Positions 1 through 64,000 of a DNA stretch of 64,000 nucleotides are shown here, in pieces; the stretch's first letter is position 1; every line of letters starts with the position of its first letter. The stretch comes from Clostridia bacterium (lineage in GTDB: Bacteria; Bacillota; Clostridia; Christensenellales; Borkfalkiaceae). A program made the position numbers and the translations under genes. Below the pieces are notes generated by a model that saw nothing but the letters and a program-made list of their open reading frames with translations, was not told the origin of the DNA and did no database searches. The stretch spans positions 129,473 to 193,472 of the forward strand of contig JAIDCJ010000010.1 in NCBI GenBank assembly GCA_029055875.1, read 5' to 3'.

Positions 1-42
1 AATTATACTAAAATATTTTTTTACTTTAATAGTTAACTAATT

Positions 43-100
43 AGATAGATAGATAGATAGATGAATAGATACAGACAGACAGACAGACAGACAGACAGAC
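43..100. repeat. Tetranucleotide repeats AGAT (x5) and ACAG (x7.5)
   Basis: Five AGAT units occupy 43-62 and about seven and a half ACAG units occupy 71-100, directly before an HsdS-type reading frame. Read in the frame of that gene the ACAG tract encodes Thr-Asp-Arg-Gln repeats, but a TAG at 66-68 closes the frame. The ATG at 61-63 opens a different frame that ends at TAA 106-108. A change of one unit would alter which frame is joined, so the tract could act as a contingency repeat. Confidence 0.85.
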
Positions 101-149
101 GGGGTTAATTAGGCTCTTTCAATATGTTTTCGGATTTGCTCATGTTCGT

Positions 150-665
150 TTGGGGGATGTTGCTACAATTACGAGAGGCATACGTGTGGTTAAAAATCAA
201 CTTGACGAAAATGGAGAGTATCCAGTATATCAAAACAGTTTAACGCCGTTGGGTTATTATAAAGTGGCAAATAGAAGTTCAGAATCTACATTTGTTATAA
301 GTGCTGGGGCTGCGGGCGAAATTGGTTTTAGCGAAGTAGCTTTCTGGGCGGCAGATGATTGTTTGTGCTTTGACAGTAATGATTGTATAAACAGTAAATA
401 TTTGTATTATTCATTACAAAAGCAATATGCTCTTATATCTTCACAGGTGAGAAGGGCTGGAGTGCCAAGATTATCTCGTTCTGTTATTGAAAATGTTTTT
501 ATTTTCTTGCCGCCTATTGAAGAACAAAATCGTATTGTTGGAATTTTGGATAGATTCGATAAGCTTTGTAACGATATTTCGGAAGGCTTGCCCGCTGAAA
601 TAGAAGCAAGACAAAAGCAGTACGAATATTACAGAGATAAACTTTTAAAATTTGAAAAGATATGA
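150..665 (+). CDS. hsdS: Half-length type I restriction specificity protein (HsdS)
   Basis: The 171-residue product resembles a single target-recognition domain plus the following conserved helix of HsdS, the DNA-reading subunit of type I restriction enzymes. It opens with LGDVATITRG and ends in a PPIEEQNRIVGILDRF motif and a coiled-coil-like tail. Full HsdS proteins have two such domains and are about 400 residues, so this is a half gene. The only in-frame start is TTG at 150, with no ribosome site. Codons upstream stay open to TAG 66-68, through the ACAG repeats. The gene is followed closely by a GIY-YIG gene and hsdR; no hsdM lies in the window on this side. It may be switched off, truncated, or a silent recombination cassette. 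Confidence 0.75.
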   Translation: MGDVATITRGIRVVKNQLDENGEYPVYQNSLTPLGYYKVANRSSESTFVISAGAAGEIGFSEVAFWAADDCLCFDSNDCINSKYLYYSLQKQYALISSQVRRAGVPRLSRSVIENVFIFLPPIEEQNRIVGILDRFDKLCNDISEGLPAEIEARQKQYEYYRDKLLKFEKI

Positions 666-684
666 TATACAAAAGGAAGCGTTT

Positions 685-1221
685 ATGAGTGATAAAATTG
701 GTTGCACAATGCAGTTAAGTTATGGTGGGAATAATATAGAAGCTGAAGCAATTATTTCTTTGTTGCAGGACGAGAAACAAAGTACAATAAAAAAATACAC
801 AATTAATTATGGCGAATCGTTGAAATATACAGAAGATTTTGAAAACGATACACTAAGAAAAATCACCATAAATACCAAGGATGAGATTGATGCATCAATT
901 AAAGGGGGTGGAATTTATTTCATCTTTTCTTCCAATGGAGACAAATTATTGTATATCGGCAAAGCGAAAGATCTTAAAAATAGATTAAAACAGCATCTAA
1001 TTGCATGTACACTTTCAACCTATTCGCATATTGAAGATGTGTGTAATTATTTAAAAGAACGAAAAATTAGGAACGAGCAATTGAAACTTCAATATTGTAT
1101 TATAAATTCAATGGATGATAATCATAATGCGGCAATCGAAGGAGCGCTACTTGATTTCATACAGGCAAACAAGGAAAAAAATACATTTGTATGTGATTGT
1201 TGGAATACACGGCATGATTGA
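685..1221 (+). CDS. GIY-YIG nuclease-domain protein
   Basis: This 178-residue protein carries a GIY-YIG fold in its second half: GGGIYFIF, then LLYIGKAKDLKNRLKQH, which fits the GIY, YIG and conserved Arg elements of that nuclease superfamily. The first 80 residues match nothing I recognise. I place the start at ATG 685, which has AAGGAAG upstream; an upstream TTG at 652 would overlap hsdS. It lies between hsdS and hsdR on the same strand and is probably cotranscribed, suggesting an accessory role in the restriction locus. Whether it cleaves DNA or RNA cannot be told. Confidence 0.75.
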   Translation: MSDKIGCTMQLSYGGNNIEAEAIISLLQDEKQSTIKKYTINYGESLKYTEDFENDTLRKITINTKDEIDASIKGGGIYFIFSSNGDKLLYIGKAKDLKNRLKQHLIACTLSTYSHIEDVCNYLKERKIRNEQLKLQYCIINSMDDNHNAAIEGALLDFIQANKEKNTFVCDCWNTRHD

Positions 1222-1239
1222 TAACGAAGAGGGATTTGA

Positions 1240-4200
1240 ATGAGTTATTTTAATATCGTCTTGCAAAGCAGTGAATGTACCGTTGTTTCTGAATATAAGC
1301 CCGAAAGCAAACGTTCGGAAGCATATCAAAGTGAAGCCGATCTCGAAAGAGAATTTATAAAATTGCTCGGCGAAATGAGCTATGAATATTTACCAATACA
1401 TAATGAAAAAGAGCTTATTATAAACTTGCGTAAAAAGCTGGAAGAACTCAACAATTATGTATTTACCGACAGCGAGTGGAAGCAGTTTTTTTCAAATTGT
1501 ATTGCGGGACAAAATGACGGTATTGAAGAAAAGACAAGGCGTATTCAGGAAGACCACGTTCAGATCTTGCACCGCGACAACGGCGAAACGAAGAATATTC
1601 TATTGATTGATAAAAAGGATATACACAACAACAAGTTGCAGGTCATTAATCAGTACGAGGAAGAAAACGGTAAATATAAAAACCGCTACGATGTAACGAT
1701 TTTAGTGAATGGCTTGCCACTTGTGCATATTGAGTTAAAACGCAGAGGCGTTGCTATTCGAGAGGCATTTAACCAGATTAACCGTTATCAGCGCGATTCT
1801 TTCTGGGCGGCTTCCGGTTTGTTTGAATATGTTCAGATATTCGTAATTTCCAACGGTACGCATACAAAGTATTATTCCAATACAACGCGATGGAATCATA
1901 TTAAAGAGAACAATTCTTCCAACAAAAAAGGCAAGACAAGCAATAGCTTTGAATTTACCTCTTTTTGGGCTGACGGAAACAACAAGATAATTCCTGATCT
2001 GGTTGATTTTACAAAGACGTTTTTTGTTAAGCATGTATTGCTGAACATTTTAACGAAGTACTGTGTTTTCACTTCGGAAAATATGTTGTTAGTCATGCGT
2101 CCTTATCAGATTGTCGCGACAGAGCGTATTATCAACCGAATTGAAATTGCAAACAATTACAAGAAATATGGCACGATTGCAGGCGGCGGATATATTTGGC
2201 ATACGACGGGAAGCGGCAAAACATTGACCTCTTTCAAAACAGCTCAACTTGCTACTAAACTTGATTATATTGATAAAGTTCTTTTCGTTGTGGATAGAAA
2301 GGATTTGGACTATCAGACAATGAGGGAATATGACCGTTTTGAGAAGGGGGCGGCAAATAGCAATATATCGGTTCGAATTCTAAAAAAACAATTGGAAGAT
2401 CCGAATACTCGTATTATCATCACGACAATTCAAAAGTTGGATAAGTTTGTATCAAATAACAAAGAGCACGAAATTTCCAATAAACATGTTGTGCTGATTT
2501 TTGATGAATGTCATCGCTCTCAATTTGGAGAAATGCACGAGAAAATTGTTGGTAATCTTTCAAAAGAACCCAAGAAATCAGGGTTTTTCAAAAAGTTCCA
2601 CTTGTTTGGTTTTACGGGTACGCCGATTTTTCCTGCTAATAGGCCCACGGGAGCAAATCAAAAGTGTTATACAACCGAACAGGCTTTTGGTGATAAATTA
2701 CATACTTATACCATCGTTGATGCAATTAATGATAAAAATGTTTTGCCTTTCCGTGTAGACTATATTTCTACAATGGATAAAGAACCTGATATTGACGATA
2801 AGCAGGTTTGGGATATTGATAGGGAAAAAGCGTTTCTTGCTCCCGAAAGGATCGAAAAAGTTGTTGCCTATATACTTGACCATTTTGAGCAAAAGACGAA
2901 ACGTAATGAAAGGTCTTATCAATTCCGTCAACTCGTAAATATCCAGCAAGTTGCAAAAGCAAAAAACGGAACGGATACTCAGGAACTTAAAAATAAAATT
3001 TATATAAAGGGATTTAACTCAATCTTTGCGGTTTCGTCAATCGAGGCTGCAAAGGCATACTATACCGAATTTCAAAAGCAAATGAAAGCGCATCCTGAAA
3101 AGGCAATAAAAATTGCGACTATTTACAGCTTTGCTCAAAATGAGGAAGAAGAGGACGGCTTGCTCGGAGAGGAAAATTCGGACGATACCGACGGACTTGA
3201 CAGTTCTTCAAGAGATTTTCTGGACAAAGCTATTAAAGAATATAATCAGTATTTTGGAACACAATACGACACTTCAAGCGATAAGTTTCCTAACTACTAT
3301 AAAGATGTTTCACTTCGCATGAAGAACAAAGAAATCGATTTACTTATCGTTGTTAACATGTTCTTAACTGGTTTTGACGCAACAACCTTGAACACGCTTT
3401 GGGTTGACAAGAATCTGAAAATGCACGGGTTGGTTCAGGCATTTTCGCGTACTAATCGTATTTTGAATACAATTAAGACATATGGAAATATCGTTTGTTT
3501 CCGCAATTTGCAAAAACGGACGGATGACGCCATTTCTGTTTTCGGTGATAAGGAAGCGGGCGGTATTGTCTTGATGCGCGGATATAACGATTATTACTTT
3601 GGTTATACAAATGAAAAGGACGAATATAAACGTGGATACGCCGATATGATCGGGGAATTGATGGACAGATTCTCTCTTGTTGACGAGCGTATTACGGGCG
3701 AAAAGAACCAGAAAGATTTCATCGTTCTGTTTGGTGCAATTCTTCGTATGCGTAACTTGTTGACTTCATTTGACGAGTTTGCAGGCAATGAAATTCTTTC
3801 TGAGCGTGATCTGCAAGATTATCTTGGTAGATATCAGGACTTGCGCGACGAGTGGAAGGCCCGTCGTGAAAACGGAGAGAAGGAAGATATAACCGACGAT
3901 ATCGTTTTTGAAATTGAGCTTATAAAGCAAATTGAGATTAATATCGATTACATATTATTGCTTGTGCAAAAATATCATGATACGCATTGTCAAGACAAAG
4001 AAGTTCTTATTACAATTCAGAAGGCCGTTGATGCAAGTCCCGAGCTTCGTAGCAAAAAGGCGTTAATTGAAAACTTTATTGACGGTATAAACGATGTTTC
4101 GGATGTAATGATTGAGTGGCGTGAATATGTCGCGGCTCAAAAGGAAAAGCAGCTTACGGATATTATTACACGGGAAAATTTAAAACCTGATGAAACAAGG

Positions 4201-4371
4201 AAATTTATAGATAACTCTTTCCGTGACGGACAGATTAAGACGACGGGAACGGATATTGATAAAATCATGCCTCCGATTTCGAGATTCGGTGGTGGAGATC
4301 GGACAAAGAAAAAGCAATCAATCATTGAAAAATTGAAAGCCTTCTTTGAAAGATTCTTTGGAATTGGGTAA
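1240..4371 (+). CDS. hsdR: Type I restriction endonuclease motor/nuclease subunit HsdR
   Basis: HsdR is the subunit that translocates and cuts DNA in type I restriction complexes. The 1043-residue protein has an N-terminal PD-(D/E)xK nuclease core (Asp151, then IELK around residues 164-167, with a QxxxY-like element in FNQINRYQ), a Walker A motif HTTGSGKT, a DECH box in IFDECHRS and the helicase motif FGFTGTP. Length is normal. The ATG at 1240 has AGAGGG upstream. It differs clearly from the second HsdR of the window (10731-13724), so the two belong to separate systems. A strong hairpin at 4601-4634 lies downstream. Its partner HsdM should lie left of the window. Confidence 0.95.
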   Translation: MSYFNIVLQSSECTVVSEYKPESKRSEAYQSEADLEREFIKLLGEMSYEYLPIHNEKELIINLRKKLEELNNYVFTDSEWKQFFSNCIAGQNDGIEEKTRRIQEDHVQILHRDNGETKNILLIDKKDIHNNKLQVINQYEEENGKYKNRYDVTILVNGLPLVHIELKRRGVAIREAFNQINRYQRDSFWAASGLFEYVQIFVISNGTHTKYYSNTTRWNHIKENNSSNKKGKTSNSFEFTSFWADGNNKIIPDLVDFTKTFFVKHVLLNILTKYCVFTSENMLLVMRPYQIVATERIINRIEIANNYKKYGTIAGGGYIWHTTGSGKTLTSFKTAQLATKLDYIDKVLFVVDRKDLDYQTMREYDRFEKGAANSNISVRILKKQLEDPNTRIIITTIQKLDKFVSNNKEHEISNKHVVLIFDECHRSQFGEMHEKIVGNLSKEPKKSGFFKKFHLFGFTGTPIFPANRPTGANQKCYTTEQAFGDKLHTYTIVDAINDKNVLPFRVDYISTMDKEPDIDDKQVWDIDREKAFLAPERIEKVVAYILDHFEQKTKRNERSYQFRQLVNIQQVAKAKNGTDTQELKNKIYIKGFNSIFAVSSIEAAKAYYTEFQKQMKAHPEKAIKIATIYSFAQNEEEEDGLLGEENSDDTDGLDSSSRDFLDKAIKEYNQYFGTQYDTSSDKFPNYYKDVSLRMKNKEIDLLIVVNMFLTGFDATTLNTLWVDKNLKMHGLVQAFSRTNRILNTIKTYGNIVCFRNLQKRTDDAISVFGDKEAGGIVLMRGYNDYYFGYTNEKDEYKRGYADMIGELMDRFSLVDERITGEKNQKDFIVLFGAILRMRNLLTSFDEFAGNEILSERDLQDYLGRYQDLRDEWKARRENGEKEDITDDIVFEIELIKQIEINIDYILLLVQKYHDTHCQDKEVLITIQKAVDASPELRSKKALIENFIDGINDVSDVMIEWREYVAAQKEKQLTDIITRENLKPDETRKFIDNSFRDGQIKTTGTDIDKIMPPISRFGGGDRTKKKQSIIEKLKAFFERFFGIG

Positions 4372-4600
4372 AATCAAAAGCACATGAATTATGTTGGCAC
4401 GATAATGATATCGATCAATTTTTTTGAAAAATTCCCGTGAAAGCCGACGGGGGAATGATAGTTCTAAATTATAGTTTTGCGCGGCGGATATTGTTTGGGG
4501 AGAGAAGCAATTCTCACGAGTAGGATATGATGAAAGGTCGCAATCCTCAATTGGTTGCCATCTGTAAACTACAATACTAAAAGCTAATTCAGTTAAAAAA

Positions 4601-4634
4601 ACAAGGAAGTTAAAATGAACTTCCTTGTTTTTTA
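4601..4634. terminator. Rho-independent terminator after hsdR
   Basis: An 11-bp perfect stem (4601-4611 with 4618-4628) is followed by a run of T on the plus strand and preceded by a run of A, so it can stop transcription from both sides. The 230 bp between hsdR and this hairpin show no convincing gene. Confidence 0.85.
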
Positions 4635-4665
4635 ATTTAATAGATTCTTAAAACCATATCAACAA

Positions 4666-4899
4666 TTAATCGGTAATATTATCGGCAGCAAATAATGGAG
4701 AATTAAAGAAATCTTGCAAAGTAATTTTTAACCCGTCGCAAATTCCGTAAATAGTGGAAAGTTTGACAGTAGTGCTTCTCGTCATTGTAATAATAGTAGG
4801 GCGAGGCCCGCCACTTAAATTTGCCAAAGCGTTTATAGTAATTTGTCTTTCTTTTACCAATTCAACGATTCTTGCGTAAACAGCATCTACTAATCTCAT
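4666..4899 (-). CDS. Small helix-turn-helix regulator (XRE-like)
   Basis: The 77-residue protein has the shape of a Cro/C1-type helix-turn-helix domain: TINALANLSGG followed by a recognition-helix-like PRPTIITMTRS and the trailing VKLSTIYGICDGLKITLQDFF that is typical of XRE proteins. The ATG at 4899 is preceded by GAGGTGATT; a GTG at 4905 is less likely. It reads away from the DUF6291-like gene that starts at 4976, so it may regulate that divergent mobile-element module. The target is unknown. Confidence 0.75.
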   Translation of the reverse strand: MRLVDAVYARIVELVKERQITINALANLSGGPRPTIITMTRSTTVKLSTIYGICDGLKITLQDFFNSPLFAADNITD

Positions 4900-4975
4900 A
4901 ATCACCTCATATTGGAAAGACTTGCAAGCGGTCTATAAACGCTTCTTGTGATAAATAAAATTTTTTGGAGGAATA

Positions 4976-5688
4976 ATGGAAAACGAACACCTGAAACAAT
5001 TTACTTTTTACGACTTGTACGCCGAATTAATGGACGTACTCAGCGATGAAGAACGCGGCAAATTATTACGCCTTATGTGTGATTACATGTATACGGAAGG
5101 AGAGCAGAAAGAGCTTACGGACAAGGAGTTAATCTATCTTTGGGGTAACATGATAGATTATCTTGATGCGGACAAGCAAGCACAGATAAACGGTAAAACG
5201 GTGAGGGCTAGTAATAAAATGCGGCACTTTAACTTTTACCGAAATTTCTATGAAGCGTTAGAGCTTATGGAAGACAAACAAGCGGGGCAGTACATAAAAG
5301 CGGTGTATAACTATGCGTTGAACAGCATAGAGCCGAGTAAATTATTCTCGCCCGTTGACTTGTATTACAAGCTTGCTAAACGGAAATTAGAACTTTCAAA
5401 AGTGCGTAGCAGTATCGGGAAGAAAGGCGGAAAGGCAGAGCGAATACCCGTAACAGTCGAGCAAGTAAACGCGATTCAACCGAAAGGTTTAACATCAATT
5501 GGGATGGACGGTTTCTCAAAAACAACCCGCAAGTCGAGAACGATATTTATAAATCAAGTCTGCACTTAACGGAAGGAGTAGATTGGACAATGCTTGACTA
5601 TGAACTGCCCAATTCAGCGTATAGAGATTGCAAAAGTCTGCATCAAATTTTAATGCATCGTGAGGAGATAGTAGGCGGGAGTATTTAA
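4976..5688 (+). pseudogene. Frameshifted DUF6291-like mobile-element protein
   Basis: The first frame (4976 to about 5430) encodes a helical protein beginning with a YDLYAELMDVLSDEERGKLLRLM segment and ending in SSIGKKGGKAE, a pattern I associate with DUF6291 proteins of phages and integrative elements. A strong ribosome site (TTGGAGGAATA) precedes ATG 4976. The original frame then turns into a meaningless tail ending at 5569. The +2 frame stays open to TAA 5686-5688 and reads like a genuine C-terminus (NINWDGRFLKNNPQ ... TMLDYELPNSAYRDC ... EEIVGGSI). I infer one frameshift between about 5430 and 5490. Function is unknown; replication-related roles have been guessed for such proteins. Confidence 0.6.
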
Positions 5689-5698
5689 TCAAAACGGT

Positions 5699-6180
5699 AT
5701 GCTTTCAAAGCAAGAGGTAAAGGAAATGAGGCAACGTGCGCAGACAGGAGAGAAAAATCTTTGGCACGGATTCATCTCATTTAGTAAGGAAGATTCCGAA
5801 AAGATAGATACACCCGAAAAGTGTATTGCGCTTGTAAAGCAAACGTTCGGACAATTCTTCAAGGACGCGGGCTTTGACGAAAATAATATGGATTTGATGG
5901 GCGCGTTGCATTTGGATGCCCTGAACACTTACATATTCATTACATGTTTTGGGAAAAGGAACCGAAGGTAAAGAATCAACGTGCAGCGGGTTATATCTAC
6001 CGCAAGAAAGGCAAGATGCCCTTTGAGGTAATCGCTAAAATGACGGAGCGGCTGAATGCTTATACCAGAGACGACGAATTGCAGAAAAAGCGCGACGAAG
6101 AGATATCATATTCAGAGCGAAATTATTACATAAAATTAGGTAACAAAAAAAGACATTATATATTGCGTTCGTTAATTTGA
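5699..6180 (+). pseudogene. Frameshifted and truncated relaxase (mobilisation protein)
   Basis: The frame from ATG 5699 encodes KNLWHGFISFSKED ... GALHLD, and the frame that takes over at about 5926 encodes HLHIHYMFWEKEPKVKN. Joined, they give the HxD...HxHxH metal site of a MobP-type relaxase, the enzyme that nicks oriT for conjugative transfer. One base is missing between 5921 and 5926, so the protein breaks just before its histidine triad. The second frame then runs into the hairpin repeat at 6152-6201, so the 3' part is lost as well. It is a remnant of an earlier mobilisable element. Confidence 0.7.
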
Positions 6181-6201
6181 ACCTACAATATATAGTGTCA
6201 G
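6152..6201. repeat. Conserved element-end hairpin, copy 1
   Basis: Outer arms GACATTATATATTG and CAATATATAGTGTC pair with one G-U, and an inner GTTC/GAAC stem encloses a variable loop. An almost identical hairpin at 26092-26139 directly precedes an att copy. Here the following bases (AGTAGCCGAGAATGA) look like a decayed version of the AGTGGCTGGGGTAGC that begins the tRNA-derived att site. I infer the old right end of a decayed element. Confidence 0.7.
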
Positions 6202-6259
6202 TAGCCGAGAATGATAAATGTAAATTGAACTTTTTAGAATACATAAAACGAATATTATA

Positions 6260-6917
6260 TTACTCCAAATCGCTTTTGCCCAAATTACAATCTCTACATA
6301 GTGTTTGTAAATTTTCCAATGTTGTTTCGCCACCTTTTGTCCACGGCTTAATATGGTCTACCTGTAATTCAAGTCCTTGCGCAGTAGCAGGCGAACGTCC
6401 ACAAACACAACACTTAAAATTATCTCTTTTCATTACTAAAAATCTAAGGCGCAGATTTATATCTCGTGAAGTTTTATGTGAGAATTCTTGGGCTGAATTT
6501 TTTTTCAATAGTTTCATTATCATTTTCACTATCATTGATATAAGTTACGAAAGATTTTAGTGCATTAGTCCAAGTATAAAAATGTCTCTTGTACGCTCCA
6601 GAAGAAATTTTTGAATACTCTTTGTCCATATCTCTGCGTGTTGGCTGTTTACCTAAATAAATCCACACATTTTCAATATTAGAATATAATTCTATCTCTT
6701 TCCATTCTTTATTATTGACTGCAAGATTTGCTTTAAGAAGTGCAGTATTCCAACTTCCAAATCTACGACAAAAAACTGAAACTTCATATTTTCCCATACT
6801 ATTATATTCTGCCATTGTAGGAGATTTGCCGAGTTTTTCGGCAACACTAACTAATTCTTTTATTAATTCGTCGGTTTCAATCTTTTGATTTTTAGGTGGA
6901 GTAAATTCAAATTTCAT
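6260..6917 (-). pseudogene. HNH endonuclease with homing-associated repeats, frameshifted at A8
   Basis: The 5' frame (from 6917) contains two homing-endonuclease-associated repeats (KLGKSPTMAEYNSMG ... GSWNTALLKA, then LGKQPTRRDMDKE ... YTWTNALKSF). The 3' frame (to 6260) carries an HNH domain: CCVCGRSP, VDHIKPWTKGGET, NLQTLCRDCNLGKSD. The frames meet at a run of eight T on the plus strand (6498-6505, A8 in the gene). Removing one A would join them as ETIEKNSAQEFSHK. The gene is thus broken, read by slippage, or affected by a homopolymer sequencing error. It lies between two element ends and may be a selfish endonuclease. Confidence 0.75.
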
Positions 6918-7068
6918 ATAAGTATCCTGTTTTTGTACTTAAATTATAGCACATATATACACTTTTTTCAAGCACTCCAACAAGTAACAAATCAATCTGA
7001 TACAGTGGAGAGCATTTATTGTAAAAGAAAAACCCAAATTGAACACATTGTTCAATTTGGGTTTGCTA

Positions 7069-7113
7069 TGGCTGGGGTAGCTGGATTCGAACCAACGAAT
7101 GACGGAGTCAGAG
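7069..7113. other. att site copy 1 (3' end of tRNA-Gln)
   Basis: These 45 bp are identical to 26141-26185 and to the 3' end of the intact tRNA-Gln gene at 34784-34828 (minus-strand CCA end, T arm, variable region and part of the anticodon arm). The rest of the tRNA is absent here. This is the left junction of element A produced by integration into the tRNA gene. Confidence 0.9.
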
Positions 7114-7210
7114 GAATTTACAGAAAGTAGTACCACAATATATAGTGGTTTATGGCTTGCCCAAAACCACAAGATAAGCAATTTTCGACGATTTTCAAAA
7201 CTCTCTCCCT

Positions 7211-7241
7211 AATTACTCCCAAAATTTGGGAGTAATTTTTT
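7211..7241 (+). terminator. Palindrome followed by T run
   Basis: AATTACTCCCAAA is followed after one base by its exact complement TTTGGGAGTAATT and then by T residues. It would act as a plus-strand terminator just inside the left end of element A. A CTCCCAAA motif recurs near the right end of the same element (about 26010-26030). Confidence 0.6.
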
Positions 7242-7248
7242 ACTTTTT

Positions 7249-7308
7249 TTGAATGACGGACTAAAAATTTTTCCGATTTGAATGACGGACTTGGTCCGTC
7301 ATTCAAAT
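7249..7308. repeat. TTGAATGACGGAC repeats near the left att site
   Basis: TTGAATGACGGAC occurs directly at 7249-7261 and again within a perfect 15-bp inverted repeat (arms 7276-7290 and 7294-7308). Ten of its bases, GAATGACGGA, also occur in the tRNA-derived att core at 7097-7106. Repeats of a core motif close to an att site fit recombinase binding sites, but the inverted pair could equally be a hairpin. Confidence 0.6.
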
Positions 7309-7328
7309 TAGGCTTTTTAGGAAACAAA

Positions 7329-7354
7329 ATCGAGGCAAAAGCCCCGATTTTTTT
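7329..7354. terminator. Terminator at the end of the defence operon
   Basis: ATCGAGGC-AAAA-GCCCCGAT forms an 8-bp stem with one mismatch, followed by T7 on the plus strand and T4 on the minus strand. It lies 60 bp beyond the stop of the last minus-strand gene of the operon and can serve both directions. Confidence 0.7.
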
Positions 7355-7415
7355 CTAATTGTAATCCTTTATTTTTTGAATGGCAAATAATGTATTTGAA
7401 TGTTGAGAATAGAAT

Positions 7416-8471
7416 TTATAAAATTTTTTGCTCAACAAGCTCAAACTTATTACTCTCAAAATTTGGTTTCATAATAGAGAATGAAATGCCTAATTGGCTT
7501 GCAATCTGTTTCAGTTCTTCAATGTATTCCGAAAGATAACCTGCAATGATTTTTATGGGCTGTAAGCCAGAATTTATGGCTGACTGATTGTATCCTTTAT
7601 CATTAAGCAACGTTATATCAATCGCTCTAATTTCTTTTTCAAACGACCATTTTGAATATTTAAATGATTGTATATATAAATAATATTGAATAAGCTCTTT
7701 TGCCGAAATTCCGCGTAGGCTCTTATTAAGCTGCTTTAGATATCTCCTACATATTCTCTCTTGTTTTTTACTTTTAAAAAATCCAGATAAAATTATACGT
7801 TTATTAAGGTACGATACAGGAAAAAGCATTTCTTGGTTTAAAACATTATATTCAACACAATACCCTCTGCATCCGTTTGCGTAATAGCCCCACATTTGAA
7901 CATCATTATTTGTGGAGGAAAAAGAAGTTTGACAATACTCGTTTCTAAAGTCACTTAATAAATTAATTAATTCCTCCGAATTTTGTACACTATACTTTTG
8001 CCTGATTTCTTCAGGTAAACCATATTTGGAAAAATCCTTTTCGGGGAACATAAACATTAGCCCTTCAAATGGGTCATTTAAATCAGAACATTTTGAAAAC
8101 CAAATTTCGTTATTTTTCAGACTGCGTAATTTACTATTATTTAAGGTATCATCGCTATTTTTTGAAGCTAATGAGCAAAATTTATAAACTGTTTGAGGTA
8201 TATGTTTTTTACTTTCACGCATTGCCTCGAGGCTTAGAGGCTTTCCTTCGCCTTTTGCTTTGCTACGTTTATGTAAAAAAAACAAAACTATTGGGAAAAA
8301 GGGGATGGGGAAATAAATTACACGAATTACGATTTTGAAAATCAATAAAAGATTTTCAGCATCAGAATTTTCATTTTTAGCAAAAAATAAATAAAGTGAA
8401 CCCGCTATGATTGTCCAAACGATAGAAATAATTAAAAATAAAATATCTGTCCGTAGTTTCTTTTGTTTCAT
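7416..8471 (-). CDS. DUF2971 protein with two N-terminal membrane helices
   Basis: The 351-residue protein starts with two hydrophobic segments (about residues 9-30 and 43-65) and then has a DUF2971-like body: VYKFCSL, SLKNNEIWFSKCSDLNDPFEG, then TSFSSTNNDVQMWGYYANGCRGYCVEY. DUF2971 proteins are of unknown function but recur in prokaryotic defence islands; the membrane anchor is less common. It is the last gene of the minus-strand type I restriction operon, 25 bp after the Ymh gene, with only a weak ribosome site (GGATAAG). Role inferred from context: accessory defence effector or sensor. Confidence 0.8.
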   Translation of the reverse strand: MKQKKLRTDILFLIISIVWTIIAGSLYLFFAKNENSDAENLLLIFKIVIRVIYFPIPFFPIVLFFLHKRSKAKGEGKPLSLEAMRESKKHIPQTVYKFCSLASKNSDDTLNNSKLRSLKNNEIWFSKCSDLNDPFEGLMFMFPEKDFSKYGLPEEIRQKYSVQNSEELINLLSDFRNEYCQTSFSSTNNDVQMWGYYANGCRGYCVEYNVLNQEMLFPVSYLNKRIILSGFFKSKKQERICRRYLKQLNKSLRGISAKELIQYYLYIQSFKYSKWSFEKEIRAIDITLLNDKGYNQSAINSGLQPIKIIAGYLSEYIEELKQIASQLGISFSIMKPNFESNKFELVEQKIL

Positions 8472-8496
8472 TTTTCAATCTTATCCAATATTTTAT

Positions 8497-9189
8497 TTAT
8501 TCTATTAAGCCAGCATTGCGGATACATTCATCTAATTTGTTCATTAGCATACTTGTAAAGATCAATCGTTCAATAGCTTGTTCTTTTGTTAGGCTCGTAT
8601 TTGCGTGAGCTTTGGGATTTCTTATTCCTTTCCATAATCCCATAAAAAGAAGTCGGTAGCCTTCTTGCTCATCTTTTCCGCTTTGTGATTCAAGGTCGGT
8701 GCCAGCCATCAGCAGGGTCTTGTCTTTATCACTATTAAAAGCATTAGCAAACAAATCGGCACCATCTAATTCTTTACTCTTATATTTTTTATAAAGATTT
8801 TTAATTCTAACATTTATTTCTTTAATAGCGGCTTCTACGGATTCCGCATAATAACCGTCATTCAGTTTCTTGTAGGATGTTTTATAAATTATTGGATGTA
8901 AAAGTTCATCCCAATTTGAAGTAGTTGAAATTTTTATGCCTTCTATTAACAATTTGTTTCGCACAGCCCCTAAAATACCTCTGAGAAGGTGAGCCTTCTC
9001 TGAATCAAGGCGGCTTGATTTGCAGATGCTGATAAAATACAAATATTCGCTACTATCTTTCCCCAAAACTGATATTAATAAAGCATCTAATTCAAATTTA
9101 ATTTTATCGTAGGCATAATGTTTGTCATTATCACACAAATATGTTAATGAATCAATCCTATCAATTAGTAATTTCAAGTTTTCTTCCAT
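8497..9189 (-). CDS. Ymh/TIGR02391-family protein with Rx4H motif
   Basis: The C-terminal half has the signature of the Ymh (TIGR02391) family: DLFANAF, LMAGTDLESQSGKDEQEGYRLLFMG, then GIRNPKAHANT. The RNPKAH segment (Arg190 to His195) fits the Rx4H pattern of HEPN ribonucleases, and several abortive-infection proteins have this arrangement. The first half is helical and unrecognised. ATG 9189 is preceded by AGGGAGA. It follows the HEPN gene by 151 bp and precedes DUF2971. A ribonuclease role is inferred, not shown. Confidence 0.8.
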   Translation of the reverse strand: MEENLKLLIDRIDSLTYLCDNDKHYAYDKIKFELDALLISVLGKDSSEYLYFISICKSSRLDSEKAHLLRGILGAVRNKLLIEGIKISTTSNWDELLHPIIYKTSYKKLNDGYYAESVEAAIKEINVRIKNLYKKYKSKELDGADLFANAFNSDKDKTLLMAGTDLESQSGKDEQEGYRLLFMGLWKGIRNPKAHANTSLTKEQAIERLIFTSMLMNKLDECIRNAGLIE

Positions 9190-9340
9190 AGTATTTTTCT
9201 CCCTAAAAATGTTTTAAGCGTATAGTCGGGTTATTACGCAGGCCGTAGTAATTTTTATCTTTAAAGATTTTGAGCAATAAATAATTTAATTTTGTATAAA
9301 TTGTTTCATAAAGTTTAGGCTAATACTCCTTAAATAATAA

Positions 9341-10708
9341 TCAATGTGCCTTTTCAACTATTGCTGAGATTTTTGATAGCATTTTTTCTCCAATTAAAAT
9401 ATCAACTAGACATTGTAAAATTTTGTCAATGTTTAATAAGTCGTTGTTAGGATAGAATGAGCTAGCGTAATTAAACGGTTTCATTCCTCGATAAACACCC
9501 TGTGATAGGGATATACCTTTATAATGTAAAAATTTGTGTTCGAACCCTAATCCTTCATGTACAATTTTGTTTCTATATTTATAAACGCCGCCTATTGCTT
9601 GAGTTAAATTTTCAGTTTGTTGTACTGAATAGAAATCATTAACAAAATTTCTTATTTCTATTTTTAATATTTCTGATTTGCCGCTACCTTTATTATTTAT
9701 AAAGACAGATTCCATTAAGGCACAAAGAATTAAAGAACAGGTATCATATTTTTCAATTGATGCAAGTTCATAGGCTGCGTTATATAATAAAATCGAATTG
9801 CACCATTTGTTCAAAGTTTTGATTTCTTTTGTAGAAAGTTTTCTCTGATCAATAAAATGTGCTTTAATAAAAACATCGAGAGTATGACAAAACCAATCCT
9901 TGTTTTTTAAAAAATGGGTTGAATTTATATCTAAAAAATTAGAGAAATTGTATCCATATGAATATCCGTAGTAAGAAGTAGTATCTATATTATCGTTATA
10001 ATATACAGTATAAGTTCTTGCTAATGGAAACTTGGCGTTTTCCCACTCGCCGCCGTGATGCCGATAAACAGGTTTTTCCATCGAATAATCGATCATTCTT
10101 AGAATAGAATAAACAGCTTCAGTAATAAATCTTGCTGCTGATTCTGCCTCGGCATCGATTTCATCTATTTGGATCGTTAAAATTGGATATTTGAAAAAAT
10201 ATCGATCTTTTGCAAGTAATATATGTTCCTTATCTAAATGACCATTTAAAATATCGTTGAAATATTTGCAAAGTGGTTCATTAAATTGTTTCTTTTTTTG
10301 CTTTTTTTGTTTTTTCAATAGTTTGCCTGTAGAAGAGTCTATTAAATCTTTTTCCGTAGGTAAAAAAATGCGAATTTTATCATTAAGTATTAAGTCTTTT
10401 TTAACGACATTGCTATCTAAAAAGTTTAATGGAAGCAATATGATATTAGGTACTATCAGTTTTTTTAATTCAGTTTCTAAGTCATCTAGAAATGCTTTAT
10501 AGCCTAATGATACATATTTTGAATTTTTTACTAAATTTAAAAAAATATCTTGAAATCTACCATCGAGGGTATAATAACGAAATTGCTTGGTGTCATCATA
10601 GATTTCATCTATTATTTCTTTAAATGGCTCGGATAAGTTGTAATGATAAAAAACTCGTGCATCCGCTTTAGCCGCCTCTAAAAATTCAACAAATTTTTTT
10701 TCGTCCAT
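9341..10708 (-). CDS. Large HEPN-domain (Apea-like) protein
   Basis: Of 455 residues, the last third looks like a HEPN domain: a helix around SLILCALMESVFINNKG and then GGVYKYRNKIVHEGLG, with Arg379 and His384 forming the Rx4H catalytic pattern. The N-terminal 300 residues are unrecognised; they contain a lysine-rich stretch at about 130-141. Apea-like HEPN proteins are predicted RNases in defence. ATG 10708 follows the hsdR stop by 22 bp, so it is part of the same transcript. Confidence 0.7.
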   Translation of the reverse strand: MDEKKFVEFLEAAKADARVFYHYNLSEPFKEIIDEIYDDTKQFRYYTLDGRFQDIFLNLVKNSKYVSLGYKAFLDDLETELKKLIVPNIILLPLNFLDSNVVKKDLILNDKIRIFLPTEKDLIDSSTGKLLKKQKKQKKKQFNEPLCKYFNDILNGHLDKEHILLAKDRYFFKYPILTIQIDEIDAEAESAARFITEAVYSILRMIDYSMEKPVYRHHGGEWENAKFPLARTYTVYYNDNIDTTSYYGYSYGYNFSNFLDINSTHFLKNKDWFCHTLDVFIKAHFIDQRKLSTKEIKTLNKWCNSILLYNAAYELASIEKYDTCSLILCALMESVFINNKGSGKSEILKIEIRNFVNDFYSVQQTENLTQAIGGVYKYRNKIVHEGLGFEHKFLHYKGISLSQGVYRGMKPFNYASSFYPNNDLLNIDKILQCLVDILIGEKMLSKISAIVEKAH

Positions 10709-10730
10709 TTTGATGTCTCATTAGTTTTTG

Positions 10731-13724
10731 TTAAGTCTCATCTTCATTGTCGTTGCGTAGGCTTGTGTAAATTTCATCTGTAAAAATTCCAAGTACTTGG
10801 CGTTTGAGTTCTTCGTTATTTAAAAGTAAAGAAAAGAAATCTTGATTCTGCGATAATCCTTCAATGAGGGCGTCGTCTATATCGTCAAAATAGGAGAACT
10901 CGAAGTCCTTGATTGTATTATTTTTTGCACTGGTACGGAGTTTATCGGACTTCAACAACAAATCTTTGATTTGCAACATAGCCTTTATAGCCACGTCATT
11001 ATTATAAGATTTTCCTGTCTTGCTGTTGATTTCCGCAATGATAACAGAAAGTTTTTCCTGTTTATCCTCGGGTAGAACTATTGTGTCGGCGGTGGGCAAT
11101 TTAACGATAGGATTAGGAGTAATCTTTTCTTTAATGTGTTCACCTTCTTTTTTCTGCACGAAATTGGAGGCTTTAATTTTGCCGTTAAGGTCGAATCCTC
11201 CGCCAGGATGTTTAATATTGATATATGCCATAAGATAGTTGACGAACAAGTACTTTTTATGTAAATCAACATCCTCAAAGCAAGACACCTGAATGAGGAA
11301 CTCATAGAAACGAATGAAGTGTCTCATTACAACTGCAATTTCAAGTTGTTTTATGGAATCATATTGCTCGATACGTTTTTTCGCACGGGTGAAGTAGTAA
11401 GTCAGTTTTTGTTTTGTCTTCGCGTTATTATCTCCGTTATATAACAAATCTACGGCAAACTCGATGTCGGAAGGGTCAAGTACGGTGTAACCGTCAAGAC
11501 GTGCCTCCAAATCATACACGGCGGAGGGGGTAACCGAGTTCGCAAGCAGGGTGGTCGTATAATACGGCTCAAAGGCTTTTACGATATCTTCGTATTTGTT
11601 TACAAAGTCAAGAATAAATGTTTTCTTGTCAAAAGGAGAGAATATTCGATTTAAGCGCGATAATGTCTGTACGGCGTTTACACCGCGCAATTTTTTAAGA
11701 ACATACATAGCGCAGAGTTTCGGTTGATCAAAACCCGTTTGATACTTGTTTGCAACAAGCAGGACTCTGTTATCGTCTTTTTCAAATTCTATTGGTAGTC
11801 TGTTTTCCGAAAAACCGTTGATAGAACTTTCCGTATATTCTTTTTCGTCGTCAGACAGTTTTACTTTGCCGGAAAAAGCAACAAGAGCGTGAATATTTTT
11901 ATAGCCTTTTCTTTGGATATAATCTTCAAACGCTTGACGGTATTTTACAGCACTTGCACGTGATTGAGTAATTACCATTGCCTTTGCCATACCACCAAGT
12001 TCATCCATAACAGTGGTGCGGAAATGTTCTATAATCACTTCGATTCTCTGGGCAATATTTGTTTCGTGCAGTTCAACAAAACGTGCAATTTGCCGCTTTG
12101 CTTCAACTGTTTTACAACGAGGATCTTCTTCAATTTCTTTGTTAATCTGATAGAAGGTTTTGTATTCTGTAAAGTTTTGTAGCACGTCAAGAATAAAACC
12201 TTCCTCGATTGCCTGCTTCATCGAATAGATATGAAATGCTTCTCTTTGTCCTTTTTCATTCACTTTTCCAAAAAGCTGCAAAGTAGTAGGTTTTGGTGTT
12301 GCCGTAAATGCAAAAATAGAAACATTAAGCTGTTTTCCGTTACGGGAAATTTCGTCAACAATAATATCTTCGGAATCAAGCGTGCCTTCCGTATCGATGT
12401 CAACTTCTCCTGCGCCAAGTGTCATTGTAATAGCGGACATATCCTTGCCAGAAGTAGAAGAATGAGCCTCGTCGATTATTACCGCAAATTTTTTATCTTT
12501 CAGTCCTGACACGCTATCAACAATATAGGGGAACTTTTGAATTGTGGTAGCTATTATTTTTGTGTTGCCTTTCAAAGCAATGGCAAGGTCAGCAGAGGAG
12601 CATTTGTCATCCATTACGCGGACAAGCCCCGTTTTGTGTTCTATACCAAGAATTGCCGACTGTAGTTGTCTATCAACAACTATCCTGTCGGTAACCACGA
12701 TTATATTATCGTATATAATTTTATTATCCGCATCATGTAAAGAAGAAAGCCTGTGCGCAAGCCAAGCAATTGAATTTGTTTTTCCCGAACCTGCACTATG
12801 TTGAATCAGATAGTTCTGAGACGTTTTATTGATGCCAACGTCTGCAAGCAATTTGCGGATAACGTCAAGCTGATGATAGCGTGGAAATATAAGTGTTTCC
12901 TTAATTTTCTTCTTGCCTGTAAGCTCGTCTGTGGACTCTTTTGTTTCAATAAAAATAAATTTATTTATTAAGTCGAGAACGGTTTCTTTTGTGAGAATAT
13001 CTTCCCACATATAAGAAACGCTATAATTATCTTCGCATACAGGATTTCCTTTGCCTGCGTTCACTCCTTCGCCGTTACCCATATTGAAGGGCAGAAAAAA
13101 AGTAGCTTGTCCGTCAAGTTTTGTTGTCATATAAACTTCGTTCAAGTCCATAGCAAAATTCACGAGACAGCCAGCTTTGAAAAGAAATAATCGTGTTTTA
13201 GGGTTGCGTTCCGTGCGGTATTGATAGATTGCATCCTCGTATGATTGCCCAGCGAAATTACATTTTAATTCAAAAGACATAATTGCTAAGCCGTTTAAAA
13301 AGATGACAATGTCTACACGCTCCTTGTCGCTTGCCCAAACCTCTTCCATAACAGAAAAGATATTTTTATTGTAGTTTGCAAGCAACTCTTTATTGAAAGT
13401 GGTAGCAGGCTTTATGTATATTAAATTGAGCCTGTAATTTGCAAGCTCAACTCCGTGCTTCAAAACGTTTAAAAGACTTCCTCGCGACTTCGTCATTTCG
13501 GAATTAATAAAGTTGACAACCGTATCTTCCAACTTATCCTTAAAAATCTTCTTTAACGCGTCCATGGTGGAGGACTGTGTATCGTTTAAGAATTTGAATA
13601 ACAATTCTCTGTCGATTGCAAAATTGCGGTCAAACGCAGAAGAGGGGCGTACAATGTAGCCGTTTCCCTGTAACTGCTCTAATAAGTATTTTTGATACTC
13701 TTTTTCGGAAAATATGTTATTCAT
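10731..13724 (-). CDS. hsdR: Type I restriction endonuclease HsdR (second system)
   Basis: This is the motor and nuclease subunit of the element A restriction complex. Visible motifs are the nuclease core (DIVIFLNGLAIMSFELKCN, with YEDAIYQY downstream), Walker A (HSAGSGKTNS), the DEAH box (VIIDEAHSS) and FAFTATPKP. Length (997 residues from the chosen start) is normal for the family. I choose ATG 13724, preceded by AGGAGAA and overlapping the FRG stop by 8 bp; an ATG at 13763 lies deep inside the FRG gene. Sequence and motifs differ from the HsdR at 1240-4371. Confidence 0.95.
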   Translation of the reverse strand: MNNIFSEKEYQKYLLEQLQGNGYIVRPSSAFDRNFAIDRELLFKFLNDTQSSTMDALKKIFKDKLEDTVVNFINSEMTKSRGSLLNVLKHGVELANYRLNLIYIKPATTFNKELLANYNKNIFSVMEEVWASDKERVDIVIFLNGLAIMSFELKCNFAGQSYEDAIYQYRTERNPKTRLFLFKAGCLVNFAMDLNEVYMTTKLDGQATFFLPFNMGNGEGVNAGKGNPVCEDNYSVSYMWEDILTKETVLDLINKFIFIETKESTDELTGKKKIKETLIFPRYHQLDVIRKLLADVGINKTSQNYLIQHSAGSGKTNSIAWLAHRLSSLHDADNKIIYDNIIVVTDRIVVDRQLQSAILGIEHKTGLVRVMDDKCSSADLAIALKGNTKIIATTIQKFPYIVDSVSGLKDKKFAVIIDEAHSSTSGKDMSAITMTLGAGEVDIDTEGTLDSEDIIVDEISRNGKQLNVSIFAFTATPKPTTLQLFGKVNEKGQREAFHIYSMKQAIEEGFILDVLQNFTEYKTFYQINKEIEEDPRCKTVEAKRQIARFVELHETNIAQRIEVIIEHFRTTVMDELGGMAKAMVITQSRASAVKYRQAFEDYIQRKGYKNIHALVAFSGKVKLSDDEKEYTESSINGFSENRLPIEFEKDDNRVLLVANKYQTGFDQPKLCAMYVLKKLRGVNAVQTLSRLNRIFSPFDKKTFILDFVNKYEDIVKAFEPYYTTTLLANSVTPSAVYDLEARLDGYTVLDPSDIEFAVDLLYNGDNNAKTKQKLTYYFTRAKKRIEQYDSIKQLEIAVVMRHFIRFYEFLIQVSCFEDVDLHKKYLFVNYLMAYINIKHPGGGFDLNGKIKASNFVQKKEGEHIKEKITPNPIVKLPTADTIVLPEDKQEKLSVIIAEINSKTGKSYNNDVAIKAMLQIKDLLLKSDKLRTSAKNNTIKDFEFSYFDDIDDALIEGLSQNQDFFSLLLNNEELKRQVLGIFTDEIYTSLRNDNEDET

Positions 13725-14742
13725 ATTCTTCTCCTGATTCAAGAAATTGATTTTTATAATCACATTTTATTTCGTTTGCAGTATTATTTAACGTGGGGAA
13801 TAAAAAACTTTCTTTTATTCCACGGTAAAAAAGTTCTTGCAATATTTTTTTCTTTGCTTCTTTTAAAATAATAATTTTTTTCATGGGAGAATTGTTGAAA
13901 TTTTCAATATCTAATATTTCATCAAAGCATAGAGTTTTGGAGCTATCTTCTAAAGGTGTTTTCAATTCATTGTTTCGAATTTGTGCAATTTCCGATGTGG
14001 ATAATTTTTTTGTTTTGATTATATTTCCGTTTTCATCTTTATAAAGTCGAGCAATTCCATTACATTCTGCTAAAAAAATAGATTGTTGATTAATTTCGCG
14101 TGTATCAAGTTTTGGTGGCTCGAAATAAAATCTTGCGTCAGAAGCTAATAACAAATCAAGATAGTCTTTTCTTTCAGTATAACTGAAATGATTATAAAAA
14201 AAGTTTTCTGCAGATTCTGATGGGGATTCCATGATGATTTTAGTAATAATTTTAATCATGCTGTGTGCCATTAATATAGCACAATCGTCTAAATAGATTA
14301 ACCCATTAGTATCGTTTTTAATATTTTCATTTTTTTGACAAGCAAACCATAGGGACACATACGGATTTTTCGTAAAATCGATAAATCTGGTGGGGAGCCC
14401 ATAGTGTTGCATTTTTGCAATCATTTCAAAATCTGATTTGCAGGAAGAAAATTCAGCAGGGCATTTGTTATACATTTCGTTGATAAGTTCATCTTCAAAA
14501 TTTTCCAAATAATTAACTCGCAAACTGCTTCTTAATTTATAGGCTTCGTTATTTACTCCACGATAGAAAAAATAACTAGTAAAATTGACCTCATTTTTTA
14601 TTTCATGCAGAATTGAGACTAGAGTATCAAATTTTAAAAAACTATCAACTGTAAATTTAATTTCAGTATCCGTGGAAGCAACCTGAATTCCCGTGCCTTT
14701 TAGTCGCTCATGATATACGGAAAAATCATTTTGAATTATCAT
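13717..14742 (-). CDS. FRG-domain protein embedded in the hsd operon
   Basis: The 341-residue protein matches the FRG domain (named for a Phe-Arg-Gly motif): FFYRGVNNEAYKLRSSL, then EMIAKMQHYGLPTRFIDFTKNPYVSLWFAC, then FYFEPPKLDTREINQQSIFL. FRG domains are widespread in defence islands and of undetermined biochemistry. Its ATG overlaps the hsdS stop by 4 bp and its own stop overlaps the hsdR start, so it is translationally coupled on both sides. That tight embedding suggests it works with, or guards, the restriction complex. Confidence 0.9.
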   Translation of the reverse strand: MIIQNDFSVYHERLKGTGIQVASTDTEIKFTVDSFLKFDTLVSILHEIKNEVNFTSYFFYRGVNNEAYKLRSSLRVNYLENFEDELINEMYNKCPAEFSSCKSDFEMIAKMQHYGLPTRFIDFTKNPYVSLWFACQKNENIKNDTNGLIYLDDCAILMAHSMIKIITKIIMESPSESAENFFYNHFSYTERKDYLDLLLASDARFYFEPPKLDTREINQQSIFLAECNGIARLYKDENGNIIKTKKLSTSEIAQIRNNELKTPLEDSSKTLCFDEILDIENFNNSPMKKIIILKEAKKKILQELFYRGIKESFLFPTLNNTANEIKCDYKNQFLESGEEYE

Positions 14743-16031
14743 ACGACTTCCTTTTTGCCTGTAACGTATTCATAGATAAGCGATTTTTTATATTCGTCAA
14801 GAGTTTCAAGTTGTGCTTTTTTGTCGTTGATGATTTGTTCTATTTCGGTACACTTATTGTCGAGATATTCGGCGATTGCTTTTTGTTCGTCGAGAGGGGG
14901 AACAAGTTGTTTTATCGCTCCAAGCTGTTCTTCGGTCAAAGAATGTCGCAGGTTTTTTGCGAGGTGTAATAGTTCCTTTGTATAATCAAGCATTAAATAG
15001 TAGTAATAATAGTAATCTGCAAAAGCGATATTTGTAGTTTTGAATTGACTATATGCTGGGCTTGTTACGCCATTCTGTTTGATAATTCCAATACATCTAG
15101 GGGTAACATCAATATCAAACAAACACATTAACAAATTGCCTTTTTGAACATATTGATAGCCGTCAAATGAAGTCGGCATTTTACCGCCCGCGTCTAAATC
15201 TCTCACAATAACTCCATTCATTGTTAGAGAAAGAATATCCTCGCCTTTATATTCACTACAGATATTTTTTGTTTTTTTCAATATGTGCTTGTTGGGCATT
15301 GTTTTCCAATGTATTGGAATATTTTTTGCCCATATAATTCCGCTGTTTTTCATGGGGGCGGAGGGGTTAAGCCCGTGAGTTACGACTTCAGTAATGACAG
15401 AACGCTTGTATTGTTCAAGCCAATCTATCTGCGTTTGAATATCTGCCTTTAAACTGTCAATCTTTTCACATTCTCTGTCCAAATAACATGTAATGTATTG
15501 TTGTTCGTTAAGCGGGGGAGTGGGAATATAAACATTTTCTATATCCTTTGAGTTGATATTACCTAAACCCGAAGTTGCATTTTGCAAATATGCAAATTGT
15601 TCTCTAACAAAAATAGAATTAAAAATATACCATGCGAATTTTGGGGAATAAGTTTTTTTCAACCTTATTCTTTGTAAGAAATTTGAGTAATAGCATTCAT
15701 GTTGAAGAAAATAGGAATCGGCCAATGTTGTTTTTCCAATATGTAATGTACTGCCACTTGATTTTGTTATAAGTAAATCATCGGGCTTAATAATATAGTT
15801 TTTATATGATACTGCACTTAATCTTCTTTTCGCAGGGTCTATGATTTCCCATTTTCCGTCAATAGTTTGTTCTGTTGAGCGCAAAACAACTTTGTCTGTG
15901 TCGGAATTAGTTGGATCATCGCCCCATACTCCACCATCATTGGAATAAATAACATATTTTGCCTTTATAGATATCCAATTTTGCGGGATTTTTCCGACCC
16001 AAGCAATTCCGCTATCTTTCATTTGTCGCAT
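14739..16031 (-). CDS. hsdS: Type I restriction specificity subunit HsdS
   Basis: HsdS reads the two half-sites of the recognition sequence. Two target-recognition domains are visible: the first starts with MKDSGIAWVGKIPQNW and ends at PPLNEQQYITCYLDRE, the second starts with MKNSGIIWAKNIPIHW and ends at PPLDEQKAIAEYLD. Each is followed by a coiled-coil segment. Full length. I choose ATG 16031, which has AAAGGAG eleven bases upstream; an ATG at 16055 overlaps the preceding stop. FRG follows with a 4-bp overlap. Confidence 0.93.
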   Translation of the reverse strand: MRQMKDSGIAWVGKIPQNWISIKAKYVIYSNDGGVWGDDPTNSDTDKVVLRSTEQTIDGKWEIIDPAKRRLSAVSYKNYIIKPDDLLITKSSGSTLHIGKTTLADSYFLQHECYYSNFLQRIRLKKTYSPKFAWYIFNSIFVREQFAYLQNATSGLGNINSKDIENVYIPTPPLNEQQYITCYLDRECEKIDSLKADIQTQIDWLEQYKRSVITEVVTHGLNPSAPMKNSGIIWAKNIPIHWKTMPNKHILKKTKNICSEYKGEDILSLTMNGVIVRDLDAGGKMPTSFDGYQYVQKGNLLMCLFDIDVTPRCIGIIKQNGVTSPAYSQFKTTNIAFADYYYYYYLMLDYTKELLHLAKNLRHSLTEEQLGAIKQLVPPLDEQKAIAEYLDNKCTEIEQIINDKKAQLETLDEYKKSLIYEYVTGKKEVV

Positions 16032-16054
16032 TGTGTTTAATGCTCCTTTGCACA

Positions 16055-16813
16055 TTATTTTATCCTTGACACCATTTGTTTATAAACAGATTTCCGCAGT
16101 TTGTATTCTTCACTTTGAAGATACTCGTCGTTTCTCTGCACCTTTAATATAGGAGCAAAATACTCTCCGTAGCTCTCAAGGTATGGCACATAATCACTTG
16201 TCCCTGCACAATAAATACTCTTACTGTGGGGAGATTTCCTCTCTCCTAATCTCAACTGTATTTCCCGTAACGATAATTTTCTAAATCCCTTTTCAAAGAA
16301 AATAAAGTTTTCGCCACCTTTAAATGCATGTGAATCAAAGACGAGGCAATCAGGCTCTAAAGACATAATTTCATTTATAGTATTTTGTTCTTCATCAGTA
16401 ACCTGATGCCCATTATCAACTTTATCAATAATCGGCTGAACACCAGCTATGCGCCCATCAACAATTATTAATTGTTCTCTATCCAATACTGTGGGAATAA
16501 AACTTGATGTATCATCATAAGCCCAGAATGTCAGTAGATTGTTTGTTGCGCCATGTTTCTTAACTTCCGCTCTTGCGGTTTCGGGACTATCAGCCCAATA
16601 TGACAATCTTTGATTGGGAAATAACTTCGAGTACCGTCCCGAACAGATTCTAAGATTTCCATTATGTAATTCGCTTGCCGTTTTATAGTACAGACCTTCA
16701 TTAAACTGAACACATCTATAGAAACTAAATTCTTGTGTTTGATAAACAGGTAGTGTTAGATGTTTGTATGTTGGAATGCCGTAATTTTGAGCTTTAAAAA
16801 CTTTACTCCACAT
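16055..16813 (-). CDS. RES-domain-like protein
   Basis: The protein (252 residues from ATG 16813) has a pattern like the RES domain, a family that includes NAD-consuming toxins: an early FYRCVQF, then CSGRYSKLFPNQRLSYWADSP and TARAEVKKHG. RES proteins use Arg, Glu and Ser residues around such a GR-x-s / Y-A-x-s-x-x-x-A-x-x-E core. Catalysis is an inference; the C-terminal half is unassigned. ATG 16813 has GGAGAT upstream and begins 4 bp after the KAP stop; the alternative TTG 16849 overlaps KAP. Tight coupling to KAP suggests a toxin or effector controlled by that ATPase. Confidence 0.55.
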   Translation of the reverse strand: MWSKVFKAQNYGIPTYKHLTLPVYQTQEFSFYRCVQFNEGLYYKTASELHNGNLRICSGRYSKLFPNQRLSYWADSPETARAEVKKHGATNNLLTFWAYDDTSSFIPTVLDREQLIIVDGRIAGVQPIIDKVDNGHQVTDEEQNTINEIMSLEPDCLVFDSHAFKGGENFIFFEKGFRKLSLREIQLRLGERKSPHSKSIYCAGTSDYVPYLESYGEYFAPILKVQRNDEYLQSEEYKLRKSVYKQMVSRIK

Positions 16814-16817
16814 AGCT

Positions 16818-18194
16818 TTATCTATCTCCGTAGCTATCAATCTCTGCAAGAATTTTTTTAATTTGTTCTATCAATTGAGATATAGTATAATTATCTGTTA
16901 AAAAAGAGGGAATCCTTATTGATTTTATAAAGCTTTCAACCCAGCTGTCATTTTCTCTATACCTGCATATATTGAATAGAAACTGCAAATCGTTATAAAA
17001 ACCTTTGTTATAATATTTATAAGTATAAGTATAAGTTTGTCTTTCTCTATATGTATAACGGTAGATTTGCTGATAACTGCTTTCATTTATATCTTTTCTA
17101 TGATAGGGACACAAATCAAGAATAATTTGATTATCATCTTTAGGTATATCCACCAGCCTACTATAGTGTTCATTACTGAGCATACGGTATAACAGCATTT
17201 GCATTGCAAACCAAATCAATGCCGGATGACAATTCAAAATAGTAAATACTATTTTTTTGCTGACAGAAATATATTTTTCTATATCGCGATTATCTATATT
17301 ATTTTCTTTACCTTTATCGACTATTTCTGACGTAACTTTTATTAAATCTTCTATAATAAAGTCAACGCCGTTTTCGATAATAGCCTCTTGACGTTTATCG
17401 TTTAGTTCATAAAATAAATCAATCAGTTTATTCTTTAATAACGTAACCGCATTTACAGATAACTGAAAATTGTATTGAAAAAACTTACGAAAATAATCCT
17501 CGCTTTTCCCTCCATAATTTTTTTCAAACGTGTTTTGTATTGCCACTTTGTTTAATGCAATAATCACCGAACAATTTTTTATATCAAATAAATGATGTAA
17601 CCGTTCTAATATCTTTAATTGCTCATCAGGCAGACACCTATCTATTTCATCGACCAAAATAATGAGCTTCGTTTGTTTTTCACGATATTCGCCCTTTTGC
17701 GTAATCTCATTCAAAACTCCTTTTGTTTCTTTTAATAGTTTTTGATAAGATTTGAAATCACCGGTTAATTTCATATCAATAGGGTTATGGAAATTTTGAA
17801 TTATCTCTTTTATTCCATCAGTAACCGCTTTAAGCTTAAAAATTTTTGAGGATACTTTTTCAAGTGTGTTTGCAGTTGTTTTTGCTGCTTTTTTTATCTT
17901 TTCCTTGTGTTGCTCAATAAGATAAAGTTTTTCGTCAACCCCGTCGATAATACAACTCAAAATTGCTATGAGAGGATCGGAATAAAAGGAATTGTTCCAC
18001 GCATCATATTTGACAATTACATATTCTTGCCTTTTTGATAGTTTTTCTTCAATCATTTGCAAAACAAAAGATTTTCCGCTACCCCATACACCGTTTATTG
18101 ACAAGCAAAAATTCTGGTCTTTTTGCAATGTGTCGACCAGCCCGCAGACTTTATTTACACTTTCTTCTCGCCCAATTTTATCTTGAAGTGCCAT
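16818..18194 (-). CDS. KAP-family P-loop NTPase
   Basis: The 458-residue protein shows KAP NTPase hallmarks: Walker A GVWGSGKS (residues 35-42), the KYDAWNNSFYSDPLIAI segment typical of the family, and Walker B LIILVDEIDRCLPDEQ (177 onward) followed by IALNKVAI. There are no clear membrane segments within the P-loop domain, unlike many KAP proteins. It begins 21 bp after the hsdM stop and ends just before the RES-like gene. KAP NTPases are STAND-type switches recurring in defence loci; here it may sense loss of restriction activity or phage signals. Confidence 0.9.
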   Translation of the reverse strand: MALQDKIGREESVNKVCGLVDTLQKDQNFCLSINGVWGSGKSFVLQMIEEKLSKRQEYVIVKYDAWNNSFYSDPLIAILSCIIDGVDEKLYLIEQHKEKIKKAAKTTANTLEKVSSKIFKLKAVTDGIKEIIQNFHNPIDMKLTGDFKSYQKLLKETKGVLNEITQKGEYREKQTKLIILVDEIDRCLPDEQLKILERLHHLFDIKNCSVIIALNKVAIQNTFEKNYGGKSEDYFRKFFQYNFQLSVNAVTLLKNKLIDLFYELNDKRQEAIIENGVDFIIEDLIKVTSEIVDKGKENNIDNRDIEKYISVSKKIVFTILNCHPALIWFAMQMLLYRMLSNEHYSRLVDIPKDDNQIILDLCPYHRKDINESSYQQIYRYTYRERQTYTYTYKYYNKGFYNDLQFLFNICRYRENDSWVESFIKSIRIPSFLTDNYTISQLIEQIKKILAEIDSYGDR

Positions 18195-18215
18195 ATCGCA
18201 GATTTTCCTTTGTGG

Positions 18216-20300
18216 CTAATTATTAAACAAATTCTTTATTCTTTCGCTTACGCTTGTTTCCAATTCCATAAATTTAGTGGCAAGTTCTTCGCTGGGTTGC
18301 GGTTGCTGATATTTATAGAAATATCTTGTGAAAGGTATCTCTGCGCCGATTTTAATAACGGGCTTCTTCACACCAAGATTTTCTTCCCAGAACCATTGCG
18401 CATCTGGAACGTAGGGGAGAACTTCACGCGCCATATAATCTTCGATATTTTCGGTATATTTTACAATCTCTTTGTCGTAAGTTTCCTTATCGTAAATAAT
18501 GTTGCCCTTTTTATCCCTCTGAATTTCCGCCGTTTTATCCATTTCGGAAAGTCCGTCGGCAATTTTTTCTATCAGTTTTTTATCTACCGCTAAAACAGAT
18601 GACAGCAGAGAAATGAAGCTGTTCGGTTCTTTGTAAACTTTGTCCGATATGTTCGCCCTAAGTGTTTGTAAAATATCGTCGTAAATCGGTTTGTTATTGA
18701 GCATCGCTTCGTATTTTAGCTTGTCTTTTCCCTCGATGGCTACGCCTAGATTTTCGTATTCGGCAATTTTTGCTTCTTCATAAAGGGAGGAAAGAGAGTT
18801 TTTCACAAGCATTTGCTCGATACGCTCTTCGGTAATTGCGTAACTTCTTTGCAGGGGTTGCATGACGGCGTACTCACGATATAAAAATTCGCTATTATCG
18901 CAAATTTTGCAATTCTCTGTGGGAATAAAATCTGCGTACAAGTGAACAATTGCTTTTCGATCGTCTTTATTCAGTTCGTTTTTCTTGTTGCCTAACGCCT
19001 TGCGTAATTTATGGTAAATATCCGCTGCGTTAATAAGCTGTATTTTGCCTTTGCGCTCTGTGCGCTTATTTTTCGACAGAATCCAAACATAAGTCTGAAT
19101 ACCTGTATTGTAGAACAAATCGGTGGGCAAAGCTATAATCGCTTCAATCAGATCTTGTTCCAAAAGCCAGCGGCGAATCTGACTTTCCCCAGATGCGGTG
19201 TCACCGTTAAAGAGGGGGGAGCCGTTTTCGATAATCGCAGCGCGACCAAAGTTATCGTCCATTTTGTCGATAGCCGATTGTAAAAAGATCATTTGCGAGT
19301 CACCGCCGCTCGGAAGCCCATGCCCCCAACGACCACTATTGCCTTTCTTATGTTCCTCGCGCACGGCAAATTCCTGACCCTCTTTGGCGTCTTTTCCACT
19401 CCACGGTGTGCCGAAAGGTGGATTCTCAATTACAAAACGCATTTTTTGGCCGCTGAAGCAATCTTCCTTGAAGGTATCAACGTGGCGGAAGTTTTCTGCA
19501 TCTTGATTTTTAATTAGCATTTCGGCAAGCCCCACGGCATAAGACTGCCCCATAAATTCCTGCCCGAAAAGGCGCACATCGGCTGTGGGGTTGAAATGCT
19601 TAATATAGTTGTATGCCGTGGAAAGCATGCCACCCGTTCCGCAAGCCTGATCACACACAGTAATTACTTTTCCGTCGTCGAAAATATCGTCGCATCCTTC
19701 AGCCATGAGAATTTCCACAAGAAGCTTAATAATGTCGCGCCCCGTGTAAAATTGTCCGGCATCAACATTCTGATAGAATCTACCGATTAAGTTTTCAAAT
19801 ATGTAGCCCATACGAATGCTATCAAATGTCTGTAAACTTAGATCAAGTTCAGAGAACGCTTTTACAACCGTATATAAACAACCGTCTTTGTCCATTTTGT
19901 CAATATGCTTTTCAATTTCAAGTTCGTTAAGAATATCCTGAACATTTGCAGAGAAACTTCTTACATAGGATTTGAAGTTTTCGGCAATACTTTCTGACTC
20001 ATTACAAAGTTCAGCTAAGTCATATCCACTTGTATTATAAAACTGAAATCCTGAAATGCGGCATAAAGCCTTGGGGGGATGGTTTGGATTTGCCTCGTAT
20101 TTTGTCCTTACCTGATCTTTCGTTGCCGCCAAAGCGCACTCGAATCTTCGAATAATAGTCATGGGGATGATAACGTCGCCGTACTTATCAGGCATATAAG
20201 AACCGCGCAGTTTATTTGCTATTGACCATATAAAGTTTGCCTCTGCAGTTACATCAACAGGGGTATCATCCCAAACATTATCTAATATTTTGTTTACCAT
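18216..20300 (-). CDS. hsdM: Type I restriction modification methyltransferase HsdM
   Basis: HsdM methylates adenine in the recognition site of the type I system. The 694-residue protein contains the SAM-binding motif DQACGTGGMLS and the catalytic NPPFG motif, with the usual N-terminal helical region (FIWSIANKLRG) and a long C-terminal region. ATG 20300 is preceded by AAGGAG. It is the first of the three hsd genes in the operon; hsdS and hsdR follow after two and three intervening genes respectively, an unusual spacing. Confidence 0.95.
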   Translation of the reverse strand: MVNKILDNVWDDTPVDVTAEANFIWSIANKLRGSYMPDKYGDVIIPMTIIRRFECALAATKDQVRTKYEANPNHPPKALCRISGFQFYNTSGYDLAELCNESESIAENFKSYVRSFSANVQDILNELEIEKHIDKMDKDGCLYTVVKAFSELDLSLQTFDSIRMGYIFENLIGRFYQNVDAGQFYTGRDIIKLLVEILMAEGCDDIFDDGKVITVCDQACGTGGMLSTAYNYIKHFNPTADVRLFGQEFMGQSYAVGLAEMLIKNQDAENFRHVDTFKEDCFSGQKMRFVIENPPFGTPWSGKDAKEGQEFAVREEHKKGNSGRWGHGLPSGGDSQMIFLQSAIDKMDDNFGRAAIIENGSPLFNGDTASGESQIRRWLLEQDLIEAIIALPTDLFYNTGIQTYVWILSKNKRTERKGKIQLINAADIYHKLRKALGNKKNELNKDDRKAIVHLYADFIPTENCKICDNSEFLYREYAVMQPLQRSYAITEERIEQMLVKNSLSSLYEEAKIAEYENLGVAIEGKDKLKYEAMLNNKPIYDDILQTLRANISDKVYKEPNSFISLLSSVLAVDKKLIEKIADGLSEMDKTAEIQRDKKGNIIYDKETYDKEIVKYTENIEDYMAREVLPYVPDAQWFWEENLGVKKPVIKIGAEIPFTRYFYKYQQPQPSEELATKFMELETSVSERIKNLFNN

Positions 20301-20375
20301 AGTAAAAACTCCTTGCTCAAATCGCTTTGATTCTAGCTTGTAAAAAATGACACATATAGTTGTGTTAGAAAAATT

Positions 20376-20855
20376 TTATAAAATTGTTTGTTTGTATTTG
20401 TAGGTTGCCTCTTTAACAACAGGAAGCATAATTTCAAATATCTGCAAGTACTCGTTTATTCTATTTGCTAAATGGTCCACAGCATAATCTTTTTCGTTAA
20501 TGTAACGCCAGTCTACGAACACATTGTTTATGTCTTCCAAATATTCTTCAAATGACTTTTGCCATGCTAAATTATTTAATTTTGGTGTAACTGCTTCTCT
20601 AATTTCAAGCTTAATATCGTCCGCAAGTTTATCAAATAATGTCTTTAATTCATGTCCGTAAATCTTAGGCGGAAGAATACTTTTAAAATATAATTCCAAG
20701 GAAAATGCACCATTAACAATAGCAGGGATATGGCAAGCAGAAAATTTTAAGATATTTCCCTCATGAACGGGATTTTTATCTTCCCGACATCTTTTGTAAG
20801 CCTCGTAAAAATCGTCAGCAATTAATACTATATCTGTGCGAAAATCATATTTCAT
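20376..20855 (-). CDS. HEPN-like small helical protein
   Basis: This roughly 160-residue helical protein has a GAFSLELYFKSIL ... GHELKTLFDKL pattern seen in HEPN-like proteins of defence and toxin-antitoxin loci, and NPVHEGN near residue 48 of the ATG-started form. I do not see a clean Rx4-6H motif, so catalytic activity is doubtful. Start is uncertain: ATG 20855 lies 16 bp after the GIY-YIG stop, while a GTG at 20909 would overlap it; neither has a good ribosome site. It precedes hsdM in the same operon. Confidence 0.6.
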   Translation of the reverse strand: MKYDFRTDIVLIADDFYEAYKRCREDKNPVHEGNILKFSACHIPAIVNGAFSLELYFKSILPPKIYGHELKTLFDKLADDIKLEIREAVTPKLNNLAWQKSFEEYLEDINNVFVDWRYINEKDYAVDHLANRINEYLQIFEIMLPVVKEATYKYKQTIL

Positions 20856-20871
20856 AGTATACTTTATGTAA

Positions 20872-21546
20872 TCAGTTTCCGTATTTTCCTTCGCTTTCAA
20901 GTCTTGCACGTAAGTCGGCTAAAACTTCGCCGTTATATGTAAAGTGCAAAGTGCCTTGTACGGGGTGGTTTAATTCTAATAACTTTTGCGCCAATGCACT
21001 TACTGAAGTAGTTGTTCCGTTATAGTTAATTGTTCTGTCGCCTACAACTGTACAAATAATGGAGGTATTATTCTTGTAAACGATTTGTTCGCCTTTCTCA
21101 ATTCCGCAAGCGTAGAAAGAAAACGGAGAACGGCGTTCAATGCTTTCCTCCTTAACCTCATTCGCGGTTTCTGTATCGGTGACTTCGCTCTGAGTAGGTG
21201 TATGTAATTTTAAGTTCTTCGTAAGTCCGTTGATTTTTGCTATGCCCTCCAAGAGTTTAAATGCGTCTTCTTTTGTCATAGCGTAAAATTCACGCACACG
21301 CTTTTTGCCCTCGAATGTTTCAATCGAACGAAGGTTAGGATTTAGGCTATCAATGATGTTGTGAATTTGGATATCTGACAACCTATCGGTAACTTCATAA
21401 GTAGCATAAACTCTGAATGCAAAAGGCACGCATTCGCTACGATTTAGCTGTTTTAACCTTTTCTGAATGTCATCGGCATATCCGATTTTTACGTATTCGG
21501 GGAATGACGGGTTAGTAAGAATATAGATCACGCCTTTAGTTTCCAT
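20872..21546 (-). CDS. T5orf172-type GIY-YIG protein
   Basis: The N-terminal 90 residues form a T5orf172/Mug113-type GIY-YIG domain (GVIYILTNPSFPEYVKIGYADDIQKRLKQL, with the conserved Arg and a later Glu in FEGKKRVREFY). A linker leads to a C-terminal module (FSFYACGIEKGEQIVY ... FTYNGEVLADLRARLE) of the kind often appended to such proteins, possibly DNA-binding. ATG 21546 has AGGAG nine bases upstream; ATG 21552 is too close to it. It is the second gene of the defence operon. Nuclease activity is an inference. Confidence 0.8.
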   Translation of the reverse strand: METKGVIYILTNPSFPEYVKIGYADDIQKRLKQLNRSECVPFAFRVYATYEVTDRLSDIQIHNIIDSLNPNLRSIETFEGKKRVREFYAMTKEDAFKLLEGIAKINGLTKNLKLHTPTQSEVTDTETANEVKEESIERRSPFSFYACGIEKGEQIVYKNNTSIICTVVGDRTINYNGTTTSVSALAQKLLELNHPVQGTLHFTYNGEVLADLRARLESEGKYGN

Positions 21547-21606
21547 AATCATTTTCTCCTTAGTTAATAGACAGTTGCAGTCGGCATTTTTTACGCAAAT
21601 TATATA

Positions 21607-21822
21607 TTATTTTGTCGACATCGCGTTAAGATTTGCGCTAAACTCGATTCCGTTTTCTTCACAAAACTTTTTAAAGCGGTAAAGTGTTAGCTTCTGAGGA
21701 ACGGCTTTACCGTTTTCCCAACGGTTGATTGTAGCAAACGACACGTCGAGCTTTCTTGCTAACATTTCCTGACTTAAATTAAGTTTGAGCCTTGTTTCAA
21801 GGCAGAATTTAGAGAATTCCAT
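21607..21822 (-). CDS. XRE-family helix-turn-helix regulator
   Basis: This 71-residue protein is a single Cro/C1 helix-turn-helix domain: TRLKLNLSQEMLARKLDVSFATINRWENGKAVP. ATG 21822 is preceded by GGATAGGTG. As the first gene behind the operon promoter (21846-21874) it is the likely autoregulator of the defence operon, an arrangement like the C proteins of restriction systems. No operator dyad was clearly identified. Confidence 0.9.
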   Translation of the reverse strand: MEFSKFCLETRLKLNLSQEMLARKLDVSFATINRWENGKAVPQKLTLYRFKKFCEENGIEFSANLNAMSTK

Positions 21823-21845
21823 AATACACCTATCCATTATAACAA

Positions 21846-21874
21846 ATTATAGCAAAATATAGAAAATTTGTCAA
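21846..21874 (-). promoter_or_regulatory. Consensus sigma-A promoter of the defence operon
   Basis: On the minus strand, TTGACA (complement of 21869-21874) and TATAAT (complement of 21846-21851) are separated by exactly 17 bp. Both hexamers are perfect. It points to the XRE gene and so to the 12-gene, 14-kb restriction and defence operon. Confidence 0.9.
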
Positions 21875-21908
21875 TACAACTATATTAAATATGTTGCCGT
21901 ATGGCGAC

Positions 21909-21933
21909 AAAAAAAGCGGGTTTCCCGCTTGTT
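21909..21933. terminator. Hairpin between divergent modules
   Basis: AGCGGG-TTT-CCCGCT with flanking A and T residues lies upstream of the defence promoter, and may isolate the two divergent transcription units of element A. Confidence 0.55.
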
Positions 21934-22102
21934 TAAGCGAGCGAAGCGAGTGACTTCGAGAGGGCACATTGTTGCACTCTCCTTAACCTGCTTAGGCATT
22001 AAAAAATGTCCCACTTTTGCCACAGGTTTCGAGCGAATATAAATCAAGAAAATTCTTTGAAAAATTTATCAATTATGACTATGGTTGTCATGGTTGCTGT
22101 GT

Positions 22103-22108
22103 TATAAT
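22103..22108 (+). promoter_or_regulatory. Extended -10 element of a probable leaderless gene
   Basis: TATAAT is preceded by TGT, forming an extended -10 element. No good -35 lies at 17 bp. The expected start of transcription, seven bases downstream, coincides with the A of ATG 22115, and no ribosome site is present, so the mRNA should be leaderless. Confidence 0.65.
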
Positions 22109-22114
22109 AAACGC

Positions 22115-23137
22115 ATGGATAAGTTGGCATATCATTTTAATAAGAAAATGAAACCCGCTAAGACCGAGGGGAAATATCTTTACTACTATCCTTGCGACAG
22201 CGCGGATAATCCCGACATTTGGTATGGCGATCGGGCGTATGTGGTTCTTGAAGTGAGCGAGTCGGAATGGGAAACGTTGTTTGAGCTTGATAGGTTGGAA
22301 TATAATAATCTCCACAAATATCAACGGCATACTAAGCATATTTCGGGCAGGGACGAGGATGAACTCAGCCCCAATGAACAGCAACGCTGGATCGATAAAA
22401 GTGAACCTTTAAGCGATTTGGTAAACGAGCGAATTGATAAAAAGATTCTATACAACAACATTCCGCTTCAGGATAGAAAGGTTCTATCGGCTATTGAAAA
22501 GAGAGATACGCAAACCGAAGCTGCGAGTAGTCTTGGATTTACACAGGGCTACATGTCCACTGCACTAAAGAGGGCAAATCGTTCGATAGATAATTACATT
22601 GTTGAGACGGGTACGCACACAGAAATTGTATGGCACTGTTGGAACAGATTCTTAGAAAAGGGAGAAATGCCGTACTTCCTTGATGTGGAATTGGAGTTTG
22701 TGTTGCGAGGACTTCATTTCGAAATGTTACCGCTTTTTCATTGGTATTACAGCGTTGGAGAACTCTGTCGTTCCATATTGCAATTTTACCTATTCGAAAA
22801 CGAAAAAATGGACGATAAAATTACGGAGTATTTGGAGGCTGCAAACGAAGAGGATAGAGTACATTTTCAAGAATACTATGGCGATCAGCCGCCTATCATT
22901 GGGGCAGTGTATTTGCGACTAACGAAGGAAATGCATCGCAGACAAGAAACGCACTTGCACGAATCAGACAAGTTTTATACAAGCATATACGCTACGGCTG
23001 AAAAGATTGCAAAGCGTTTGAATGTAAGTGTAGAAGAATTTATCAATCAGAGATTCTATCCCTATATTGCGAAGTGGAGAAATAAAAGATTAAGACAATT
23101 CTACAAAGCTTATACTGGGAAGAAGTTGCCCGAATAA
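22115..23137 (+). CDS. Sigma-like HTH protein of the mobile element
   Basis: The 340-residue protein (from ATG 22115) has a region resembling sigma-70 region 4: LQDRKVLSAIEKRDTQTEAASSLGFTQGYMSTALKRANRSI, around residues 118-160. The rest is unrecognised and rich in aromatic and charged residues. It stands at the head of the plus-strand mobility genes (MobV-like, TnpV, integrase) and so may be their regulator. A GC-rich terminator follows at 23151-23182. It could instead be a replication or excision factor. Confidence 0.55.
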   Translation: MDKLAYHFNKKMKPAKTEGKYLYYYPCDSADNPDIWYGDRAYVVLEVSESEWETLFELDRLEYNNLHKYQRHTKHISGRDEDELSPNEQQRWIDKSEPLSDLVNERIDKKILYNNIPLQDRKVLSAIEKRDTQTEAASSLGFTQGYMSTALKRANRSIDNYIVETGTHTEIVWHCWNRFLEKGEMPYFLDVELEFVLRGLHFEMLPLFHWYYSVGELCRSILQFYLFENEKMDDKITEYLEAANEEDRVHFQEYYGDQPPIIGAVYLRLTKEMHRRQETHLHESDKFYTSIYATAEKIAKRLNVSVEEFINQRFYPYIAKWRNKRLRQFYKAYTGKKLPE

Positions 23138-23150
23138 AACAAAAAAATAA

Positions 23151-23182
23151 GCCGCCAACGGATACCCGTCGGCGGCGTTTTA
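23151..23182 (+). terminator. Terminator after the sigma-like gene
   Basis: A GC-rich stem (GCCGCC...GGCGGC, 23151-23176, with an inner ACGG/CCGT extension) is followed by GTTTTATT. Confidence 0.8.
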
Positions 23183-23250
23183 TTATGCTTTCAAAAAATT
23201 TTTAAAAAATTTCCAATTTTACTAATAATTTCGGCGTTTCCGTGGCTTAT

Positions 23251-23270
23251 AAGTAGGAGGGCGCCCCTGC
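23251..23270. other. GC-rich palindrome upstream of MobV-like gene
   Basis: GGGCGCCC (23259-23266) sits within AGTAGGAGGGCGCCCCTGC in an otherwise AT-rich gap directly before a relaxase-like gene. Its position and composition fit an oriT-type region, but no known nick sequence is matched with confidence. Confidence 0.3.
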
Positions 23271-23300
23271 ACTCTTCTAATAATCATAAGGAGGTGAATA

Positions 23301-24116
23301 ATGAATAACTACCATTGGAACAAGAAAAATGTTGATTTGTATCCGGACGAAATTGCGCCGTGGAAATTGCCGCGAGATAAGCATGCGACCATTTCAGTAT
23401 TGAAGCATAGAATGTCTGAATTGGGCACCGTGGATGAATATCTTGCAAGATGTGAACAGTACTTCAAGATTGAATATCTACGGCGAATGAATGGACCAAC
23501 CGAGCAGGCTTGGCACACGTTAATGATTGGATTGAACGCAAAGTTCAATAAACGTGAACGTAGCGTTGTGTTAGAGTGTCTACAGTTCGGCGGCAACAAA
23601 GAGTTTTGGGACGGTTTTGCAGACGAAGATGCAATTAAAGAGTACTTTCAAAAGTGCTACGCGTTTGCCATAAACAAGATAGGCTTCCTTCACACTCATG
23701 AGAACATCATATGTGCCGTGATAATTACAGAGCTGAATAGGCGAAATTTATTTGTCTACTACCTGCCCGTAACGCCAAAATGGAGAACAAAAATTATGAG
23801 TACGAATAGAAACAAATGCGGAACGCTCTTGCAGCAGACTGACGAAAATGGCATTCCGCTTTATCGGAAAAGATCAAATATAGACAATCCTCTCCTATGC
23901 CGTACCGAGTTTTGGGAACAGCGCGGCGGACTTACTTCGTTTTCCGATTTACAAGAAGATTTCTTCAAAAAAATCTCCGGGCAATATGGAGCAGTACGCG
24001 GTAAAAGCACTTCGCTCGTAAAAAATACAAATCTTGAACAGAGGTTGCGTTTCGGACGATACGAAGATGATAAGTACGATATTCTTCCTGACTTTGACGA
24101 TATGCCATTCGATTAG
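23301..24116 (+). CDS. MobV-like protein lacking the relaxase motifs
   Basis: The 271-residue protein follows the layout of the MobV (Pre/Mob) relaxases: a segment CAVIITELNRRNLFVYYLPVTP (139-159) where active enzymes have HxDE...PHxH before a PVT motif, and LTSFSDLQEDFFKKISGQYGAVRGKS (211-236), which matches their LQ-x-x-Fy...yGl-x-RG-x element. The metal-binding histidines are gone. ATG 23301 has an ideal AGGAGGTGA site, and the frame is intact, so the protein is probably still made. It may bind the element's DNA rather than nick it. Confidence 0.5.
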   Translation: MNNYHWNKKNVDLYPDEIAPWKLPRDKHATISVLKHRMSELGTVDEYLARCEQYFKIEYLRRMNGPTEQAWHTLMIGLNAKFNKRERSVVLECLQFGGNKEFWDGFADEDAIKEYFQKCYAFAINKIGFLHTHENIICAVIITELNRRNLFVYYLPVTPKWRTKIMSTNRNKCGTLLQQTDENGIPLYRKRSNIDNPLLCRTEFWEQRGGLTSFSDLQEDFFKKISGQYGAVRGKSTSLVKNTNLEQRLRFGRYEDDKYDILPDFDDMPFD

Positions 24117-24206
24117 TAAATTTTTAGAAATAATTTTTATGAAACTATTGACTTTTTTGAAATGGTCGTTATAATCGTATTAACATTTTATATCGGAGGT
24201 GTTAAT

Positions 24207-24491
24207 ATGGTTACAGAGAAGCAGCTTTACGGAAAGTGGGGGACGCTCAAGCGCAAGTATCTAGAAGATAAGGGAATAGATTGGACGATAGCAAATCTTC
24301 CCGAATACTTGCACGGTGTGGACAAGCAGGCGGAGGATATGTACAATGTCCTTTCTGCAAAGCTCTCGCAAAATCCGTTGTACAAACGGGCGGGCGAGTT
24401 TATGGAAGACTATCGTAGGCTTACGGCGATGCAACATGCCATCGAAGACGAAATACTGCACGAACTTATTTACACGGAGGAAGCTGTATGA
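24207..24491 (+). CDS. TnpV-family transposon-encoded protein
   Basis: The 94-residue product fits the TnpV family found in conjugative and mobilisable elements of Clostridia: LYGKWGTLKRKYLEDKG, PEYLHGVDKQAEDMYN, and a C-terminal AIEDEILHELIY. Function is unknown. ATG 24207 has GGAGGTG upstream, and its stop overlaps the next gene by four bases. Confidence 0.85.
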   Translation: MVTEKQLYGKWGTLKRKYLEDKGIDWTIANLPEYLHGVDKQAEDMYNVLSAKLSQNPLYKRAGEFMEDYRRLTAMQHAIEDEILHELIYTEEAV

Positions 24492-24691
24492 AAACGCCGA
24501 AATCGGAAATCGACAAGAGATACGAGGACAAGCACAAAGAGGAACGCAAGGCGGCACACGCCGTGTGGGGTACTTCTATGAGCCGTGAGGACTTTGAGGA
24601 GCTGAACAAGTTCCTCAAAGACAATCACATAAAAAAAGTCCAACTCATTTATGCGGGCTGGGCGGCATTAAAAGAACAATATAAAAATTAA
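24488..24691 (+). CDS. Small highly charged protein of the integrative element
   Basis: A 67-residue, lysine- and glutamate-rich protein (MKTPKSEIDKRYEDKHKEER at its start) translationally coupled to tnpV through an ATGA overlap. I do not recognise a family. Its position between tnpV and the integrase suggests an excision or transfer helper. Confidence 0.7.
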   Translation: MKTPKSEIDKRYEDKHKEERKAAHAVWGTSMSREDFEELNKFLKDNHIKKVQLIYAGWAALKEQYKN

Positions 24692-24711
24692 TCAATGAGG
24701 AGGAACATGCA

Positions 24712-24756
24712 ATGAAGAGAGGACATAGTATTCAAAGCTATAAGGGCGCGGAGTAA
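24712..24756 (+). CDS. Fourteen-residue leader peptide before integrase
   Basis: ATG 24712 follows a strong AGGAGG and encodes MKRGHSIQSYKGAE before a TAA. It ends 28 bp before the integrase TTG start and is in another frame. The excellent ribosome site on so short a frame suggests a leader peptide or the stump of a small excisionase gene. Confidence 0.4.
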   Translation: MKRGHSIQSYKGAE

Positions 24757-24784
24757 TTCCGAGTTACCGTCCGAATAAGGATAC

Positions 24785-25993
24785 TTGAAAGAACAAATTA
24801 ACCAATTACAGGGGGACGGCTTTCAGCAGCTTCTTGAAGCGATGAGAACTCAAAACGAGTTGTACAAGCAGGTGCTGGCGGGGTTAGGTCCCATAGCAAC
24901 AGAGAGTAAAGAAAATCGTCGGGGTGTGCTGAAATTTACTAGAAAGGAGATTTTACAGATGCCGACGAACTACAGAAATGTTTTTGCGACGAACGATATG
25001 ATCGTTCACTACCGTTTGAGAAAGGACGGTGTGTATGAAGCGAGATTCCACAGAAATGGAATCGACATAGAGGTTTCGTCCAAAGACTTAACAAAACTGA
25101 AACAAAAATTTATCGAAAAACTAAATAACAAGGACTTTTGTCCGAGGAAAAAACGCGATCCGAATGAGAAGACGTTTGCACAGTACGCCGCCGAGTGGCT
25201 CAACATTAAGAGGGTAACGACTAAGGAATCTACCTACAAAGAATATGTGCGAATGCTTAACCGCGACGTGTTGCCTGTATTCGGCAAGAAGGGTGCAACC
25301 GAGATTGACAGAAGCATGTTGCAGAACTATCTTTTGACCTACGTGGATAAGGGCACATTGCGAATGGCGCATAAGCTATTCCTGTTACTGCGCTGTATCT
25401 TCGACATGATAGCGGAAGATTACAACATTCCCACGCCGATGAAAAAGGTGGTAGTGCCGAACTACCAAAGCAAAAGCGGAACGGCGTTCACTTACGAGGA
25501 AGAAAAGAAGCTGGTGGGTCATTGCCTTGCAAACCTACAAAAAGACACCTCTCACGCCCTTCTCGTGCTTTTGTACGCAGGATTGCGGAGAAGCGAACTT
25601 GCAAGTCTGAACGTCATTGACGGAGCGTGGTTAGAATGCGAAACGAGCAAAGAGCGCATGGGGAAGAACGTAGTCAAGCGAAAAATACCGTTCACGCCCA
25701 TGATGAAGCGCATGCTGCCGTATATCGATTTTGAAAAGGCAAAGCGCGTAAACCTGAGTTCATTGCACACGGCGATGAAGCGGTTATTCCCCGAACACCA
25801 CTCGCACGAACTGCGACACACGTTCATTAGCAGATGCAAAGAGAGCGGCGTTTTGAGCGAAGTCGTGAGTATTTGGGCGGGGCACTCTTTGGGCGGAACG
25901 ATTACGACAACCGTTTACACGCATTACTCGGACGAATTTCAATTAAAAGAAGCGGAAAAAGTAGACTATCTACAATGGGATTTTAACGCCTAA
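24785..25993 (+). CDS. int: Tyrosine-type integrase of element A
   Basis: This 402-residue site-specific recombinase would insert and excise element A at tRNA-Gln. The catalytic set is visible: Arg in LYAGLRRSELASL, HELRHTFISRC, H in WAGHSLGG and the nucleophile Tyr in TTTVYTHYS. An N-terminal arm-binding-like region and a core-binding domain (FAQYAAEWLNIKRV) precede it. The start is TTG 24785 with AAGGAT five bases upstream; a later ATG would cut the N-terminus. It ends 147 bp from att copy 2, the usual position for an integrase next to its att site. Confidence 0.93.
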   Translation: MKEQINQLQGDGFQQLLEAMRTQNELYKQVLAGLGPIATESKENRRGVLKFTRKEILQMPTNYRNVFATNDMIVHYRLRKDGVYEARFHRNGIDIEVSSKDLTKLKQKFIEKLNNKDFCPRKKRDPNEKTFAQYAAEWLNIKRVTTKESTYKEYVRMLNRDVLPVFGKKGATEIDRSMLQNYLLTYVDKGTLRMAHKLFLLLRCIFDMIAEDYNIPTPMKKVVVPNYQSKSGTAFTYEEEKKLVGHCLANLQKDTSHALLVLLYAGLRRSELASLNVIDGAWLECETSKERMGKNVVKRKIPFTPMMKRMLPYIDFEKAKRVNLSSLHTAMKRLFPEHHSHELRHTFISRCKESGVLSEVVSIWAGHSLGGTITTTVYTHYSDEFQLKEAEKVDYLQWDFNA

Positions 25994-26091
25994 AACCTGC
26001 GGATTTCTCCCAAAAAACTCCCAAATCGGGGTAAAAAAGCCCCAAAATCGGCTATTTTTAGGCGATTTTGAAAAACAGCCAAAAAAGAAAG

Positions 26092-26139
26092 ACACTATAT
26101 ATTGCGTTCAAAATAAAGAACCTACAATATATAGTGTCA
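26092..26139. repeat. Conserved element-end hairpin, copy 2
   Basis: A perfect 14-bp pair GACACTATATATTG/CAATATATAGTGTC encloses an inner GTTC/GAAC stem. It lies immediately before att copy 2, downstream of int. Compared with copy 1 (6152-6201) the arms and inner stem are kept and the loop differs. It may terminate int transcription or bind recombination proteins. Confidence 0.75.
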
Positions 26140-26140
26140 G

Positions 26141-26185
26141 TGGCTGGGGTAGCTGGATTCGAACCAACGAATGACGGAGTCAGAG
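26141..26185. other. att site copy 2 (3' end of tRNA-Gln)
   Basis: The same 45 bp as at 7069-7113 and in the tRNA at 34784-34828. It is the junction between element A and the next element to the right. Sequence beyond GTCAGAG differs in each copy. Confidence 0.9.
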
Positions 26186-26354
26186 CGGCTTTAAAATGTT
26201 GAAAAAGAGTATAAATAGTGTAATATATGCCTTGTTACGCTCTTTTTTTGTGATTAGTAACATTGTTGCGCATAGATAAGTACATTTAAGTTAATTAAAG
26301 TTCGTCCCAATGTGGGGCATTTGTGGGACAATTTTTAAGTCAAACAAATCACAG

Positions 26355-27239
26355 TTATAGTTTATTTCGATAATTGAACTTTTTGAGAACTTGCTTTTTA
26401 CGGTTTGTTGTAACTTCTGTATAGATTTGAGTGGTTGATACGCTCGCATGCCCTAGAATTTCTTGTACGGAGCGTAAATCCGCTCCATTGGCTAGAAGGT
26501 TTGTTGCAAAAGTATGGCGCAGATAATGTGGAGTAGACTTCGTGTATATTTGCGCTTTTTTAACATACTTTTTATAAATATCTTCGATGCCGTGAATTGT
26601 TATAGGCTGGTTGTAGCGATTAACAAAAAGATGGTTGTCGTCATCCTTTTTTCTATCCTTAATTAGAGTCTTTAATCTTTCCCAAGTTTGTGCCGAGGAT
26701 ATATAAATAAGGCGTTGCTTTCTGCCTTTGCCGTGAATTAAGAGCGTTCGTTCACTTGAGATTATATCATCTAAAGTCAGTGCAGCGGCTTCACCGATAC
26801 GTATACCAGTGCTTATAAGTAAATCTAATAAAGCCGCATCTCGAATATGCTCTTTTTGTGCGAAAGAGGAGAGGGAAGAAGTGTCAATATCAAAGCATTT
26901 AAGGATTTTGCTAATTTCGATAACGGTTAGTGTTTTAGGAAGTTTTCGTTCTTGCTTAAACCTGAATTTGAGTTTTGTAAAAGGAGACTTATCAATAATT
27001 TCATTATCCACAAGATAATTATAAAAAATTTTAAGAGTGATAATTTTTCTACGAATGGAGGTGTCTTTAAGTTTTAATTGACAGCTTAAGTAGGAAATAA
27101 AAGCGCAAATGTCGGGTTGAAGTATAGTATTTTCATATTTAAAAAACTGTTTCAGATCACTGGTATATGCCATTAAAGTTGTTTCAGATAAATTTTTTGT
27201 TGCCTGCAAATAGTTGATAAAATCCGATAAATATTCCAT
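26355..27239 (-). CDS. XerC/D-like tyrosine recombinase, probable DNA invertase
   Basis: The 294-residue protein has the phage-integrase core-binding domain (FINYLQATKNLSETTLMAYTSDL) and catalytic residues: Arg in ISTGIRIGEAAAL, HYLRHTFATNLL, H in ILGHASVSTTQ and Tyr in IYTEV. ATG 27239 has TTGGAG upstream. It is much shorter than the element A integrase and lacks an arm-binding domain, like recombinases that flip local promoters or genes. It starts 65 bp from the left copy of a 30-bp inverted repeat, which makes that repeat pair its probable substrate. Confidence 0.9.
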   Translation of the reverse strand: MEYLSDFINYLQATKNLSETTLMAYTSDLKQFFKYENTILQPDICAFISYLSCQLKLKDTSIRRKIITLKIFYNYLVDNEIIDKSPFTKLKFRFKQERKLPKTLTVIEISKILKCFDIDTSSLSSFAQKEHIRDAALLDLLISTGIRIGEAAALTLDDIISSERTLLIHGKGRKQRLIYISSAQTWERLKTLIKDRKKDDDNHLFVNRYNQPITIHGIEDIYKKYVKKAQIYTKSTPHYLRHTFATNLLANGADLRSVQEILGHASVSTTQIYTEVTTNRKKQVLKKFNYRNKL

Positions 27240-27266
27240 AAAATCTCCAATATTTTTATTTTTGTA

Positions 27267-27295
27267 TTGAAAATTATATCAGAAGATGGTAAAAT
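27267..27295 (+). promoter_or_regulatory. Promoter reading into the invertible segment
   Basis: TTGAAA (27267-27272) and TAAAAT (27290-27295) are 17 bp apart. The predicted transcript start is at about 27302, so the mRNA begins almost exactly at the outer edge of the left inverted repeat (27304). It lies outside the segment that would invert. Confidence 0.7.
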
Positions 27296-27303
27296 GTTGT
27301 TAA

Positions 27304-27333
27304 AATAACTAGCAATTATTTAAGGGAATTATG
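27304..27333. repeat. 30-bp inverted repeat, left copy
   Basis: This sequence is the exact reverse complement of 31226-31255. It contains the ribosome site AAGGGA and ends with the ATG of the NTPase gene. Confidence 0.95.
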
Positions 27334-29664
27334 ATAGTAGAATCAAATACATTATACTCTAAAAAACAAATGCTACTCGCTAAAATTATCGATGTAGTAA
27401 TTGCTATCGCCTGTGGAATCGGAGTATGTTTAATTATTGCAGGTACTATAGTAGAAAATAATACTTTGAATGTTATAGGCAGCGTGCTTGCCGCTTTTGG
27501 TGTATTCGATATCGTAGAAGTAGGCGGCTTAATATTTACGCATAAATATTTCACTCTCAAAATTTTTGGTAAATTATTTAAGGTACAAGCCTTAGATAAG
27601 CCTAAAGACACTCAAAATGAAGTTTTAAATCATTTTTTTGCAAATGAGGAAAATACACTAATTTGTTGTGCGGTACTTATAAGCGGAAAGAAAGGAAGCG
27701 GGAAAAGTCAGTGTACTGATTATATAATTAATATGGCGCTATCCAATTTGAACACAAAAGAGAAAGCGTTAAAACAAAATTTCATTTATATAGATTGCTA
27801 TAATGACACTCAAAATTCGTCCAAAATTATTCAAGATTTTGAGATTTTTAAATTAAATAATTCGTTAATAATTATTGATAATTGCAATGAAGCTGATTGG
27901 GTTATAATTAAAAATATTATTGAAATAATCAATCACAAAAATTGCAGTCTATTAATAATTGAAGAAGATTCTGAAATGTTCAGAAATAAATTGAGCGAAT
28001 TATCCACACAGAATGCAAAGAACGAAGTAATTATAGTGCCTTTTGAAGAAGAAATAAAATTCGAAAATCAATCTGCAAATGCTCTGCTTCAACAAGACTT
28101 TTCTGATTTCGAAAAGAAGATAATCATTGCTTGTGCTCTTTATTGCCGTTTTTTCAATCTTTTTTATTTAAAAAATATAGTAGATGTTCTTAAGTTAAAA
28201 GGTAAAAAGAAATATGCTTGTAAGAAAGTTCTGAGAAGCTTAGTTCAAAATTATTTAATAAAGCATTTCCCAATGAATACGGAGTATTATAAATTCAGTC
28301 GAGAATGTGATTTGGAATATATAATTGATTCAAAATTAAATAATGAAGAATTGTTCGACAAAACTATAGATATTTTTAGCACAGATATTAAGTTTAAAAA
28401 TCCCGAAGTTTTGTGGCTGATTATGCTTTACCGATCAAAAAATTCCGTGTTGCAAGTAGAAGCGTCGCAAAGACGGCAATTATTTATAGATGCTGCGAAA
28501 TTTTCTAATTTTAAAAAACTTCTCAATGCTTTAGATAATTTTACCGCTAAATATAATTGCAAGAATGACTTCCTATATGAATACGGCTATCTAAATTACA
28601 ATTTAAACGATTTTGTTTCGGCATTAGAAAATTATAACAAATATTTTGCCGATGACGACTGCGAAAAGAAATTAAGGTTTATAGAAATTTTTCATACGAG
28701 TGATAACGCTGAAATAAAAAAACTCATTGATAGATTTTTATCCGAACTTAAAAATGAAAAAGAGCCTAAAAGGCTCTTTGCGGATTATTGGGAAACACAT
28801 ATTCAAAACGAGCGTGGCTTTTTTAATATTAATCGTATGCATCAAATACTCAATTCACTCATTGCGGTTGAAGAAAAAGATGATATCTTGCATACTCATA
28901 TAGAACGCTGTTTTACCGATGAGCTACGTATGTATTGGATTACAAATTCGTTAACGGAAAAAATTAATGCTGATTTACTAGAGTTGTTTGCAAATTTGTA
29001 TAAAAACGATAAGAAGTTCAAATTTTACAGTGACTTATATTTCAATGCGTGTTTTTATCATTATATCAAGCTGCCCAACGCCTTTCTTGAAAATCGATTC
29101 AATGAATTAGCAAATTTAGTTGAAACTGCTGAATGCTTTTACCGCCATGCTTTAAATGATAATTATGGAAGAATACGTTCAACGGCTACAGCAAAAATAA
29201 AACTTGCCGAGCTGCAAAGTTTGAAAGAAGAAAGCAAATTTGATGATCTGCTAGTTGAAATAGACAAATTCAGGTTTGATTCAGAGAAAAAGAATGCTAG
29301 CTTACATATAGCATATGCTGAAACGGTTAGAGCAAAGGTAATAGCTACCCAAAAATTATGTTGGCAAAATTATTTAGTTTCGGATGATATTGAAAAGGTT
29401 ATGCACTCTCTGCAAGAAGCAAACGGTATATATAAGTCATTTGGAAATGAATACGGTACATTAAGATGTGAGTATTTATCCTTAATTATAAGCATTTTAA
29501 AAGATAACCTAAAAGACTGCAAAAAGCGGATTGAACAATTCTTACCAATAACACAAAATTATGAACTTGAAAGAAAACTTTGTGAAAGACTTGTAAAAAT
29601 CCGCAAACCAGCGTATTTGGATTTCTATAACAGCATTAAATATTACCCGATTATTTTGCAGTAA
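27331..29664 (+). CDS. Membrane-anchored STAND-like P-loop NTPase
   Basis: The 777-residue protein starts with two hydrophobic helices (about 18-40 and 46-70), then has a Walker A motif GKKGSGKS (119-126) and Walker B LIIID (179-183). The remaining 500 residues are helical and look like tetratricopeptide-type repeats (YGYLNYNLNDFVSALENYNKYF). Such sensor-NTPase-repeat layouts are typical of STAND defence proteins; the family is not recognised. Its ATG and ribosome site lie in the left inverted repeat, behind the promoter at 27267-27295, so this gene is the one now expressed. Its 3' end overlaps the convergent GNAT-SHMT gene by 14 bp. Confidence 0.75.
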   Translation: MIVESNTLYSKKQMLLAKIIDVVIAIACGIGVCLIIAGTIVENNTLNVIGSVLAAFGVFDIVEVGGLIFTHKYFTLKIFGKLFKVQALDKPKDTQNEVLNHFFANEENTLICCAVLISGKKGSGKSQCTDYIINMALSNLNTKEKALKQNFIYIDCYNDTQNSSKIIQDFEIFKLNNSLIIIDNCNEADWVIIKNIIEIINHKNCSLLIIEEDSEMFRNKLSELSTQNAKNEVIIVPFEEEIKFENQSANALLQQDFSDFEKKIIIACALYCRFFNLFYLKNIVDVLKLKGKKKYACKKVLRSLVQNYLIKHFPMNTEYYKFSRECDLEYIIDSKLNNEELFDKTIDIFSTDIKFKNPEVLWLIMLYRSKNSVLQVEASQRRQLFIDAAKFSNFKKLLNALDNFTAKYNCKNDFLYEYGYLNYNLNDFVSALENYNKYFADDDCEKKLRFIEIFHTSDNAEIKKLIDRFLSELKNEKEPKRLFADYWETHIQNERGFFNINRMHQILNSLIAVEEKDDILHTHIERCFTDELRMYWITNSLTEKINADLLELFANLYKNDKKFKFYSDLYFNACFYHYIKLPNAFLENRFNELANLVETAECFYRHALNDNYGRIRSTATAKIKLAELQSLKEESKFDDLLVEIDKFRFDSEKKNASLHIAYAETVRAKVIATQKLCWQNYLVSDDIEKVMHSLQEANGIYKSFGNEYGTLRCEYLSLIISILKDNLKDCKKRIEQFLPITQNYELERKLCERLVKIRKPAYLDFYNSIKYYPIILQ

Positions 29665-31228
29665 TTTTTTTAATAAATTTACGAGATTGATTTATAAGTT
29701 TTTTTGATAAGGATTGCTGAAAATATGCTTCTTTTATGATGCCAGCCAATTGAGCGATATGCTTTCCCCTTAATCCTTGGCGCACTGCGCCATTTATTCC
29801 AATCCTTATCCCATAACCGATATCATAGGGCAAAAGCCGATAATTGGTTAAAATTTTCAACTGTTCGAGTTTTAGATACAGTTGGTAAGATTTATCTCGC
29901 GTTTCAGGCTTCAACCAAATGTGAAGAGTATAAAAATCGGATTTCCCACGCTCTACTACAGGTAGCCCGTTTTTTAATAATTCATCATATAATCTATTGA
30001 CGCATTGTATACATTCGATGGAATATTTCTTTAATTTTTCAATGTCCAATAAAGGTATAATTGAACTTATAAATTCCGAGGGATGATTATTAGAAATAAA
30101 AGTCTTTGAGTTAAACTCGTACTCGTTCCATGTATCATTCATGCTTTTGGTGCAAATCAAACATTTTTGCGGCCCAGGATAATTTTTATGCAGGGTAGAT
30201 ATCAGCACATCAAATGTTTTAAGCGGGTCAGGATAATGTTTAGTTAAAATTTGGGTTATATATTGCGATGCATCAAATACCTTTGTGCACTTAAATTCAC
30301 TAAGCCAGGTAAAATCTTCGTATTTTAGGCCTTCACTTCTATCGATTAGAATGAATTGGGGGTTATTTTTATATATAATTATTTTGCTTTTTTCTATATC
30401 AACGCAATGATTACCTTTATCAATAATCAGCGGTATAACATTCAAGCCTATTTTTGTTAATATGTTTTTTGTTGCGTAATGACCTCCCGCCTCTTCAGGG
30501 AGCAATACAACGGTGTCACCCGGCTTTGCGGCACAAAGAAAAAACAACAAATGTGCGTTTAAGCCCGAAAAAGTTTTTAAGTCCACGGCGGCGCAATTTA
30601 ATCTTTTGCACCAGGTTTCTTTTACGAAGTCATATAAGTCAACAATGTCATTTCTTCCGCCGAATATAATTTTATCATTTATTCCGCGCTTATTTTCACT
30701 GACATATAATCCTTCAAACATGCTTGTGTCAAAATTATCATAAAAGGGGAAGTTTTCAGTTGGGTTTAACAATAATGAATTTTTTATGTTTTTAATGTAA
30801 ACATTCAAAAGCGAATTATATAGATTTTTTTCGTTTACATAATAACACATACTAACATTACTTTTTGGGGTATCTTTCATTTGATTTTTAAATCCCATTT
30901 TTTTAAGCAGTCGTTCAAAGCGATTTAAAGACTTATCAAATTCAACATTAATTCTTACAATACCATTGGTCAAAGCGTTTCTGAATAACACAAACAGCAA
31001 TTTTTCTCCGTATCCGTAACGGCGAACTTTGTTTATTATAAAGAAATGTTCAATTTTATATGTATCCTTATATTTATGTTGGATAATAAGATAGCCGAAT
31101 AAGTTATTGTTTTCGACTAAAGCCCAAGTTTTACAGTCAATCGAATTAAATGGGAAATCATTATTTTCCTTAGCAAGATTTTCAACTTTATTCATTAATT
31201 CTATGTCGTCTACAAAAATTATATCCAT
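29651..31228 (-). CDS. GNAT acetyltransferase fused to SHMT-like PLP enzyme
   Basis: Residues 1-140 resemble a GNAT acetyltransferase (WALVENNNLFGYLIIQHK, then RRYGYGEKLLFVLF as the acetyl-CoA loop). Residues 150-520 resemble serine hydroxymethyltransferase: NPTEN (155-159), KTFSGLNAHLLFFL, PGDTVVLLPEEAGGHYA, FDASQY and STLHKNYPGPQ, in which Lys348 is the likely PLP lysine. The substrate cannot be deduced; it may build or modify an amino-acid-derived compound. The ATG lies within the right inverted repeat and no good promoter is seen outside it, so the gene is probably silent in this orientation. Confidence 0.75.
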   Translation of the reverse strand: MDIIFVDDIELMNKVENLAKENNDFPFNSIDCKTWALVENNNLFGYLIIQHKYKDTYKIEHFFIINKVRRYGYGEKLLFVLFRNALTNGIVRINVEFDKSLNRFERLLKKMGFKNQMKDTPKSNVSMCYYVNEKNLYNSLLNVYIKNIKNSLLLNPTENFPFYDNFDTSMFEGLYVSENKRGINDKIIFGGRNDIVDLYDFVKETWCKRLNCAAVDLKTFSGLNAHLLFFLCAAKPGDTVVLLPEEAGGHYATKNILTKIGLNVIPLIIDKGNHCVDIEKSKIIIYKNNPQFILIDRSEGLKYEDFTWLSEFKCTKVFDASQYITQILTKHYPDPLKTFDVLISTLHKNYPGPQKCLICTKSMNDTWNEYEFNSKTFISNNHPSEFISSIIPLLDIEKLKKYSIECIQCVNRLYDELLKNGLPVVERGKSDFYTLHIWLKPETRDKSYQLYLKLEQLKILTNYRLLPYDIGYGIRIGINGAVRQGLRGKHIAQLAGIIKEAYFQQSLSKKLINQSRKFIKKITAK

Positions 31229-31255
31229 AATTCCCTTAAATAATTGCTAGTTATT
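31226..31255. repeat. 30-bp inverted repeat, right copy
   Basis: Exact reverse complement of 27304-27333. It begins with the complement of the ATG of the GNAT-SHMT gene and includes its ribosome site. Outside it (31256-31320) the minus strand offers TTGACT but no acceptable -10 at the right distance. Confidence 0.95.
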
Positions 31256-31739
31256 GTTGGATAAATTTGGAGACAATGAAATAACACTGTTCACAGAAAA
31301 AAGTCAATTATTGTAAAAAGTGGCTTTTTGGATTTTTGGAGTGAAAGGAAAATATAAAAGATAAAATGACATTTTTAAGCAAAATATTGTAGTTATATTT
31401 AAAGATGTCATTGTGAAGAAGATAAAATCATTTGTAATTCCACAGATAAAGCAAAGTCGCTGCAATCTGTTCCTTTTATTGGGGATTATTATACTTAGAA
31501 AGAGTTGCGAAAGCTATTGCTTTCGTTGAAGGGATCGTAGATTGAGTTTCTCGTATACGTGGCGGTATATTACGGCTTGCGGTGAAGCGAAATATCGGGA
31601 CGACAATGGTCGGCGGTTGATTTTAACTATAAGACGAATACAATATGTAGAACAATCGTCGGGTGCGTTGTGGACAGGGAATAGAAGTATTTTGAAGAAG
31701 AGCAGACAAACACAAAAACGAGCTTACGAACATTATCGC
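31256..31739. other. Gene-poor, decayed stretch
   Basis: No supported gene here. The last part (about 31540-31739) contains broken frames that may be the upstream part of the decayed integrase that follows, but no stable frame can be drawn. Confidence 0.5.
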
Positions 31740-32052
31740 TCATGTCGGTTATTGAAGAAATGCTTTTACGAATGAAAGCGAAGCAGGAAGAGGAAAAAAG
31801 TTATTAGAAAACATCTATAAAAATACAAATTATATCTACGTTTACGAGGACGGTGAGTATTATAATCCAAACTAGATTAGCTGTACATTTGTAAAGCATT
31901 TGAAGAACCGTCGTTTCAGACAGATACGTTTTCACGATTTACGTCCCAGTTGCGCTACGCTTATGCGACATAAAGGCGTTAAGATAGCACATATACAAAA
32001 GTGGTTAGGGCATAGTCCACTTTCAACGCCGAAGAAGATGTACGCGCTTTGA
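31740..32052 (+). pseudogene. Decayed integrase remnant 1
   Basis: From 31828 one frame reads NYIYVYEDGEYYNPN, stop, then HLKNRRFRQIRFHDLRPSCATLMRHKGVKIAHIQKWLGHSPLSTPKKMYAL. This is the C-terminal catalytic half of a tyrosine integrase: HDLR without the following His, GHS, and Tyr. An in-frame TAG interrupts it, and the preceding KQEEEK-type sequence (about 31740-31827) is in another frame. It marks an old element end within element B. Confidence 0.75.
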
Positions 32053-32121
32053 AGAAGAACAACATATTGTATCTACGAAAATAATCTTTTAAACATTTAT
32101 TGTTTACCGATACGTAAGAAT

Positions 32122-32152
32122 AAAAGACTTCCGAATTCGGAAGTCTTTTATT
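32122..32152. terminator. Hairpin after integrase remnant 1
   Basis: AAAAGACTTCCGAATTCGGAAGTCTTTT is a perfect inverted repeat ending in T residues. The same GACTTCC arm recurs after integrase remnant 2 (34515-34546), so remnant and terminator seem to have descended together. It also lies beyond the stop of the minus-strand TOPRIM gene. Confidence 0.8.
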
Positions 32153-32190
32153 CTATATTGCTCCCCAAACGGGAAGTTTGTCATTTGTTT

Positions 32191-32991
32191 CTATTTAGAA
32201 CATTTGAGAGGATGCATTTTTTTGTTTTTTATGTGGTTAATCCAAAATTTCTCGCTGTAATAATCTAATAAAAACTCAGGAATTCCACTTAATACAAATA
32301 TTTTATTTTGTTCTGTATAATGACATTCTTGCAAATAAATATTATATGGTGTGACCGAATCTTTATAATTTCGATATGATATTACTTCGTCTAGCTTAAA
32401 TAAGCAGCTTAGTCGTTGAGAGAACGAAGAAAGGATGTCTTTCCATTCAACTATGGAATAATTCGAAATTTTGGTATTGGCGTTATTCGTTCCAGACCGA
32501 TGTTTGTATGAGGTGAGCTGCTCGAAATCCAAAGTACATTCTGTAACAATATTACAAGTTCCAGATTTATAGTCTCGTAAAGCTTCTATCATTGGATAGC
32601 TAATATAGAGCTTTCCTAACTCTGTTTCGTTATCAAAAGTTTGAAGCATCTCACTCAATACATCTTTATCTCTATCTTCTATTTTTAAATTATCGTGATG
32701 ACCATCAAAGTCAAAGAAGAGGTAAATTTCGTCGAAGTCATCTCGGCTATACGCAGATAAAATCCGGTTGGCATCAGAATCTGTTTCTTTTAATATCTCA
32801 ACCAAATCAGTTTCAAAATCATCGTTTTTTAGTTTGTTCCAAAGCATATATACATTTTGCTTTGCCGATAAAGTGAGAATAAACACAGGTTTCTTGCCAC
32901 TAAAAAAAGTGTTTCGAATGTTATCAATTACATCGTATTCACGATCTTCGCCTTCAACTATAGCAAGTATATGACCAAGCTTATCAGCCAT
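32191..32991 (-). CDS. TOPRIM-like effector of an ATPase-nuclease pair
   Basis: The 266-residue protein has a TOPRIM-like pattern: a Glu after a hydrophobic strand in HILAIVEGEDREYDVI (residues 7-22) and a later LFFDFDGHHDN with the Asp-x-Asp pair, then YPMIEALRDY. In PARIS (AriB), RloB and OLD-type systems such a domain acts as the nuclease partner of an AAA ATPase. Its ATG overlaps the end of the ATPase gene by eight bases, so the two are translationally coupled. I cannot assign it to a named family with confidence. Confidence 0.6.
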   Translation of the reverse strand: MADKLGHILAIVEGEDREYDVIDNIRNTFFSGKKPVFILTLSAKQNVYMLWNKLKNDDFETDLVEILKETDSDANRILSAYSRDDFDEIYLFFDFDGHHDNLKIEDRDKDVLSEMLQTFDNETELGKLYISYPMIEALRDYKSGTCNIVTECTLDFEQLTSYKHRSGTNNANTKISNYSIVEWKDILSSFSQRLSCLFKLDEVISYRNYKDSVTPYNIYLQECHYTEQNKIFVLSGIPEFLLDYYSEKFWINHIKNKKMHPLKCSK

Positions 32992-34090
32992 TGAAAGATC
33001 CTGCCTTGTACATCTTTTGGATGTTATGCGCTTTTCTTAAATCCTTATCAGTTAGATCGCTAAAAGAATTTATCTTATTGTCTTTTATAATAAAGAAACA
33101 ATCTGGACGCAATAGGTCATTGGATAACAGATCCGTATTGTGTGTGGTGAAAAAAACTTGAGTATTTTTAAGTTCCTTTACTAATTTTATAATCGCAGTT
33201 GATAATTCGAAATGATAAAACGCATCATACTCATCTATATAGACAAACGAAGCGTTAGCTAATCGAAGATACCAGTAATAAAAAAGCGCTAATGATTTTG
33301 TTCCAGTTGAAGCCACAGACATAAAATCATATTCACCATTTGCAAATTTGCAATAAAGCTGTTTAATGCCATTAACTTCTCTTTCAATAAGATTATACTT
33401 GATGCCTTGAGAATAAAGGAATTTTTCAAACTCTTTTGTTTTTCCCGCTCTAATAATTCCTTGTGTAAAACTGTCGGGCCCAACTATTAAACCTTGATAA
33501 CCCCGTTCGTCTAATGAGTAAAACATAAGCATCCTTTCGATATAATCAATAAATTCATAGAATGCACAATTTAATTCGTCTTTTTTATCGAGCATGGCAT
33601 TGCTTTTTATATATTTTACTCTAGAAATTCCATCTCGGTTTGATACTAAATTGAGGGTTTCGGCACCTTTTAAGTTCGTAAATCCCTCATTTTTGATAAA
33701 ATCGTAGAATACTACTTCCTCTCCATTAACCAATAAGGATTCATACGTAAGCTCCAATGCGCGCGTCTTCCCGTATTTATAGAGGAACTCAAACGAACCG
33801 AACTGAAAAACATATTCAAATTCTGCCGAACTTTTAGGCGAATCCAAATTGAGATAGATATCATATTTTTGTAGTAATTTTTCTTTATCGGTTAAATGAA
33901 GGATAATATCAAAAATAGCGAGTGCTAAATTTGATTTGCCGCTTCCATTAATTCCATAAATTATGCCTTTTGTTACGCAATTAGCGTTTATAGCTTCCTG
34001 ATTGTATTCATAACTATAGGGTTGATTTAAGACAAACGTAGTTTTCTTCTTGAAATTTTTAAAGTTCTCCACGGAAAATCTTGTTAGCAT
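32984..34090 (-). CDS. AAA15/21-type ATPase of a defence pair
   Basis: The protein (368 residues from ATG 34090) is an ABC-type/SMC-like AAA ATPase as in RloA, AriA and AbiL: FSVENFKNFKKKTTF, Walker A GINGSGKSN, signature-like SVASTGTKSLALFYYW, Walker B FVYIDEYDAF and TTHNTDLLS with the switch His. ATG 34090 has GGAGGT upstream; a start at 34105 overlaps that site. With the TOPRIM partner it forms a two-gene operon, likely sensing phage proteins and triggering abortive infection. This role is inferred from the family. Confidence 0.85.
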   Translation of the reverse strand: MLTRFSVENFKNFKKKTTFVLNQPYSYEYNQEAINANCVTKGIIYGINGSGKSNLALAIFDIILHLTDKEKLLQKYDIYLNLDSPKSSAEFEYVFQFGSFEFLYKYGKTRALELTYESLLVNGEEVVFYDFIKNEGFTNLKGAETLNLVSNRDGISRVKYIKSNAMLDKKDELNCAFYEFIDYIERMLMFYSLDERGYQGLIVGPDSFTQGIIRAGKTKEFEKFLYSQGIKYNLIEREVNGIKQLYCKFANGEYDFMSVASTGTKSLALFYYWYLRLANASFVYIDEYDAFYHFELSTAIIKLVKELKNTQVFFTTHNTDLLSNDLLRPDCFFIIKDNKINSFSDLTDKDLRKAHNIQKMYKAGSFNG

Positions 34091-34115
34091 ACTAAATACC
34101 TCCAATAATAATATT

Positions 34116-34144
34116 ATTATAACACGTAATCATTAAACATGCAA
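34116..34144 (-). promoter_or_regulatory. Promoter of the ATPase-TOPRIM pair
   Basis: On the minus strand a perfect TATAAT (complement of 34116-34121) has a weak TTGCAT -35 (complement of 34139-34144) at 17 bp. Confidence 0.6.
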
Positions 34145-34283
34145 CATCTTCTGCAATTTTTTTACGGCATTGCTGCATTTTTTTTACATCATTAGTTATT
34201 TCCAACTATAAAACTTTTAACCGCAATAGATTAACCACTTGTTATACAACAATACAATATGGAAAGTTTTTACTTTTTTAAAA

Positions 34284-34484
34284 ATGTACGTAGTAAAACA
34301 TTTAAAGAACCGATGTTTTAGGCATTTACGATTACACGATATGCTTAATAGCTGTACAACGCCTATGCGAAATGAAGGCATTAAGAAGGAAGATATACAA
34401 AAGTGGTTAGGACATAGTCAACTCGCTACCACTAAAAAGATATATGTACATTTTGAGGAGGAGCAACTTATCGCATTAGCGTAA
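34284..34484 (+). pseudogene. Decayed integrase remnant 2
   Basis: The frame reads MYVVKHLKNRCFRHLRLHDMLNSC ... DIQKWLGHSQLATTKKIYVHFEEE. It is the last part of a tyrosine integrase, related to remnant 1, with the catalytic HxLRH degraded to HDMLN but the GHS and Tyr elements kept. It lies 300 bp from the tRNA, where an element's integrase is expected, so it was probably the integrase of element B. Confidence 0.75.
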
Positions 34485-34514
34485 ATCATTTAAAAAACAA
34501 TGTTGTTTAATTAA

Positions 34515-34546
34515 AAGACTTCCAAGGGAATCTTGGAAGTCTTTAT
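34515..34546. terminator. Hairpin after integrase remnant 2
   Basis: AAAGACTTCCAAG and CTTGGAAGTCTTT form a strong stem. The arms resemble those at 32122-32152. Confidence 0.75.
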
Positions 34547-34750
34547 TTGTATTTGAACAATTTTTATATCTGAACTCAAGAATGACTTTTTTTAATTGTG
34601 GGGCATTTGTGGGACGAAATTCGAATCAACTGTGGGGCAAAACGATTGTAAGATTCTAAAAGTTAGGGGGTGATACCTACCACGAGAAAAGGGGTAAAAC
34701 GCGTTAAAAGGCATTCTGCGAGGCGTTTTGATTTTTGGAAAAAGAAAAAA

Positions 34751-34782
34751 GGGCTATTTTTGCTTAAAAATAGCCCTTTTTA
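34751..34782. terminator. Terminator beside tRNA-Gln
   Basis: GGGCTATTTTT and AAAAATAGCCC form an 11-bp stem followed by T residues. It lies directly beyond the 3' end of the minus-strand tRNA gene and can end its transcript in either orientation. Confidence 0.75.
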
Positions 34783-34783
34783 G

Positions 34784-34858
34784 TGGCTGGGGTAGCTGGA
34801 TTCGAACCAACGAATGACGGAGTCAGAGTCCGTTGCCTTACCGCTTGGCGACACCCCA
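34784..34858 (-). tRNA. tRNA-Gln (anticodon CTG)
   Basis: The 75-nt gene on the minus strand starts TGGGGTGTCGCCAAGCGGTA, has an anticodon loop CTCTGAC giving CTG, a GTTCGAATC T loop and an acceptor stem pairing TGGGGT with its 3' complement ahead of GCCA; CCA is encoded. Its 3' 45 bp form the target of the integrative elements to the left. The gene remains intact, because the elements reconstitute or extend from its 3' end. Confidence 0.97.
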
Positions 34859-34945
34859 ATGAAATTTAATTACTGCTCTATTTTATCAAAACACGGCAAA
34901 ATTATCAAGCATTTTCATACACTTTGAGAAAATTTTTTGAAAGTC

Positions 34946-34974
34946 TTGATTTTTATCAAAAAACAAGTTATAAT
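34946..34974 (+). promoter_or_regulatory. Promoter of the comEC-holA unit
   Basis: TTGATT (34946-34951) and TATAAT (34969-34974) are 17 bp apart, 29 bp before the start codon. Confidence 0.75.
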
Positions 34975-35003
34975 AAATTGAATATTTACAAGTGAGGAAA
35001 CGC

Positions 35004-37004
35004 ATGGAAGAGCCCGCTATCACGCAGGCGGAAGAGAATAAGAAAAAGCGTCTTCCGCATATCAATTTCCGCCCGATTCTCTTTTGCGCACTGGGGCTCG
35101 CCTTCGGAATTTTCCTCTATATCAGAATACATTTCGGAGGCCTCGCTGCCTCCGATTTTCTTTTTATCGGACTTTTGCTCTTTTTCGCAATCCGCCCGTA
35201 CGGTCTGAAACGCATTCTTTGCGCGGCTCTTTGCTTTTTTATTTTTGCAGGAGTCGGGGCTCTGTCTATTCATATCTATACAAGCCAATTTTCAAAAGGC
35301 GTGTCTTCGGGCGAATATGAAATTACGGGCGGGGTGCAGTCCTTTACGATAGAAAACAGCGCTTCCACTCTGGTTCTTTCCAATCTCAAAATAGACGGCA
35401 AGCGGGTGGACGGAAAGCTTTCGGTAAGCGTCAATTCGGACGAATTCCGCGCGGGAGATATATTGAGCTTCACGGCGGAAATTTCGCGCAGCGCGCTTCC
35501 AAAAAACGGAAATTCCTATTCGGAATATCTCTATGAAAACGGCATTCGCTATTCGGCGGACTACGTTGCCGCAGAAAAGACGGGCACCTCGTACAACGTG
35601 TTCCTGCGGTTCAATTCCTCTATCTATGACGCGTTGCACGCGAATATGCCGAAGGACGAAGCGGACGTGGCGTATGCGCTACTCACGGGCAATTCGCGCG
35701 GTGTGGACGATACGCTCATGCAGGCGATCCGCAAGGGCGGCATTGCGCATATCTTCGCCGTTTCGGGACTGCATATCGGGATACTGTTCGGAGCGGTATC
35801 TCTGCTGTTTTCGCCGCTGCTTAAAAAGAAAGCCTTTCTGCCCGCGCTGGCCGCGGCTATTTTTTACTCAGCCGTTTGCGGATTTACGGTATCGTCTATC
35901 CGCGCCGTGATCATGTGCGGGGTGCTCTCGCTCGGACGCGCGTTCGGGCGCAAGACGGATTTTTTGGATTCGCTCTCGTTTGCGGCGGTTCTCGTGCTTC
36001 TATTCATGCCTGCCGAGTTTCTCTCGGCGGGGTTCCGGCTCTCCTTCGGGGCGTGTGCGGGGCTTGCGCTCTTTTCTCCGACTTTGGAGCGTGCATTCAG
36101 AAAGCTCCCGCGCGTTATCGGGAAATATCTCGCCGCAGCTATATCGGTACAGATTTTTATTTTCCCCGTTCTGATAGAGAGCTTCGGCTATTTCTCCGTG
36201 TGGGGAATGCTGTTGAACTTCTTCCTCATTCCGCTTTTGCCCGTGCTGTTTTTGGGGCTTCTGCTATGTACGCTGTTTGCGCTTATTATTCCGCCTACGG
36301 CGGCTTTTTTTCTTTTTCTGCCGCAGGGGATGCTCTCCGCTCTTTTATACGTCGTTTCCGTGCTTGATTTCTCGTTCGTGCTCACGGGCTTTTCGCTCGG
36401 CGCGGGGGCGGCGGTCTGGCTTTGCGGCAGCGTGACGCTCTCGCCGAGGGTGCGCTTGAAACCGCTGCTACGCGGAATCGCAACGGGGGTATTCTGCGTG
36501 CTATTCGCGTTTTGCATGATTTATGAAAACGCCGTTTTTTACGGACTGAAAATCGACGTATACGAGGACGGCAAGGCGGCCGCCGCACTGCTGAGAACAA
36601 GCGATACTGCCGTGCTCGTCATCGACGGCGACGTATCCTTGAAGAAGTGTGAAGACTTTCTATCCCGCACCTACGGCGGGCAGCTGGAGGGGGTTGTCGT
36701 GCTGTGCTCGGACGAGCTGGACGGCATCAACGTGGGCGCGTTCCTGTCCGCTGCCGTCGTGTATGCGCGGGAGGAAATCGCCACGGGGCTCAACAAAACG
36801 GACGTAAGATTCGCGGAAAGCTTCAGCGTGGGGGATATGGCGTTCCGCTATGAAAGCTCCGAGAAAATCACGCTTTCGGCGGAGGGCAGGGTTGTGGAGT
36901 TCGATTTTGAAAATAACCCTGCACTCGGCGCGGATTTATTCATTGGAAAGGGGAGCGGGGGCTTGAAATTCTTTTTGAATCATGGTATAATCAAAGCGAT
37001 ATGA
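35004..37004 (+). CDS. comEC: ComEC/Rec2-family DNA uptake channel, short C-terminus
   Basis: ComEC forms the membrane channel for DNA uptake. The protein (666 residues from ATG 35004, which has GAGG upstream) has several N-terminal membrane helices, a soluble segment, and the Competence domain with HIFAVSGLHIGILFG followed by many membrane segments. The C-terminal 130 residues are short and lack the HxHxDH motif of the beta-lactamase-like nuclease domain usual in ComEC. It overlaps holA by four bases, a common gene order in Firmicutes. Uptake activity is uncertain. Confidence 0.9.
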   Translation: MEEPAITQAEENKKKRLPHINFRPILFCALGLAFGIFLYIRIHFGGLAASDFLFIGLLLFFAIRPYGLKRILCAALCFFIFAGVGALSIHIYTSQFSKGVSSGEYEITGGVQSFTIENSASTLVLSNLKIDGKRVDGKLSVSVNSDEFRAGDILSFTAEISRSALPKNGNSYSEYLYENGIRYSADYVAAEKTGTSYNVFLRFNSSIYDALHANMPKDEADVAYALLTGNSRGVDDTLMQAIRKGGIAHIFAVSGLHIGILFGAVSLLFSPLLKKKAFLPALAAAIFYSAVCGFTVSSIRAVIMCGVLSLGRAFGRKTDFLDSLSFAAVLVLLFMPAEFLSAGFRLSFGACAGLALFSPTLERAFRKLPRVIGKYLAAAISVQIFIFPVLIESFGYFSVWGMLLNFFLIPLLPVLFLGLLLCTLFALIIPPTAAFFLFLPQGMLSALLYVVSVLDFSFVLTGFSLGAGAAVWLCGSVTLSPRVRLKPLLRGIATGVFCVLFAFCMIYENAVFYGLKIDVYEDGKAAAALLRTSDTAVLVIDGDVSLKKCEDFLSRTYGGQLEGVVVLCSDELDGINVGAFLSAAVVYAREEIATGLNKTDVRFAESFSVGDMAFRYESSEKITLSAEGRVVEFDFENNPALGADLFIGKGSGGLKFFLNHGIIKAI

Positions 37005-37981
37005 AATTCGTACAGCTTGCAAACGCCTTAAAAGAAAACGTAGAGCCCTTCTACCTCGTAGAGGGCGAGGACGCTTACTTTCGCGACCACGCGGTGAGCG
37101 CCATCCGCGAGGCGTGCCATATTACGCAGCCCGTGTTCAATGAAACGCGGTTGGACGGCGAGTCGCTCAAGGGCGATTTGTCGGGCTTTGTGGCGGGGCT
37201 GAATACGCTTCCGCTCCTCGACGAAAAGCGGCTCGTGCGGGTTTACGATTTTTATCCCACCGAACGCGAATGGGAAAAATACTTCAAGCCCTATGCGTCT
37301 GCGCCCTGCCCTTCGACCGTGCTCGTAATCGTCAACTCGGGCAAGAAGGCGAACACTGCCGACTTAAAGCGCAAGGGCGGCGTAACGTTTATAGACTGTG
37401 CGCACGAGAGCGAGGATACGCTCGGCAAGTGGCTTTTGGGGGTAATGCGCCGAAGCGGGCTTGGGATAGACGTGGACGCCGCTTCCCTCATGGTGCGCTA
37501 CTGCGGCTCGGATGCGGCGCGCATGAAACGCGAAACGGAGAAGCTTGCGCTTCTTTTGGGCGAGGGCGGAAGAGTCACCCGCGCGGAAGTGGAAGAGTAC
37601 GTACCGAAGGACGTGGAGTATAAAATTTACGAGCTCACGCAGGCGGCGTCGCGGGGGAGCTTTGCGGCGTTTTCGGAAATTTTGGACGACCTCATGAAAA
37701 AGGGCTACGACGAGCACGCCGTGCTCGCAAGCCTCACCTCGCACTATAAAACGCTGTACGAGGTTTCTACCATGAAGGGGAGCGACGGCGAAGTGGCGGG
37801 TGCGCTCGGCATGAAGCCGTACGCCGTGCAGAAGAACCGCGAGGCGGCGGCGAGGCTCGGGCGGAGTCGCGTAGAGGAGCTCTACACGGCTCTGTATGCG
37901 CTCTCATGCGGCGCAAAGGGCGGAATTTACACAAAAACGGGCGCATTCATAGATGCGGTTGCAAAAATATTTTTCTCTTAG
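37001..37981 (+). CDS. holA: DNA polymerase III delta subunit
   Basis: HolA opens the sliding clamp during replication. The 326-residue protein has the family layout: EPFYLVEGEDAYFRDHAVSAI near the start, LPLLDEKRLVRVYDF, and a C-terminal helical collar domain (YDEHAVLASLTSHYKTLYEV). Length is normal. It overlaps comEC with ATGA and ends before the cdaA promoter. Confidence 0.93.
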   Translation: MKFVQLANALKENVEPFYLVEGEDAYFRDHAVSAIREACHITQPVFNETRLDGESLKGDLSGFVAGLNTLPLLDEKRLVRVYDFYPTEREWEKYFKPYASAPCPSTVLVIVNSGKKANTADLKRKGGVTFIDCAHESEDTLGKWLLGVMRRSGLGIDVDAASLMVRYCGSDAARMKRETEKLALLLGEGGRVTRAEVEEYVPKDVEYKIYELTQAASRGSFAAFSEILDDLMKKGYDEHAVLASLTSHYKTLYEVSTMKGSDGEVAGALGMKPYAVQKNREAAARLGRSRVEELYTALYALSCGAKGGIYTKTGAFIDAVAKIFFS

Positions 37982-37993
37982 CACAAAATAACT

Positions 37994-38022
37994 TTGCATT
38001 TTATACGAAAAAAAGATATAAT
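37994..38022 (+). promoter_or_regulatory. Promoter of the cdaA operon
   Basis: TTGCAT (37994-37999) and TATAAT (38017-38022) are 17 bp apart, 30 bp before cdaA, whose AGGAGGGG ribosome site follows. Confidence 0.75.
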
Positions 38023-38052
38023 GAATAACATAAAAAGGTAGGAGGGGTAGCT

Positions 38053-38889
38053 ATGCGTTCGCCGCAGCAAATTTGGGAAAATATCAAAAATGCAGTGCTC
38101 GGCATTCCACAAAATTGGTTCGTGTTCATCGAAGCGATTTTCGTGTTCACCGTCATTTACTTCGTGCTCAAAACACTTTGGGATAACGACGCGAAGAAAG
38201 CAATCATCGTGTATTTATCGCTCTTAGTGCTTACGGGTGCAATCGCACTCTTCCAGTCGCATTTCGACGCGGGTGTTTATTATATCGTTTTCCTGTTGAT
38301 TTCGCTCTTCTTCCTTTTGCTGTTCACCGCCGAAATCAAGCGCGGGCTTTGGAAAACCTCGCGCAAGGTTGCGGGCAAATCGGCCGCACCTGCCGCCAAG
38401 ACGTCCGCAGTCAATGCGCGGGCGGAGGTATATATCAACAACATTGTAAAGGCGGTGCAGAACCTTTCCAAGACGAACACGGGTGCGCTCATCGTTCTTT
38501 CCAACGGCAATCTTCCCCGCAACATTACCGACAGCGGCGTAACGCTGAACGCGAACATTTCCAGTCAGCTTATCGAGGGTATTTTCATTAACAAGGCGCC
38601 CTTGCACGACGGCGCGATGGTCATTTACGGCGATAAGATTCAAGCGGCGGGGTGCTTCTTGCCCCTCACGCAAAGAGAGTTCCCCAAGGACTACGGCACC
38701 CGTCACCGCGCGGGCATCGGCGTGACGGAAATTGCGGACGTTTCCACCATTATCGTTTCCGAGGAAACGGGAATCGTATCCGTCGTCAAGCTCGGCAAAA
38801 TTACGCGCTATATCGATTCGGAGAATCTGAAACGGTTCCTGCGCGAATACTATGTGAAAGAATTCAGCACGGAGGGTAAAGTTTCATGA
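38053..38889 (+). CDS. cdaA: Diadenylate cyclase CdaA
   Basis: CdaA makes the second messenger c-di-AMP from two ATP. The 278-residue protein has three N-terminal membrane helices (about 23-105) and a DisA_N domain with both key motifs: LHDGAMVI and GTRHRAGIG. Normal length. It is followed with a four-base overlap by a small membrane peptide in the place usually held by CdaR, then by DUF1015 and lysC. Confidence 0.95.
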   Translation: MRSPQQIWENIKNAVLGIPQNWFVFIEAIFVFTVIYFVLKTLWDNDAKKAIIVYLSLLVLTGAIALFQSHFDAGVYYIVFLLISLFFLLLFTAEIKRGLWKTSRKVAGKSAAPAAKTSAVNARAEVYINNIVKAVQNLSKTNTGALIVLSNGNLPRNITDSGVTLNANISSQLIEGIFINKAPLHDGAMVIYGDKIQAAGCFLPLTQREFPKDYGTRHRAGIGVTEIADVSTIIVSEETGIVSVVKLGKITRYIDSENLKRFLREYYVKEFSTEGKVS

Positions 38890-38996
38890 AATTCAAAAAA
38901 TTTATGAAGGACCTGTTCACGAAAAGGCTTTTAGTCAAAGGGCTTGCGCTCGTGTTTACCGTGCTCGTTGTTCTCGTTATGAACAGCATTATCTGA
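38886..38996 (+). CDS. 36-residue membrane peptide, CdaR-like stub
   Basis: ATG 38886 overlaps the cdaA stop by four bases and opens a 36-residue frame: a basic start (MKFKKFMKDLFTKRLLVKG) and one hydrophobic helix (LALVFTVLVVLVMNSII). CdaR, the YbbR-domain regulator normally encoded after cdaA, begins with just such a helix, but here no YbbR domain follows; the next gene starts five bases after the stop. It is either a truncated cdaR or a true micropeptide partner of CdaA. Confidence 0.7.
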   Translation: MKFKKFMKDLFTKRLLVKGLALVFTVLVVLVMNSII

Positions 38997-39000
38997 GATT

Positions 39001-40167
39001 ATGAAAAATTGTATCCAAATACCGAGAATCTTACTCCCCGAAAACGGGTTTGAGACGTGGGCGGTTATCGCGTGCGACCAGTTTACCTCCGACCGCGCCT
39101 ATTGGGAGCGCGTGAAGGAGACGGTCGGCTCCGAGCCCTCCACGCTTAACTTTATTTTGCCCGAGGTTTACCTCGGCGAAGAGGACGAAGTCCGCATTAA
39201 AGAGATTCATGAAAACATGTACCGCGCGCTCGAAGAGGAAACGATCACCAAGCTTGCGCGCGGGTTCGTATTTTGCGAGCGGGCCACCGCGTCGGGTACG
39301 CGGCGGGGGTTGGTTGCCGCAATCGATTTGGAAGCATATACTTGTAAGAGAGGGGAAGTTTCTCCAATCCGCTCCTCTGAAGAGGTGGTGCCTTCCCGTC
39401 TTCCCGCACGCGTTCGGCTCCGCCGCGGCGCGCCGCTCGAATTCCCGCACGCACTCGTTTTTTATCAGGATAAGAAAAACCGTATCGTGAAAGCACTCCT
39501 CAGAGAGGATTTGGAAAAGCTGTACGATTTCAAGCTCATGGAGGGCGGCGGTCATTTAACGGGCTACTTCGTGCCCGAATATCTTGCGGAGGAAATTGCC
39601 GAGGAGCTGTACTCGCGCGAAGAGCCCAGCTTTGCGGTCGCGGACGGCAACCACTCGATTGCGGCGGCAAAGGCGTATTGGGAAGAAATCAAAAAAACGC
39701 TCACGGGCGAGGAAAAGCTCTACCACCCCGCACGCTTCACGCTCGTGGAGCTCGTCAACCTCTACGACGACGCGGTGGAGTTCCACCCCATTCACAGGTT
39801 AATCAAAGAAATCGATACCGAAGCGCTGTGCGACTTCTTCTCGAAACGCGTAAAGTGCAAGCGGCAGGGTAGCGTGCTCTATCCCGCGCTTCCCGCTTCT
39901 GCCGAGACGGTAGAAACGGTGGACGCCGTCATTGAGGAATTCGTGCGCGTGAACGGCGGAAAGATCGATTATATCCACGGAGAGAAAGAGCTTTTGGCGT
40001 TTGCAAACGAAGAGGACGCGGCGGGCATTATGCTCAAGCCCATTGAAAAGGACGGCTTCTTCGAGCGGTTAAAACACGGAGATAATTTCCCGAAAAAGAC
40101 TTTTTCCATAGGGGAAGGCGTAGAGAAACGCTACTATGTGGAAGGGAGAGAAATCAGTTATGATTAA
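39001..40167 (+). CDS. DUF1015 family protein
   Basis: The 388-residue protein has the DUF1015 pattern: PENGFETWAVIACDQFTSD near the start, then FYQDKKNRIVKAL, VADGNHSIAAAKAYWEE and FHPIHRLI. The family is often annotated near serine metabolism genes but its reaction is unproven. It lies within the cdaA-lysC transcript and overlaps lysC by eight bases. Confidence 0.9.
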   Translation: MKNCIQIPRILLPENGFETWAVIACDQFTSDRAYWERVKETVGSEPSTLNFILPEVYLGEEDEVRIKEIHENMYRALEEETITKLARGFVFCERATASGTRRGLVAAIDLEAYTCKRGEVSPIRSSEEVVPSRLPARVRLRRGAPLEFPHALVFYQDKKNRIVKALLREDLEKLYDFKLMEGGGHLTGYFVPEYLAEEIAEELYSREEPSFAVADGNHSIAAAKAYWEEIKKTLTGEEKLYHPARFTLVELVNLYDDAVEFHPIHRLIKEIDTEALCDFFSKRVKCKRQGSVLYPALPASAETVETVDAVIEEFVRVNGGKIDYIHGEKELLAFANEEDAAGIMLKPIEKDGFFERLKHGDNFPKKTFSIGEGVEKRYYVEGREISYD

Positions 40168-41482
40168 GGTATGTAAGTTCGGCGGAACGTCCATGGCGGA
40201 CGGCACAAACCTCCTCCGCGTGAAGGCCATTCTCGATTCGGACGAGGCGCGCCGCTACGTCGTCGTGTCCGCGCCGGGGAAGCGCTTCGGCGGAGATATT
40301 AAGATTACCGACCTTTTATATGAAACGGCAAAGGACGTGCGCGAAACGGGCCGCACGGGCGAGGCGTTTGAAAAAGTGAAAGACCGTTTCCGCGGAATCG
40401 TAAGAGAGCTGAATTTAGACTTCGATATCGAAACGCTTCTGCTCGGCACGGAAGGGGAGATCCTCCGCGAAAATTCCGAAGATTTTGCGGCTTCGCGCGG
40501 CGAGTATCTTTCGGGGCGCGTAATGGCCGCGCTTCTCGGCATTCCCTTTATCGATGCGCGCGCCGTCGTCAAGTTCGACGCGGCGGGCAAGTTAGACGGC
40601 GAGAGAACGTTTTCGCTTCTGCGGGAAGCCTTAAAGGGCAAACCGCGCGCGGTGGTTGCGGGCTTCTACGGCGAGGACTATCGCGGCAAGGTAAAAACCT
40701 TTTCCCGCGGCGGGAGCGATATTTCGGGCGCAATCGTCGCGCGGGCGGCGGGTGCGGATTTATACGAGAACTGGACGGACGTTTCGGGCTTTTTGGCTTG
40801 CGATCCGAGAATCGTTCCGAGCCCCGCGCGTATCACCGCGCTTTCCTATAAGGAGCTGCGCGAGCTTTCGTACATGGGCGCGGACGTTTTACATAGCGAA
40901 TCTATCTTCCCCGTGCGCGAAGCGGATATTCCCATCCGCATTAAAAATACCTTCCGTCCCGAGGACGAGGGCACGGATATTCTGCCTACCTCGAAATACC
41001 GCTTCACGGGTAGGACGGTAACGGGCATTGCGGGTAAGAAAAACTTTACGGTCATCTTTATTGAAAAATCACTCATGAACGCCGAAATCGGCTTTACGCA
41101 TAAGGTGCTCGGCGTGCTCTTCAAGCACAACATTTCCTTCGAGCATATGCCCTCGGGAATCGATACGATGTCCTTCGTCATCGATAGCGAGCAGCTCAAA
41201 AACGGCGTGCTGGAAGAAATCTGCGAGGATATCAAGGCGGCGGTTTCCCCCAATAATCTGCGCATCTACGACGACATTGCGCTTATCGCAGTCGTGGGGC
41301 ACGGCATGAGCCGCAACGTCGGTACGAGTGCAAGACTGTTCGGCGCGATTGCCGGCGCGGGAATCAACGTGCGTATGATCGATCAAGGCTCCTCCGAGCT
41401 GAATATTATCGTCGGCGTAGACAACGAAAATTACGAGAGAACGCTCAAAGCCGTCTACGACGAATTCTTCACGGAAGCGTAA
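40160..41482 (+). CDS. lysC: Aspartate kinase
   Basis: This enzyme phosphorylates aspartate, the first step to lysine, threonine and methionine. The 440-residue protein starts KVCKFGGTSMADG, has SRGGSDISGAIVARA and ENWTDVSGFLACDPR in the kinase domain, and two C-terminal ACT domains (FIEKSLMNAEIGFTHKVL and VVGHGMSRNVGTSARLF). ATG 40160 lies downstream of GGAAGGGAGAG. Threonine synthase is at the other end of the window. Confidence 0.95.
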   Translation: MIKVCKFGGTSMADGTNLLRVKAILDSDEARRYVVVSAPGKRFGGDIKITDLLYETAKDVRETGRTGEAFEKVKDRFRGIVRELNLDFDIETLLLGTEGEILRENSEDFAASRGEYLSGRVMAALLGIPFIDARAVVKFDAAGKLDGERTFSLLREALKGKPRAVVAGFYGEDYRGKVKTFSRGGSDISGAIVARAAGADLYENWTDVSGFLACDPRIVPSPARITALSYKELRELSYMGADVLHSESIFPVREADIPIRIKNTFRPEDEGTDILPTSKYRFTGRTVTGIAGKKNFTVIFIEKSLMNAEIGFTHKVLGVLFKHNISFEHMPSGIDTMSFVIDSEQLKNGVLEEICEDIKAAVSPNNLRIYDDIALIAVVGHGMSRNVGTSARLFGAIAGAGINVRMIDQGSSELNIIVGVDNENYERTLKAVYDEFFTEA

Positions 41483-41570
41483 AAGAGAGCCCAAAACGCA
41501 ATTTTTAAGAATTTTATCCTATTTTGTCAAAAATTGTACGGAAAACTTCCGTACTTTTTTTTATAAATTG

Positions 41571-41599
41571 TTGCGAAAGTGTTAAAGCCGTGATATAAT
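41571..41599 (+). promoter_or_regulatory. Promoter of the epimerase gene
   Basis: TTGCGA (41571-41576) and TATAAT (41594-41599) are 17 bp apart, 41 bp before the ATG. Confidence 0.7.
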
Positions 41600-41640
41600 G
41601 TCATATGTTAGTATGACAAAAGCAAAAAGAGGAAGAGATT

Positions 41641-43227
41641 ATGAAAATTGCAATTACGGGCGCAACGGGCAATATGGGCAGAGCCGTTATGAATGCGATT
41701 TCCGCCGAGGCTTATATCGAGGAAATCAGGGTACTCAGCCATAGCTCGAAGCGCACGAAAAGTCTTTTGAAGAAGAATAAGAAATTAAAAAAGAAAATCG
41801 TTGTCGTAGAGGGAAGCGTTGCGGACGAAGCCGCGTGCCGCGCTCTCGCGGACGGCGTCGATATCGTTCTCAATTTCGGTGCGGTAATTCCGCCCCGTTC
41901 CGATCAGAATCCGAAAAGCGCAATCGAGTGCAACGAGGTGGGCGCAAACGTTTTGGTTTCCGTAATAGAGGGAATGGAAAGCCAGCCCATGCTCCTGCAC
42001 ACCTCCACGGTCGCGCTCTACGGTAACCGCTGTAAGCCGCACCTGTTCGGCAGAGTGGGCGATCCGCTTCTCGTGAGCCCCTTCGATATCTATTCCGCAA
42101 CCAAGCTGCGCGGGGAATTCCGCGTTTTGGAGAGCGAAATACGTAAATGGGTGGTGTTCCGCCAGACGGCAATGCTTCACCCGAATATGCTCACCGATAA
42201 CCTTTCCGACGGGCTCATGTTCCATACCTGCTTCGACGCGCCTTTGGAATGGGTGACCTCGCACGACAGCGGGATTCTCATTCGTAACTTCCTGCGCAGA
42301 CTCAACGCAGAGGATTTGCCCGAAAGCTTCTGGAAACGCTGCTACAATATCGGCGGCGGGCCCGAGAACCGTCTTTTCGGCTACGAAACTTATAACGACG
42401 GGTTTAAGATTATCGGCGGCAGTACCACGTGTTTCTTCGACCCCGGCTACAACGCAACGCGCAACTTCCACGGCGTTTGGTATTCGGATTCCAACGAGCT
42501 CGAGGAGCTGTTCCATTTCCAAGAGCAGACCTCTACCGATTACTGGCAGGAAATCTTGAAATGTCACCCGATATTCAGGGCGGGTAAAATCGTGCCGAAG
42601 AGGGTGATACGCCGTTTTGCTATCAAGCGGCTTTTGAAAAATTATAACTCGCCTGCGTACTGGGCAAAGCATCAGGATGCGGCGCGCCTTATGGCATACT
42701 TCGGCGGAAAGGACAAGTACGAAGAGCTTCAAAAGAAGAGTTGGAAGGAAGCGCTGCTTCCCGAAAAGTACGATCCCGCAAGCGGCATTTCCGATAACGA
42801 AACGCCCGTATTCTACGGCTACGATATCGGGAAAGCGGACGCGGATATTTCTTTGGAAGATTTGAAAAGCGTTGCCGAGGCGCACGGCGGAAAGCTCATC
42901 AGCGAAAAATTCAAGACGGGTGATATGTACGCCAAAATCGAGTGGGAAACGCAGGACGGCGAACGCTTTACCGCCACGCCCTATACGGTGCTCCGCGCGG
43001 GGCATTGGTATAACAGCATCTATACCGAGAACGTTTGGGACTTCGACCGCCTCTGCAAAAAGGACGCGGTGTTTGCATCGGTTTGGTACGATTCGCACGA
43101 AAAAGACGAGGATATGCGCTATTCCTTCGACGAAAATTTCAAGGCGCAGGCAGTAAAGACGCATGAACATTCTAATTATCTACTTTTCAGGAACGGGGAA
43201 CACAAAGAAGATCGCAGAGCAGTATAA
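41641..43227 (+). CDS. NAD(P)-dependent epimerase/dehydratase-like protein
   Basis: The first 300 residues form an extended short-chain dehydrogenase fold: GATGNMGRAVM for NAD(P) binding, LLHTSTVALYGN and the YSATKLRGE catalytic Tyr-x-x-x-Lys. A C-terminal portion of about 200 residues is unfamiliar and unusual for the family. ATG 41641 has AGAGGAAGAG upstream. Its last 65 bases overlap the next gene, so the two are coupled. Substrate unknown. Confidence 0.8.
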   Translation: MKIAITGATGNMGRAVMNAISAEAYIEEIRVLSHSSKRTKSLLKKNKKLKKKIVVVEGSVADEAACRALADGVDIVLNFGAVIPPRSDQNPKSAIECNEVGANVLVSVIEGMESQPMLLHTSTVALYGNRCKPHLFGRVGDPLLVSPFDIYSATKLRGEFRVLESEIRKWVVFRQTAMLHPNMLTDNLSDGLMFHTCFDAPLEWVTSHDSGILIRNFLRRLNAEDLPESFWKRCYNIGGGPENRLFGYETYNDGFKIIGGSTTCFFDPGYNATRNFHGVWYSDSNELEELFHFQEQTSTDYWQEILKCHPIFRAGKIVPKRVIRRFAIKRLLKNYNSPAYWAKHQDAARLMAYFGGKDKYEELQKKSWKEALLPEKYDPASGISDNETPVFYGYDIGKADADISLEDLKSVAEAHGGKLISEKFKTGDMYAKIEWETQDGERFTATPYTVLRAGHWYNSIYTENVWDFDRLCKKDAVFASVWYDSHEKDEDMRYSFDENFKAQAVKTHEHSNYLLFRNGEHKEDRRAV

Positions 43228-44032
43228 GCTCGCGTTCGAGGAAAGCGGCAACGAAGTTACGCTCCGCCCCCTTCCGATTGAAGGGGAAGTGAGCCTTGAG
43301 GGGTACGACCTCGTAGGCTTCGGCTATCCCATTCACGCGTTCAACGCGCCTGCAAACGTACTGCGCTTTGTGAAGTCGCTCAAAAAATGCGAAAAGCCCG
43401 TAAAGGCGTTTGTGTTTAAGAGCTCGGGCGAGCCCGTGCGCATGAGCGACGTTTCCTCTCTGAAACTCATTAAACTTCTGAAAAAACGCAATATTTTGGT
43501 GACGAACGAGTATCAGTACGTCATGCCCTATAACATTATTTTCCGCCATTCGGATGCGATGGCATACCGCATGTGGGATACGGTGCAAAAGCTTGTTCCC
43601 GTTGACTGCGGCGAGATTCTCGACGGTACGCCGCGGAAGGCGAAAAAAATGTTTTTGGGGAGCTTCTTTGCTTGGTTTCTTCGCATCGAGCACTGGGGCG
43701 GACGGCTTATCGGCCGAGGCTACAAAGTAAAAAAGGATTGCATTCATTGCAATATGTGCGTGAAGAACTGCCCGACGCAGAATATTAAAATAACGGAAAA
43801 GGGCAAGTTCAAGTTCGGGGGTGAGTGCCTCATTTGTATGCGCTGTGTGTTCAATTGCCCGACGGACGCATTCAAGCCTTCGCTACTCAACGGTTGGAAG
43901 GTGAACGGCGCGTATTCGTTCGAGCCGCCCAAAGAGGACGCACCCAAGAAAAAGGACAAGCACGCAAAATATTGCGCCAAAGCCTACAAACGCTATTTCG
44001 AGAACGCAGAAAAGAAAATTAACGCAAAATAA
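43163..44032 (+). CDS. Flavodoxin-ferredoxin fusion (EFR1-type)
   Basis: The N-terminal half is a flavodoxin-like domain (NILIIYFSGTGNTKKIA). The C-terminal half has two CxxCxxCxxxCP clusters (CIHCNMCVKNCP and CLICMRCVFNCP) for two [4Fe-4S] centres. EFR1-type proteins carry electrons in anaerobes. ATG 43163 lies inside the end of the epimerase gene, suggesting a joint redox function. A bidirectional terminator follows. Confidence 0.9.
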   Translation: MNILIIYFSGTGNTKKIAEQYKLAFEESGNEVTLRPLPIEGEVSLEGYDLVGFGYPIHAFNAPANVLRFVKSLKKCEKPVKAFVFKSSGEPVRMSDVSSLKLIKLLKKRNILVTNEYQYVMPYNIIFRHSDAMAYRMWDTVQKLVPVDCGEILDGTPRKAKKMFLGSFFAWFLRIEHWGGRLIGRGYKVKKDCIHCNMCVKNCPTQNIKITEKGKFKFGGECLICMRCVFNCPTDAFKPSLLNGWKVNGAYSFEPPKEDAPKKKDKHAKYCAKAYKRYFENAEKKINAK

Positions 44033-44036
44033 AAAA

Positions 44037-44064
44037 GCCGCCCGCGCTTATCAAGCGCGGGCGG
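44037..44064. terminator. Bidirectional terminator
   Basis: CCGCCCGCGCTT and AAGCGCGGGCGG form a long GC-rich stem with A residues before and T residues after, serving the flavodoxin gene on the plus strand and the rrf2 gene on the minus strand. Confidence 0.9.
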
Positions 44065-44071
44065 TAAAATT

Positions 44072-44470
44072 TTATTCTTCTTTTGGCAGTAAGTCGGCGA
44101 GGGTGTAACCCGAAAGGAAGTTATAAACCGTTTCGTCGAGTGCGCGCCAAATAGGCAGCGTTGGGCACTTGCCCGCGTTCGGGCAACCGCTTTCCCCCGA
44201 ACAGCTCGAAGCGGACATCGTCGTTTCCGCTTCGCTCAAAATCTCCGCAACGGTGTACTCCTCGGGCGCGCGCGCTAAGCGGTAACCGCCGTTTTTCCCG
44301 CGCGAGCCTTCCACAAACCCCGCTTTAACGAGCGCGGTCATAATGGTTTCCGCGTACTTGTGCGGAATGCCCTGCTCCTCGGCAATGCCTTTTAAGGACT
44401 GAAAATCCCCGCTCTTTGCAAGCTCCGTCATAATGTGCAGCGCATAGCGCCCTTTGGTGGAAACAATCAT
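44072..44470 (-). CDS. iscR: Rrf2/IscR-family iron-sulphur regulator
   Basis: The 132-residue protein is a winged-helix Rrf2 regulator: STKGRYALHIMTELA, GIPHKYAETIMTALVKAGFVEGSRGKNGGYRLAR, and a cysteine cluster CSGESGCPNAGKCP that would hold a [2Fe-2S] centre. It ends the nifS-nifU-rrf2 operon, overlapping nifU by four bases. It probably represses the operon through the dyad at 46109-46133. The symbol follows function; it could be CymR-like. Confidence 0.9.
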   Translation of the reverse strand: MIVSTKGRYALHIMTELAKSGDFQSLKGIAEEQGIPHKYAETIMTALVKAGFVEGSRGKNGGYRLARAPEEYTVAEILSEAETTMSASSCSGESGCPNAGKCPTLPIWRALDETVYNFLSGYTLADLLPKEE

Positions 44471-44892
44471 TCTTCGTCACAATGTGCGCACGCTTCTTCC
44501 AAAGCGGGGTCGTAGGGGAGATTGTTGCGCTTGTAATAGTCGAGAATGGCGTTCTTGATTGCCTCTTCCGCGAGCACCGAGCAGTGCAGCTTGTGTGCGG
44601 GAAGTCCGTCAAGTGCCTCGGCAACCGCCTTGTTCGTCAGCTCCAACGCCTGCGATAAGGGCTTGCCCTTGATCATTTCCGTTGCCATGGAGCTCGATGC
44701 AATCGCGCTGCCGCAGCCGAACGTTTCAAACTTTACGTCCACGATAATATCGTTTTCGATTTTCAAATAAATTTTCATGATGTCGCCGCATTTCGCGTTG
44801 CCCACCTCGCCTACGCCGTCGGCGTTCTCAATCACGCCCACGTTGCGCGGGTTTCTGAAATGGTCCATCACTTTTTCGCTGTAAAGAGCCAA
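44467..44892 (-). CDS. nifU: NifU/IscU-type Fe-S scaffold
   Basis: This scaffold protein assembles iron-sulphur clusters from NifS sulphur. The 141-residue protein has the three conserved cysteines: NAKCGD, FGCGSAIASSS and KLHCSVLAEEAI, with the usual start SEKVMDHFRNPRNVG. It ends in a Cys-His-Cys-like AHCDEE tail. It lies 17 bp after nifS. Confidence 0.95.
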   Translation of the reverse strand: MALYSEKVMDHFRNPRNVGVIENADGVGEVGNAKCGDIMKIYLKIENDIIVDVKFETFGCGSAIASSSMATEMIKGKPLSQALELTNKAVAEALDGLPAHKLHCSVLAEEAIKNAILDYYKRNNLPYDPALEEACAHCDEE

Positions 44893-44909
44893 GTTGGTTT
44901 CCTCCTAGT

Positions 44910-46097
44910 TTATAAAATATATTGCCGTTTGCCCGACTGCAAATCGCGCCAGACGGGGGAGAAGCCGCGAATTTTTTCCACGACCTCGGTAACTGCTTTG
45001 ATAAGATAGTCGATTTCTTCTTCGGTGTTTTCCTCGCTGAGCGTCAGACGCAAAGAGCCGTGCGCCACGTCGTGCACTCTGCCGATAGCGAGCAGAACGT
45101 GGGAAGGGTCGAGCGAGCCCGAAGTGCAAGCCGAACCCGACGAAGCGGAGATGCCCGCGTCGCTCAGATATAAAAGAAGCCCTTCGCCCTCGATGCCCTC
45201 GAAGCAGAAGCTCACGTTGCCCGCGAGCCGTTTTTTTCTATCGCCGTTGAGCGCGGAGTGCGGGATTTTGGAGAGCCCCTCAATCAGCTTCTCGCGGAGC
45301 TTCGTCACCTTTTTCACATTTGCGTCAAGGTGTGCAAGCGATTCCTCGAGCGCGGTTGCCATTGCCGCAATGGCGGGAAGGTTTTCCGTGCCCGCGCGCT
45401 TGCCGCGTTCCTGCGCACCGCCCTCCACAAGCGGGAAGAGGGGTGCGCCCGCTCTCACGTACAACGCGCCCACGCCGCGCGGCCCGCCGAACTTGTGTGC
45501 CGAAAGCGCGAGATAGTCAACGCCGAGATCGTTCACGTCGACGGGGATATGCCCCACGGCTTGCACGGCGTCCGTATGGAAGGGAACCTTTTTCGCCTTG
45601 CAGATTTCACCGATTTCCTTGATCGGTTGAATGGTGCCGATTTCGTTATTGGCGAGCATCACCGAAACGAGACAGGTGTTTTCGTCGATTGCGGTTTCAA
45701 AATCTTTTACGTTTACGATTCCGTCCGTGCCCACAGGCAGAAGGACGATTTCGTAGCCTTCGGTTTTGAGCTTTTCAAGCGCGTGAAGTACGGCGTGGTG
45801 CTCGATTGCGGTGGAAATAATTTTCTTCTTTCCCTTCTTTGCACCGAGCCGCGCTGCGCTGAAAATGGCTTGGTTGTCCGCTTCGCTCCCGCCCGACGTG
45901 AAAATAATTTCGCGCGCCGTCGCGCCGATAGCGGCCGCAATTTTTGTGCGACAGTTTTCAAGGACTTCCTTGGCGGCTTGTCCTACCTCGTGCAAGCTCG
46001 AAGGGTTGCCGAAGTACTGCGTTGCGGTATCGATATAAGCTTTGAGTGCGGAAGGGCGAATCTTCGCCGTTGCCGCGTTGTCTGCATAAACTTGCAT
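44910..46097 (-). CDS. nifS: Cysteine desulfurase NifS
   Basis: NifS removes sulphur from cysteine, using PLP, for Fe-S cluster building. The protein (395 residues from ATG 46097, with GGAG upstream) contains YADNAATAKIRPSAL, FTSGGSEADNQAIF, LSAHKFGGPRGVG with the PLP lysine, and SGSACTSGSLDPSHVL with the catalytic Cys. The promoter and operator are at 46109-46159. An open frame extends further upstream to 46364 but crosses the promoter, so I reject it. Confidence 0.96.
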   Translation of the reverse strand: MQVYADNAATAKIRPSALKAYIDTATQYFGNPSSLHEVGQAAKEVLENCRTKIAAAIGATAREIIFTSGGSEADNQAIFSAARLGAKKGKKKIISTAIEHHAVLHALEKLKTEGYEIVLLPVGTDGIVNVKDFETAIDENTCLVSVMLANNEIGTIQPIKEIGEICKAKKVPFHTDAVQAVGHIPVDVNDLGVDYLALSAHKFGGPRGVGALYVRAGAPLFPLVEGGAQERGKRAGTENLPAIAAMATALEESLAHLDANVKKVTKLREKLIEGLSKIPHSALNGDRKKRLAGNVSFCFEGIEGEGLLLYLSDAGISASSGSACTSGSLDPSHVLLAIGRVHDVAHGSLRLTLSEENTEEEIDYLIKAVTEVVEKIRGFSPVWRDLQSGKRQYIL

Positions 46098-46108
46098 AAG
46101 CGCTCCGT

Positions 46109-46159
46109 AATTCCTATATTTACGGTAGGAATTATAGCACTGTGATGTGAGGCTGTCAA
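46109..46159 (-). promoter_or_regulatory. nifS operon promoter with Rrf2-type operator
   Basis: Minus-strand TTGACA (complement of 46154-46159) and TATAAT (complement of 46131-46136) are 17 bp apart and perfect. An inverted repeat AATTCCTA...TAGGAATT (46109-46133) overlaps the end of the -10 and the transcript start, where a repressor would block transcription. The operon encodes an Rrf2 regulator, the obvious candidate to bind it. Confidence 0.8.
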
Positions 46160-46178
46160 GCAAATTTGCATAAAAAAA

Positions 46179-46205
46179 GCACTCCCGAAAGGGGAGCGCT
46201 TTTTT
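46179..46205. terminator. Terminator between nifS and the LRR gene
   Basis: AGCACTCCC-GAAA-GGGGAGCGCT with a GAAA tetraloop, A residues before and T5 after. On the minus strand it lies downstream of the LRR gene. Confidence 0.85.
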
Positions 46206-46224
46206 GTGAGGCATTTCGCAATTA

Positions 46225-47831
46225 TCAGTAAACGACGTTACCGTCCGTACAGTGTACGACGACACCGCTTCGGAGCTTAACGTATTTTCCGAGGTAACTC
46301 CAATCATATTTCGTGCATTCAATATAAATGTCGGTAAGGTCGTTCGCGTTCTCAAATGCGTCATCTCTTATATAGCTGTCGATTGCAGTTGCAATCTTTG
46401 CGCTGATATGAATCGTCTTTACGTTGCAGTTTTCAAATACCTTGGAACCGATACATACGAGTTCCTGCGAAAGGTACAAATCGGTATTGGCGAGTTGCTT
46501 GTTTTTGAATGCGCAATCTTCAATCGAAGTGTATCCGGCCGTGAAATCTATATCCGAACCGTCGCCGATGAAGGTAACTAAACGTGAGCCATTATCCTCA
46601 CTACCGGTGCTGTAACGTAAACCTATCTTATAATAGAGGGCATTGTTTTCAAATTTATAATAATCGTTAATACCGTTTATATCGATTTTTTTCAGCGAGG
46701 GCATATTGTAATAATGTAAATCTAAAAATTGTAGTTCGTTTTGATCTCGAGGGAAGTCCAATGGCGGAAGGCGTAAGGTTTCAATGCCCGAAAAATCGAG
46801 TGCGTCCTCGGCAACTCCGAAATTGCTATCAAGTGTAGAAGGCAGCTGCATCTCCTTCAATCTTTCGCAGCGCGCAAACGCCTGTGAACCAATATGGACC
46901 ACGCCTTCGCGTATTCCTATATGACTTAAACTGGGCATATCGGCGAACGCTTCGGACTCTATATACTTTATCGTAGAAGGTAGAACTACGCGCCTTATTT
47001 TACTTTCGCCCTTTAATGCCTCGGGGCCTATCGTAGTTACCGGCAAAGCTCCAAACTCAGGATACATAGGACTCTCATAATACGCAGGAATAACAAGTTC
47101 AATTATATCAGTAGGCAAAGCCGGTAGAGGTAAATCCGATAACGGAAGCCTAAATCCCTCAAACATCCAGCAATTATTCCCGGCATCTAATGAAAAAACC
47201 ATCCATTGTGTATCACTGTATTCGACAATAGTTTCGTGATAATTACAGCTACTGCAAACACCGTCATACCAATCGTCCAGGGCTAATTCATGCTCTTCTT
47301 TTTCGGTTGCGGTTTTACAGTCGGAGCAGACCTGCCAATGCTGGTTGTAGTCATACGAGTATTTATAATTGTGGCTCATAGGAATCACTTCCTTCTCTTT
47401 TTCGCCGCAGCTGCAGACGCGCTCTTGCAGACCTTCGGTATCACACGACTTGGGCGTTAAAACCGTCCATTCGCCGAAAACGTGCTCGTGGGGCGTACCG
47501 GGTGTGATCGGCGTACCGGGGTGACAGGCGTCTCGGGTGCGGGCGCTTCCGCGCCGTAGCCGGGGTCGGACGGAGCTCCTTCGCCGCCGATCCACAAAGG
47601 CAAGCCTATGCCTAACCCTGCCGCAAGCGACGTTACTGCCGCGATTGTCGCAAGAACGAATCCTACGTTGCCTGCGCCCTTTTTGGGCGTCTTGCTCTTT
47701 TTAGGCGCGTTATATTGCGCAACTTCACTTTGAGGAATCAGTCCCTCCGCACCCGCTTTATCCAGAATTTCGGAAAACAATTCGGGTGTTTTTTCGTTTG
47801 CTTCATTTTTTATTAATTTTTCGATATTCAT
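46225..47831 (-). pseudogene. Membrane-anchored LRR surface protein, frameshifted
   Basis: The 5' frame (from ATG 47831) has a cytoplasmic part of about 50 residues, one membrane helix (GFVLATIAAVTSLAAGLGIG) and a proline-threonine linker. The 3' frame (to 46225) begins TPHEHVFGEW and has Cys-x-Cys and Cys-x-x-Cys pairs, then BspA-type leucine-rich repeats (IRRVVLPSTIKYIESEAFADM and similar). Inserting one C in the C4 run near 47516-47519 joins them in a TPGTPITPGTP linker. It follows an ECF sigma gene by 11 bp, so it may be the membrane anti-sigma or sensor. Phase switching or sequencing error is possible. Confidence 0.7.
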
Positions 47832-47842
47832 AATTAACTCCT

Positions 47843-48352
47843 TTACTCCGCGAGCGCCTTACGCATTTTTTCCGTGGCGCATTGGTACTTGTAGGTTACC
47901 GTTGATACGGGCAAGCTTAACATTTCGGATATTTCCCGCCGCTTGTATCCGTCGGCGGCAATCAAAAGCAAGATTACAAATTCGTCCTCGGGAAGTATTC
48001 GCCTTGCGGTATCGATTAAAAGACCGTACTCGTCAATTTGTTTCGAGCCGAACATTGCAATATTTTCCTGCTCGTTCACGGGGAACTCTCTCTCGCATCG
48101 TTTTTTGACGAGAAGCGCTTCGTTTCGGGCAATCGTGTATATCCATGCGTTCGCGTTCGTTCCGACTTTATACGTAGCGGCGTTTCTCAGGATGCTGAGA
48201 TATGCCGACTGCACGACGTCTTCCGCAAGCGAGCGATCCCTGACGATAGAAAGTGCAACGTGATACGTCGTCTTTTTCGTTTTTTCGTATAGCTTTTCAA
48301 AAGACGACGTATCGCCTTTTGAAATATTTGCTATTAAATTATCCAAATTCAT
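47843..48352 (-). CDS. ECF-type RNA polymerase sigma factor
   Basis: The 169-residue protein has sigma region 2 (YHVALSIVRDRSLAEDVVQSAYLSILRN) and region 4 with an HTH (GYKRREISEMLSLPVSTVTYKYQCATEKMR). No zinc or receiver domain is present. ATG 48352 has TAGGAG upstream. The downstream membrane LRR gene is its likely regulator or target. Confidence 0.92.
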   Translation of the reverse strand: MNLDNLIANISKGDTSSFEKLYEKTKKTTYHVALSIVRDRSLAEDVVQSAYLSILRNAATYKVGTNANAWIYTIARNEALLVKKRCEREFPVNEQENIAMFGSKQIDEYGLLIDTARRILPEDEFVILLLIAADGYKRREISEMLSLPVSTVTYKYQCATEKMRKALAE

Positions 48353-48486
48353 GACTTGCTCCTACGTAGGTCGTACATATATATAAAGTATCGAAAAGCG
48401 GATTTTGTCAGTAAAAAACGAAACTTTTCAAAAAATTTTTTCCGTATACCGATATTTTACCGCAAATTCACAAAAAACAAAACAAT

Positions 48487-48518
48487 AAAAAAGACCTCGT
48501 TTTTACGAGGTCTTTTTA
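48487..48518. terminator. Terminator after rpsR
   Basis: AAGACCTCGT and ACGAGGTCTT form a 10-bp stem flanked by A and T runs, just beyond the rpsR stop on the minus strand. Confidence 0.9.
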
Positions 48519-48526
48519 ACTTTCAA

Positions 48527-48868
48527 TTATTCTGCTTTGAAGGGAAGCAGAGCTGCAACTCTTGCGCGCTTGATTGCCGATGCAACGACTCTCTGGTGCT
48601 TTGCGCAAGTACCCGTCATTCTGCGGGGGAGAATTTTTCCGCCCTCAGCAATGAACTTTTTCAGCTTTGCGGTATCCTTGTAATCGATTTCCGATTTTTC
48701 CTGGCAGAAGAGGCAGACTTTCTTGTAGTTCTGCTTCTTGTAGTTCTTTTTCGCGGGTCTGCCTTCGCGGGCATCCTTCGCTTCCTTATTTTCTTCTTTC
48801 GCCTCCACGGCTTCCGCTGCTACGGGTGCAACTTCTTCCGCTTCGGGCTGCATGATTTCTTCTTCCAT
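48527..48868 (-). CDS. rpsR: Ribosomal protein S18 with acidic N-terminal extension
   Basis: The C-terminal 70 residues are S18 ([23 protein letters not shown] ... [22 protein letters not shown]). About 35 extra residues at the N-terminus are rich in Glu, Ala and Lys, longer than in most S18. It closes the rpsF-ssb-rpsR operon. Confidence 0.96.
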
Positions 48869-48897
48869 GATATCTCCTTAAATAATGTTTGTCCGTC

Positions 48898-49326
48898 TTA
48901 GAAGGGAATATCCCCGTCGTCGTCGAACGATTCAAGCGCGGGCTTCTTTTTCGCGGGAGCTCCTGCGGAGGGAGCGGGGGAGTCGTAGAAATCGTCTCCC
49001 GAATTTGCGCTTCTCTGCGATAAGAATTCCACGTCCTGCGCGATAATATCTACCGCGTTGCGTTTTACGCCCTGGTTATCTTCGTAGCTGCGAATCTGAA
49101 CACTGCCCGAAACGGCTACCTTGCTGCCTTTCTTCGTATAGCGGGCAATGTTTTCCGCTAAGCCGCGCCATGCGGTAACGTTGAAAAAGTCAGTCTGGCG
49201 TTCTCCGTCGGACGAAGTGTAGGAGCGGTTCACCGCAATTGCAAAGTGGCAAACGCTCACGCCTCCCGAAGTTTCGGTAAGCTCGGGATCTCTCGTTAAG
49301 TTCCCGATCAAAAACACTTTGTTCAT
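48898..49326 (-). CDS. ssb: Single-stranded DNA-binding protein
   Basis: The 142-residue protein has the SSB fold (MNKVFLIGNLTRDPEL, FAIAVNRSY, DFFNVTAWRGLAENIARYTKKGSKV) and the C-terminal acidic tip DDDGDIPF used for partner binding. It lies one base after rpsF in the standard operon. Confidence 0.97.
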   Translation of the reverse strand: MNKVFLIGNLTRDPELTETSGGVSVCHFAIAVNRSYTSSDGERQTDFFNVTAWRGLAENIARYTKKGSKVAVSGSVQIRSYEDNQGVKRNAVDIIAQDVEFLSQRSANSGDDFYDSPAPSAGAPAKKKPALESFDDDGDIPF

Positions 49327-49327
49327 C

Positions 49328-49618
49328 TCAGTTCTCCTTAACTTTCGTAATCATGCGTCTTAAAACGTCGCTGGAAATTCCTGCTACACGGTCAAGTTCT
49401 TTCACGACCTCGCCGCTTCCGCTGAACGTCATAAGCGCATAAAACGCTTCTTGCTTGAATGCGATGGGATAAGCCGTTTTCTTGACACCCCATTTATCGG
49501 TGCTTTCAACGGTGCCGCCGAGGGAAGTTACGATATCGGCATATTTTTTGAGTTCAGCCTCTCTCGCTTCTTCTTCCATGTCGCTTTTCAGCAGAATAAG
49601 CATTTCATACTTCTGCAT
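49328..49618 (-). CDS. rpsF: Ribosomal protein S6
   Basis: The 96-residue protein begins MQKYEMLILLKSDMEEE and contains TDKWGVKKTAYPIAF, typical of S6. ATG 49618 is preceded by AGGAGGTG; an ATG at 49663 lies inside the leader hairpin and is rejected. Confidence 0.96.
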   Translation of the reverse strand: MQKYEMLILLKSDMEEEAREAELKKYADIVTSLGGTVESTDKWGVKKTAYPIAFKQEAFYALMTFSGSGEVVKELDRVAGISSDVLRRMITKVKEN

Positions 49619-49640
49619 ACTTTTCACCTCCTGGTCTTTA

Positions 49641-49666
49641 CGGCATACCTTAACGGTATGCAAGGT
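49641..49666 (-). promoter_or_regulatory. rpsF leader hairpin, possible S6:S18 binding site
   Basis: In the mRNA, GCATACC and GGTATGC form a 7-bp stem followed by CG, between promoter and ribosome site. In many bacteria an S6:S18 complex binds a CCG-containing stem in this leader to control the operon. Position and the CCG bases fit; the exact consensus was not checked. Confidence 0.5.
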
Positions 49667-49677
49667 TTTGTTTTCAT

Positions 49678-49706
49678 ATTTTACTATATTTCAAAAAACA
49701 AGTCAA
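49678..49706 (-). promoter_or_regulatory. Promoter of the rpsF operon
   Basis: Minus-strand TTGACT (complement of 49701-49706) and TAAAAT (complement of 49678-49683), 17 bp apart. Confidence 0.75.
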
Positions 49707-49712
49707 CTTTTT

Positions 49713-50999
49713 TTAAGGGATTTGCGGAAGTTCCTTCACGTAGTCGATAAAATCTTTCAGGTTATATTCGTTAAGATTTTTTCCGCCCGCAAGCTCTTTA
49801 TAGGGATTCGCCTTGATAATGTTGTGCAGCCAAAGCCACCAAAGGGGCATTTCGTTTACTTTATTGATTACCTCTAACACGTCGGTGCCCATTTCGAGAA
49901 TGGGGGTTTTGCCCATTTTCTCGTTGTTGCCGAAAAGAAGATACCAAGTGCCGTCCAAATATTGGTCGAGCTTATCCGCCCGCGCGCCGTTTTGATAGAG
50001 ATAGTAGCACTCTTCCGTTTCGTCGTATTTGATTTCTTCGCCCTCTGCAAGCTCGATGGGGTTGGGTCTGATTTCGGATTGTGCTTCGTCGAAGCGGTAG
50101 GTGTTCTCGTACGCTTCAATGAGCTGGTTATAGCTCATTCCGCTGCTTTCCTCCAAGGAAAGATAGCAGTACATATCCTCGCCGAACACCTCTTCTACGG
50201 TGAGGGCGGAGATTCTCGAAGAGAGGGTAGAGAGGGTGCAGTCCTTTAAGTTTCTGAGGATTCTGTTGCCGTCCATGCCCTCTACCATTTCACCGAGTTG
50301 AAGCGTCTCGATTCTTTTGCCGAGGTTGCTGATATACTCGTTTTTGAGCGTTCGCAAAATCAAGGGGGACTTTTCGTCGTCGATTTTGATGACTTGGCCG
50401 AGTGTGAGGTCGTCCGAAATGCCCGTCATTTTTTCTTGCAACCAGCCGCCGATTTCGGTGAAGGGCACCGTCATGAGCTCGTCTTTTTCCACCGCAACGC
50501 CCGCATCGCCGAGCTGTGTGACGACGGTGTCCGCCAGCGTATCTGCAAAGGAAATGTATTTGGCAACGCTGCCGAGCGTTGTGAACTCGCCGTTTTGAAC
50601 GCTCTGCACGATTTCCATAATGAAGTTGAGCGCGGAGAGCTCGGCGGAGTATTCGGAAAAAATGCCGCTGTACTCGAAGCCTACGTCGCTGGTGACTTCC
50701 TTGATGGATTTCTTATCGCCGTAAATGGAAAGTCCGCCGACGAGCACGCCGAATGCGGCAAAGAAGCCGAGGACGAACGCAACGCAAACGGAAGCAATCC
50801 GCGCAAAGCCGTTGCGCGGAACGTAGCGGTAACGGGGCGCAATTTTGCCCTCTTTTACAAGCTCCTTCTCGTACTCCGCCTGTTGTCTGGCAAGCTCCTT
50901 GCGTTCCTTTTTCGTAAGTTTTTTCTTTGTTTCGGGTTCAAATTCTTCGGTATCGTCGATTTGTTCGTCGAAATCGTCTATTTGATTGCGGTCTTCCAC
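49713..50999 (-). CDS. Uncharacterised single-pass membrane protein
   Basis: The 428-residue protein has an acidic, lysine-rich cytoplasmic start of about 65 residues with a coiled-coil look (KKLTKKERKELARQQAEYEKE), one strong membrane helix (ASVCVAFVLGFFAAFGVLVGGL) and a large extracytoplasmic domain with repeated helical segments. I do not recognise a family. The start is GTG 50999 with GGAGGTG upstream. Confidence 0.75.
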   Translation of the reverse strand: MEDRNQIDDFDEQIDDTEEFEPETKKKLTKKERKELARQQAEYEKELVKEGKIAPRYRYVPRNGFARIASVCVAFVLGFFAAFGVLVGGLSIYGDKKSIKEVTSDVGFEYSGIFSEYSAELSALNFIMEIVQSVQNGEFTTLGSVAKYISFADTLADTVVTQLGDAGVAVEKDELMTVPFTEIGGWLQEKMTGISDDLTLGQVIKIDDEKSPLILRTLKNEYISNLGKRIETLQLGEMVEGMDGNRILRNLKDCTLSTLSSRISALTVEEVFGEDMYCYLSLEESSGMSYNQLIEAYENTYRFDEAQSEIRPNPIELAEGEEIKYDETEECYYLYQNGARADKLDQYLDGTWYLLFGNNEKMGKTPILEMGTDVLEVINKVNEMPLWWLWLHNIIKANPYKELAGGKNLNEYNLKDFIDYVKELPQIP

Positions 51000-51091
51000 C
51001 GTGCACCTCCTTATCCGAAGAAGTCTTTTTTACTCTCGTATTATAATATAAGTATGCTAAAAAGGCAAGTAAATATTTTGGCGTCAAAAAA

Positions 51092-51112
51092 GCGCACCGG
51101 TTTCCGGCACGC
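51092..51112 (-). terminator. Terminator after cca
   Basis: On the minus strand GCGTGCCGG-AAA-CCGGTGCGC is followed by T6. Confidence 0.8.
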
Positions 51113-52456
51113 TCAACTCATTTTTCGTACGCGTTTCAAAAGGCCTTCGCGCTCGTTTCTGCTTCCGTCCAACGCGCAGTAGAGGAGCAGCTCGTGCAGC
51201 ACCGTGCCCACCCGTTCGGGCGCAAGTCCGATACCCAGCAAATCGTTTCCGTTTACTTTAAGCTCCTTTACGGTAAAGGGCGCACCCTCGCGCTTCATTT
51301 GCTCGATTACCGCTTTCCATTTGACGACGCTCGGCGCGGGGGATAAATCGTCCTTGCAGGCGGTAAAGTCGGCTTGACGGAGTGCAAATAAATCCTCTAA
51401 AAAGGGATAGCAGTTCACGATTTCAAGGCGCACCTTGCTCTCTTTCATGTTGAGGTCGTAGTCGCGCATATGCAACGCAACGAGCCGCACCGTTTCCTCT
51501 GCAAGCTTTTTGGGCGCTTTGAGGCGGGTGAGAATTTCCGCGGCGATCCGCCCGCCCTCTTCCGCGTGCAGGTGATATTTTCCGTCGCGGAGCATACAAA
51601 AGGGCTTTCCCACGTCGTGCAGAAGCGCGGCAAGCCGTATGCGGGGCGAAGCGTACTTCGCGCACCGTAGAGAGTGTTCGAGCACGTCGTGGTCGTGGAA
51701 ATCGCTGCGCTGCTTCATGCCGTCGCCGAGGGCAAGCTCGGGCAGAATTTCCATGAGCACGCCCGTTCGGTGCAGAATTTTCAGGCCGCGGTAAACGGCT
51801 TCCCTGTCGCCGTGCTTTTCGTCGGCGTGCAGAATGAGGTCAAGCTCTTTGTAAATGCGTTCGGGCGCAATGTCGCGGATGAGCGCGCGGTGCTCGCGTG
51901 CACCTTTGATTGCGTCTTCGTCGGGCGAAAAGCCGAGCTCCGCAGATTGGCGTGCAAGCCGCATGAGCCGCAGTCCGTCCTCGCCGAATACCTTGCGCGC
52001 AGGCATCACCGTGCGGAGCGTTTTGCGTTTGATATCTTCTATGCCGCCGAGCGGGTCGCAAAACTGCTCTGCTTTTATATCGTAATAAACGGCGTTCGCG
52101 CAAAAGTCGCGCCTGCGTGCGTCTACTCCCATATCGTCCGTGAACGTGATTTCCGTCGGCGTGTGCGTGCCGCGGACGTACTTATCCGAGCGGAAGCGGG
52201 TGAACTCGTATTCCGCGCCCGTTTCGTCCCTAAGCTTCACCGTGCCCGTGTTGCGGTAGACCGATTTCACGGCAAGCCCGCATTTTTCGGCGGCGGCAAT
52301 AAAGTCCTCCTCGCGCCCCGCCGCGCAGATATCCCAGTCGGGAGAGCGTAGGGGGAAGCCCGCGAGAAAGTCTCTAACGCTCCCGCCCACAACGTAGAGG
52401 GGGAAGGGGCATTCGCCTGCAAGCCGTATTAAATTTTCGGGAAGATAGCGTTTCAT
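51113..52456 (-). CDS. cca: CCA-adding tRNA nucleotidyltransferase
   Basis: The enzyme adds or repairs CCA at tRNA 3' ends. The 447-residue protein has the class II motif VVGGSVRDFLAG with the catalytic Asp-x-Asp in SPDWDICAAG, RRDFCANAVYYD, and an HD domain (LAALLHDVGKP) of the bacterial HD-containing type. Length is normal. Confidence 0.95.
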   Translation of the reverse strand: MKRYLPENLIRLAGECPFPLYVVGGSVRDFLAGFPLRSPDWDICAAGREEDFIAAAEKCGLAVKSVYRNTGTVKLRDETGAEYEFTRFRSDKYVRGTHTPTEITFTDDMGVDARRRDFCANAVYYDIKAEQFCDPLGGIEDIKRKTLRTVMPARKVFGEDGLRLMRLARQSAELGFSPDEDAIKGAREHRALIRDIAPERIYKELDLILHADEKHGDREAVYRGLKILHRTGVLMEILPELALGDGMKQRSDFHDHDVLEHSLRCAKYASPRIRLAALLHDVGKPFCMLRDGKYHLHAEEGGRIAAEILTRLKAPKKLAEETVRLVALHMRDYDLNMKESKVRLEIVNCYPFLEDLFALRQADFTACKDDLSPAPSVVKWKAVIEQMKREGAPFTVKELKVNGNDLLGIGLAPERVGTVLHELLLYCALDGSRNEREGLLKRVRKMS

Positions 52457-52496
52457 AAAAATTTGATGAAAACATTATAACACGTTCCCAAAAAAA

Positions 52497-52525
52497 TTGC
52501 AATTCCCGAAAAGTTCATGTATAAT
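52497..52525 (+). promoter_or_regulatory. Promoter of the PP2C gene, near-leaderless
   Basis: TTGCAA (52497-52502) and TATAAT (52520-52525) are 17 bp apart. The predicted transcript start (about 52532) is within three bases of the ATG at 52535, and no ribosome site exists. Confidence 0.75.
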
Positions 52526-52534
52526 GGTTTCATC

Positions 52535-53593
52535 ATGGCAAGACTTTGCAGGGACGTTTTAGACCACGTTCCCACGGCGGCAATCGTCGTGGATAAAAAT
52601 TTCAAAGTACGCTATACCAACCGTGCGTTCCGCGCGTATTTCCACGCGCAGAAAGAAAAGGGCGAGCTGCGCGGCGTTATCTCGTGCGGCGAGCACGAAG
52701 GCAAATGCGGCGACGGCGTGCAGTGCGGTTACTGCCCTATGCGTGCGGTCTTTCTCGACGCGGCAAAAAACGGCGGGAATGCGTTCCGCAAGTTGGTTTT
52801 GCGGGGCGAGAAGGACGACTGCGCCTTCCGTATTAAAGTCCAGCCCATGGGCAAGTACTACCTCGGCATTATGGATAACGCTTACGAAACGGAAATTGCA
52901 AGGGAAATGTATTCCGCGCAGGACATTCAGCAAAGGCTTCTGCCGCCTGCGAAGAACCAGCAAACCGCGCCCTATTCGTTTATGTATATTCCCTGCCGTG
53001 AAATCGGGGGCGATTTGCCCGACGTTTACGAGGTGAACGGCGAAACGATGGGTCTCATTGCCGACGTGTCCGGCAAAGGCATTTCGGCGGGTATGCTCTC
53101 CGCGTTCGTGAAAGCGGGGTGGGATAGAAGCGAGCCTTCGCCGAGCCGTGCCATCAACGGACTCAATTCCAAGTTTCAGGAGCTTAACCTCGACGAGCGT
53201 TCCTACGTGACGGCGGCGGCGGTGAGAATCGACACCATGCGCCGTGAAATTTGTTACAGCGTGGCGGGGCACAACGCGCCTCTTTTATTGAAGAGTGCGG
53301 AGGGGATAGACGAAATCGTTATGAATTCGCCGCCCGTTTCCACCTGGATTCCCGACTTCCGCTATGAAGACCGCGTGATTGGCTACCGCGAGGGGAGCAT
53401 TCTCGTGATGCTGACGGACGGCGTGACGGAGAGCAAGAACGCCAAGGGCGAGCAGTTCTCCTTGGAGCGCGTGGAGGGTATCCTCGAAAAATCGGTGAAC
53501 GCAGAGCACTTTATTCAACGCCTCAAAGCTGTATTAAAGGAGTTCTGCGGCACCTTTAATGACGATATCACCGCAATCGCGTTTGATTTATAA
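52535..53593 (+). CDS. PAS-PP2C (SpoIIE-type) phosphatase
   Basis: The protein (352 residues from ATG 52535) has an N-terminal PAS-like sensor (VPTAAIVVDKNFKVRYTNRAFRAYF) with a Cys-rich loop (CGEHEGKCGDGVQCGYCPM), a short linker (EMYSAQDIQQRLLPP) and a SpoIIE/RsbU phosphatase domain (GGDLPDVYEVNGETMGLIADVSGKGISAGM, then LTDGVTESKN). Such enzymes act on anti-anti-sigma phosphoproteins. The Cys cluster could bind a metal or an Fe-S centre. Near-leaderless mRNA is predicted. Confidence 0.88.
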   Translation: MARLCRDVLDHVPTAAIVVDKNFKVRYTNRAFRAYFHAQKEKGELRGVISCGEHEGKCGDGVQCGYCPMRAVFLDAAKNGGNAFRKLVLRGEKDDCAFRIKVQPMGKYYLGIMDNAYETEIAREMYSAQDIQQRLLPPAKNQQTAPYSFMYIPCREIGGDLPDVYEVNGETMGLIADVSGKGISAGMLSAFVKAGWDRSEPSPSRAINGLNSKFQELNLDERSYVTAAAVRIDTMRREICYSVAGHNAPLLLKSAEGIDEIVMNSPPVSTWIPDFRYEDRVIGYREGSILVMLTDGVTESKNAKGEQFSLERVEGILEKSVNAEHFIQRLKAVLKEFCGTFNDDITAIAFDL

Positions 53594-53608
53594 ATTTTAT
53601 ATCAAAAG

Positions 53609-53634
53609 AAAAAAACCGCCGAACGGCGGTTTTT
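53609..53634. terminator. Bidirectional terminator
   Basis: AAAAACCGCC-GAAC-GGCGGTTTTT, a perfect stem shared by the convergent PP2C and small membrane protein genes. Confidence 0.92.
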
Positions 53635-53647
53635 CCTTTTCTGCGTT

Positions 53648-53872
53648 TTAGATGTTAATCAAACGAAGAATGTGTTTCCGAGCAATCATGAGAATGAGGT
53701 CAACGAGCCAGATAATCCAGCAACCGAAGATGATGCGAAGAAGCGCAGCAACAATTTTGCCCTCGCAGATTCTGGTGATGATTCCGAGGATCCATGCGGT
53801 GAAGGGAATGATCGCCAAAATGATGCTCACGATGTAAGGAAGACCAAAATAGTCAGAACCTTTCTTTGCCAT
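53648..53872 (-). CDS. Small two-helix membrane protein
   Basis: The 74-residue protein has two hydrophobic helices (YIVSIILAIIPFTAWILGIIT and AALLRIIFGCWIIWLVDLILMI), a layout like the Pmp3/YqaE group, though without a clear signature. ATG 53872 has AAAGGAG upstream. Function unknown. Confidence 0.75.
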   Translation of the reverse strand: MAKKGSDYFGLPYIVSIILAIIPFTAWILGIITRICEGKIVAALLRIIFGCWIIWLVDLILMIARKHILRLINI

Positions 53873-53953
53873 GATAAACAACTCCTTTTTTAGTTTTATA
53901 CTCATATTCTACACGCTTCGCGCAGAAATGTCAATACTTTCATAATAAATTTT

Positions 53954-54487
53954 TCAAATACGTGCGATTTTGAAGGGGATTCCCGTCTCCACGTCCTTCC
54001 AAGTGAGCGTATCGCCTTCCAGCACGAGATAGGAATGCGGCGAATTTTCTTTGGGAATGGATACCGAACCGCAGTTGATATAAGTGCAGTTTTCTTTTTC
54101 CTCGAATGCGGGAACGTGGAAATGTCCGTTCAAGAGAATATCGCCCTTTTTGAGGATTGCGGGCGTCTTGTGTCCGTGCGTTGCAATCACCGTCCGCTTG
54201 CCTGCGGGAAGTACGGCGAAGTCCGCCTCCACGGGAAATTCGAGCACCATTTGGTCTACGTCGCTGTCGCAGTTGCCGCGCACACAAATAATATATGCTT
54301 TGAGCGCGTTCAAAATGCCTGCGGTTTCCAAGGTATTATATTCGGGCGGCAGGGGGTTGCGTGCGCCGTGGTAGAGCAAATCTCCGAGCAGAATCAGCTT
54401 TTCTGCTTTCTCTTCCTCGAACCGTTCTTTGAGCATACGGCAGTACTTTGCCGAGCCGTGAATATCCGATGCGATTACGTATTTCAT
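53954..54487 (-). CDS. YfcE/MJ0936-type metallophosphoesterase
   Basis: The 177-residue protein shows the calcineurin-like metal motifs: ASDIHGSAKYC, LLGDLLYHG, VRGNCDSD, IATHGHK and NGHFHVPAF. Family members hydrolyse phosphodiesters. ATG 54487 has AAGGTG upstream and is preferred to 54496. Confidence 0.92.
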   Translation of the reverse strand: MKYVIASDIHGSAKYCRMLKERFEEEKAEKLILLGDLLYHGARNPLPPEYNTLETAGILNALKAYIICVRGNCDSDVDQMVLEFPVEADFAVLPAGKRTVIATHGHKTPAILKKGDILLNGHFHVPAFEEKENCTYINCGSVSIPKENSPHSYLVLEGDTLTWKDVETGIPFKIARI

Positions 54488-54510
54488 TTGGAACACACCT
54501 TAATAATTTT

Positions 54511-55872
54511 TTATACGAGCGGGGCGAAGAGCCGTAGAACGGCACCTACCGCCCGCTTCAAAGGGCTTGCTTTTTTGAGTGGCGTGCCCGCTTCCCACGA
54601 AGCGGTAAAGTCGCGCTCCAACGCGTTTGCTAACTCTTCGCTTTCTGCGTACAGCCCGCACTCGGCTTGCAGATACAGACTGCGGAAGTCAAGATTATAG
54701 GTGGAAACGAAAGCACGTTTGCCGTCGCAGGTGACGCTCTTTGCGTGCAGGAAGCCCGCTGTGTATTCGCGTATCTGCACGCCTGCGCTTGTCATTTCCT
54801 GCGCGTAGGACTGCGTAATGAGAAAGGTAAATTTCTTGTCGGGGATATGCGGAATCATAATCCGCACGTCCTTGCCCGCCCGCGCGGCCGTTTCCAACGC
54901 GGAAAGAAGTGCCGTGTCGGGCGCGAGGTAGGGGGTAAAGAGCCAGACGGATTTTTCCGCCGCAGAAATAAGCGAACAGAGCGCGGCTCCTCCCGCGCGG
55001 AATTGCGTGTCCTCGGCGGAGTCGGCAATCACGGCGCAGGGGATATTTCCCTCTTGCGGTTTGATTTCGGGAAGATTTAAGGCGCGGGGCATATCGCTTG
55101 CAAGCAGCTTTGCGAATGCGCTAGCGGGTGCGCCCGTCACGCGGACTGCGGTATCCTTCCAATGCCCGAAGCGGATTTTTTCGCCGATATATTCGTCCGC
55201 AAGATTAATGCCGCCCGTGTAGGCAATCTCACCGTCGATTACCGCAATTTTGCGGTGGTTCCTGCGGTTTGCGGCGCGGGAGGGGAAGCGGATACGGCGC
55301 ACCGCGTACGCCTTGATTCCGCGCTTTGCCTGCTCTTTTTCAAAGCGTTTGGGCAGGGTAAAGGAGCAGCCGAAGTCGTCGTATAAAAGCCGAACGTCCA
55401 CGCCCTCCTTCGCTTTGCGTTCGAGGACTTCCGAAAGGGCATGAAAAAACGCGCCGTGCGCGACGATATAGTATTCGAGCCAAATAAATTTCTCGGCGTT
55501 TGTGATATCGGTCAGGAGCCGCTCATACATTTCTTTGCCTACGGGGAAGTACTCGATGCTTTCCGCAAGGCAGTTTATCGTTTCGGGCGGGTTCGCGTTC
55601 GGCGTTCTTCTCAGCCATACGAGCGCGAGAATCCCGCCCGTCCACGGCAGAAAAACGATTAAAACGATTTTGGAAAGTTTGAACTCAGGCGGCTCTTTTG
55701 CGCATACAATAAAAAGTGCGGCAATCAAAGAAAAGAGCCGCTCCGCAAGCGCAACGGGTGCAAGCGCGCGGGGCAGCCATACGGCAAGCACAACAGTTGC
55801 GCCTACGCTTGCCGCAAAGATCAGCGCACAGGGAAATAATCTCCCGCCGAAAAAATATCTCAGTTTTCTCAT
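54511..55872 (-). CDS. cls: Cardiolipin synthase
   Basis: This enzyme joins phosphatidylglycerol molecules into cardiolipin. The 453-residue protein has two N-terminal membrane helices, then two phospholipase D motifs (NHRKIAVIDGEIAYTGGIN and HAKSVTCDGKRAFVSTYN). Length is normal. The start lacks a clear ribosome site. It lies 24 bp before the phosphoesterase gene. Confidence 0.93.
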   Translation of the reverse strand: MRKLRYFFGGRLFPCALIFAASVGATVVLAVWLPRALAPVALAERLFSLIAALFIVCAKEPPEFKLSKIVLIVFLPWTGGILALVWLRRTPNANPPETINCLAESIEYFPVGKEMYERLLTDITNAEKFIWLEYYIVAHGAFFHALSEVLERKAKEGVDVRLLYDDFGCSFTLPKRFEKEQAKRGIKAYAVRRIRFPSRAANRRNHRKIAVIDGEIAYTGGINLADEYIGEKIRFGHWKDTAVRVTGAPASAFAKLLASDMPRALNLPEIKPQEGNIPCAVIADSAEDTQFRAGGAALCSLISAAEKSVWLFTPYLAPDTALLSALETAARAGKDVRIMIPHIPDKKFTFLITQSYAQEMTSAGVQIREYTAGFLHAKSVTCDGKRAFVSTYNLDFRSLYLQAECGLYAESEELANALERDFTASWEAGTPLKKASPLKRAVGAVLRLFAPLV

Positions 55873-55898
55873 GTATCGGGCGGGAGCGTGGTTATGAA

Positions 55899-56906
55899 TT
55901 AAAGCATTTTAATAAAGAGGTAATCTTTTTCTTCCTCTTCCGCAAAACCCACGTAAGAGGGGTAGAATTCCAAAAGCGTGTTGGGGTCTACTGCCTTCGC
56001 CGTAAAGTTTTGCAAATTCACGCCTTTGTTTGCTACGAGGTTAATTGCCATTTCAAGGTTTTCCACGTATTCTGCAAGGCAGTGAATGGAAATCTCTTTG
56101 CGGATCGCAATCGTCGCGTCGATATTCACCGAGCGCGAAACGTAGCCGCCGATAACGACGTTCGCCTCCCGCGCACAGACCGAAAAGGCAACCGAGGGGT
56201 CGATATCCTTTGCGTTCGTTACGAATACCGAACCGTCCGCAAGCCGTCCGCCCGTGAGCTCGGCAACTCTGTCAAGAAGATTATCGTCTACGTGTATGGT
56301 GTAATATACGCCGCAGGTATTCGCAAAATCCAAACGGCTTTGGTCGGCACTGATAAGAATGGGCGCCGCCTGCTGATAGATGAGTAGCTGGCAAATTAAA
56401 ATGCCGAAGCCGCTCGCACCCGCCACGGCGATATGCTGACCTTTTTTCACGTCGAGCTTATCTACGATTGCCTTTGCAAGCGCAACGTGGTGCGTGAGGA
56501 GCGCGTCCTCGTCGGAAACCGAATCGGGAAGCGGCGTGAGCTCGTCGGGCGAAAGGGTTACGATATCGCGGAGGAATCCGTCCCGCGTCTTTCCGCAAAC
56601 CTCGTAGTCGTCCAAGGAGAAATCCTTCTTCTCCGTGCCCGTATCCGTTTCGGGGTGGTAAGCGTGAAGAAGCACGCGCGTGCCCTTGGGGAAAATATCC
56701 TTGTAATCTTCCGCTACGATTCCCACGGCGAGTCTGCCGGGAACGAGGGGATATTTGGTTTTGAACTCTCCGCGGAAAACGGGCGCATCCTGATTGCAAA
56801 GCATAACTTTGGTGATGCGCACCTTAATTTTCCCGTCTCCCGCTTCGGGGACGGGTTCATCGAAAAGTTCGATTTTATTCGCGGCGGTGAGCTTCCAGAC
56901 GTTCAT
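55899..56906 (-). CDS. Medium-chain dehydrogenase/reductase
   Basis: The protein (335 residues from ATG 56906, with AGGAGGG upstream) has an MDR layout: an N-terminal GroES-like domain (RITKVMLCNQDAPVFRG ... PLVPGRLAVGIVAEDY), then a Rossmann fold (GQHIAVAGASGFGILICQLLIY). The usual catalytic zinc ligands (GHE and a Cys/His pair) are altered: PGRLAVG replaces the GHE motif. It may be a zinc-less or sugar/alcohol dehydrogenase of unknown substrate. Confidence 0.85.
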   Translation of the reverse strand: MNVWKLTAANKIELFDEPVPEAGDGKIKVRITKVMLCNQDAPVFRGEFKTKYPLVPGRLAVGIVAEDYKDIFPKGTRVLLHAYHPETDTGTEKKDFSLDDYEVCGKTRDGFLRDIVTLSPDELTPLPDSVSDEDALLTHHVALAKAIVDKLDVKKGQHIAVAGASGFGILICQLLIYQQAAPILISADQSRLDFANTCGVYYTIHVDDNLLDRVAELTGGRLADGSVFVTNAKDIDPSVAFSVCAREANVVIGGYVSRSVNIDATIAIRKEISIHCLAEYVENLEMAINLVANKGVNLQNFTAKAVDPNTLLEFYPSYVGFAEEEEKDYLFIKML

Positions 56907-57056
56907 AAACCCTCCTCTCATTTTCCGCAATTTGCTAGGGTATTATACCGCACGAAAATTTTTTTGGCAAGCATTTGAACGGGGAAAGAGAATTTTCACG
57001 TTTTTTGAAAAAATCGTGAAAGCGGGCAAGATTTTTCGTTTCAAACACAAAATCAG

Positions 57057-57085
57057 TTGACGAACGGGGAAAAAGCGGATATAAT
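57057..57085 (+). promoter_or_regulatory. Promoter of the rpmE operon
   Basis: TTGACG (57057-57062) and TATAAT (57080-57085) are 17 bp apart, 40 bp before the rpmE ATG. Confidence 0.8.
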
Positions 57086-57125
57086 GTAGTACGTAATTTC
57101 AATTACCGAGAGAGGTGAACGAACT

Positions 57126-57329
57126 ATGAAAGCGGACATTCATCCCAAATACCACGAAGTAACGGTCGTCTGCGCCTGCGGCGAAACCTTCAAACTTGGT
57201 TCCACCAAAGAAGGCGATATTCTTAAAGTGGATATTTGCAGTAAGTGCCATCCGTTCTTTACGGGTCGCCAGAAGCTGGTTGATACCGGCGGTCGTGTGG
57301 ATAAGTTCAAGAAAAGATACGGCATTTAA
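57126..57329 (+). CDS. rpmE: Ribosomal protein L31
   Basis: The 67-residue protein is L31 with zinc-type cysteines (VVCACGETF and [13 protein letters not shown]) and the C-terminal [14 protein letters not shown] 57126 has GAGAGGTGA upstream. A hairpin follows at 57337-57366. Confidence 0.97.
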
Positions 57330-57336
57330 CAACATT

Positions 57337-57366
57337 CAGCCTCACACAAAGAGGCTGTTTTGTTAT
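57337..57366 (+). terminator. Terminator or attenuator after rpmE
   Basis: CAGCCTC and GAGGCTG form a 7-bp stem followed by TTTTGTTATTTT. Only 22 bp further is the next gene, so partial read-through is likely. Confidence 0.75.
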
Positions 57367-57387
57367 TTTATGAAATAGGCTCAGGAT

Positions 57388-59226
57388 ATGAAAAAGACCA
57401 ATCGTACTTACGTCGGCGGGCAAGCGGTAATTCAAGGCGTCATGATGCGCGGCAAAAGCGGCATGGCAACGGTCGTCCGCGACGACAAAGGGGAACTTCA
57501 TATGGAGGCCAAGCGCACCAAAGCTTCCAAAAAGCGGAAAATATGGATGCGCATTCCTTTCGTGCGCGGAATTATTAATTTCGCGCTTTCTCTCGTTATG
57601 GGAATGCAGGCGCTCATGCGCAGTTCGGAAGTTGCTATCTCCGACGATGAAGAACCCTCCAAGCTCTCAAAATGGATGGCGGATAAGTGGAAAATGAGCC
57701 TCGGCGACGTGGTAACCGGCATTGCAACCATTTTAGGCGTTGCGCTTGCCCTGGTGCTCTTTATCTATCTGCCAGATAAGTTTACGCAGCTCATTGCCGA
57801 CGCCGCGCCCGTCATCGGGACGGCAGGCAGTATTTACTACAACCTCATCGAGGGCGGGTTCCGCCTCGTGATGTTTATCTTTTATATCGCGCTGACGCTA
57901 TTATTGCCGTCTATGCGCGAAACCTACCGCTATCACGGCGCGGAGCATAAAACCATTAACTGCTACGAATACGGCAGGGAGCTCACCGTCGAGAATGTGA
58001 AAAAGTGTTCGCGCCTGCACGATCGCTGCGGCACGACCTTCATTTTTATCGTTCTGCTTATTTCCATTCTGATGTTCGCGCTCGTGGGCTGGGTGATTAT
58101 GGACGTTGCGGGCTTAGAAGGCGCAATCGGAAACAAGCTTGCGGAAAAGGCAATTTTACTTGCCGTTAAACTGTTGATGCTGCCCATTATTGCGGGCATC
58201 TCCTACGAAATCTTAAAATTCTTCGCGCGGTTCCAGTCGCCCCTCGTGCTTCCCTTCAAGGCACCCGGATTTTTACTGCAATTACTTACGACGCGCGAAC
58301 CGACCGACGAAATGATAGAGTGCGCCATTATGGCGTTTGAAAAGGCAGTCGATATGGACGAAAATCCCGATTCCCCCGAAAAGATTTTTGCGACGGAAAC
58401 CAAGCTTTCCAAGCTCCTCGATATGATGAAAAAGAAATTCGCGGAGAAGGAAATCGACGAATCGGACGCGGAGTGGATTTTAAGCCTTTCGCTTGATATT
58501 CCCAGAAGCTCGCTCGGGCAGGAAAGGGTGGTAACCCGCGCGGAGTGCGAAAAAATTCTCCGCATTTACGAAGAGCGTTTAACGGGCAGACCGCTTTGGT
58601 ACGTCATCGGCGATACGTCCTTCTACGGGCGCACCTTCAAGGTAGACGAGCGCGTTTTAATTCCGCGCCCCGAAACGGAGGTGCTCGTCCGTCAGGCGGT
58701 GTCCTCGCTGAAGGCGGGCGATACCATGCTCGACTTGTGCACGGGCAGCGGCGCGATTGCCGTTTCCGTTGCGTGCGCCGTTGCGAAGGATAAGCGCGTA
58801 AGCATTACGGCGGCGGATATTTCCGAGGACGCGCTTGCCGTTGCGCAGGAAAACGCTTGGCAGAACTCGGCGAACGTGAACTTTATCAAGTCCGACCTAT
58901 TTGAAAATATCCACGGCAGATTCAATTTGATTACCGCCAACCCGCCCTATATCAAGAGCAGCGAAATTTCGTCGCTTCCGCAGGACGTGAGAGACTTCGA
59001 GCCGCGCATTGCGCTCGACGGCGGCGTGGACGGACTCGAATTCTACCGCCGTATCGCGGTGAAAATTAACCGCTATCTCGTGCGCGGGGGAATGTGCATT
59101 CTCGAAGTTGGCGAGGATCAGGCGCAGGAAGTTATTAAAATTTTCCAGTCTCTTTCCCGTTGCGATTTCGCAATGGTCGTGAAAGACCTCAGCGGCGTGG
59201 AACGCGTCGTGAAAATCGGGTTCTGA
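57388..59226 (+). CDS. prmC: Fusion of YqhQ (DUF1385) and PrmC methyltransferase
   Basis: Residues 1 to about 300 are DUF1385/YqhQ, a polytopic membrane protein ([37 protein letters not shown]). Residues from about 320 to 612 are PrmC, which methylates the Gln of the GGQ motif in release factors: [18 protein letters not shown] and the catalytic [10 protein letters not shown]. The two are separate adjacent proteins in many bacteria. Here a single frame covers both, placing a cytoplasmic methyltransferase on a membrane protein. prfA, its substrate, starts one base later. Confidence 0.93.
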
Positions 59227-59227
59227 T

Positions 59228-60298
59228 ATGCTGAGTAAATTGCAGGCGATTGCCGCGCGGTACGACGAGCTGACGGAGCTTCTCTCACGCAGTGAAACGC
59301 TTTCGGACATGGAAGCTTGGACGAAGCTCACGAAGGAGCGTGCGGAGATCGAAGAAATCACCGAGGCGTACAGAGATTACCGTAAAACGGAAGAGGAAAT
59401 GAAAGCCGCCTTTGAAGAGGCCGAGCACGAGCAGGGCGAAATGCGCGATATGCTTTTAGAAGAGGGATACGCGCTTAAAAGCTCGCTCGCCGAAAAAGAA
59501 ACGGCGCTGAAAATTTTGCTTCTTCCCAAGGATAAGAATGACGAGCGCAACTGCACGCTGGAAATCCGTGCGGGCGCAGGCGGCGAGGAAGCCGCACTTT
59601 TTGCATGCGAGCTCTACCGTATGTATATGGGCTACTGCGAAAAGCACCGTTTGAAGTGGGAGGTCATCGACCTCAACGAAACGGAGCTTGGCGGCATGAA
59701 GGAGGCAATCGTCTCCATCGAGGGCAAGGGCGCGTATAAACGGCTCAAATACGAGAGCGGCGTCCACCGCGTACAGCGCGTGCCCGAAACGGAATCGCAG
59801 GGCAGAATCCACACCTCCACGGCAACGGTTGCCGTGCTTCCCGAAGCGGAAGAGGTGGAAGTGGAAATCAAGGACGACGATATCCGCGTCGACTTGTTCC
59901 GTTCCTCGGGTGCGGGCGGGCAGAAGGTAAACAAGACGGAAACCGCCATCCGCATTACCCATTTCCCCACGGGAATCGTGGTCACCTGTCAGGACGAGAG
60001 AAGCCAGTTAAAGAATAAAGAAAAAGCGTTCCGCGTTCTCAGAACGCGGCTTTACGATTATTATAACGGAAAAGCAAGCTCCGAGGAGGCGCAAAGCCGC
60101 AAGAGCTTGGTCGGCACGGGGGATAGGAGCGAACGCATCAGAACCTACAACTTCCCGCAGAGCCGTATTACCGATCACCGTATCGGGCTGAGCCTGCACT
60201 CTATGGAAGCGTTCCTTTCGGGAGAGCTGGACGAAATGATAAACGCGCTCGCCCGTGCGGACACGGAGGCGCGGCTCACGGCCTCCGCCGAAAACTGA
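59228..60298 (+). CDS. prfA: Peptide chain release factor 1
   Basis: RF1 ends translation at UAA and UAG. The 356-residue protein has the GGQ motif in [20 protein letters not shown], with the codon-recognition region around [14 protein letters not shown]. Length is normal. It directly follows the gene for its methylase. Confidence 0.97.
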
Positions 60299-60328
60299 TT
60301 TTCCGTTTCGTACGCAAGAGGTATTTAT

Positions 60329-61528
60329 ATGGAAGAAAGACTTGCACGCCGTATGCGTTCCATTTCACCGTCGCTCACGCTTGCCGTCAGTGCAAAGGCG
60401 AAAGCAATGAAAGCGGCGGGAGAGGACGTTATCAACTTCGGCGTGGGGGAACCCGATTTCAATACGCCCGAGCATATCGTGGAAGCGGCAATCGAAGCAC
60501 TTGAAAAGGGACATACGAAATACACGGCGTCTTCGGGCCTGCCCGAGCTGCGCCGCGCCATTTGCGAAAAGTTCCGCCGCGACAACGGCCTCGAATACGA
60601 GCCCTCGCAGATTATCGTATCAAACGGGGCAAAGCATTCCATTTTCAACGTGTGCTTCGCGCTCATTAACGAGGGTGACGAAGTAATTATTCCCGCACCC
60701 TATTGGCTTACCTATCCCGAGGTCGTCAAGGTGTGCGGCGGCGTACCCGTCTATATTCATGCGAAGAAGAAAGCGGGCTTCAAAATTACGCCCGAGCAGC
60801 TGAAAAGCGCAATCACGCCCAAGACGAAGCTGTTTATTTTCAACTCGCCCTGCAATCCCACGGGGGCGGTGTATTCTCAGGAAGAAATCCGCGCCCTTGC
60901 CAAGGTTTGCGAGGAAGCGGGGATTTTCGTCCTCTCCGACGAAATCTACGAAAAGCTCGTGTACGGCAACGTACAGCCTTTCTCGTTCGCGGCTTGCTCC
61001 GACAAAATGAAGGACTTGACGATTACCGTAAACGGCGTTTCCAAAACGTACGCCATGACGGGTTGGAGAATCGGCTACCTCGCCGCGCCCAAGGACGTTG
61101 CGAAGGCAATCGATTCCTTCCAGAGCCACGCAACGAGTAACGCGAACTCCATTGCGCAGTACGCGGCGCTCAAGGCGCTCAACTCGCCCGAGGCGGCGGT
61201 AGAGGAAATGGTAGCGCGCTTCGCAAGAAGAAGAATTGCCATGGTCGAGCGCATTTCCGACATGAAGGACGTCTACTGCATTATTCCCGACGGCGCGTTT
61301 TACATGATGTTGGTCGTGAGCAGCTGCTACGGAAAGAAGTTCGGCAAAAAGAAGATTACCGACTCGGTGAGCTTTGCGGACTGTTTGTTGGACGCGGCAA
61401 AGGTTGCGGTCGTGCCCGGCGTATCGTTCGGCGCGGACGACTGCGTGCGCCTTTCCTATTCGCTCTCCATGCGGGATATGCTCGAAGGGCTGGAGCGCAT
61501 CGATGCGTTCATACAAAGTTTAGAATAA
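60329..61528 (+). CDS. aspC: Class I PLP aminotransferase, aspartate type
   Basis: The 399-residue protein is a class I aminotransferase: NFGVGEPDFNTPEHI, YTASSGLPELRRAI, NSPCNPTGAVYS, the PLP lysine in VSKTYAMTGWRIGY and a C-terminal RLSYS Arg. This subgroup usually transfers amino groups with aspartate or prephenate. ATG 60329 has AAGAGG upstream. Confidence 0.93.
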   Translation: MEERLARRMRSISPSLTLAVSAKAKAMKAAGEDVINFGVGEPDFNTPEHIVEAAIEALEKGHTKYTASSGLPELRRAICEKFRRDNGLEYEPSQIIVSNGAKHSIFNVCFALINEGDEVIIPAPYWLTYPEVVKVCGGVPVYIHAKKKAGFKITPEQLKSAITPKTKLFIFNSPCNPTGAVYSQEEIRALAKVCEEAGIFVLSDEIYEKLVYGNVQPFSFAACSDKMKDLTITVNGVSKTYAMTGWRIGYLAAPKDVAKAIDSFQSHATSNANSIAQYAALKALNSPEAAVEEMVARFARRRIAMVERISDMKDVYCIIPDGAFYMMLVVSSCYGKKFGKKKITDSVSFADCLLDAAKVAVVPGVSFGADDCVRLSYSLSMRDMLEGLERIDAFIQSLE

Positions 61529-61546
61529 CTTTTTTTCAAAAACCCC

Positions 61547-61575
61547 TTGAAAAGTGACGGAAAACTTGATAGAAT
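61547..61575 (+). promoter_or_regulatory. Promoter of the P-loop gene
   Basis: TTGAAA (61547-61552) and TAGAAT (61570-61575) are 17 bp apart, 29 bp before the ATG. Confidence 0.65.
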
Positions 61576-61604
61576 AATAATATCAAAAAGGTTTGGAGGT
61601 TCTT

Positions 61605-62012
61605 ATGGTTAAAATTATTTGCGGTACGAAAGGCAGCGGTAAGACCAAGAAAATTATCGACGAGGCAAATGCGTCGGCAGCGGGTGCAAAAGGGCACCTC
61701 ATGTTCATTACCGATACGAAGAGATATATGTACGATTTGAAGCGCGAGATCCGCTTTATCGACGCGACCGATTATAACGTTGCGGGCGAGGAAGCGCTTT
61801 GCGGATTCATTAAGGGCGCCATTGCAGGCGGGTACGATAACGAGTACGTCTATATCGACGGCTTGGCACGCATTGCGGGCAAGGAACTCAAGGACATGGC
61901 GCAGACCTTCTATATGATCGATAAGGTATCCGAAATGCGCGGGCTGAATATCGTTCTTACTTGCAGCTGTGCGCAAGAGGAGCTTCCCGATTTCGTAAAG
62001 AAATACCTTTAA
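61605..62012 (+). CDS. Small P-loop protein, uncharacterised
   Basis: The 135-residue protein starts with a Walker A motif (ICGTKGSGKTKKIIDEAN) and has strands ending in YVYIDGLARIAG and GLNIVLTCSCAQEELP, as in small ATP-binding proteins. There is no recognised partner domain. ATG 61605 has GGAGGT upstream. Function unknown; thrC follows after 95 bp. Confidence 0.75.
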   Translation: MVKIICGTKGSGKTKKIIDEANASAAGAKGHLMFITDTKRYMYDLKREIRFIDATDYNVAGEEALCGFIKGAIAGGYDNEYVYIDGLARIAGKELKDMAQTFYMIDKVSEMRGLNIVLTCSCAQEELPDFVKKYL

Positions 62013-62107
62013 TGATTGGTTGCTTTACATACAAAAAGAATAAATTTTAACAGCGAACCCTTCCTCAAATTTTGGGGAAGGGTATCATCCTAAAAAGTAG
62101 GTGTAAT

Positions 62108-63595
62108 ATGTACTTTATCAGCACGAGAGGAAAAGAGCGCGTGACGGGCGCACAGGCAATCGTCCAAGGCATTGCGGGCGACGGCGGCTTGTTCGTTCCC
62201 GAAAAGTTCCCCGCGGTTTCAAGCGAAGAAATAGAAAAAATGCTTGAAATGGACTACGCCGAGCGTACGGCGTTCGTGCTCTCGAAATATCTTGACGACT
62301 ATCCCGCGGACGAACTACTCACGGCAGTCCGCACCGCCTATTCGCGCTTTGAAGAGGGCGACGCCGCACCGCTTGTGAAAATCGAGGACGGCGTGTATAT
62401 TTTAGAGCTCTTCCACGGCCCCACCTGCGCGTTCAAGGATATGGCGCTCACCGTGCTTCCCTATCTTTTGAAAAAGGGGTGCGAAATCGTCGGCATTAAG
62501 GAAAAGGTGCTCGTGCTCGTAGCCACGAGCGGCGATACCGGCAAGGCCGCCTTAGAGGGCTTTAAGGATGCGAAGGGCGTTAAGATTATGACCTTCTATC
62601 CCGAAGAGGGCGTCTCCAAAATGCAGAAGCTGCAAATGTGCACCACGGAAGGAAACAACGTGAACGTGGTTGCCGTAAACGGCAACTTCGACGACTGCCA
62701 GACGGGCGTAAAAAAGATTTTCAATTCCGAGGAGTGCAGGGCGGCGTTGAAGAAAAAGGGGTATCTGCTTACTTCCGCAAACTCTATCAATTTCGGCAGG
62801 CTTGCGCCGCAGATTGCGTATTATTTCTCCGCCTATTGCGATTTGATTTCGTCGGGGCAGATTCAGCTCGGCGACAAGGTAGACTTCGCCGTGCCCACGG
62901 GCAACTTTGGCAACATTCTTGCCGCGTACTACGCAAAGCGCATGGGCCTGCCCGTAGGAAAACTGCTTTGCGCTTCCAACCGCAACAACGTGCTTACGCT
63001 GTTCTTCGGCAGCGGCACTTACGATACGAAGCGGCCCTTCTTCAGAACCATGTCCCCCTCTATGGATATTCTCGTTTCCTCGAACTTGGAGCGGCTTTTA
63101 TTCGAGTTTTCGGGCAGGAACGCCGCGCTTACGGCGGAGCGCATGAACGCACTCTCCGCAAAGGGGAAGTATTCGGTACACGCGGACGAGCTTGCAAAAA
63201 TGGGCGAGAGCTTCTACGCGGGCTTTGCTTCCGAGGACGACACCGTAGAATGCATTTACGAATTCTTTATGGAATACGGTTATCCCATGGATACGCACAC
63301 GGGCGTTGCCATGCACGTTGCCCAGAAGTACGCCGAGGAGCAAAAGGACGCAGAGGAGAAGCACCCCATGGTGGTGGTTTCCACGGCGAGCCCCTACAAG
63401 TTCCCGCAGGACGTTTTGTACGCACTCACGGGGAACGACGTAAAGGACAGCTATAAGGGCGTTAAGCGCATTCACCTTTTAACGGCAATGAAGGTGCCTG
63501 AGAGCTTAAAGGCAATTCGCTATCTTCCGCTTCGGTTCAAGAAAACGACGAGCCCCGCCAAAATGTTCGACGAAGTTTTAGAATTTATCGGTTAA
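62108..63595 (+). CDS. thrC: Threonine synthase
   Basis: The enzyme makes threonine from phosphohomoserine with PLP. The protein (495 residues from ATG 62108) has the N-terminal YFISTRGKERVTGAQAIVQGIAGDGGLFVPE, the PLP lysine in ELFHGPTCAFKDMA, ATSGDTGKAALEGF and the glycine-rich PTGNFGNILAAYYA. ATG 62108 has AGGTG upstream; an ATG at 62072 is less likely. An imperfect hairpin lies at about 62053-62088 in the leader. Confidence 0.95.
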   Translation: MYFISTRGKERVTGAQAIVQGIAGDGGLFVPEKFPAVSSEEIEKMLEMDYAERTAFVLSKYLDDYPADELLTAVRTAYSRFEEGDAAPLVKIEDGVYILELFHGPTCAFKDMALTVLPYLLKKGCEIVGIKEKVLVLVATSGDTGKAALEGFKDAKGVKIMTFYPEEGVSKMQKLQMCTTEGNNVNVVAVNGNFDDCQTGVKKIFNSEECRAALKKKGYLLTSANSINFGRLAPQIAYYFSAYCDLISSGQIQLGDKVDFAVPTGNFGNILAAYYAKRMGLPVGKLLCASNRNNVLTLFFGSGTYDTKRPFFRTMSPSMDILVSSNLERLLFEFSGRNAALTAERMNALSAKGKYSVHADELAKMGESFYAGFASEDDTVECIYEFFMEYGYPMDTHTGVAMHVAQKYAEEQKDAEEKHPMVVVSTASPYKFPQDVLYALTGNDVKDSYKGVKRIHLLTAMKVPESLKAIRYLPLRFKKTTSPAKMFDEVLEFIG

Positions 63596-63602
63596 AATAA
63601 AA

Positions 63603-63628
63603 CCCCCGCAAAAGCGGGGGATTTTAAT
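63603..63628. terminator. Terminator after thrC
   Basis: CCCCCGC-AAAA-GCGGGGG is followed by ATTTTAATTTT. Confidence 0.85.
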
Positions 63629-64000
63629 TTTCTCTACCTATCAGATAATCCAAGGTAATTTTCATATAATCGGCTAATTCGCAGACGGAGGAAAGCATTG
63701 GCATTTGCCCGTTTTGCCAGTTTGTAAAATACGCGTCCTTAATGGCGGTTTCTTTGGTAATTCGGTAACGCGTCTTTCCCGTTTGTTTCATGACTGAGCG
63801 CAGGTTTGCATAAAATGGAGGAAGAGGGCGGGGGATTATTGTTTGGTCTGTTTCCGTTCTTCCTGCAAGAAAGTCTAAGGAACAATGAAAAAAGTCCGCA
63901 ACCTTTATTGCATTTTCAAGCGAAATTTCGTTTGTAGCGTTCAACCAGGTACGGACGGTAGAACCCGCCGTCCCGAGTTCTTTTGCGAGCGCTTCCGATT
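63624..64000 (-). CDS. Double helix-turn-helix regulator, cut by the window edge
   Basis: The frame stays open to the right edge of the window. It contains two XRE-type HTH units: SEALAKELGTAGSTVRTWL ... VADFFHCSLDFLAGR, and RYRITKETAIKDAYFTNWQNGQMP ... ADYMKITLDYLIGREN. An internal TTG at 63944 is not a real start, since the first HTH lies upstream of it. The N-terminus lies beyond the window. Target unknown. Confidence 0.8.
   Translation of the reverse strand, partial: SEALAKELGTAGSTVRTWLNATNEISLENAIKVADFFHCSLDFLAGRTETDQTIIPRPLPPFYANLRSVMKQTGKTRYRITKETAIKDAYFTNWQNGQMPMLSSVCELADYMKITLDYLIGREN

Follow-up and report, generated by a model that had tools for sequence, protein, structure and literature searches.

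A probable gene-choice inverton in a Clostridia bacterium may express a candidate immune system one half at a time

DNA inversion is a familiar source of phase variation in surface proteins, and it also varies the specificity of restriction enzymes. The invertible G segment of phage Mu and C segment of phage P1 each hold two gene sets and are turned round by the serine recombinases Gin and Cin; the genes concerned are related tail-fibre genes with a shared N terminus. The cassette described here resembles these segments in holding two gene sets and differs from them in that theirs is a serine recombinase. Inversion of pglX in BREX is a further precedent, on which our literature search turned up no paper.

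The available sections of several reports describe the alternation of whole genes by inversion. In Ureaplasma parvum, this concerns mba/UU376 and UU172 (PMC3047005, PMC3599477), and short inverted repeats, putative tyrosine recombinases, and the alternate expression of whole genes are all shared with our cassette. The Ureaplasma genes, however, encode surface proteins, and no conserved pair of an enzyme and an NTPase is described in those sections. At slpA/slpB of Lactobacillus acidophilus, inversion swaps a silent whole gene for the expressed one (PMC7858073, citing Boot 1996), a similar exchange but between two S-layer genes rather than between partners of one system. A sequence-only reading of our locus had found a choice between two unrelated full-length proteins an unfamiliar layout for phase variation; MBA/UU376 (PMC3047005) and slpA/slpB (PMC7858073) are precedents for alternating whole genes. 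Pneumococcal hsdS inversions by PsrA involve a tyrosine recombinase, inverted repeats, and a restriction-type system (PMC4948785, PMC7096588, as far as their available parts go), but there a specificity gene is rearranged and two different proteins are not alternated. PinQ inversion affects the adsorption of phage T2 (PMC12529663, available in part) and so resembles the switch proposed here in changing phage sensitivity, whereas PinQ is a serine recombinase whose target is the DNA of a cryptic prophage. In the same available text, Thoeris is present in the title of a reference, and the available main texts of PMC11892184 and PMC5903667 contained no word starting with "defense." Neither an invertible Thoeris system nor the cassette family studied here was found among the literature records listed.

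We analyzed 64,000 nucleotides of contig JAIDCJ010000010.1 from a Clostridia bacterium (the window), in which the following features surround the cassette:

26139 to 26185, no strand assigned: att-like repeat of 47 bp at the left edge of the island
26355 to 27239, minus strand: XerC/D-like tyrosine recombinase of 294 aa, the presumed invertase (Phage_integrase, 1.3e-40)
27267 to 27295, plus strand: promoter-like TTGAAA-N17-TAAAAT, external to the left arm and stopping 8 nt short of it
27273 to 27278, minus strand: TATAAT with a TG extension, the likely -10 element of the recombinase promoter (by eye)
27304 to 27333, plus strand: left arm, containing the core AATAACTAGCAATTATT, the ribosome site AAGGGA, and the ATG of the NTPase gene
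27331 to 29664, plus strand: probable NTPase of 777 aa, with a conserved GxxxxGK and, by eye, a hydrophobic N terminus
29651 to 31228, minus strand: GNAT-SHMT fusion of 525 aa, with both SHMT and GNAT above the Pfam cut-off
31226 to 31255, minus strand: right arm, identical when inverted, containing the ribosome site and the ATG of the GNAT-SHMT gene
34782 to 34828, no strand assigned: att-like repeat of 47 bp at the right edge of the island, overlapping tRNA-Gln

This layout of repeats, two genes, promoter, and recombinase is confirmed as real. The arms match at 30 of 30 positions in inverted orientation (27304-27333 versus 31226-31255); by chance, a window of the same base composition should contain about 3e-9 perfect pairs of this length. 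The two open reading frames that they enclose converge (27331-29664 on the plus strand, 29651-31228 on the minus strand) and share 14 bp at their stops, and each arm contains AAGGGA and terminates in the ATG of its own gene. In the strain's own genome, a 20-mer of the repeat had two sites only, both of them the window arms (up to 3 mismatches), and the 30-mer had zero exact matches among the viral contigs searched. A distance of 64 bp separates the left arm from the start of the recombinase gene at 27239. Within 70 bp outside the arms, the best sigma70-like match scored 11.0 on the left (shuffle p = 0.010) and 3.9 on the right (p = 0.617). The claims made from the letters alone thus hold for the perfect repeat around two genes, the overlapping stops, the ribosome site and ATG in each copy, the adjoining XerC/D-type gene, and a left-hand promoter that has no equal on the right. 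The NTPase gene is the one presently facing the promoter-like sequence; the GNAT-SHMT gene, in which an LHK motif is conserved, faces away from it. By eye, the -10 element of the recombinase directly adjoins the -35 element of the cassette promoter on the opposite strand.

Of the best 80 loci from a genome scan, at least 53 have a AATAACTNNNNATTATT-type site next to a relative of the recombinase; in 27 of the 80, no site was counted. We read 30 complete cassettes (24 plus 6 found separately), and 29 of them have genes that run inward from both arms toward each other. Each of the four main cassette types occurs in both gene orders relative to the recombinase. Contigs of metagenome-assembled genomes stop on the upstream side of the recombinase, no more than 350 bp away, in 34 of the best 80 loci (7 of these 34 without a site at that end) and on the downstream side in 5 of 80. 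In genomes G283 and G299, both flanks lead into the same gene start, with 77 identical nucleotides from the arm edge, as if both orientations were present; because the shared 77 nt end at the contig end, a repeat of at least 77 nt would look alike. The longest exact arm among the complete cassettes is 64 nt. G301 has arms of 31 nt, yet in both of its contigs the distance between arm edge and contig end is exactly 77 nt; the 55/77 distance is absent from G296 and G292. These joins in G283, G299, and G301 point to both orientations in relatives. The window locus itself was seen in one: its assembly runs in a single orientation, continuous across both arms. Related genomes, the place to look according to the sequence-only reading, showed both gene orders, and no inverted copy of this locus was seen. 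The 30 cassettes, the two gene orders, the contig joins, and a promoter bias toward the recombinase side (below) support the earlier proposal of an invertible cassette in which a fixed outside promoter chooses between whole proteins. We conclude that positions 27304 to 31255 are probably a gene-choice inverton of partner genes, likely an immune system whose two halves are expressed in turn.

That the two genes are partners is suggested by the company they keep. The NTPase-GNAT-SHMT pair is conserved in four genomes: that of the window, L041 (47% and 30% identity), L128, and L134. A search of 248 genomes from the order found the NTPase in 2, its own included, and its Pfam AAA matches lie below the cut-off. 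The GNAT-SHMT protein has matches in 45 of 61 relatives, including its own genome; beyond that genome, identities are 19 to 30%, mostly what an ordinary SHMT would give, and the best match (24%, in G005) was rejected as the same protein, being a different one of 801 aa. A second recurring pair joins a large NTPase-like protein to an ATP-grasp protein, and closed plasmids carry it too, in Paenibacillus and Methylobacterium; the ATP-grasp partners of eight cassettes are homologous across Clostridia-type metagenome-assembled genomes, Paenibacillus, and Methylobacterium. No relationship between these large proteins and the window NTPase was detectable (hhalign probability 0.3%, 4 sequences per side). 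Four sister cassettes (L067, L090, L093, and L105) hold ThsA (profile E values of 4e-58 to 1e-142), each with a TIR partner; the L067 TIR protein matches Pfam TIR_2 and no ThsB model at 1e-3. These four resemble Thoeris as described in the available parts of PMC7272460, PMC11204291, and PMC12578639, a pair known to cooperate, but their genes are convergent and bounded by repeats. The window pair is not Thoeris, having weak AAA matches and a GNAT-SHMT protein instead of SIR2 and TIR, nor does it match a known PADLOC defence family strongly over its full length (best values of 0.0016 for mad8 and 7e-4 for PDC-M11A, both partial).

The strongest rival accepts the switch and takes the genes as alternatives that each work alone, like antigen variants, rather than as halves of one system. 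Mutual exclusion would be natural for such genes, whole proteins do alternate in the available accounts of Ureaplasma MBA/UU376 (PMC3047005) and slpA/slpB (PMC7858073), and, by eye, SIR2-type genes seemingly lie at both G296 arms. A SIR2-like stretch also stands, by eye, next to the TIR gene of L061, whose pair type was likewise assigned by eye. The recurrence of the ATP-grasp pair across hosts as distant as Clostridia, Paenibacillus, and Methylobacterium and the four ThsA-TIR cassettes speak against this reading, which we consider unlikely. The earlier notion of two unrelated proteins likewise gives way: two halves of one system fit better because the pair is conserved and because partners, those of Thoeris for example, share a cassette in sister loci.

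In the preferred reading of an inverton of partner genes, the XerC-like recombinase (26355-27239) would recombine the two 30-bp repeats, with the core AATAA-N7-TTATT read as two half sites flanking a 7-nt spacer, and so invert the 3.9-kb segment. The fixed promoter (27267-27295) would then read either the membrane NTPase or the GNAT-SHMT gene from the same leader and start codon, the gene on the opposite side meanwhile lacking a promoter. By analogy with the Thoeris sister cassettes, the pair may form one defence system, with one gene supplying its enzyme half and the other its sensor/effector half. With the halves expressed in turn, the system would be unarmed in most cells, and both proteins would meet only directly after an inversion or where a cell carries both orientations. 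The repeats, the genes, the promoter-like sequence, the cassette family, the conserved pairs, and both gene orders in relatives are observed, whereas we infer flipping in the window strain, alternate expression, defence, and the reason for alternation. More tentatively, and with the balance somewhat against it, the cassettes could represent an immune architecture found across phyla, in which a dedicated tyrosine recombinase holds defence partners on opposite strands, one transcribed at a time, and the flip serves as a genetic AND gate: the system is armed only when both coexist after a flip, perhaps triggered by infection. An immune system without joint expression of its parts is hard to square with simple defence, and neither window protein closely matches any defence family. 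If true, inversion would here control how two-part immune systems are wired, reversibly switching one part on and the other off, which could account for the low cost at which bacteria keep immune systems that harm their own cells. The combination of a recombinase, an AATAA-N7-TTATT-like site, and a convergent pair would also serve as a search rule for nameless enzyme/effector pairs, such as ATP-grasp with a large NTPase-like protein or GNAT-SHMT with an NTPase. The idea is testable in Paenibacillus sp. IHBB 10380 and Methylobacterium radiotolerans JCM 2831, whose plasmids are closed, and in a named strain, Anaerocaecibacter muris CLA-AA-M11, with sites at 243025 and 244746 of its contig.

Alternatively, inversion may occur with little effect on expression, both genes always being transcribed, so that a two-part system would have both partners at hand. 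In 14 of 22 intact loci, neither side has a promoter-like match at p ≤ 0.05 (close relatives among them are L056, with 87% recombinase identity, L062, L075, L078, and L079), while in L134 a match flanks the cassette on either side. Against this, promoter-like matches occur in 33 of 52 recombinase-side flanks but in 1 of 29 far-side flanks (Fisher p = 6e-8, a value that is too strong because the loci are related and some come from one genome). These counts leave out both L041 cassettes, which adjoin no recombinase, and the six found separately (L072/L184, L084, L183, L185, L252, and L255). Some far flanks also carry hairpin-T sequences reading inward (by eye). We regard constant transcription as distinctly improbable.

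The cassette lies in an island: att-like 29-mers occur at 7083, 26155, and 34798, the last inside tRNA-Gln (34784-34858). The recombinase could be the integrase of that island, or inactive in the window strain, and the repeat a fossil; its gene ends 170 bp from an att-like repeat, and the window assembly is unbroken. The arms, however, are still 30/30 identical, and R147, K171, H238, R241, H264, and Y273, which we take to be the catalytic residues, are invariant across 8 aligned recombinase sequences. Stretches resembling remnants of another integrase are also visible in the island (by eye), and we judge the fossil explanation very unlikely. The recombinase fell below the NCBIfam equivalog cut-offs for housekeeping XerC (230.8 bits versus 335.15) and XerD (230.1 versus 329.6). 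Its relatives on viral contigs are distant (23 to 35% identity, best E value of 2e-26), and phage relatives reach up to 38%. Slightly less probable still is that the repeats delimit a mobile cassette that the tyrosine recombinase moves or exchanges, with inversion a by-product: cassettes at L041 and L183 stand away from any recombinase and the window copy sits within the tRNA island, but the arms immediately precede start codons, no target duplication is visible around the window copy, and the cassettes read contain no recombinase gene (by eye). A transposon with terminal inverted repeats was ranked lower, as the outer flanks of the window copy differ and show no target-site duplication. The same island carries PDC-M12, a two-gene defence candidate.

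Re-reading of the window bore out every position of the sequence-only reading, which had described a perfect inverted repeat enclosing two convergent genes, with a promoter-like sequence and a recombinase gene beside it. The stop ends of the two open reading frames overlap by 14 bp. A perfect 30-bp inverted pair has a chance expectation of about 3e-9 in such a window, and a 20-mer of the repeat is found at just two places in the window's own genome (≤3 mismatches permitted). Right next to the -35 of the cassette promoter, on the opposite strand, is a likely extended -10 for the recombinase gene, so the two promoters stand back to back.

The window recombinase is a tyrosine recombinase of 294 aa that scores under the NCBIfam cut-offs for both XerC and XerD; the residues that we take to be catalytic are kept across 8 aligned sequences. 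Within the order, 14 of 151 genomes, counting the window's own, had a relative at E ≤ 1e-30. A wider scan, over 84,980 species genomes, found 186 relatives; we kept the best 80 (51 to 87% identity) as loci for counts. Nearly all of these 80 came from MAGs, with titles mostly of Clostridia or related Bacillota and many animal-gut names. By eye, in the recombinase leaders of L115, L118, L120, L123, L125, and L128 the ribosome site is covered by a CTCCTCGAAATT...AATTTCGAGGAG-type inverted repeat, possibly serving translational control of the recombinase.

Loci with a recombination site had AATAACTNNNNATTATT or a close variant close to the recombinase start. The site was counted in 53 of the best 80 loci and in none of the other 27: a complete inverted pair lay upstream of the recombinase in 21 and downstream in 2 (L072 and L084), 27 had a site flanked by the recombinase and by a contig end no more than 350 bp away, and 3 had a site with no partner in the contig. 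Within the repeat arms, core positions 1, 3-5, and 13-15 were invariant in 48 arms (24 cassettes). Both proteins of the L084 cassette (2743-6178) begin with MIRDELI, so the repeat seems to extend into coding sequence there.

We read 30 cassettes, namely, 24 (the window, two in L041, and 21 from the scan) plus six more (L184, which is the cassette of L072; L183; L185, with one imperfect arm; L084; L252; and L255). Genes ran inward from both arms in 29 of the 30, the exception (L124) having an outward gene between the recombinase-side arm and its partner. Two genes shared a side in some cassettes (L099, L128, L130, and L185).

Gene pairs of the cassettes
Type 1: NTPase and GNAT-SHMT (window, L041, L128, L134)
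Type 2: ThsA and TIR, the Thoeris pair (L067, L090, L093, L105 by profile; L061 by eye)
Type 3: ATP-grasp and large protein, 766-818 aa (L056, L078, L079, L099, L184, L084, L252, L255)
Type 4: about 340 aa and about 560 aa (L068, L115, L124, L125)
Other: carbamoyltransferase with Mrr/AAA protein
Other: SHMT with AAA protein (weak TIR match in the latter)
Other: radical SAM and ATP-grasp with TIR protein
Other: glycosyltransferase with HEAT protein (weak TIR match in the latter)
Other: TIR with kinase-like protein
Other: pentapeptide proteins with ATP-grasp

The type-3 ATP-grasp proteins are homologous, each linked to others at 1e-10 or better. Links among the large proteins are weak (e.g., 1e-27 for L099-L184 and 6e-5 for L252-L255), with L056 as an outlier (best link, 0.048). 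Only the L255 large protein passes the Pfam AAA_16 cut-off (L184 and L252 fall below it), so we partly infer the name NTPase for this group; those of L056, L078, and L099 matched no Pfam family.

Gene order was tallied for cassettes with an adjoining recombinase only. The recombinase-proximal gene of type 1 was the NTPase in the window and L128 and the enzyme in L134; that of type 2 was SIR2 in L061, L067, L090, and L105 and TIR in L093; and that of type 3 was the large protein in L056, L099, L072, L084, and L252 and ATP-grasp in L078, L079, and L255. Two type-4 cassettes had each order.

Contig ends in the assemblies, as distinct from reads, suggest flipping in populations. Of the 80 loci, 34 had a contig that broke off no more than 350 bp upstream of the recombinase (27 of them with a site there), and 5 had one that did so downstream (Fisher P = 8e-8; loci not independent). 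Most arms fall short of the largest k-mers commonly used in assembly, so an assembly would not be expected to break at the repeat alone. In seven genomes the same core stood at a further contig end, which we took to be the far flank; in G283 and G299 the same gene start was reached from both flanks. The distance from the outer edge of the arm to the end of the recombinase-side contig was 77 nt in G283, G299, G301, and G295 and 55 nt in G282, both being usual SPAdes k-mers, but 282 nt in G296 and 130 nt in G292. In G301, with arms of 31 nt, both contigs end at 77, which is what a de Bruijn graph gives if both orientations occur among the reads. A co-directional SIR2-like and TIR-like pair (by eye; L187, 2735-4854) adjoins the invertible site of G283.

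The reading that inversion chooses between the two genes is well supported. Judged from pair conservation and Thoeris, a known two-part anti-phage system, the two products are likely partners, and we hypothesize that alternation would leave a putative immune system unarmed until the segment flips. Alternation of two whole genes by inversion is already described for Ureaplasma MBA/UU376 (PMC3047005) and L. acidophilus slpA/slpB (PMC7858073); among the literature matches listed, none dealt with this recombinase/cassette family.

Promoters were sought as inward-reading sigma70-like pairs in the 70 bp outside each arm (P ≤ 0.05, 200 mononucleotide shuffles). Recombinase-side flanks had such a pair in 8 of 22 intact loci and 25 of 30 others, and far-side flanks had one in 1 of 22 and 0 of 7, respectively. 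The commonest form was TTGAAA or TTGCAA-N17-TAnnAT, ending ~8 nt short of the core. Among the 14 intact loci with no recombinase-side pair in these 70 bp are close relatives (L056, L062, L075, L078, and L079) and distant ones; the promoter is therefore not universal at this position.

Cassettes also occur beyond Clostridia. Paenibacillus sp. IHBB 10380 carries, on its closed plasmid NZ_CP010977.1, a 46%-identical recombinase and, after it, a type-3 pair bounded by a perfect 30-bp repeat. In Methylobacterium radiotolerans JCM 2831, the recombinase on plasmid pMRAD01 is 29% identical; the type-3 pair after it has the opposite order and lies within a perfect 17-bp repeat into which both ATGs fall. 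On a Sulfitobacter plasmid (L254, 6025-10619), the gene of a 903-aa protein converges with those of a relative of the window enzyme (33% identity, residues 109-525) and of a methyltransferase; this arrangement has no clear repeat around it. In A. muris, a 1.7-kb cassette (a spermidine-synthase-like protein and a protein without a Pfam match) lies ~125 kb from its own recombinase, and G179 (L041) has two different cassettes (6365-10428 and 14035-18418) ~3.6 kb apart, with the recombinase on another contig; action in trans is therefore likely in both.

The window cassette sits in an island, and an att-like 29-mer present in three identical copies points to tandem islands at tRNA-Gln.

Island features in the window
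7083-7111, 26155-26183, and 34798-34826: identical att-like 29-mers, the last inside tRNA-Gln
24785-25993: integrase, 402 aa
31891-32042 and 34293-34444: similar 152-nt stretches, integrase remnants by eye

The cassette's own island also holds PDC-M12, a candidate two-gene defence system (32191-34105; E values of 5e-137 and 7e-66). At 18216-21552, the neighbouring island carries a PDC-S57 candidate (E = 1e-96) together with a type I methyltransferase.
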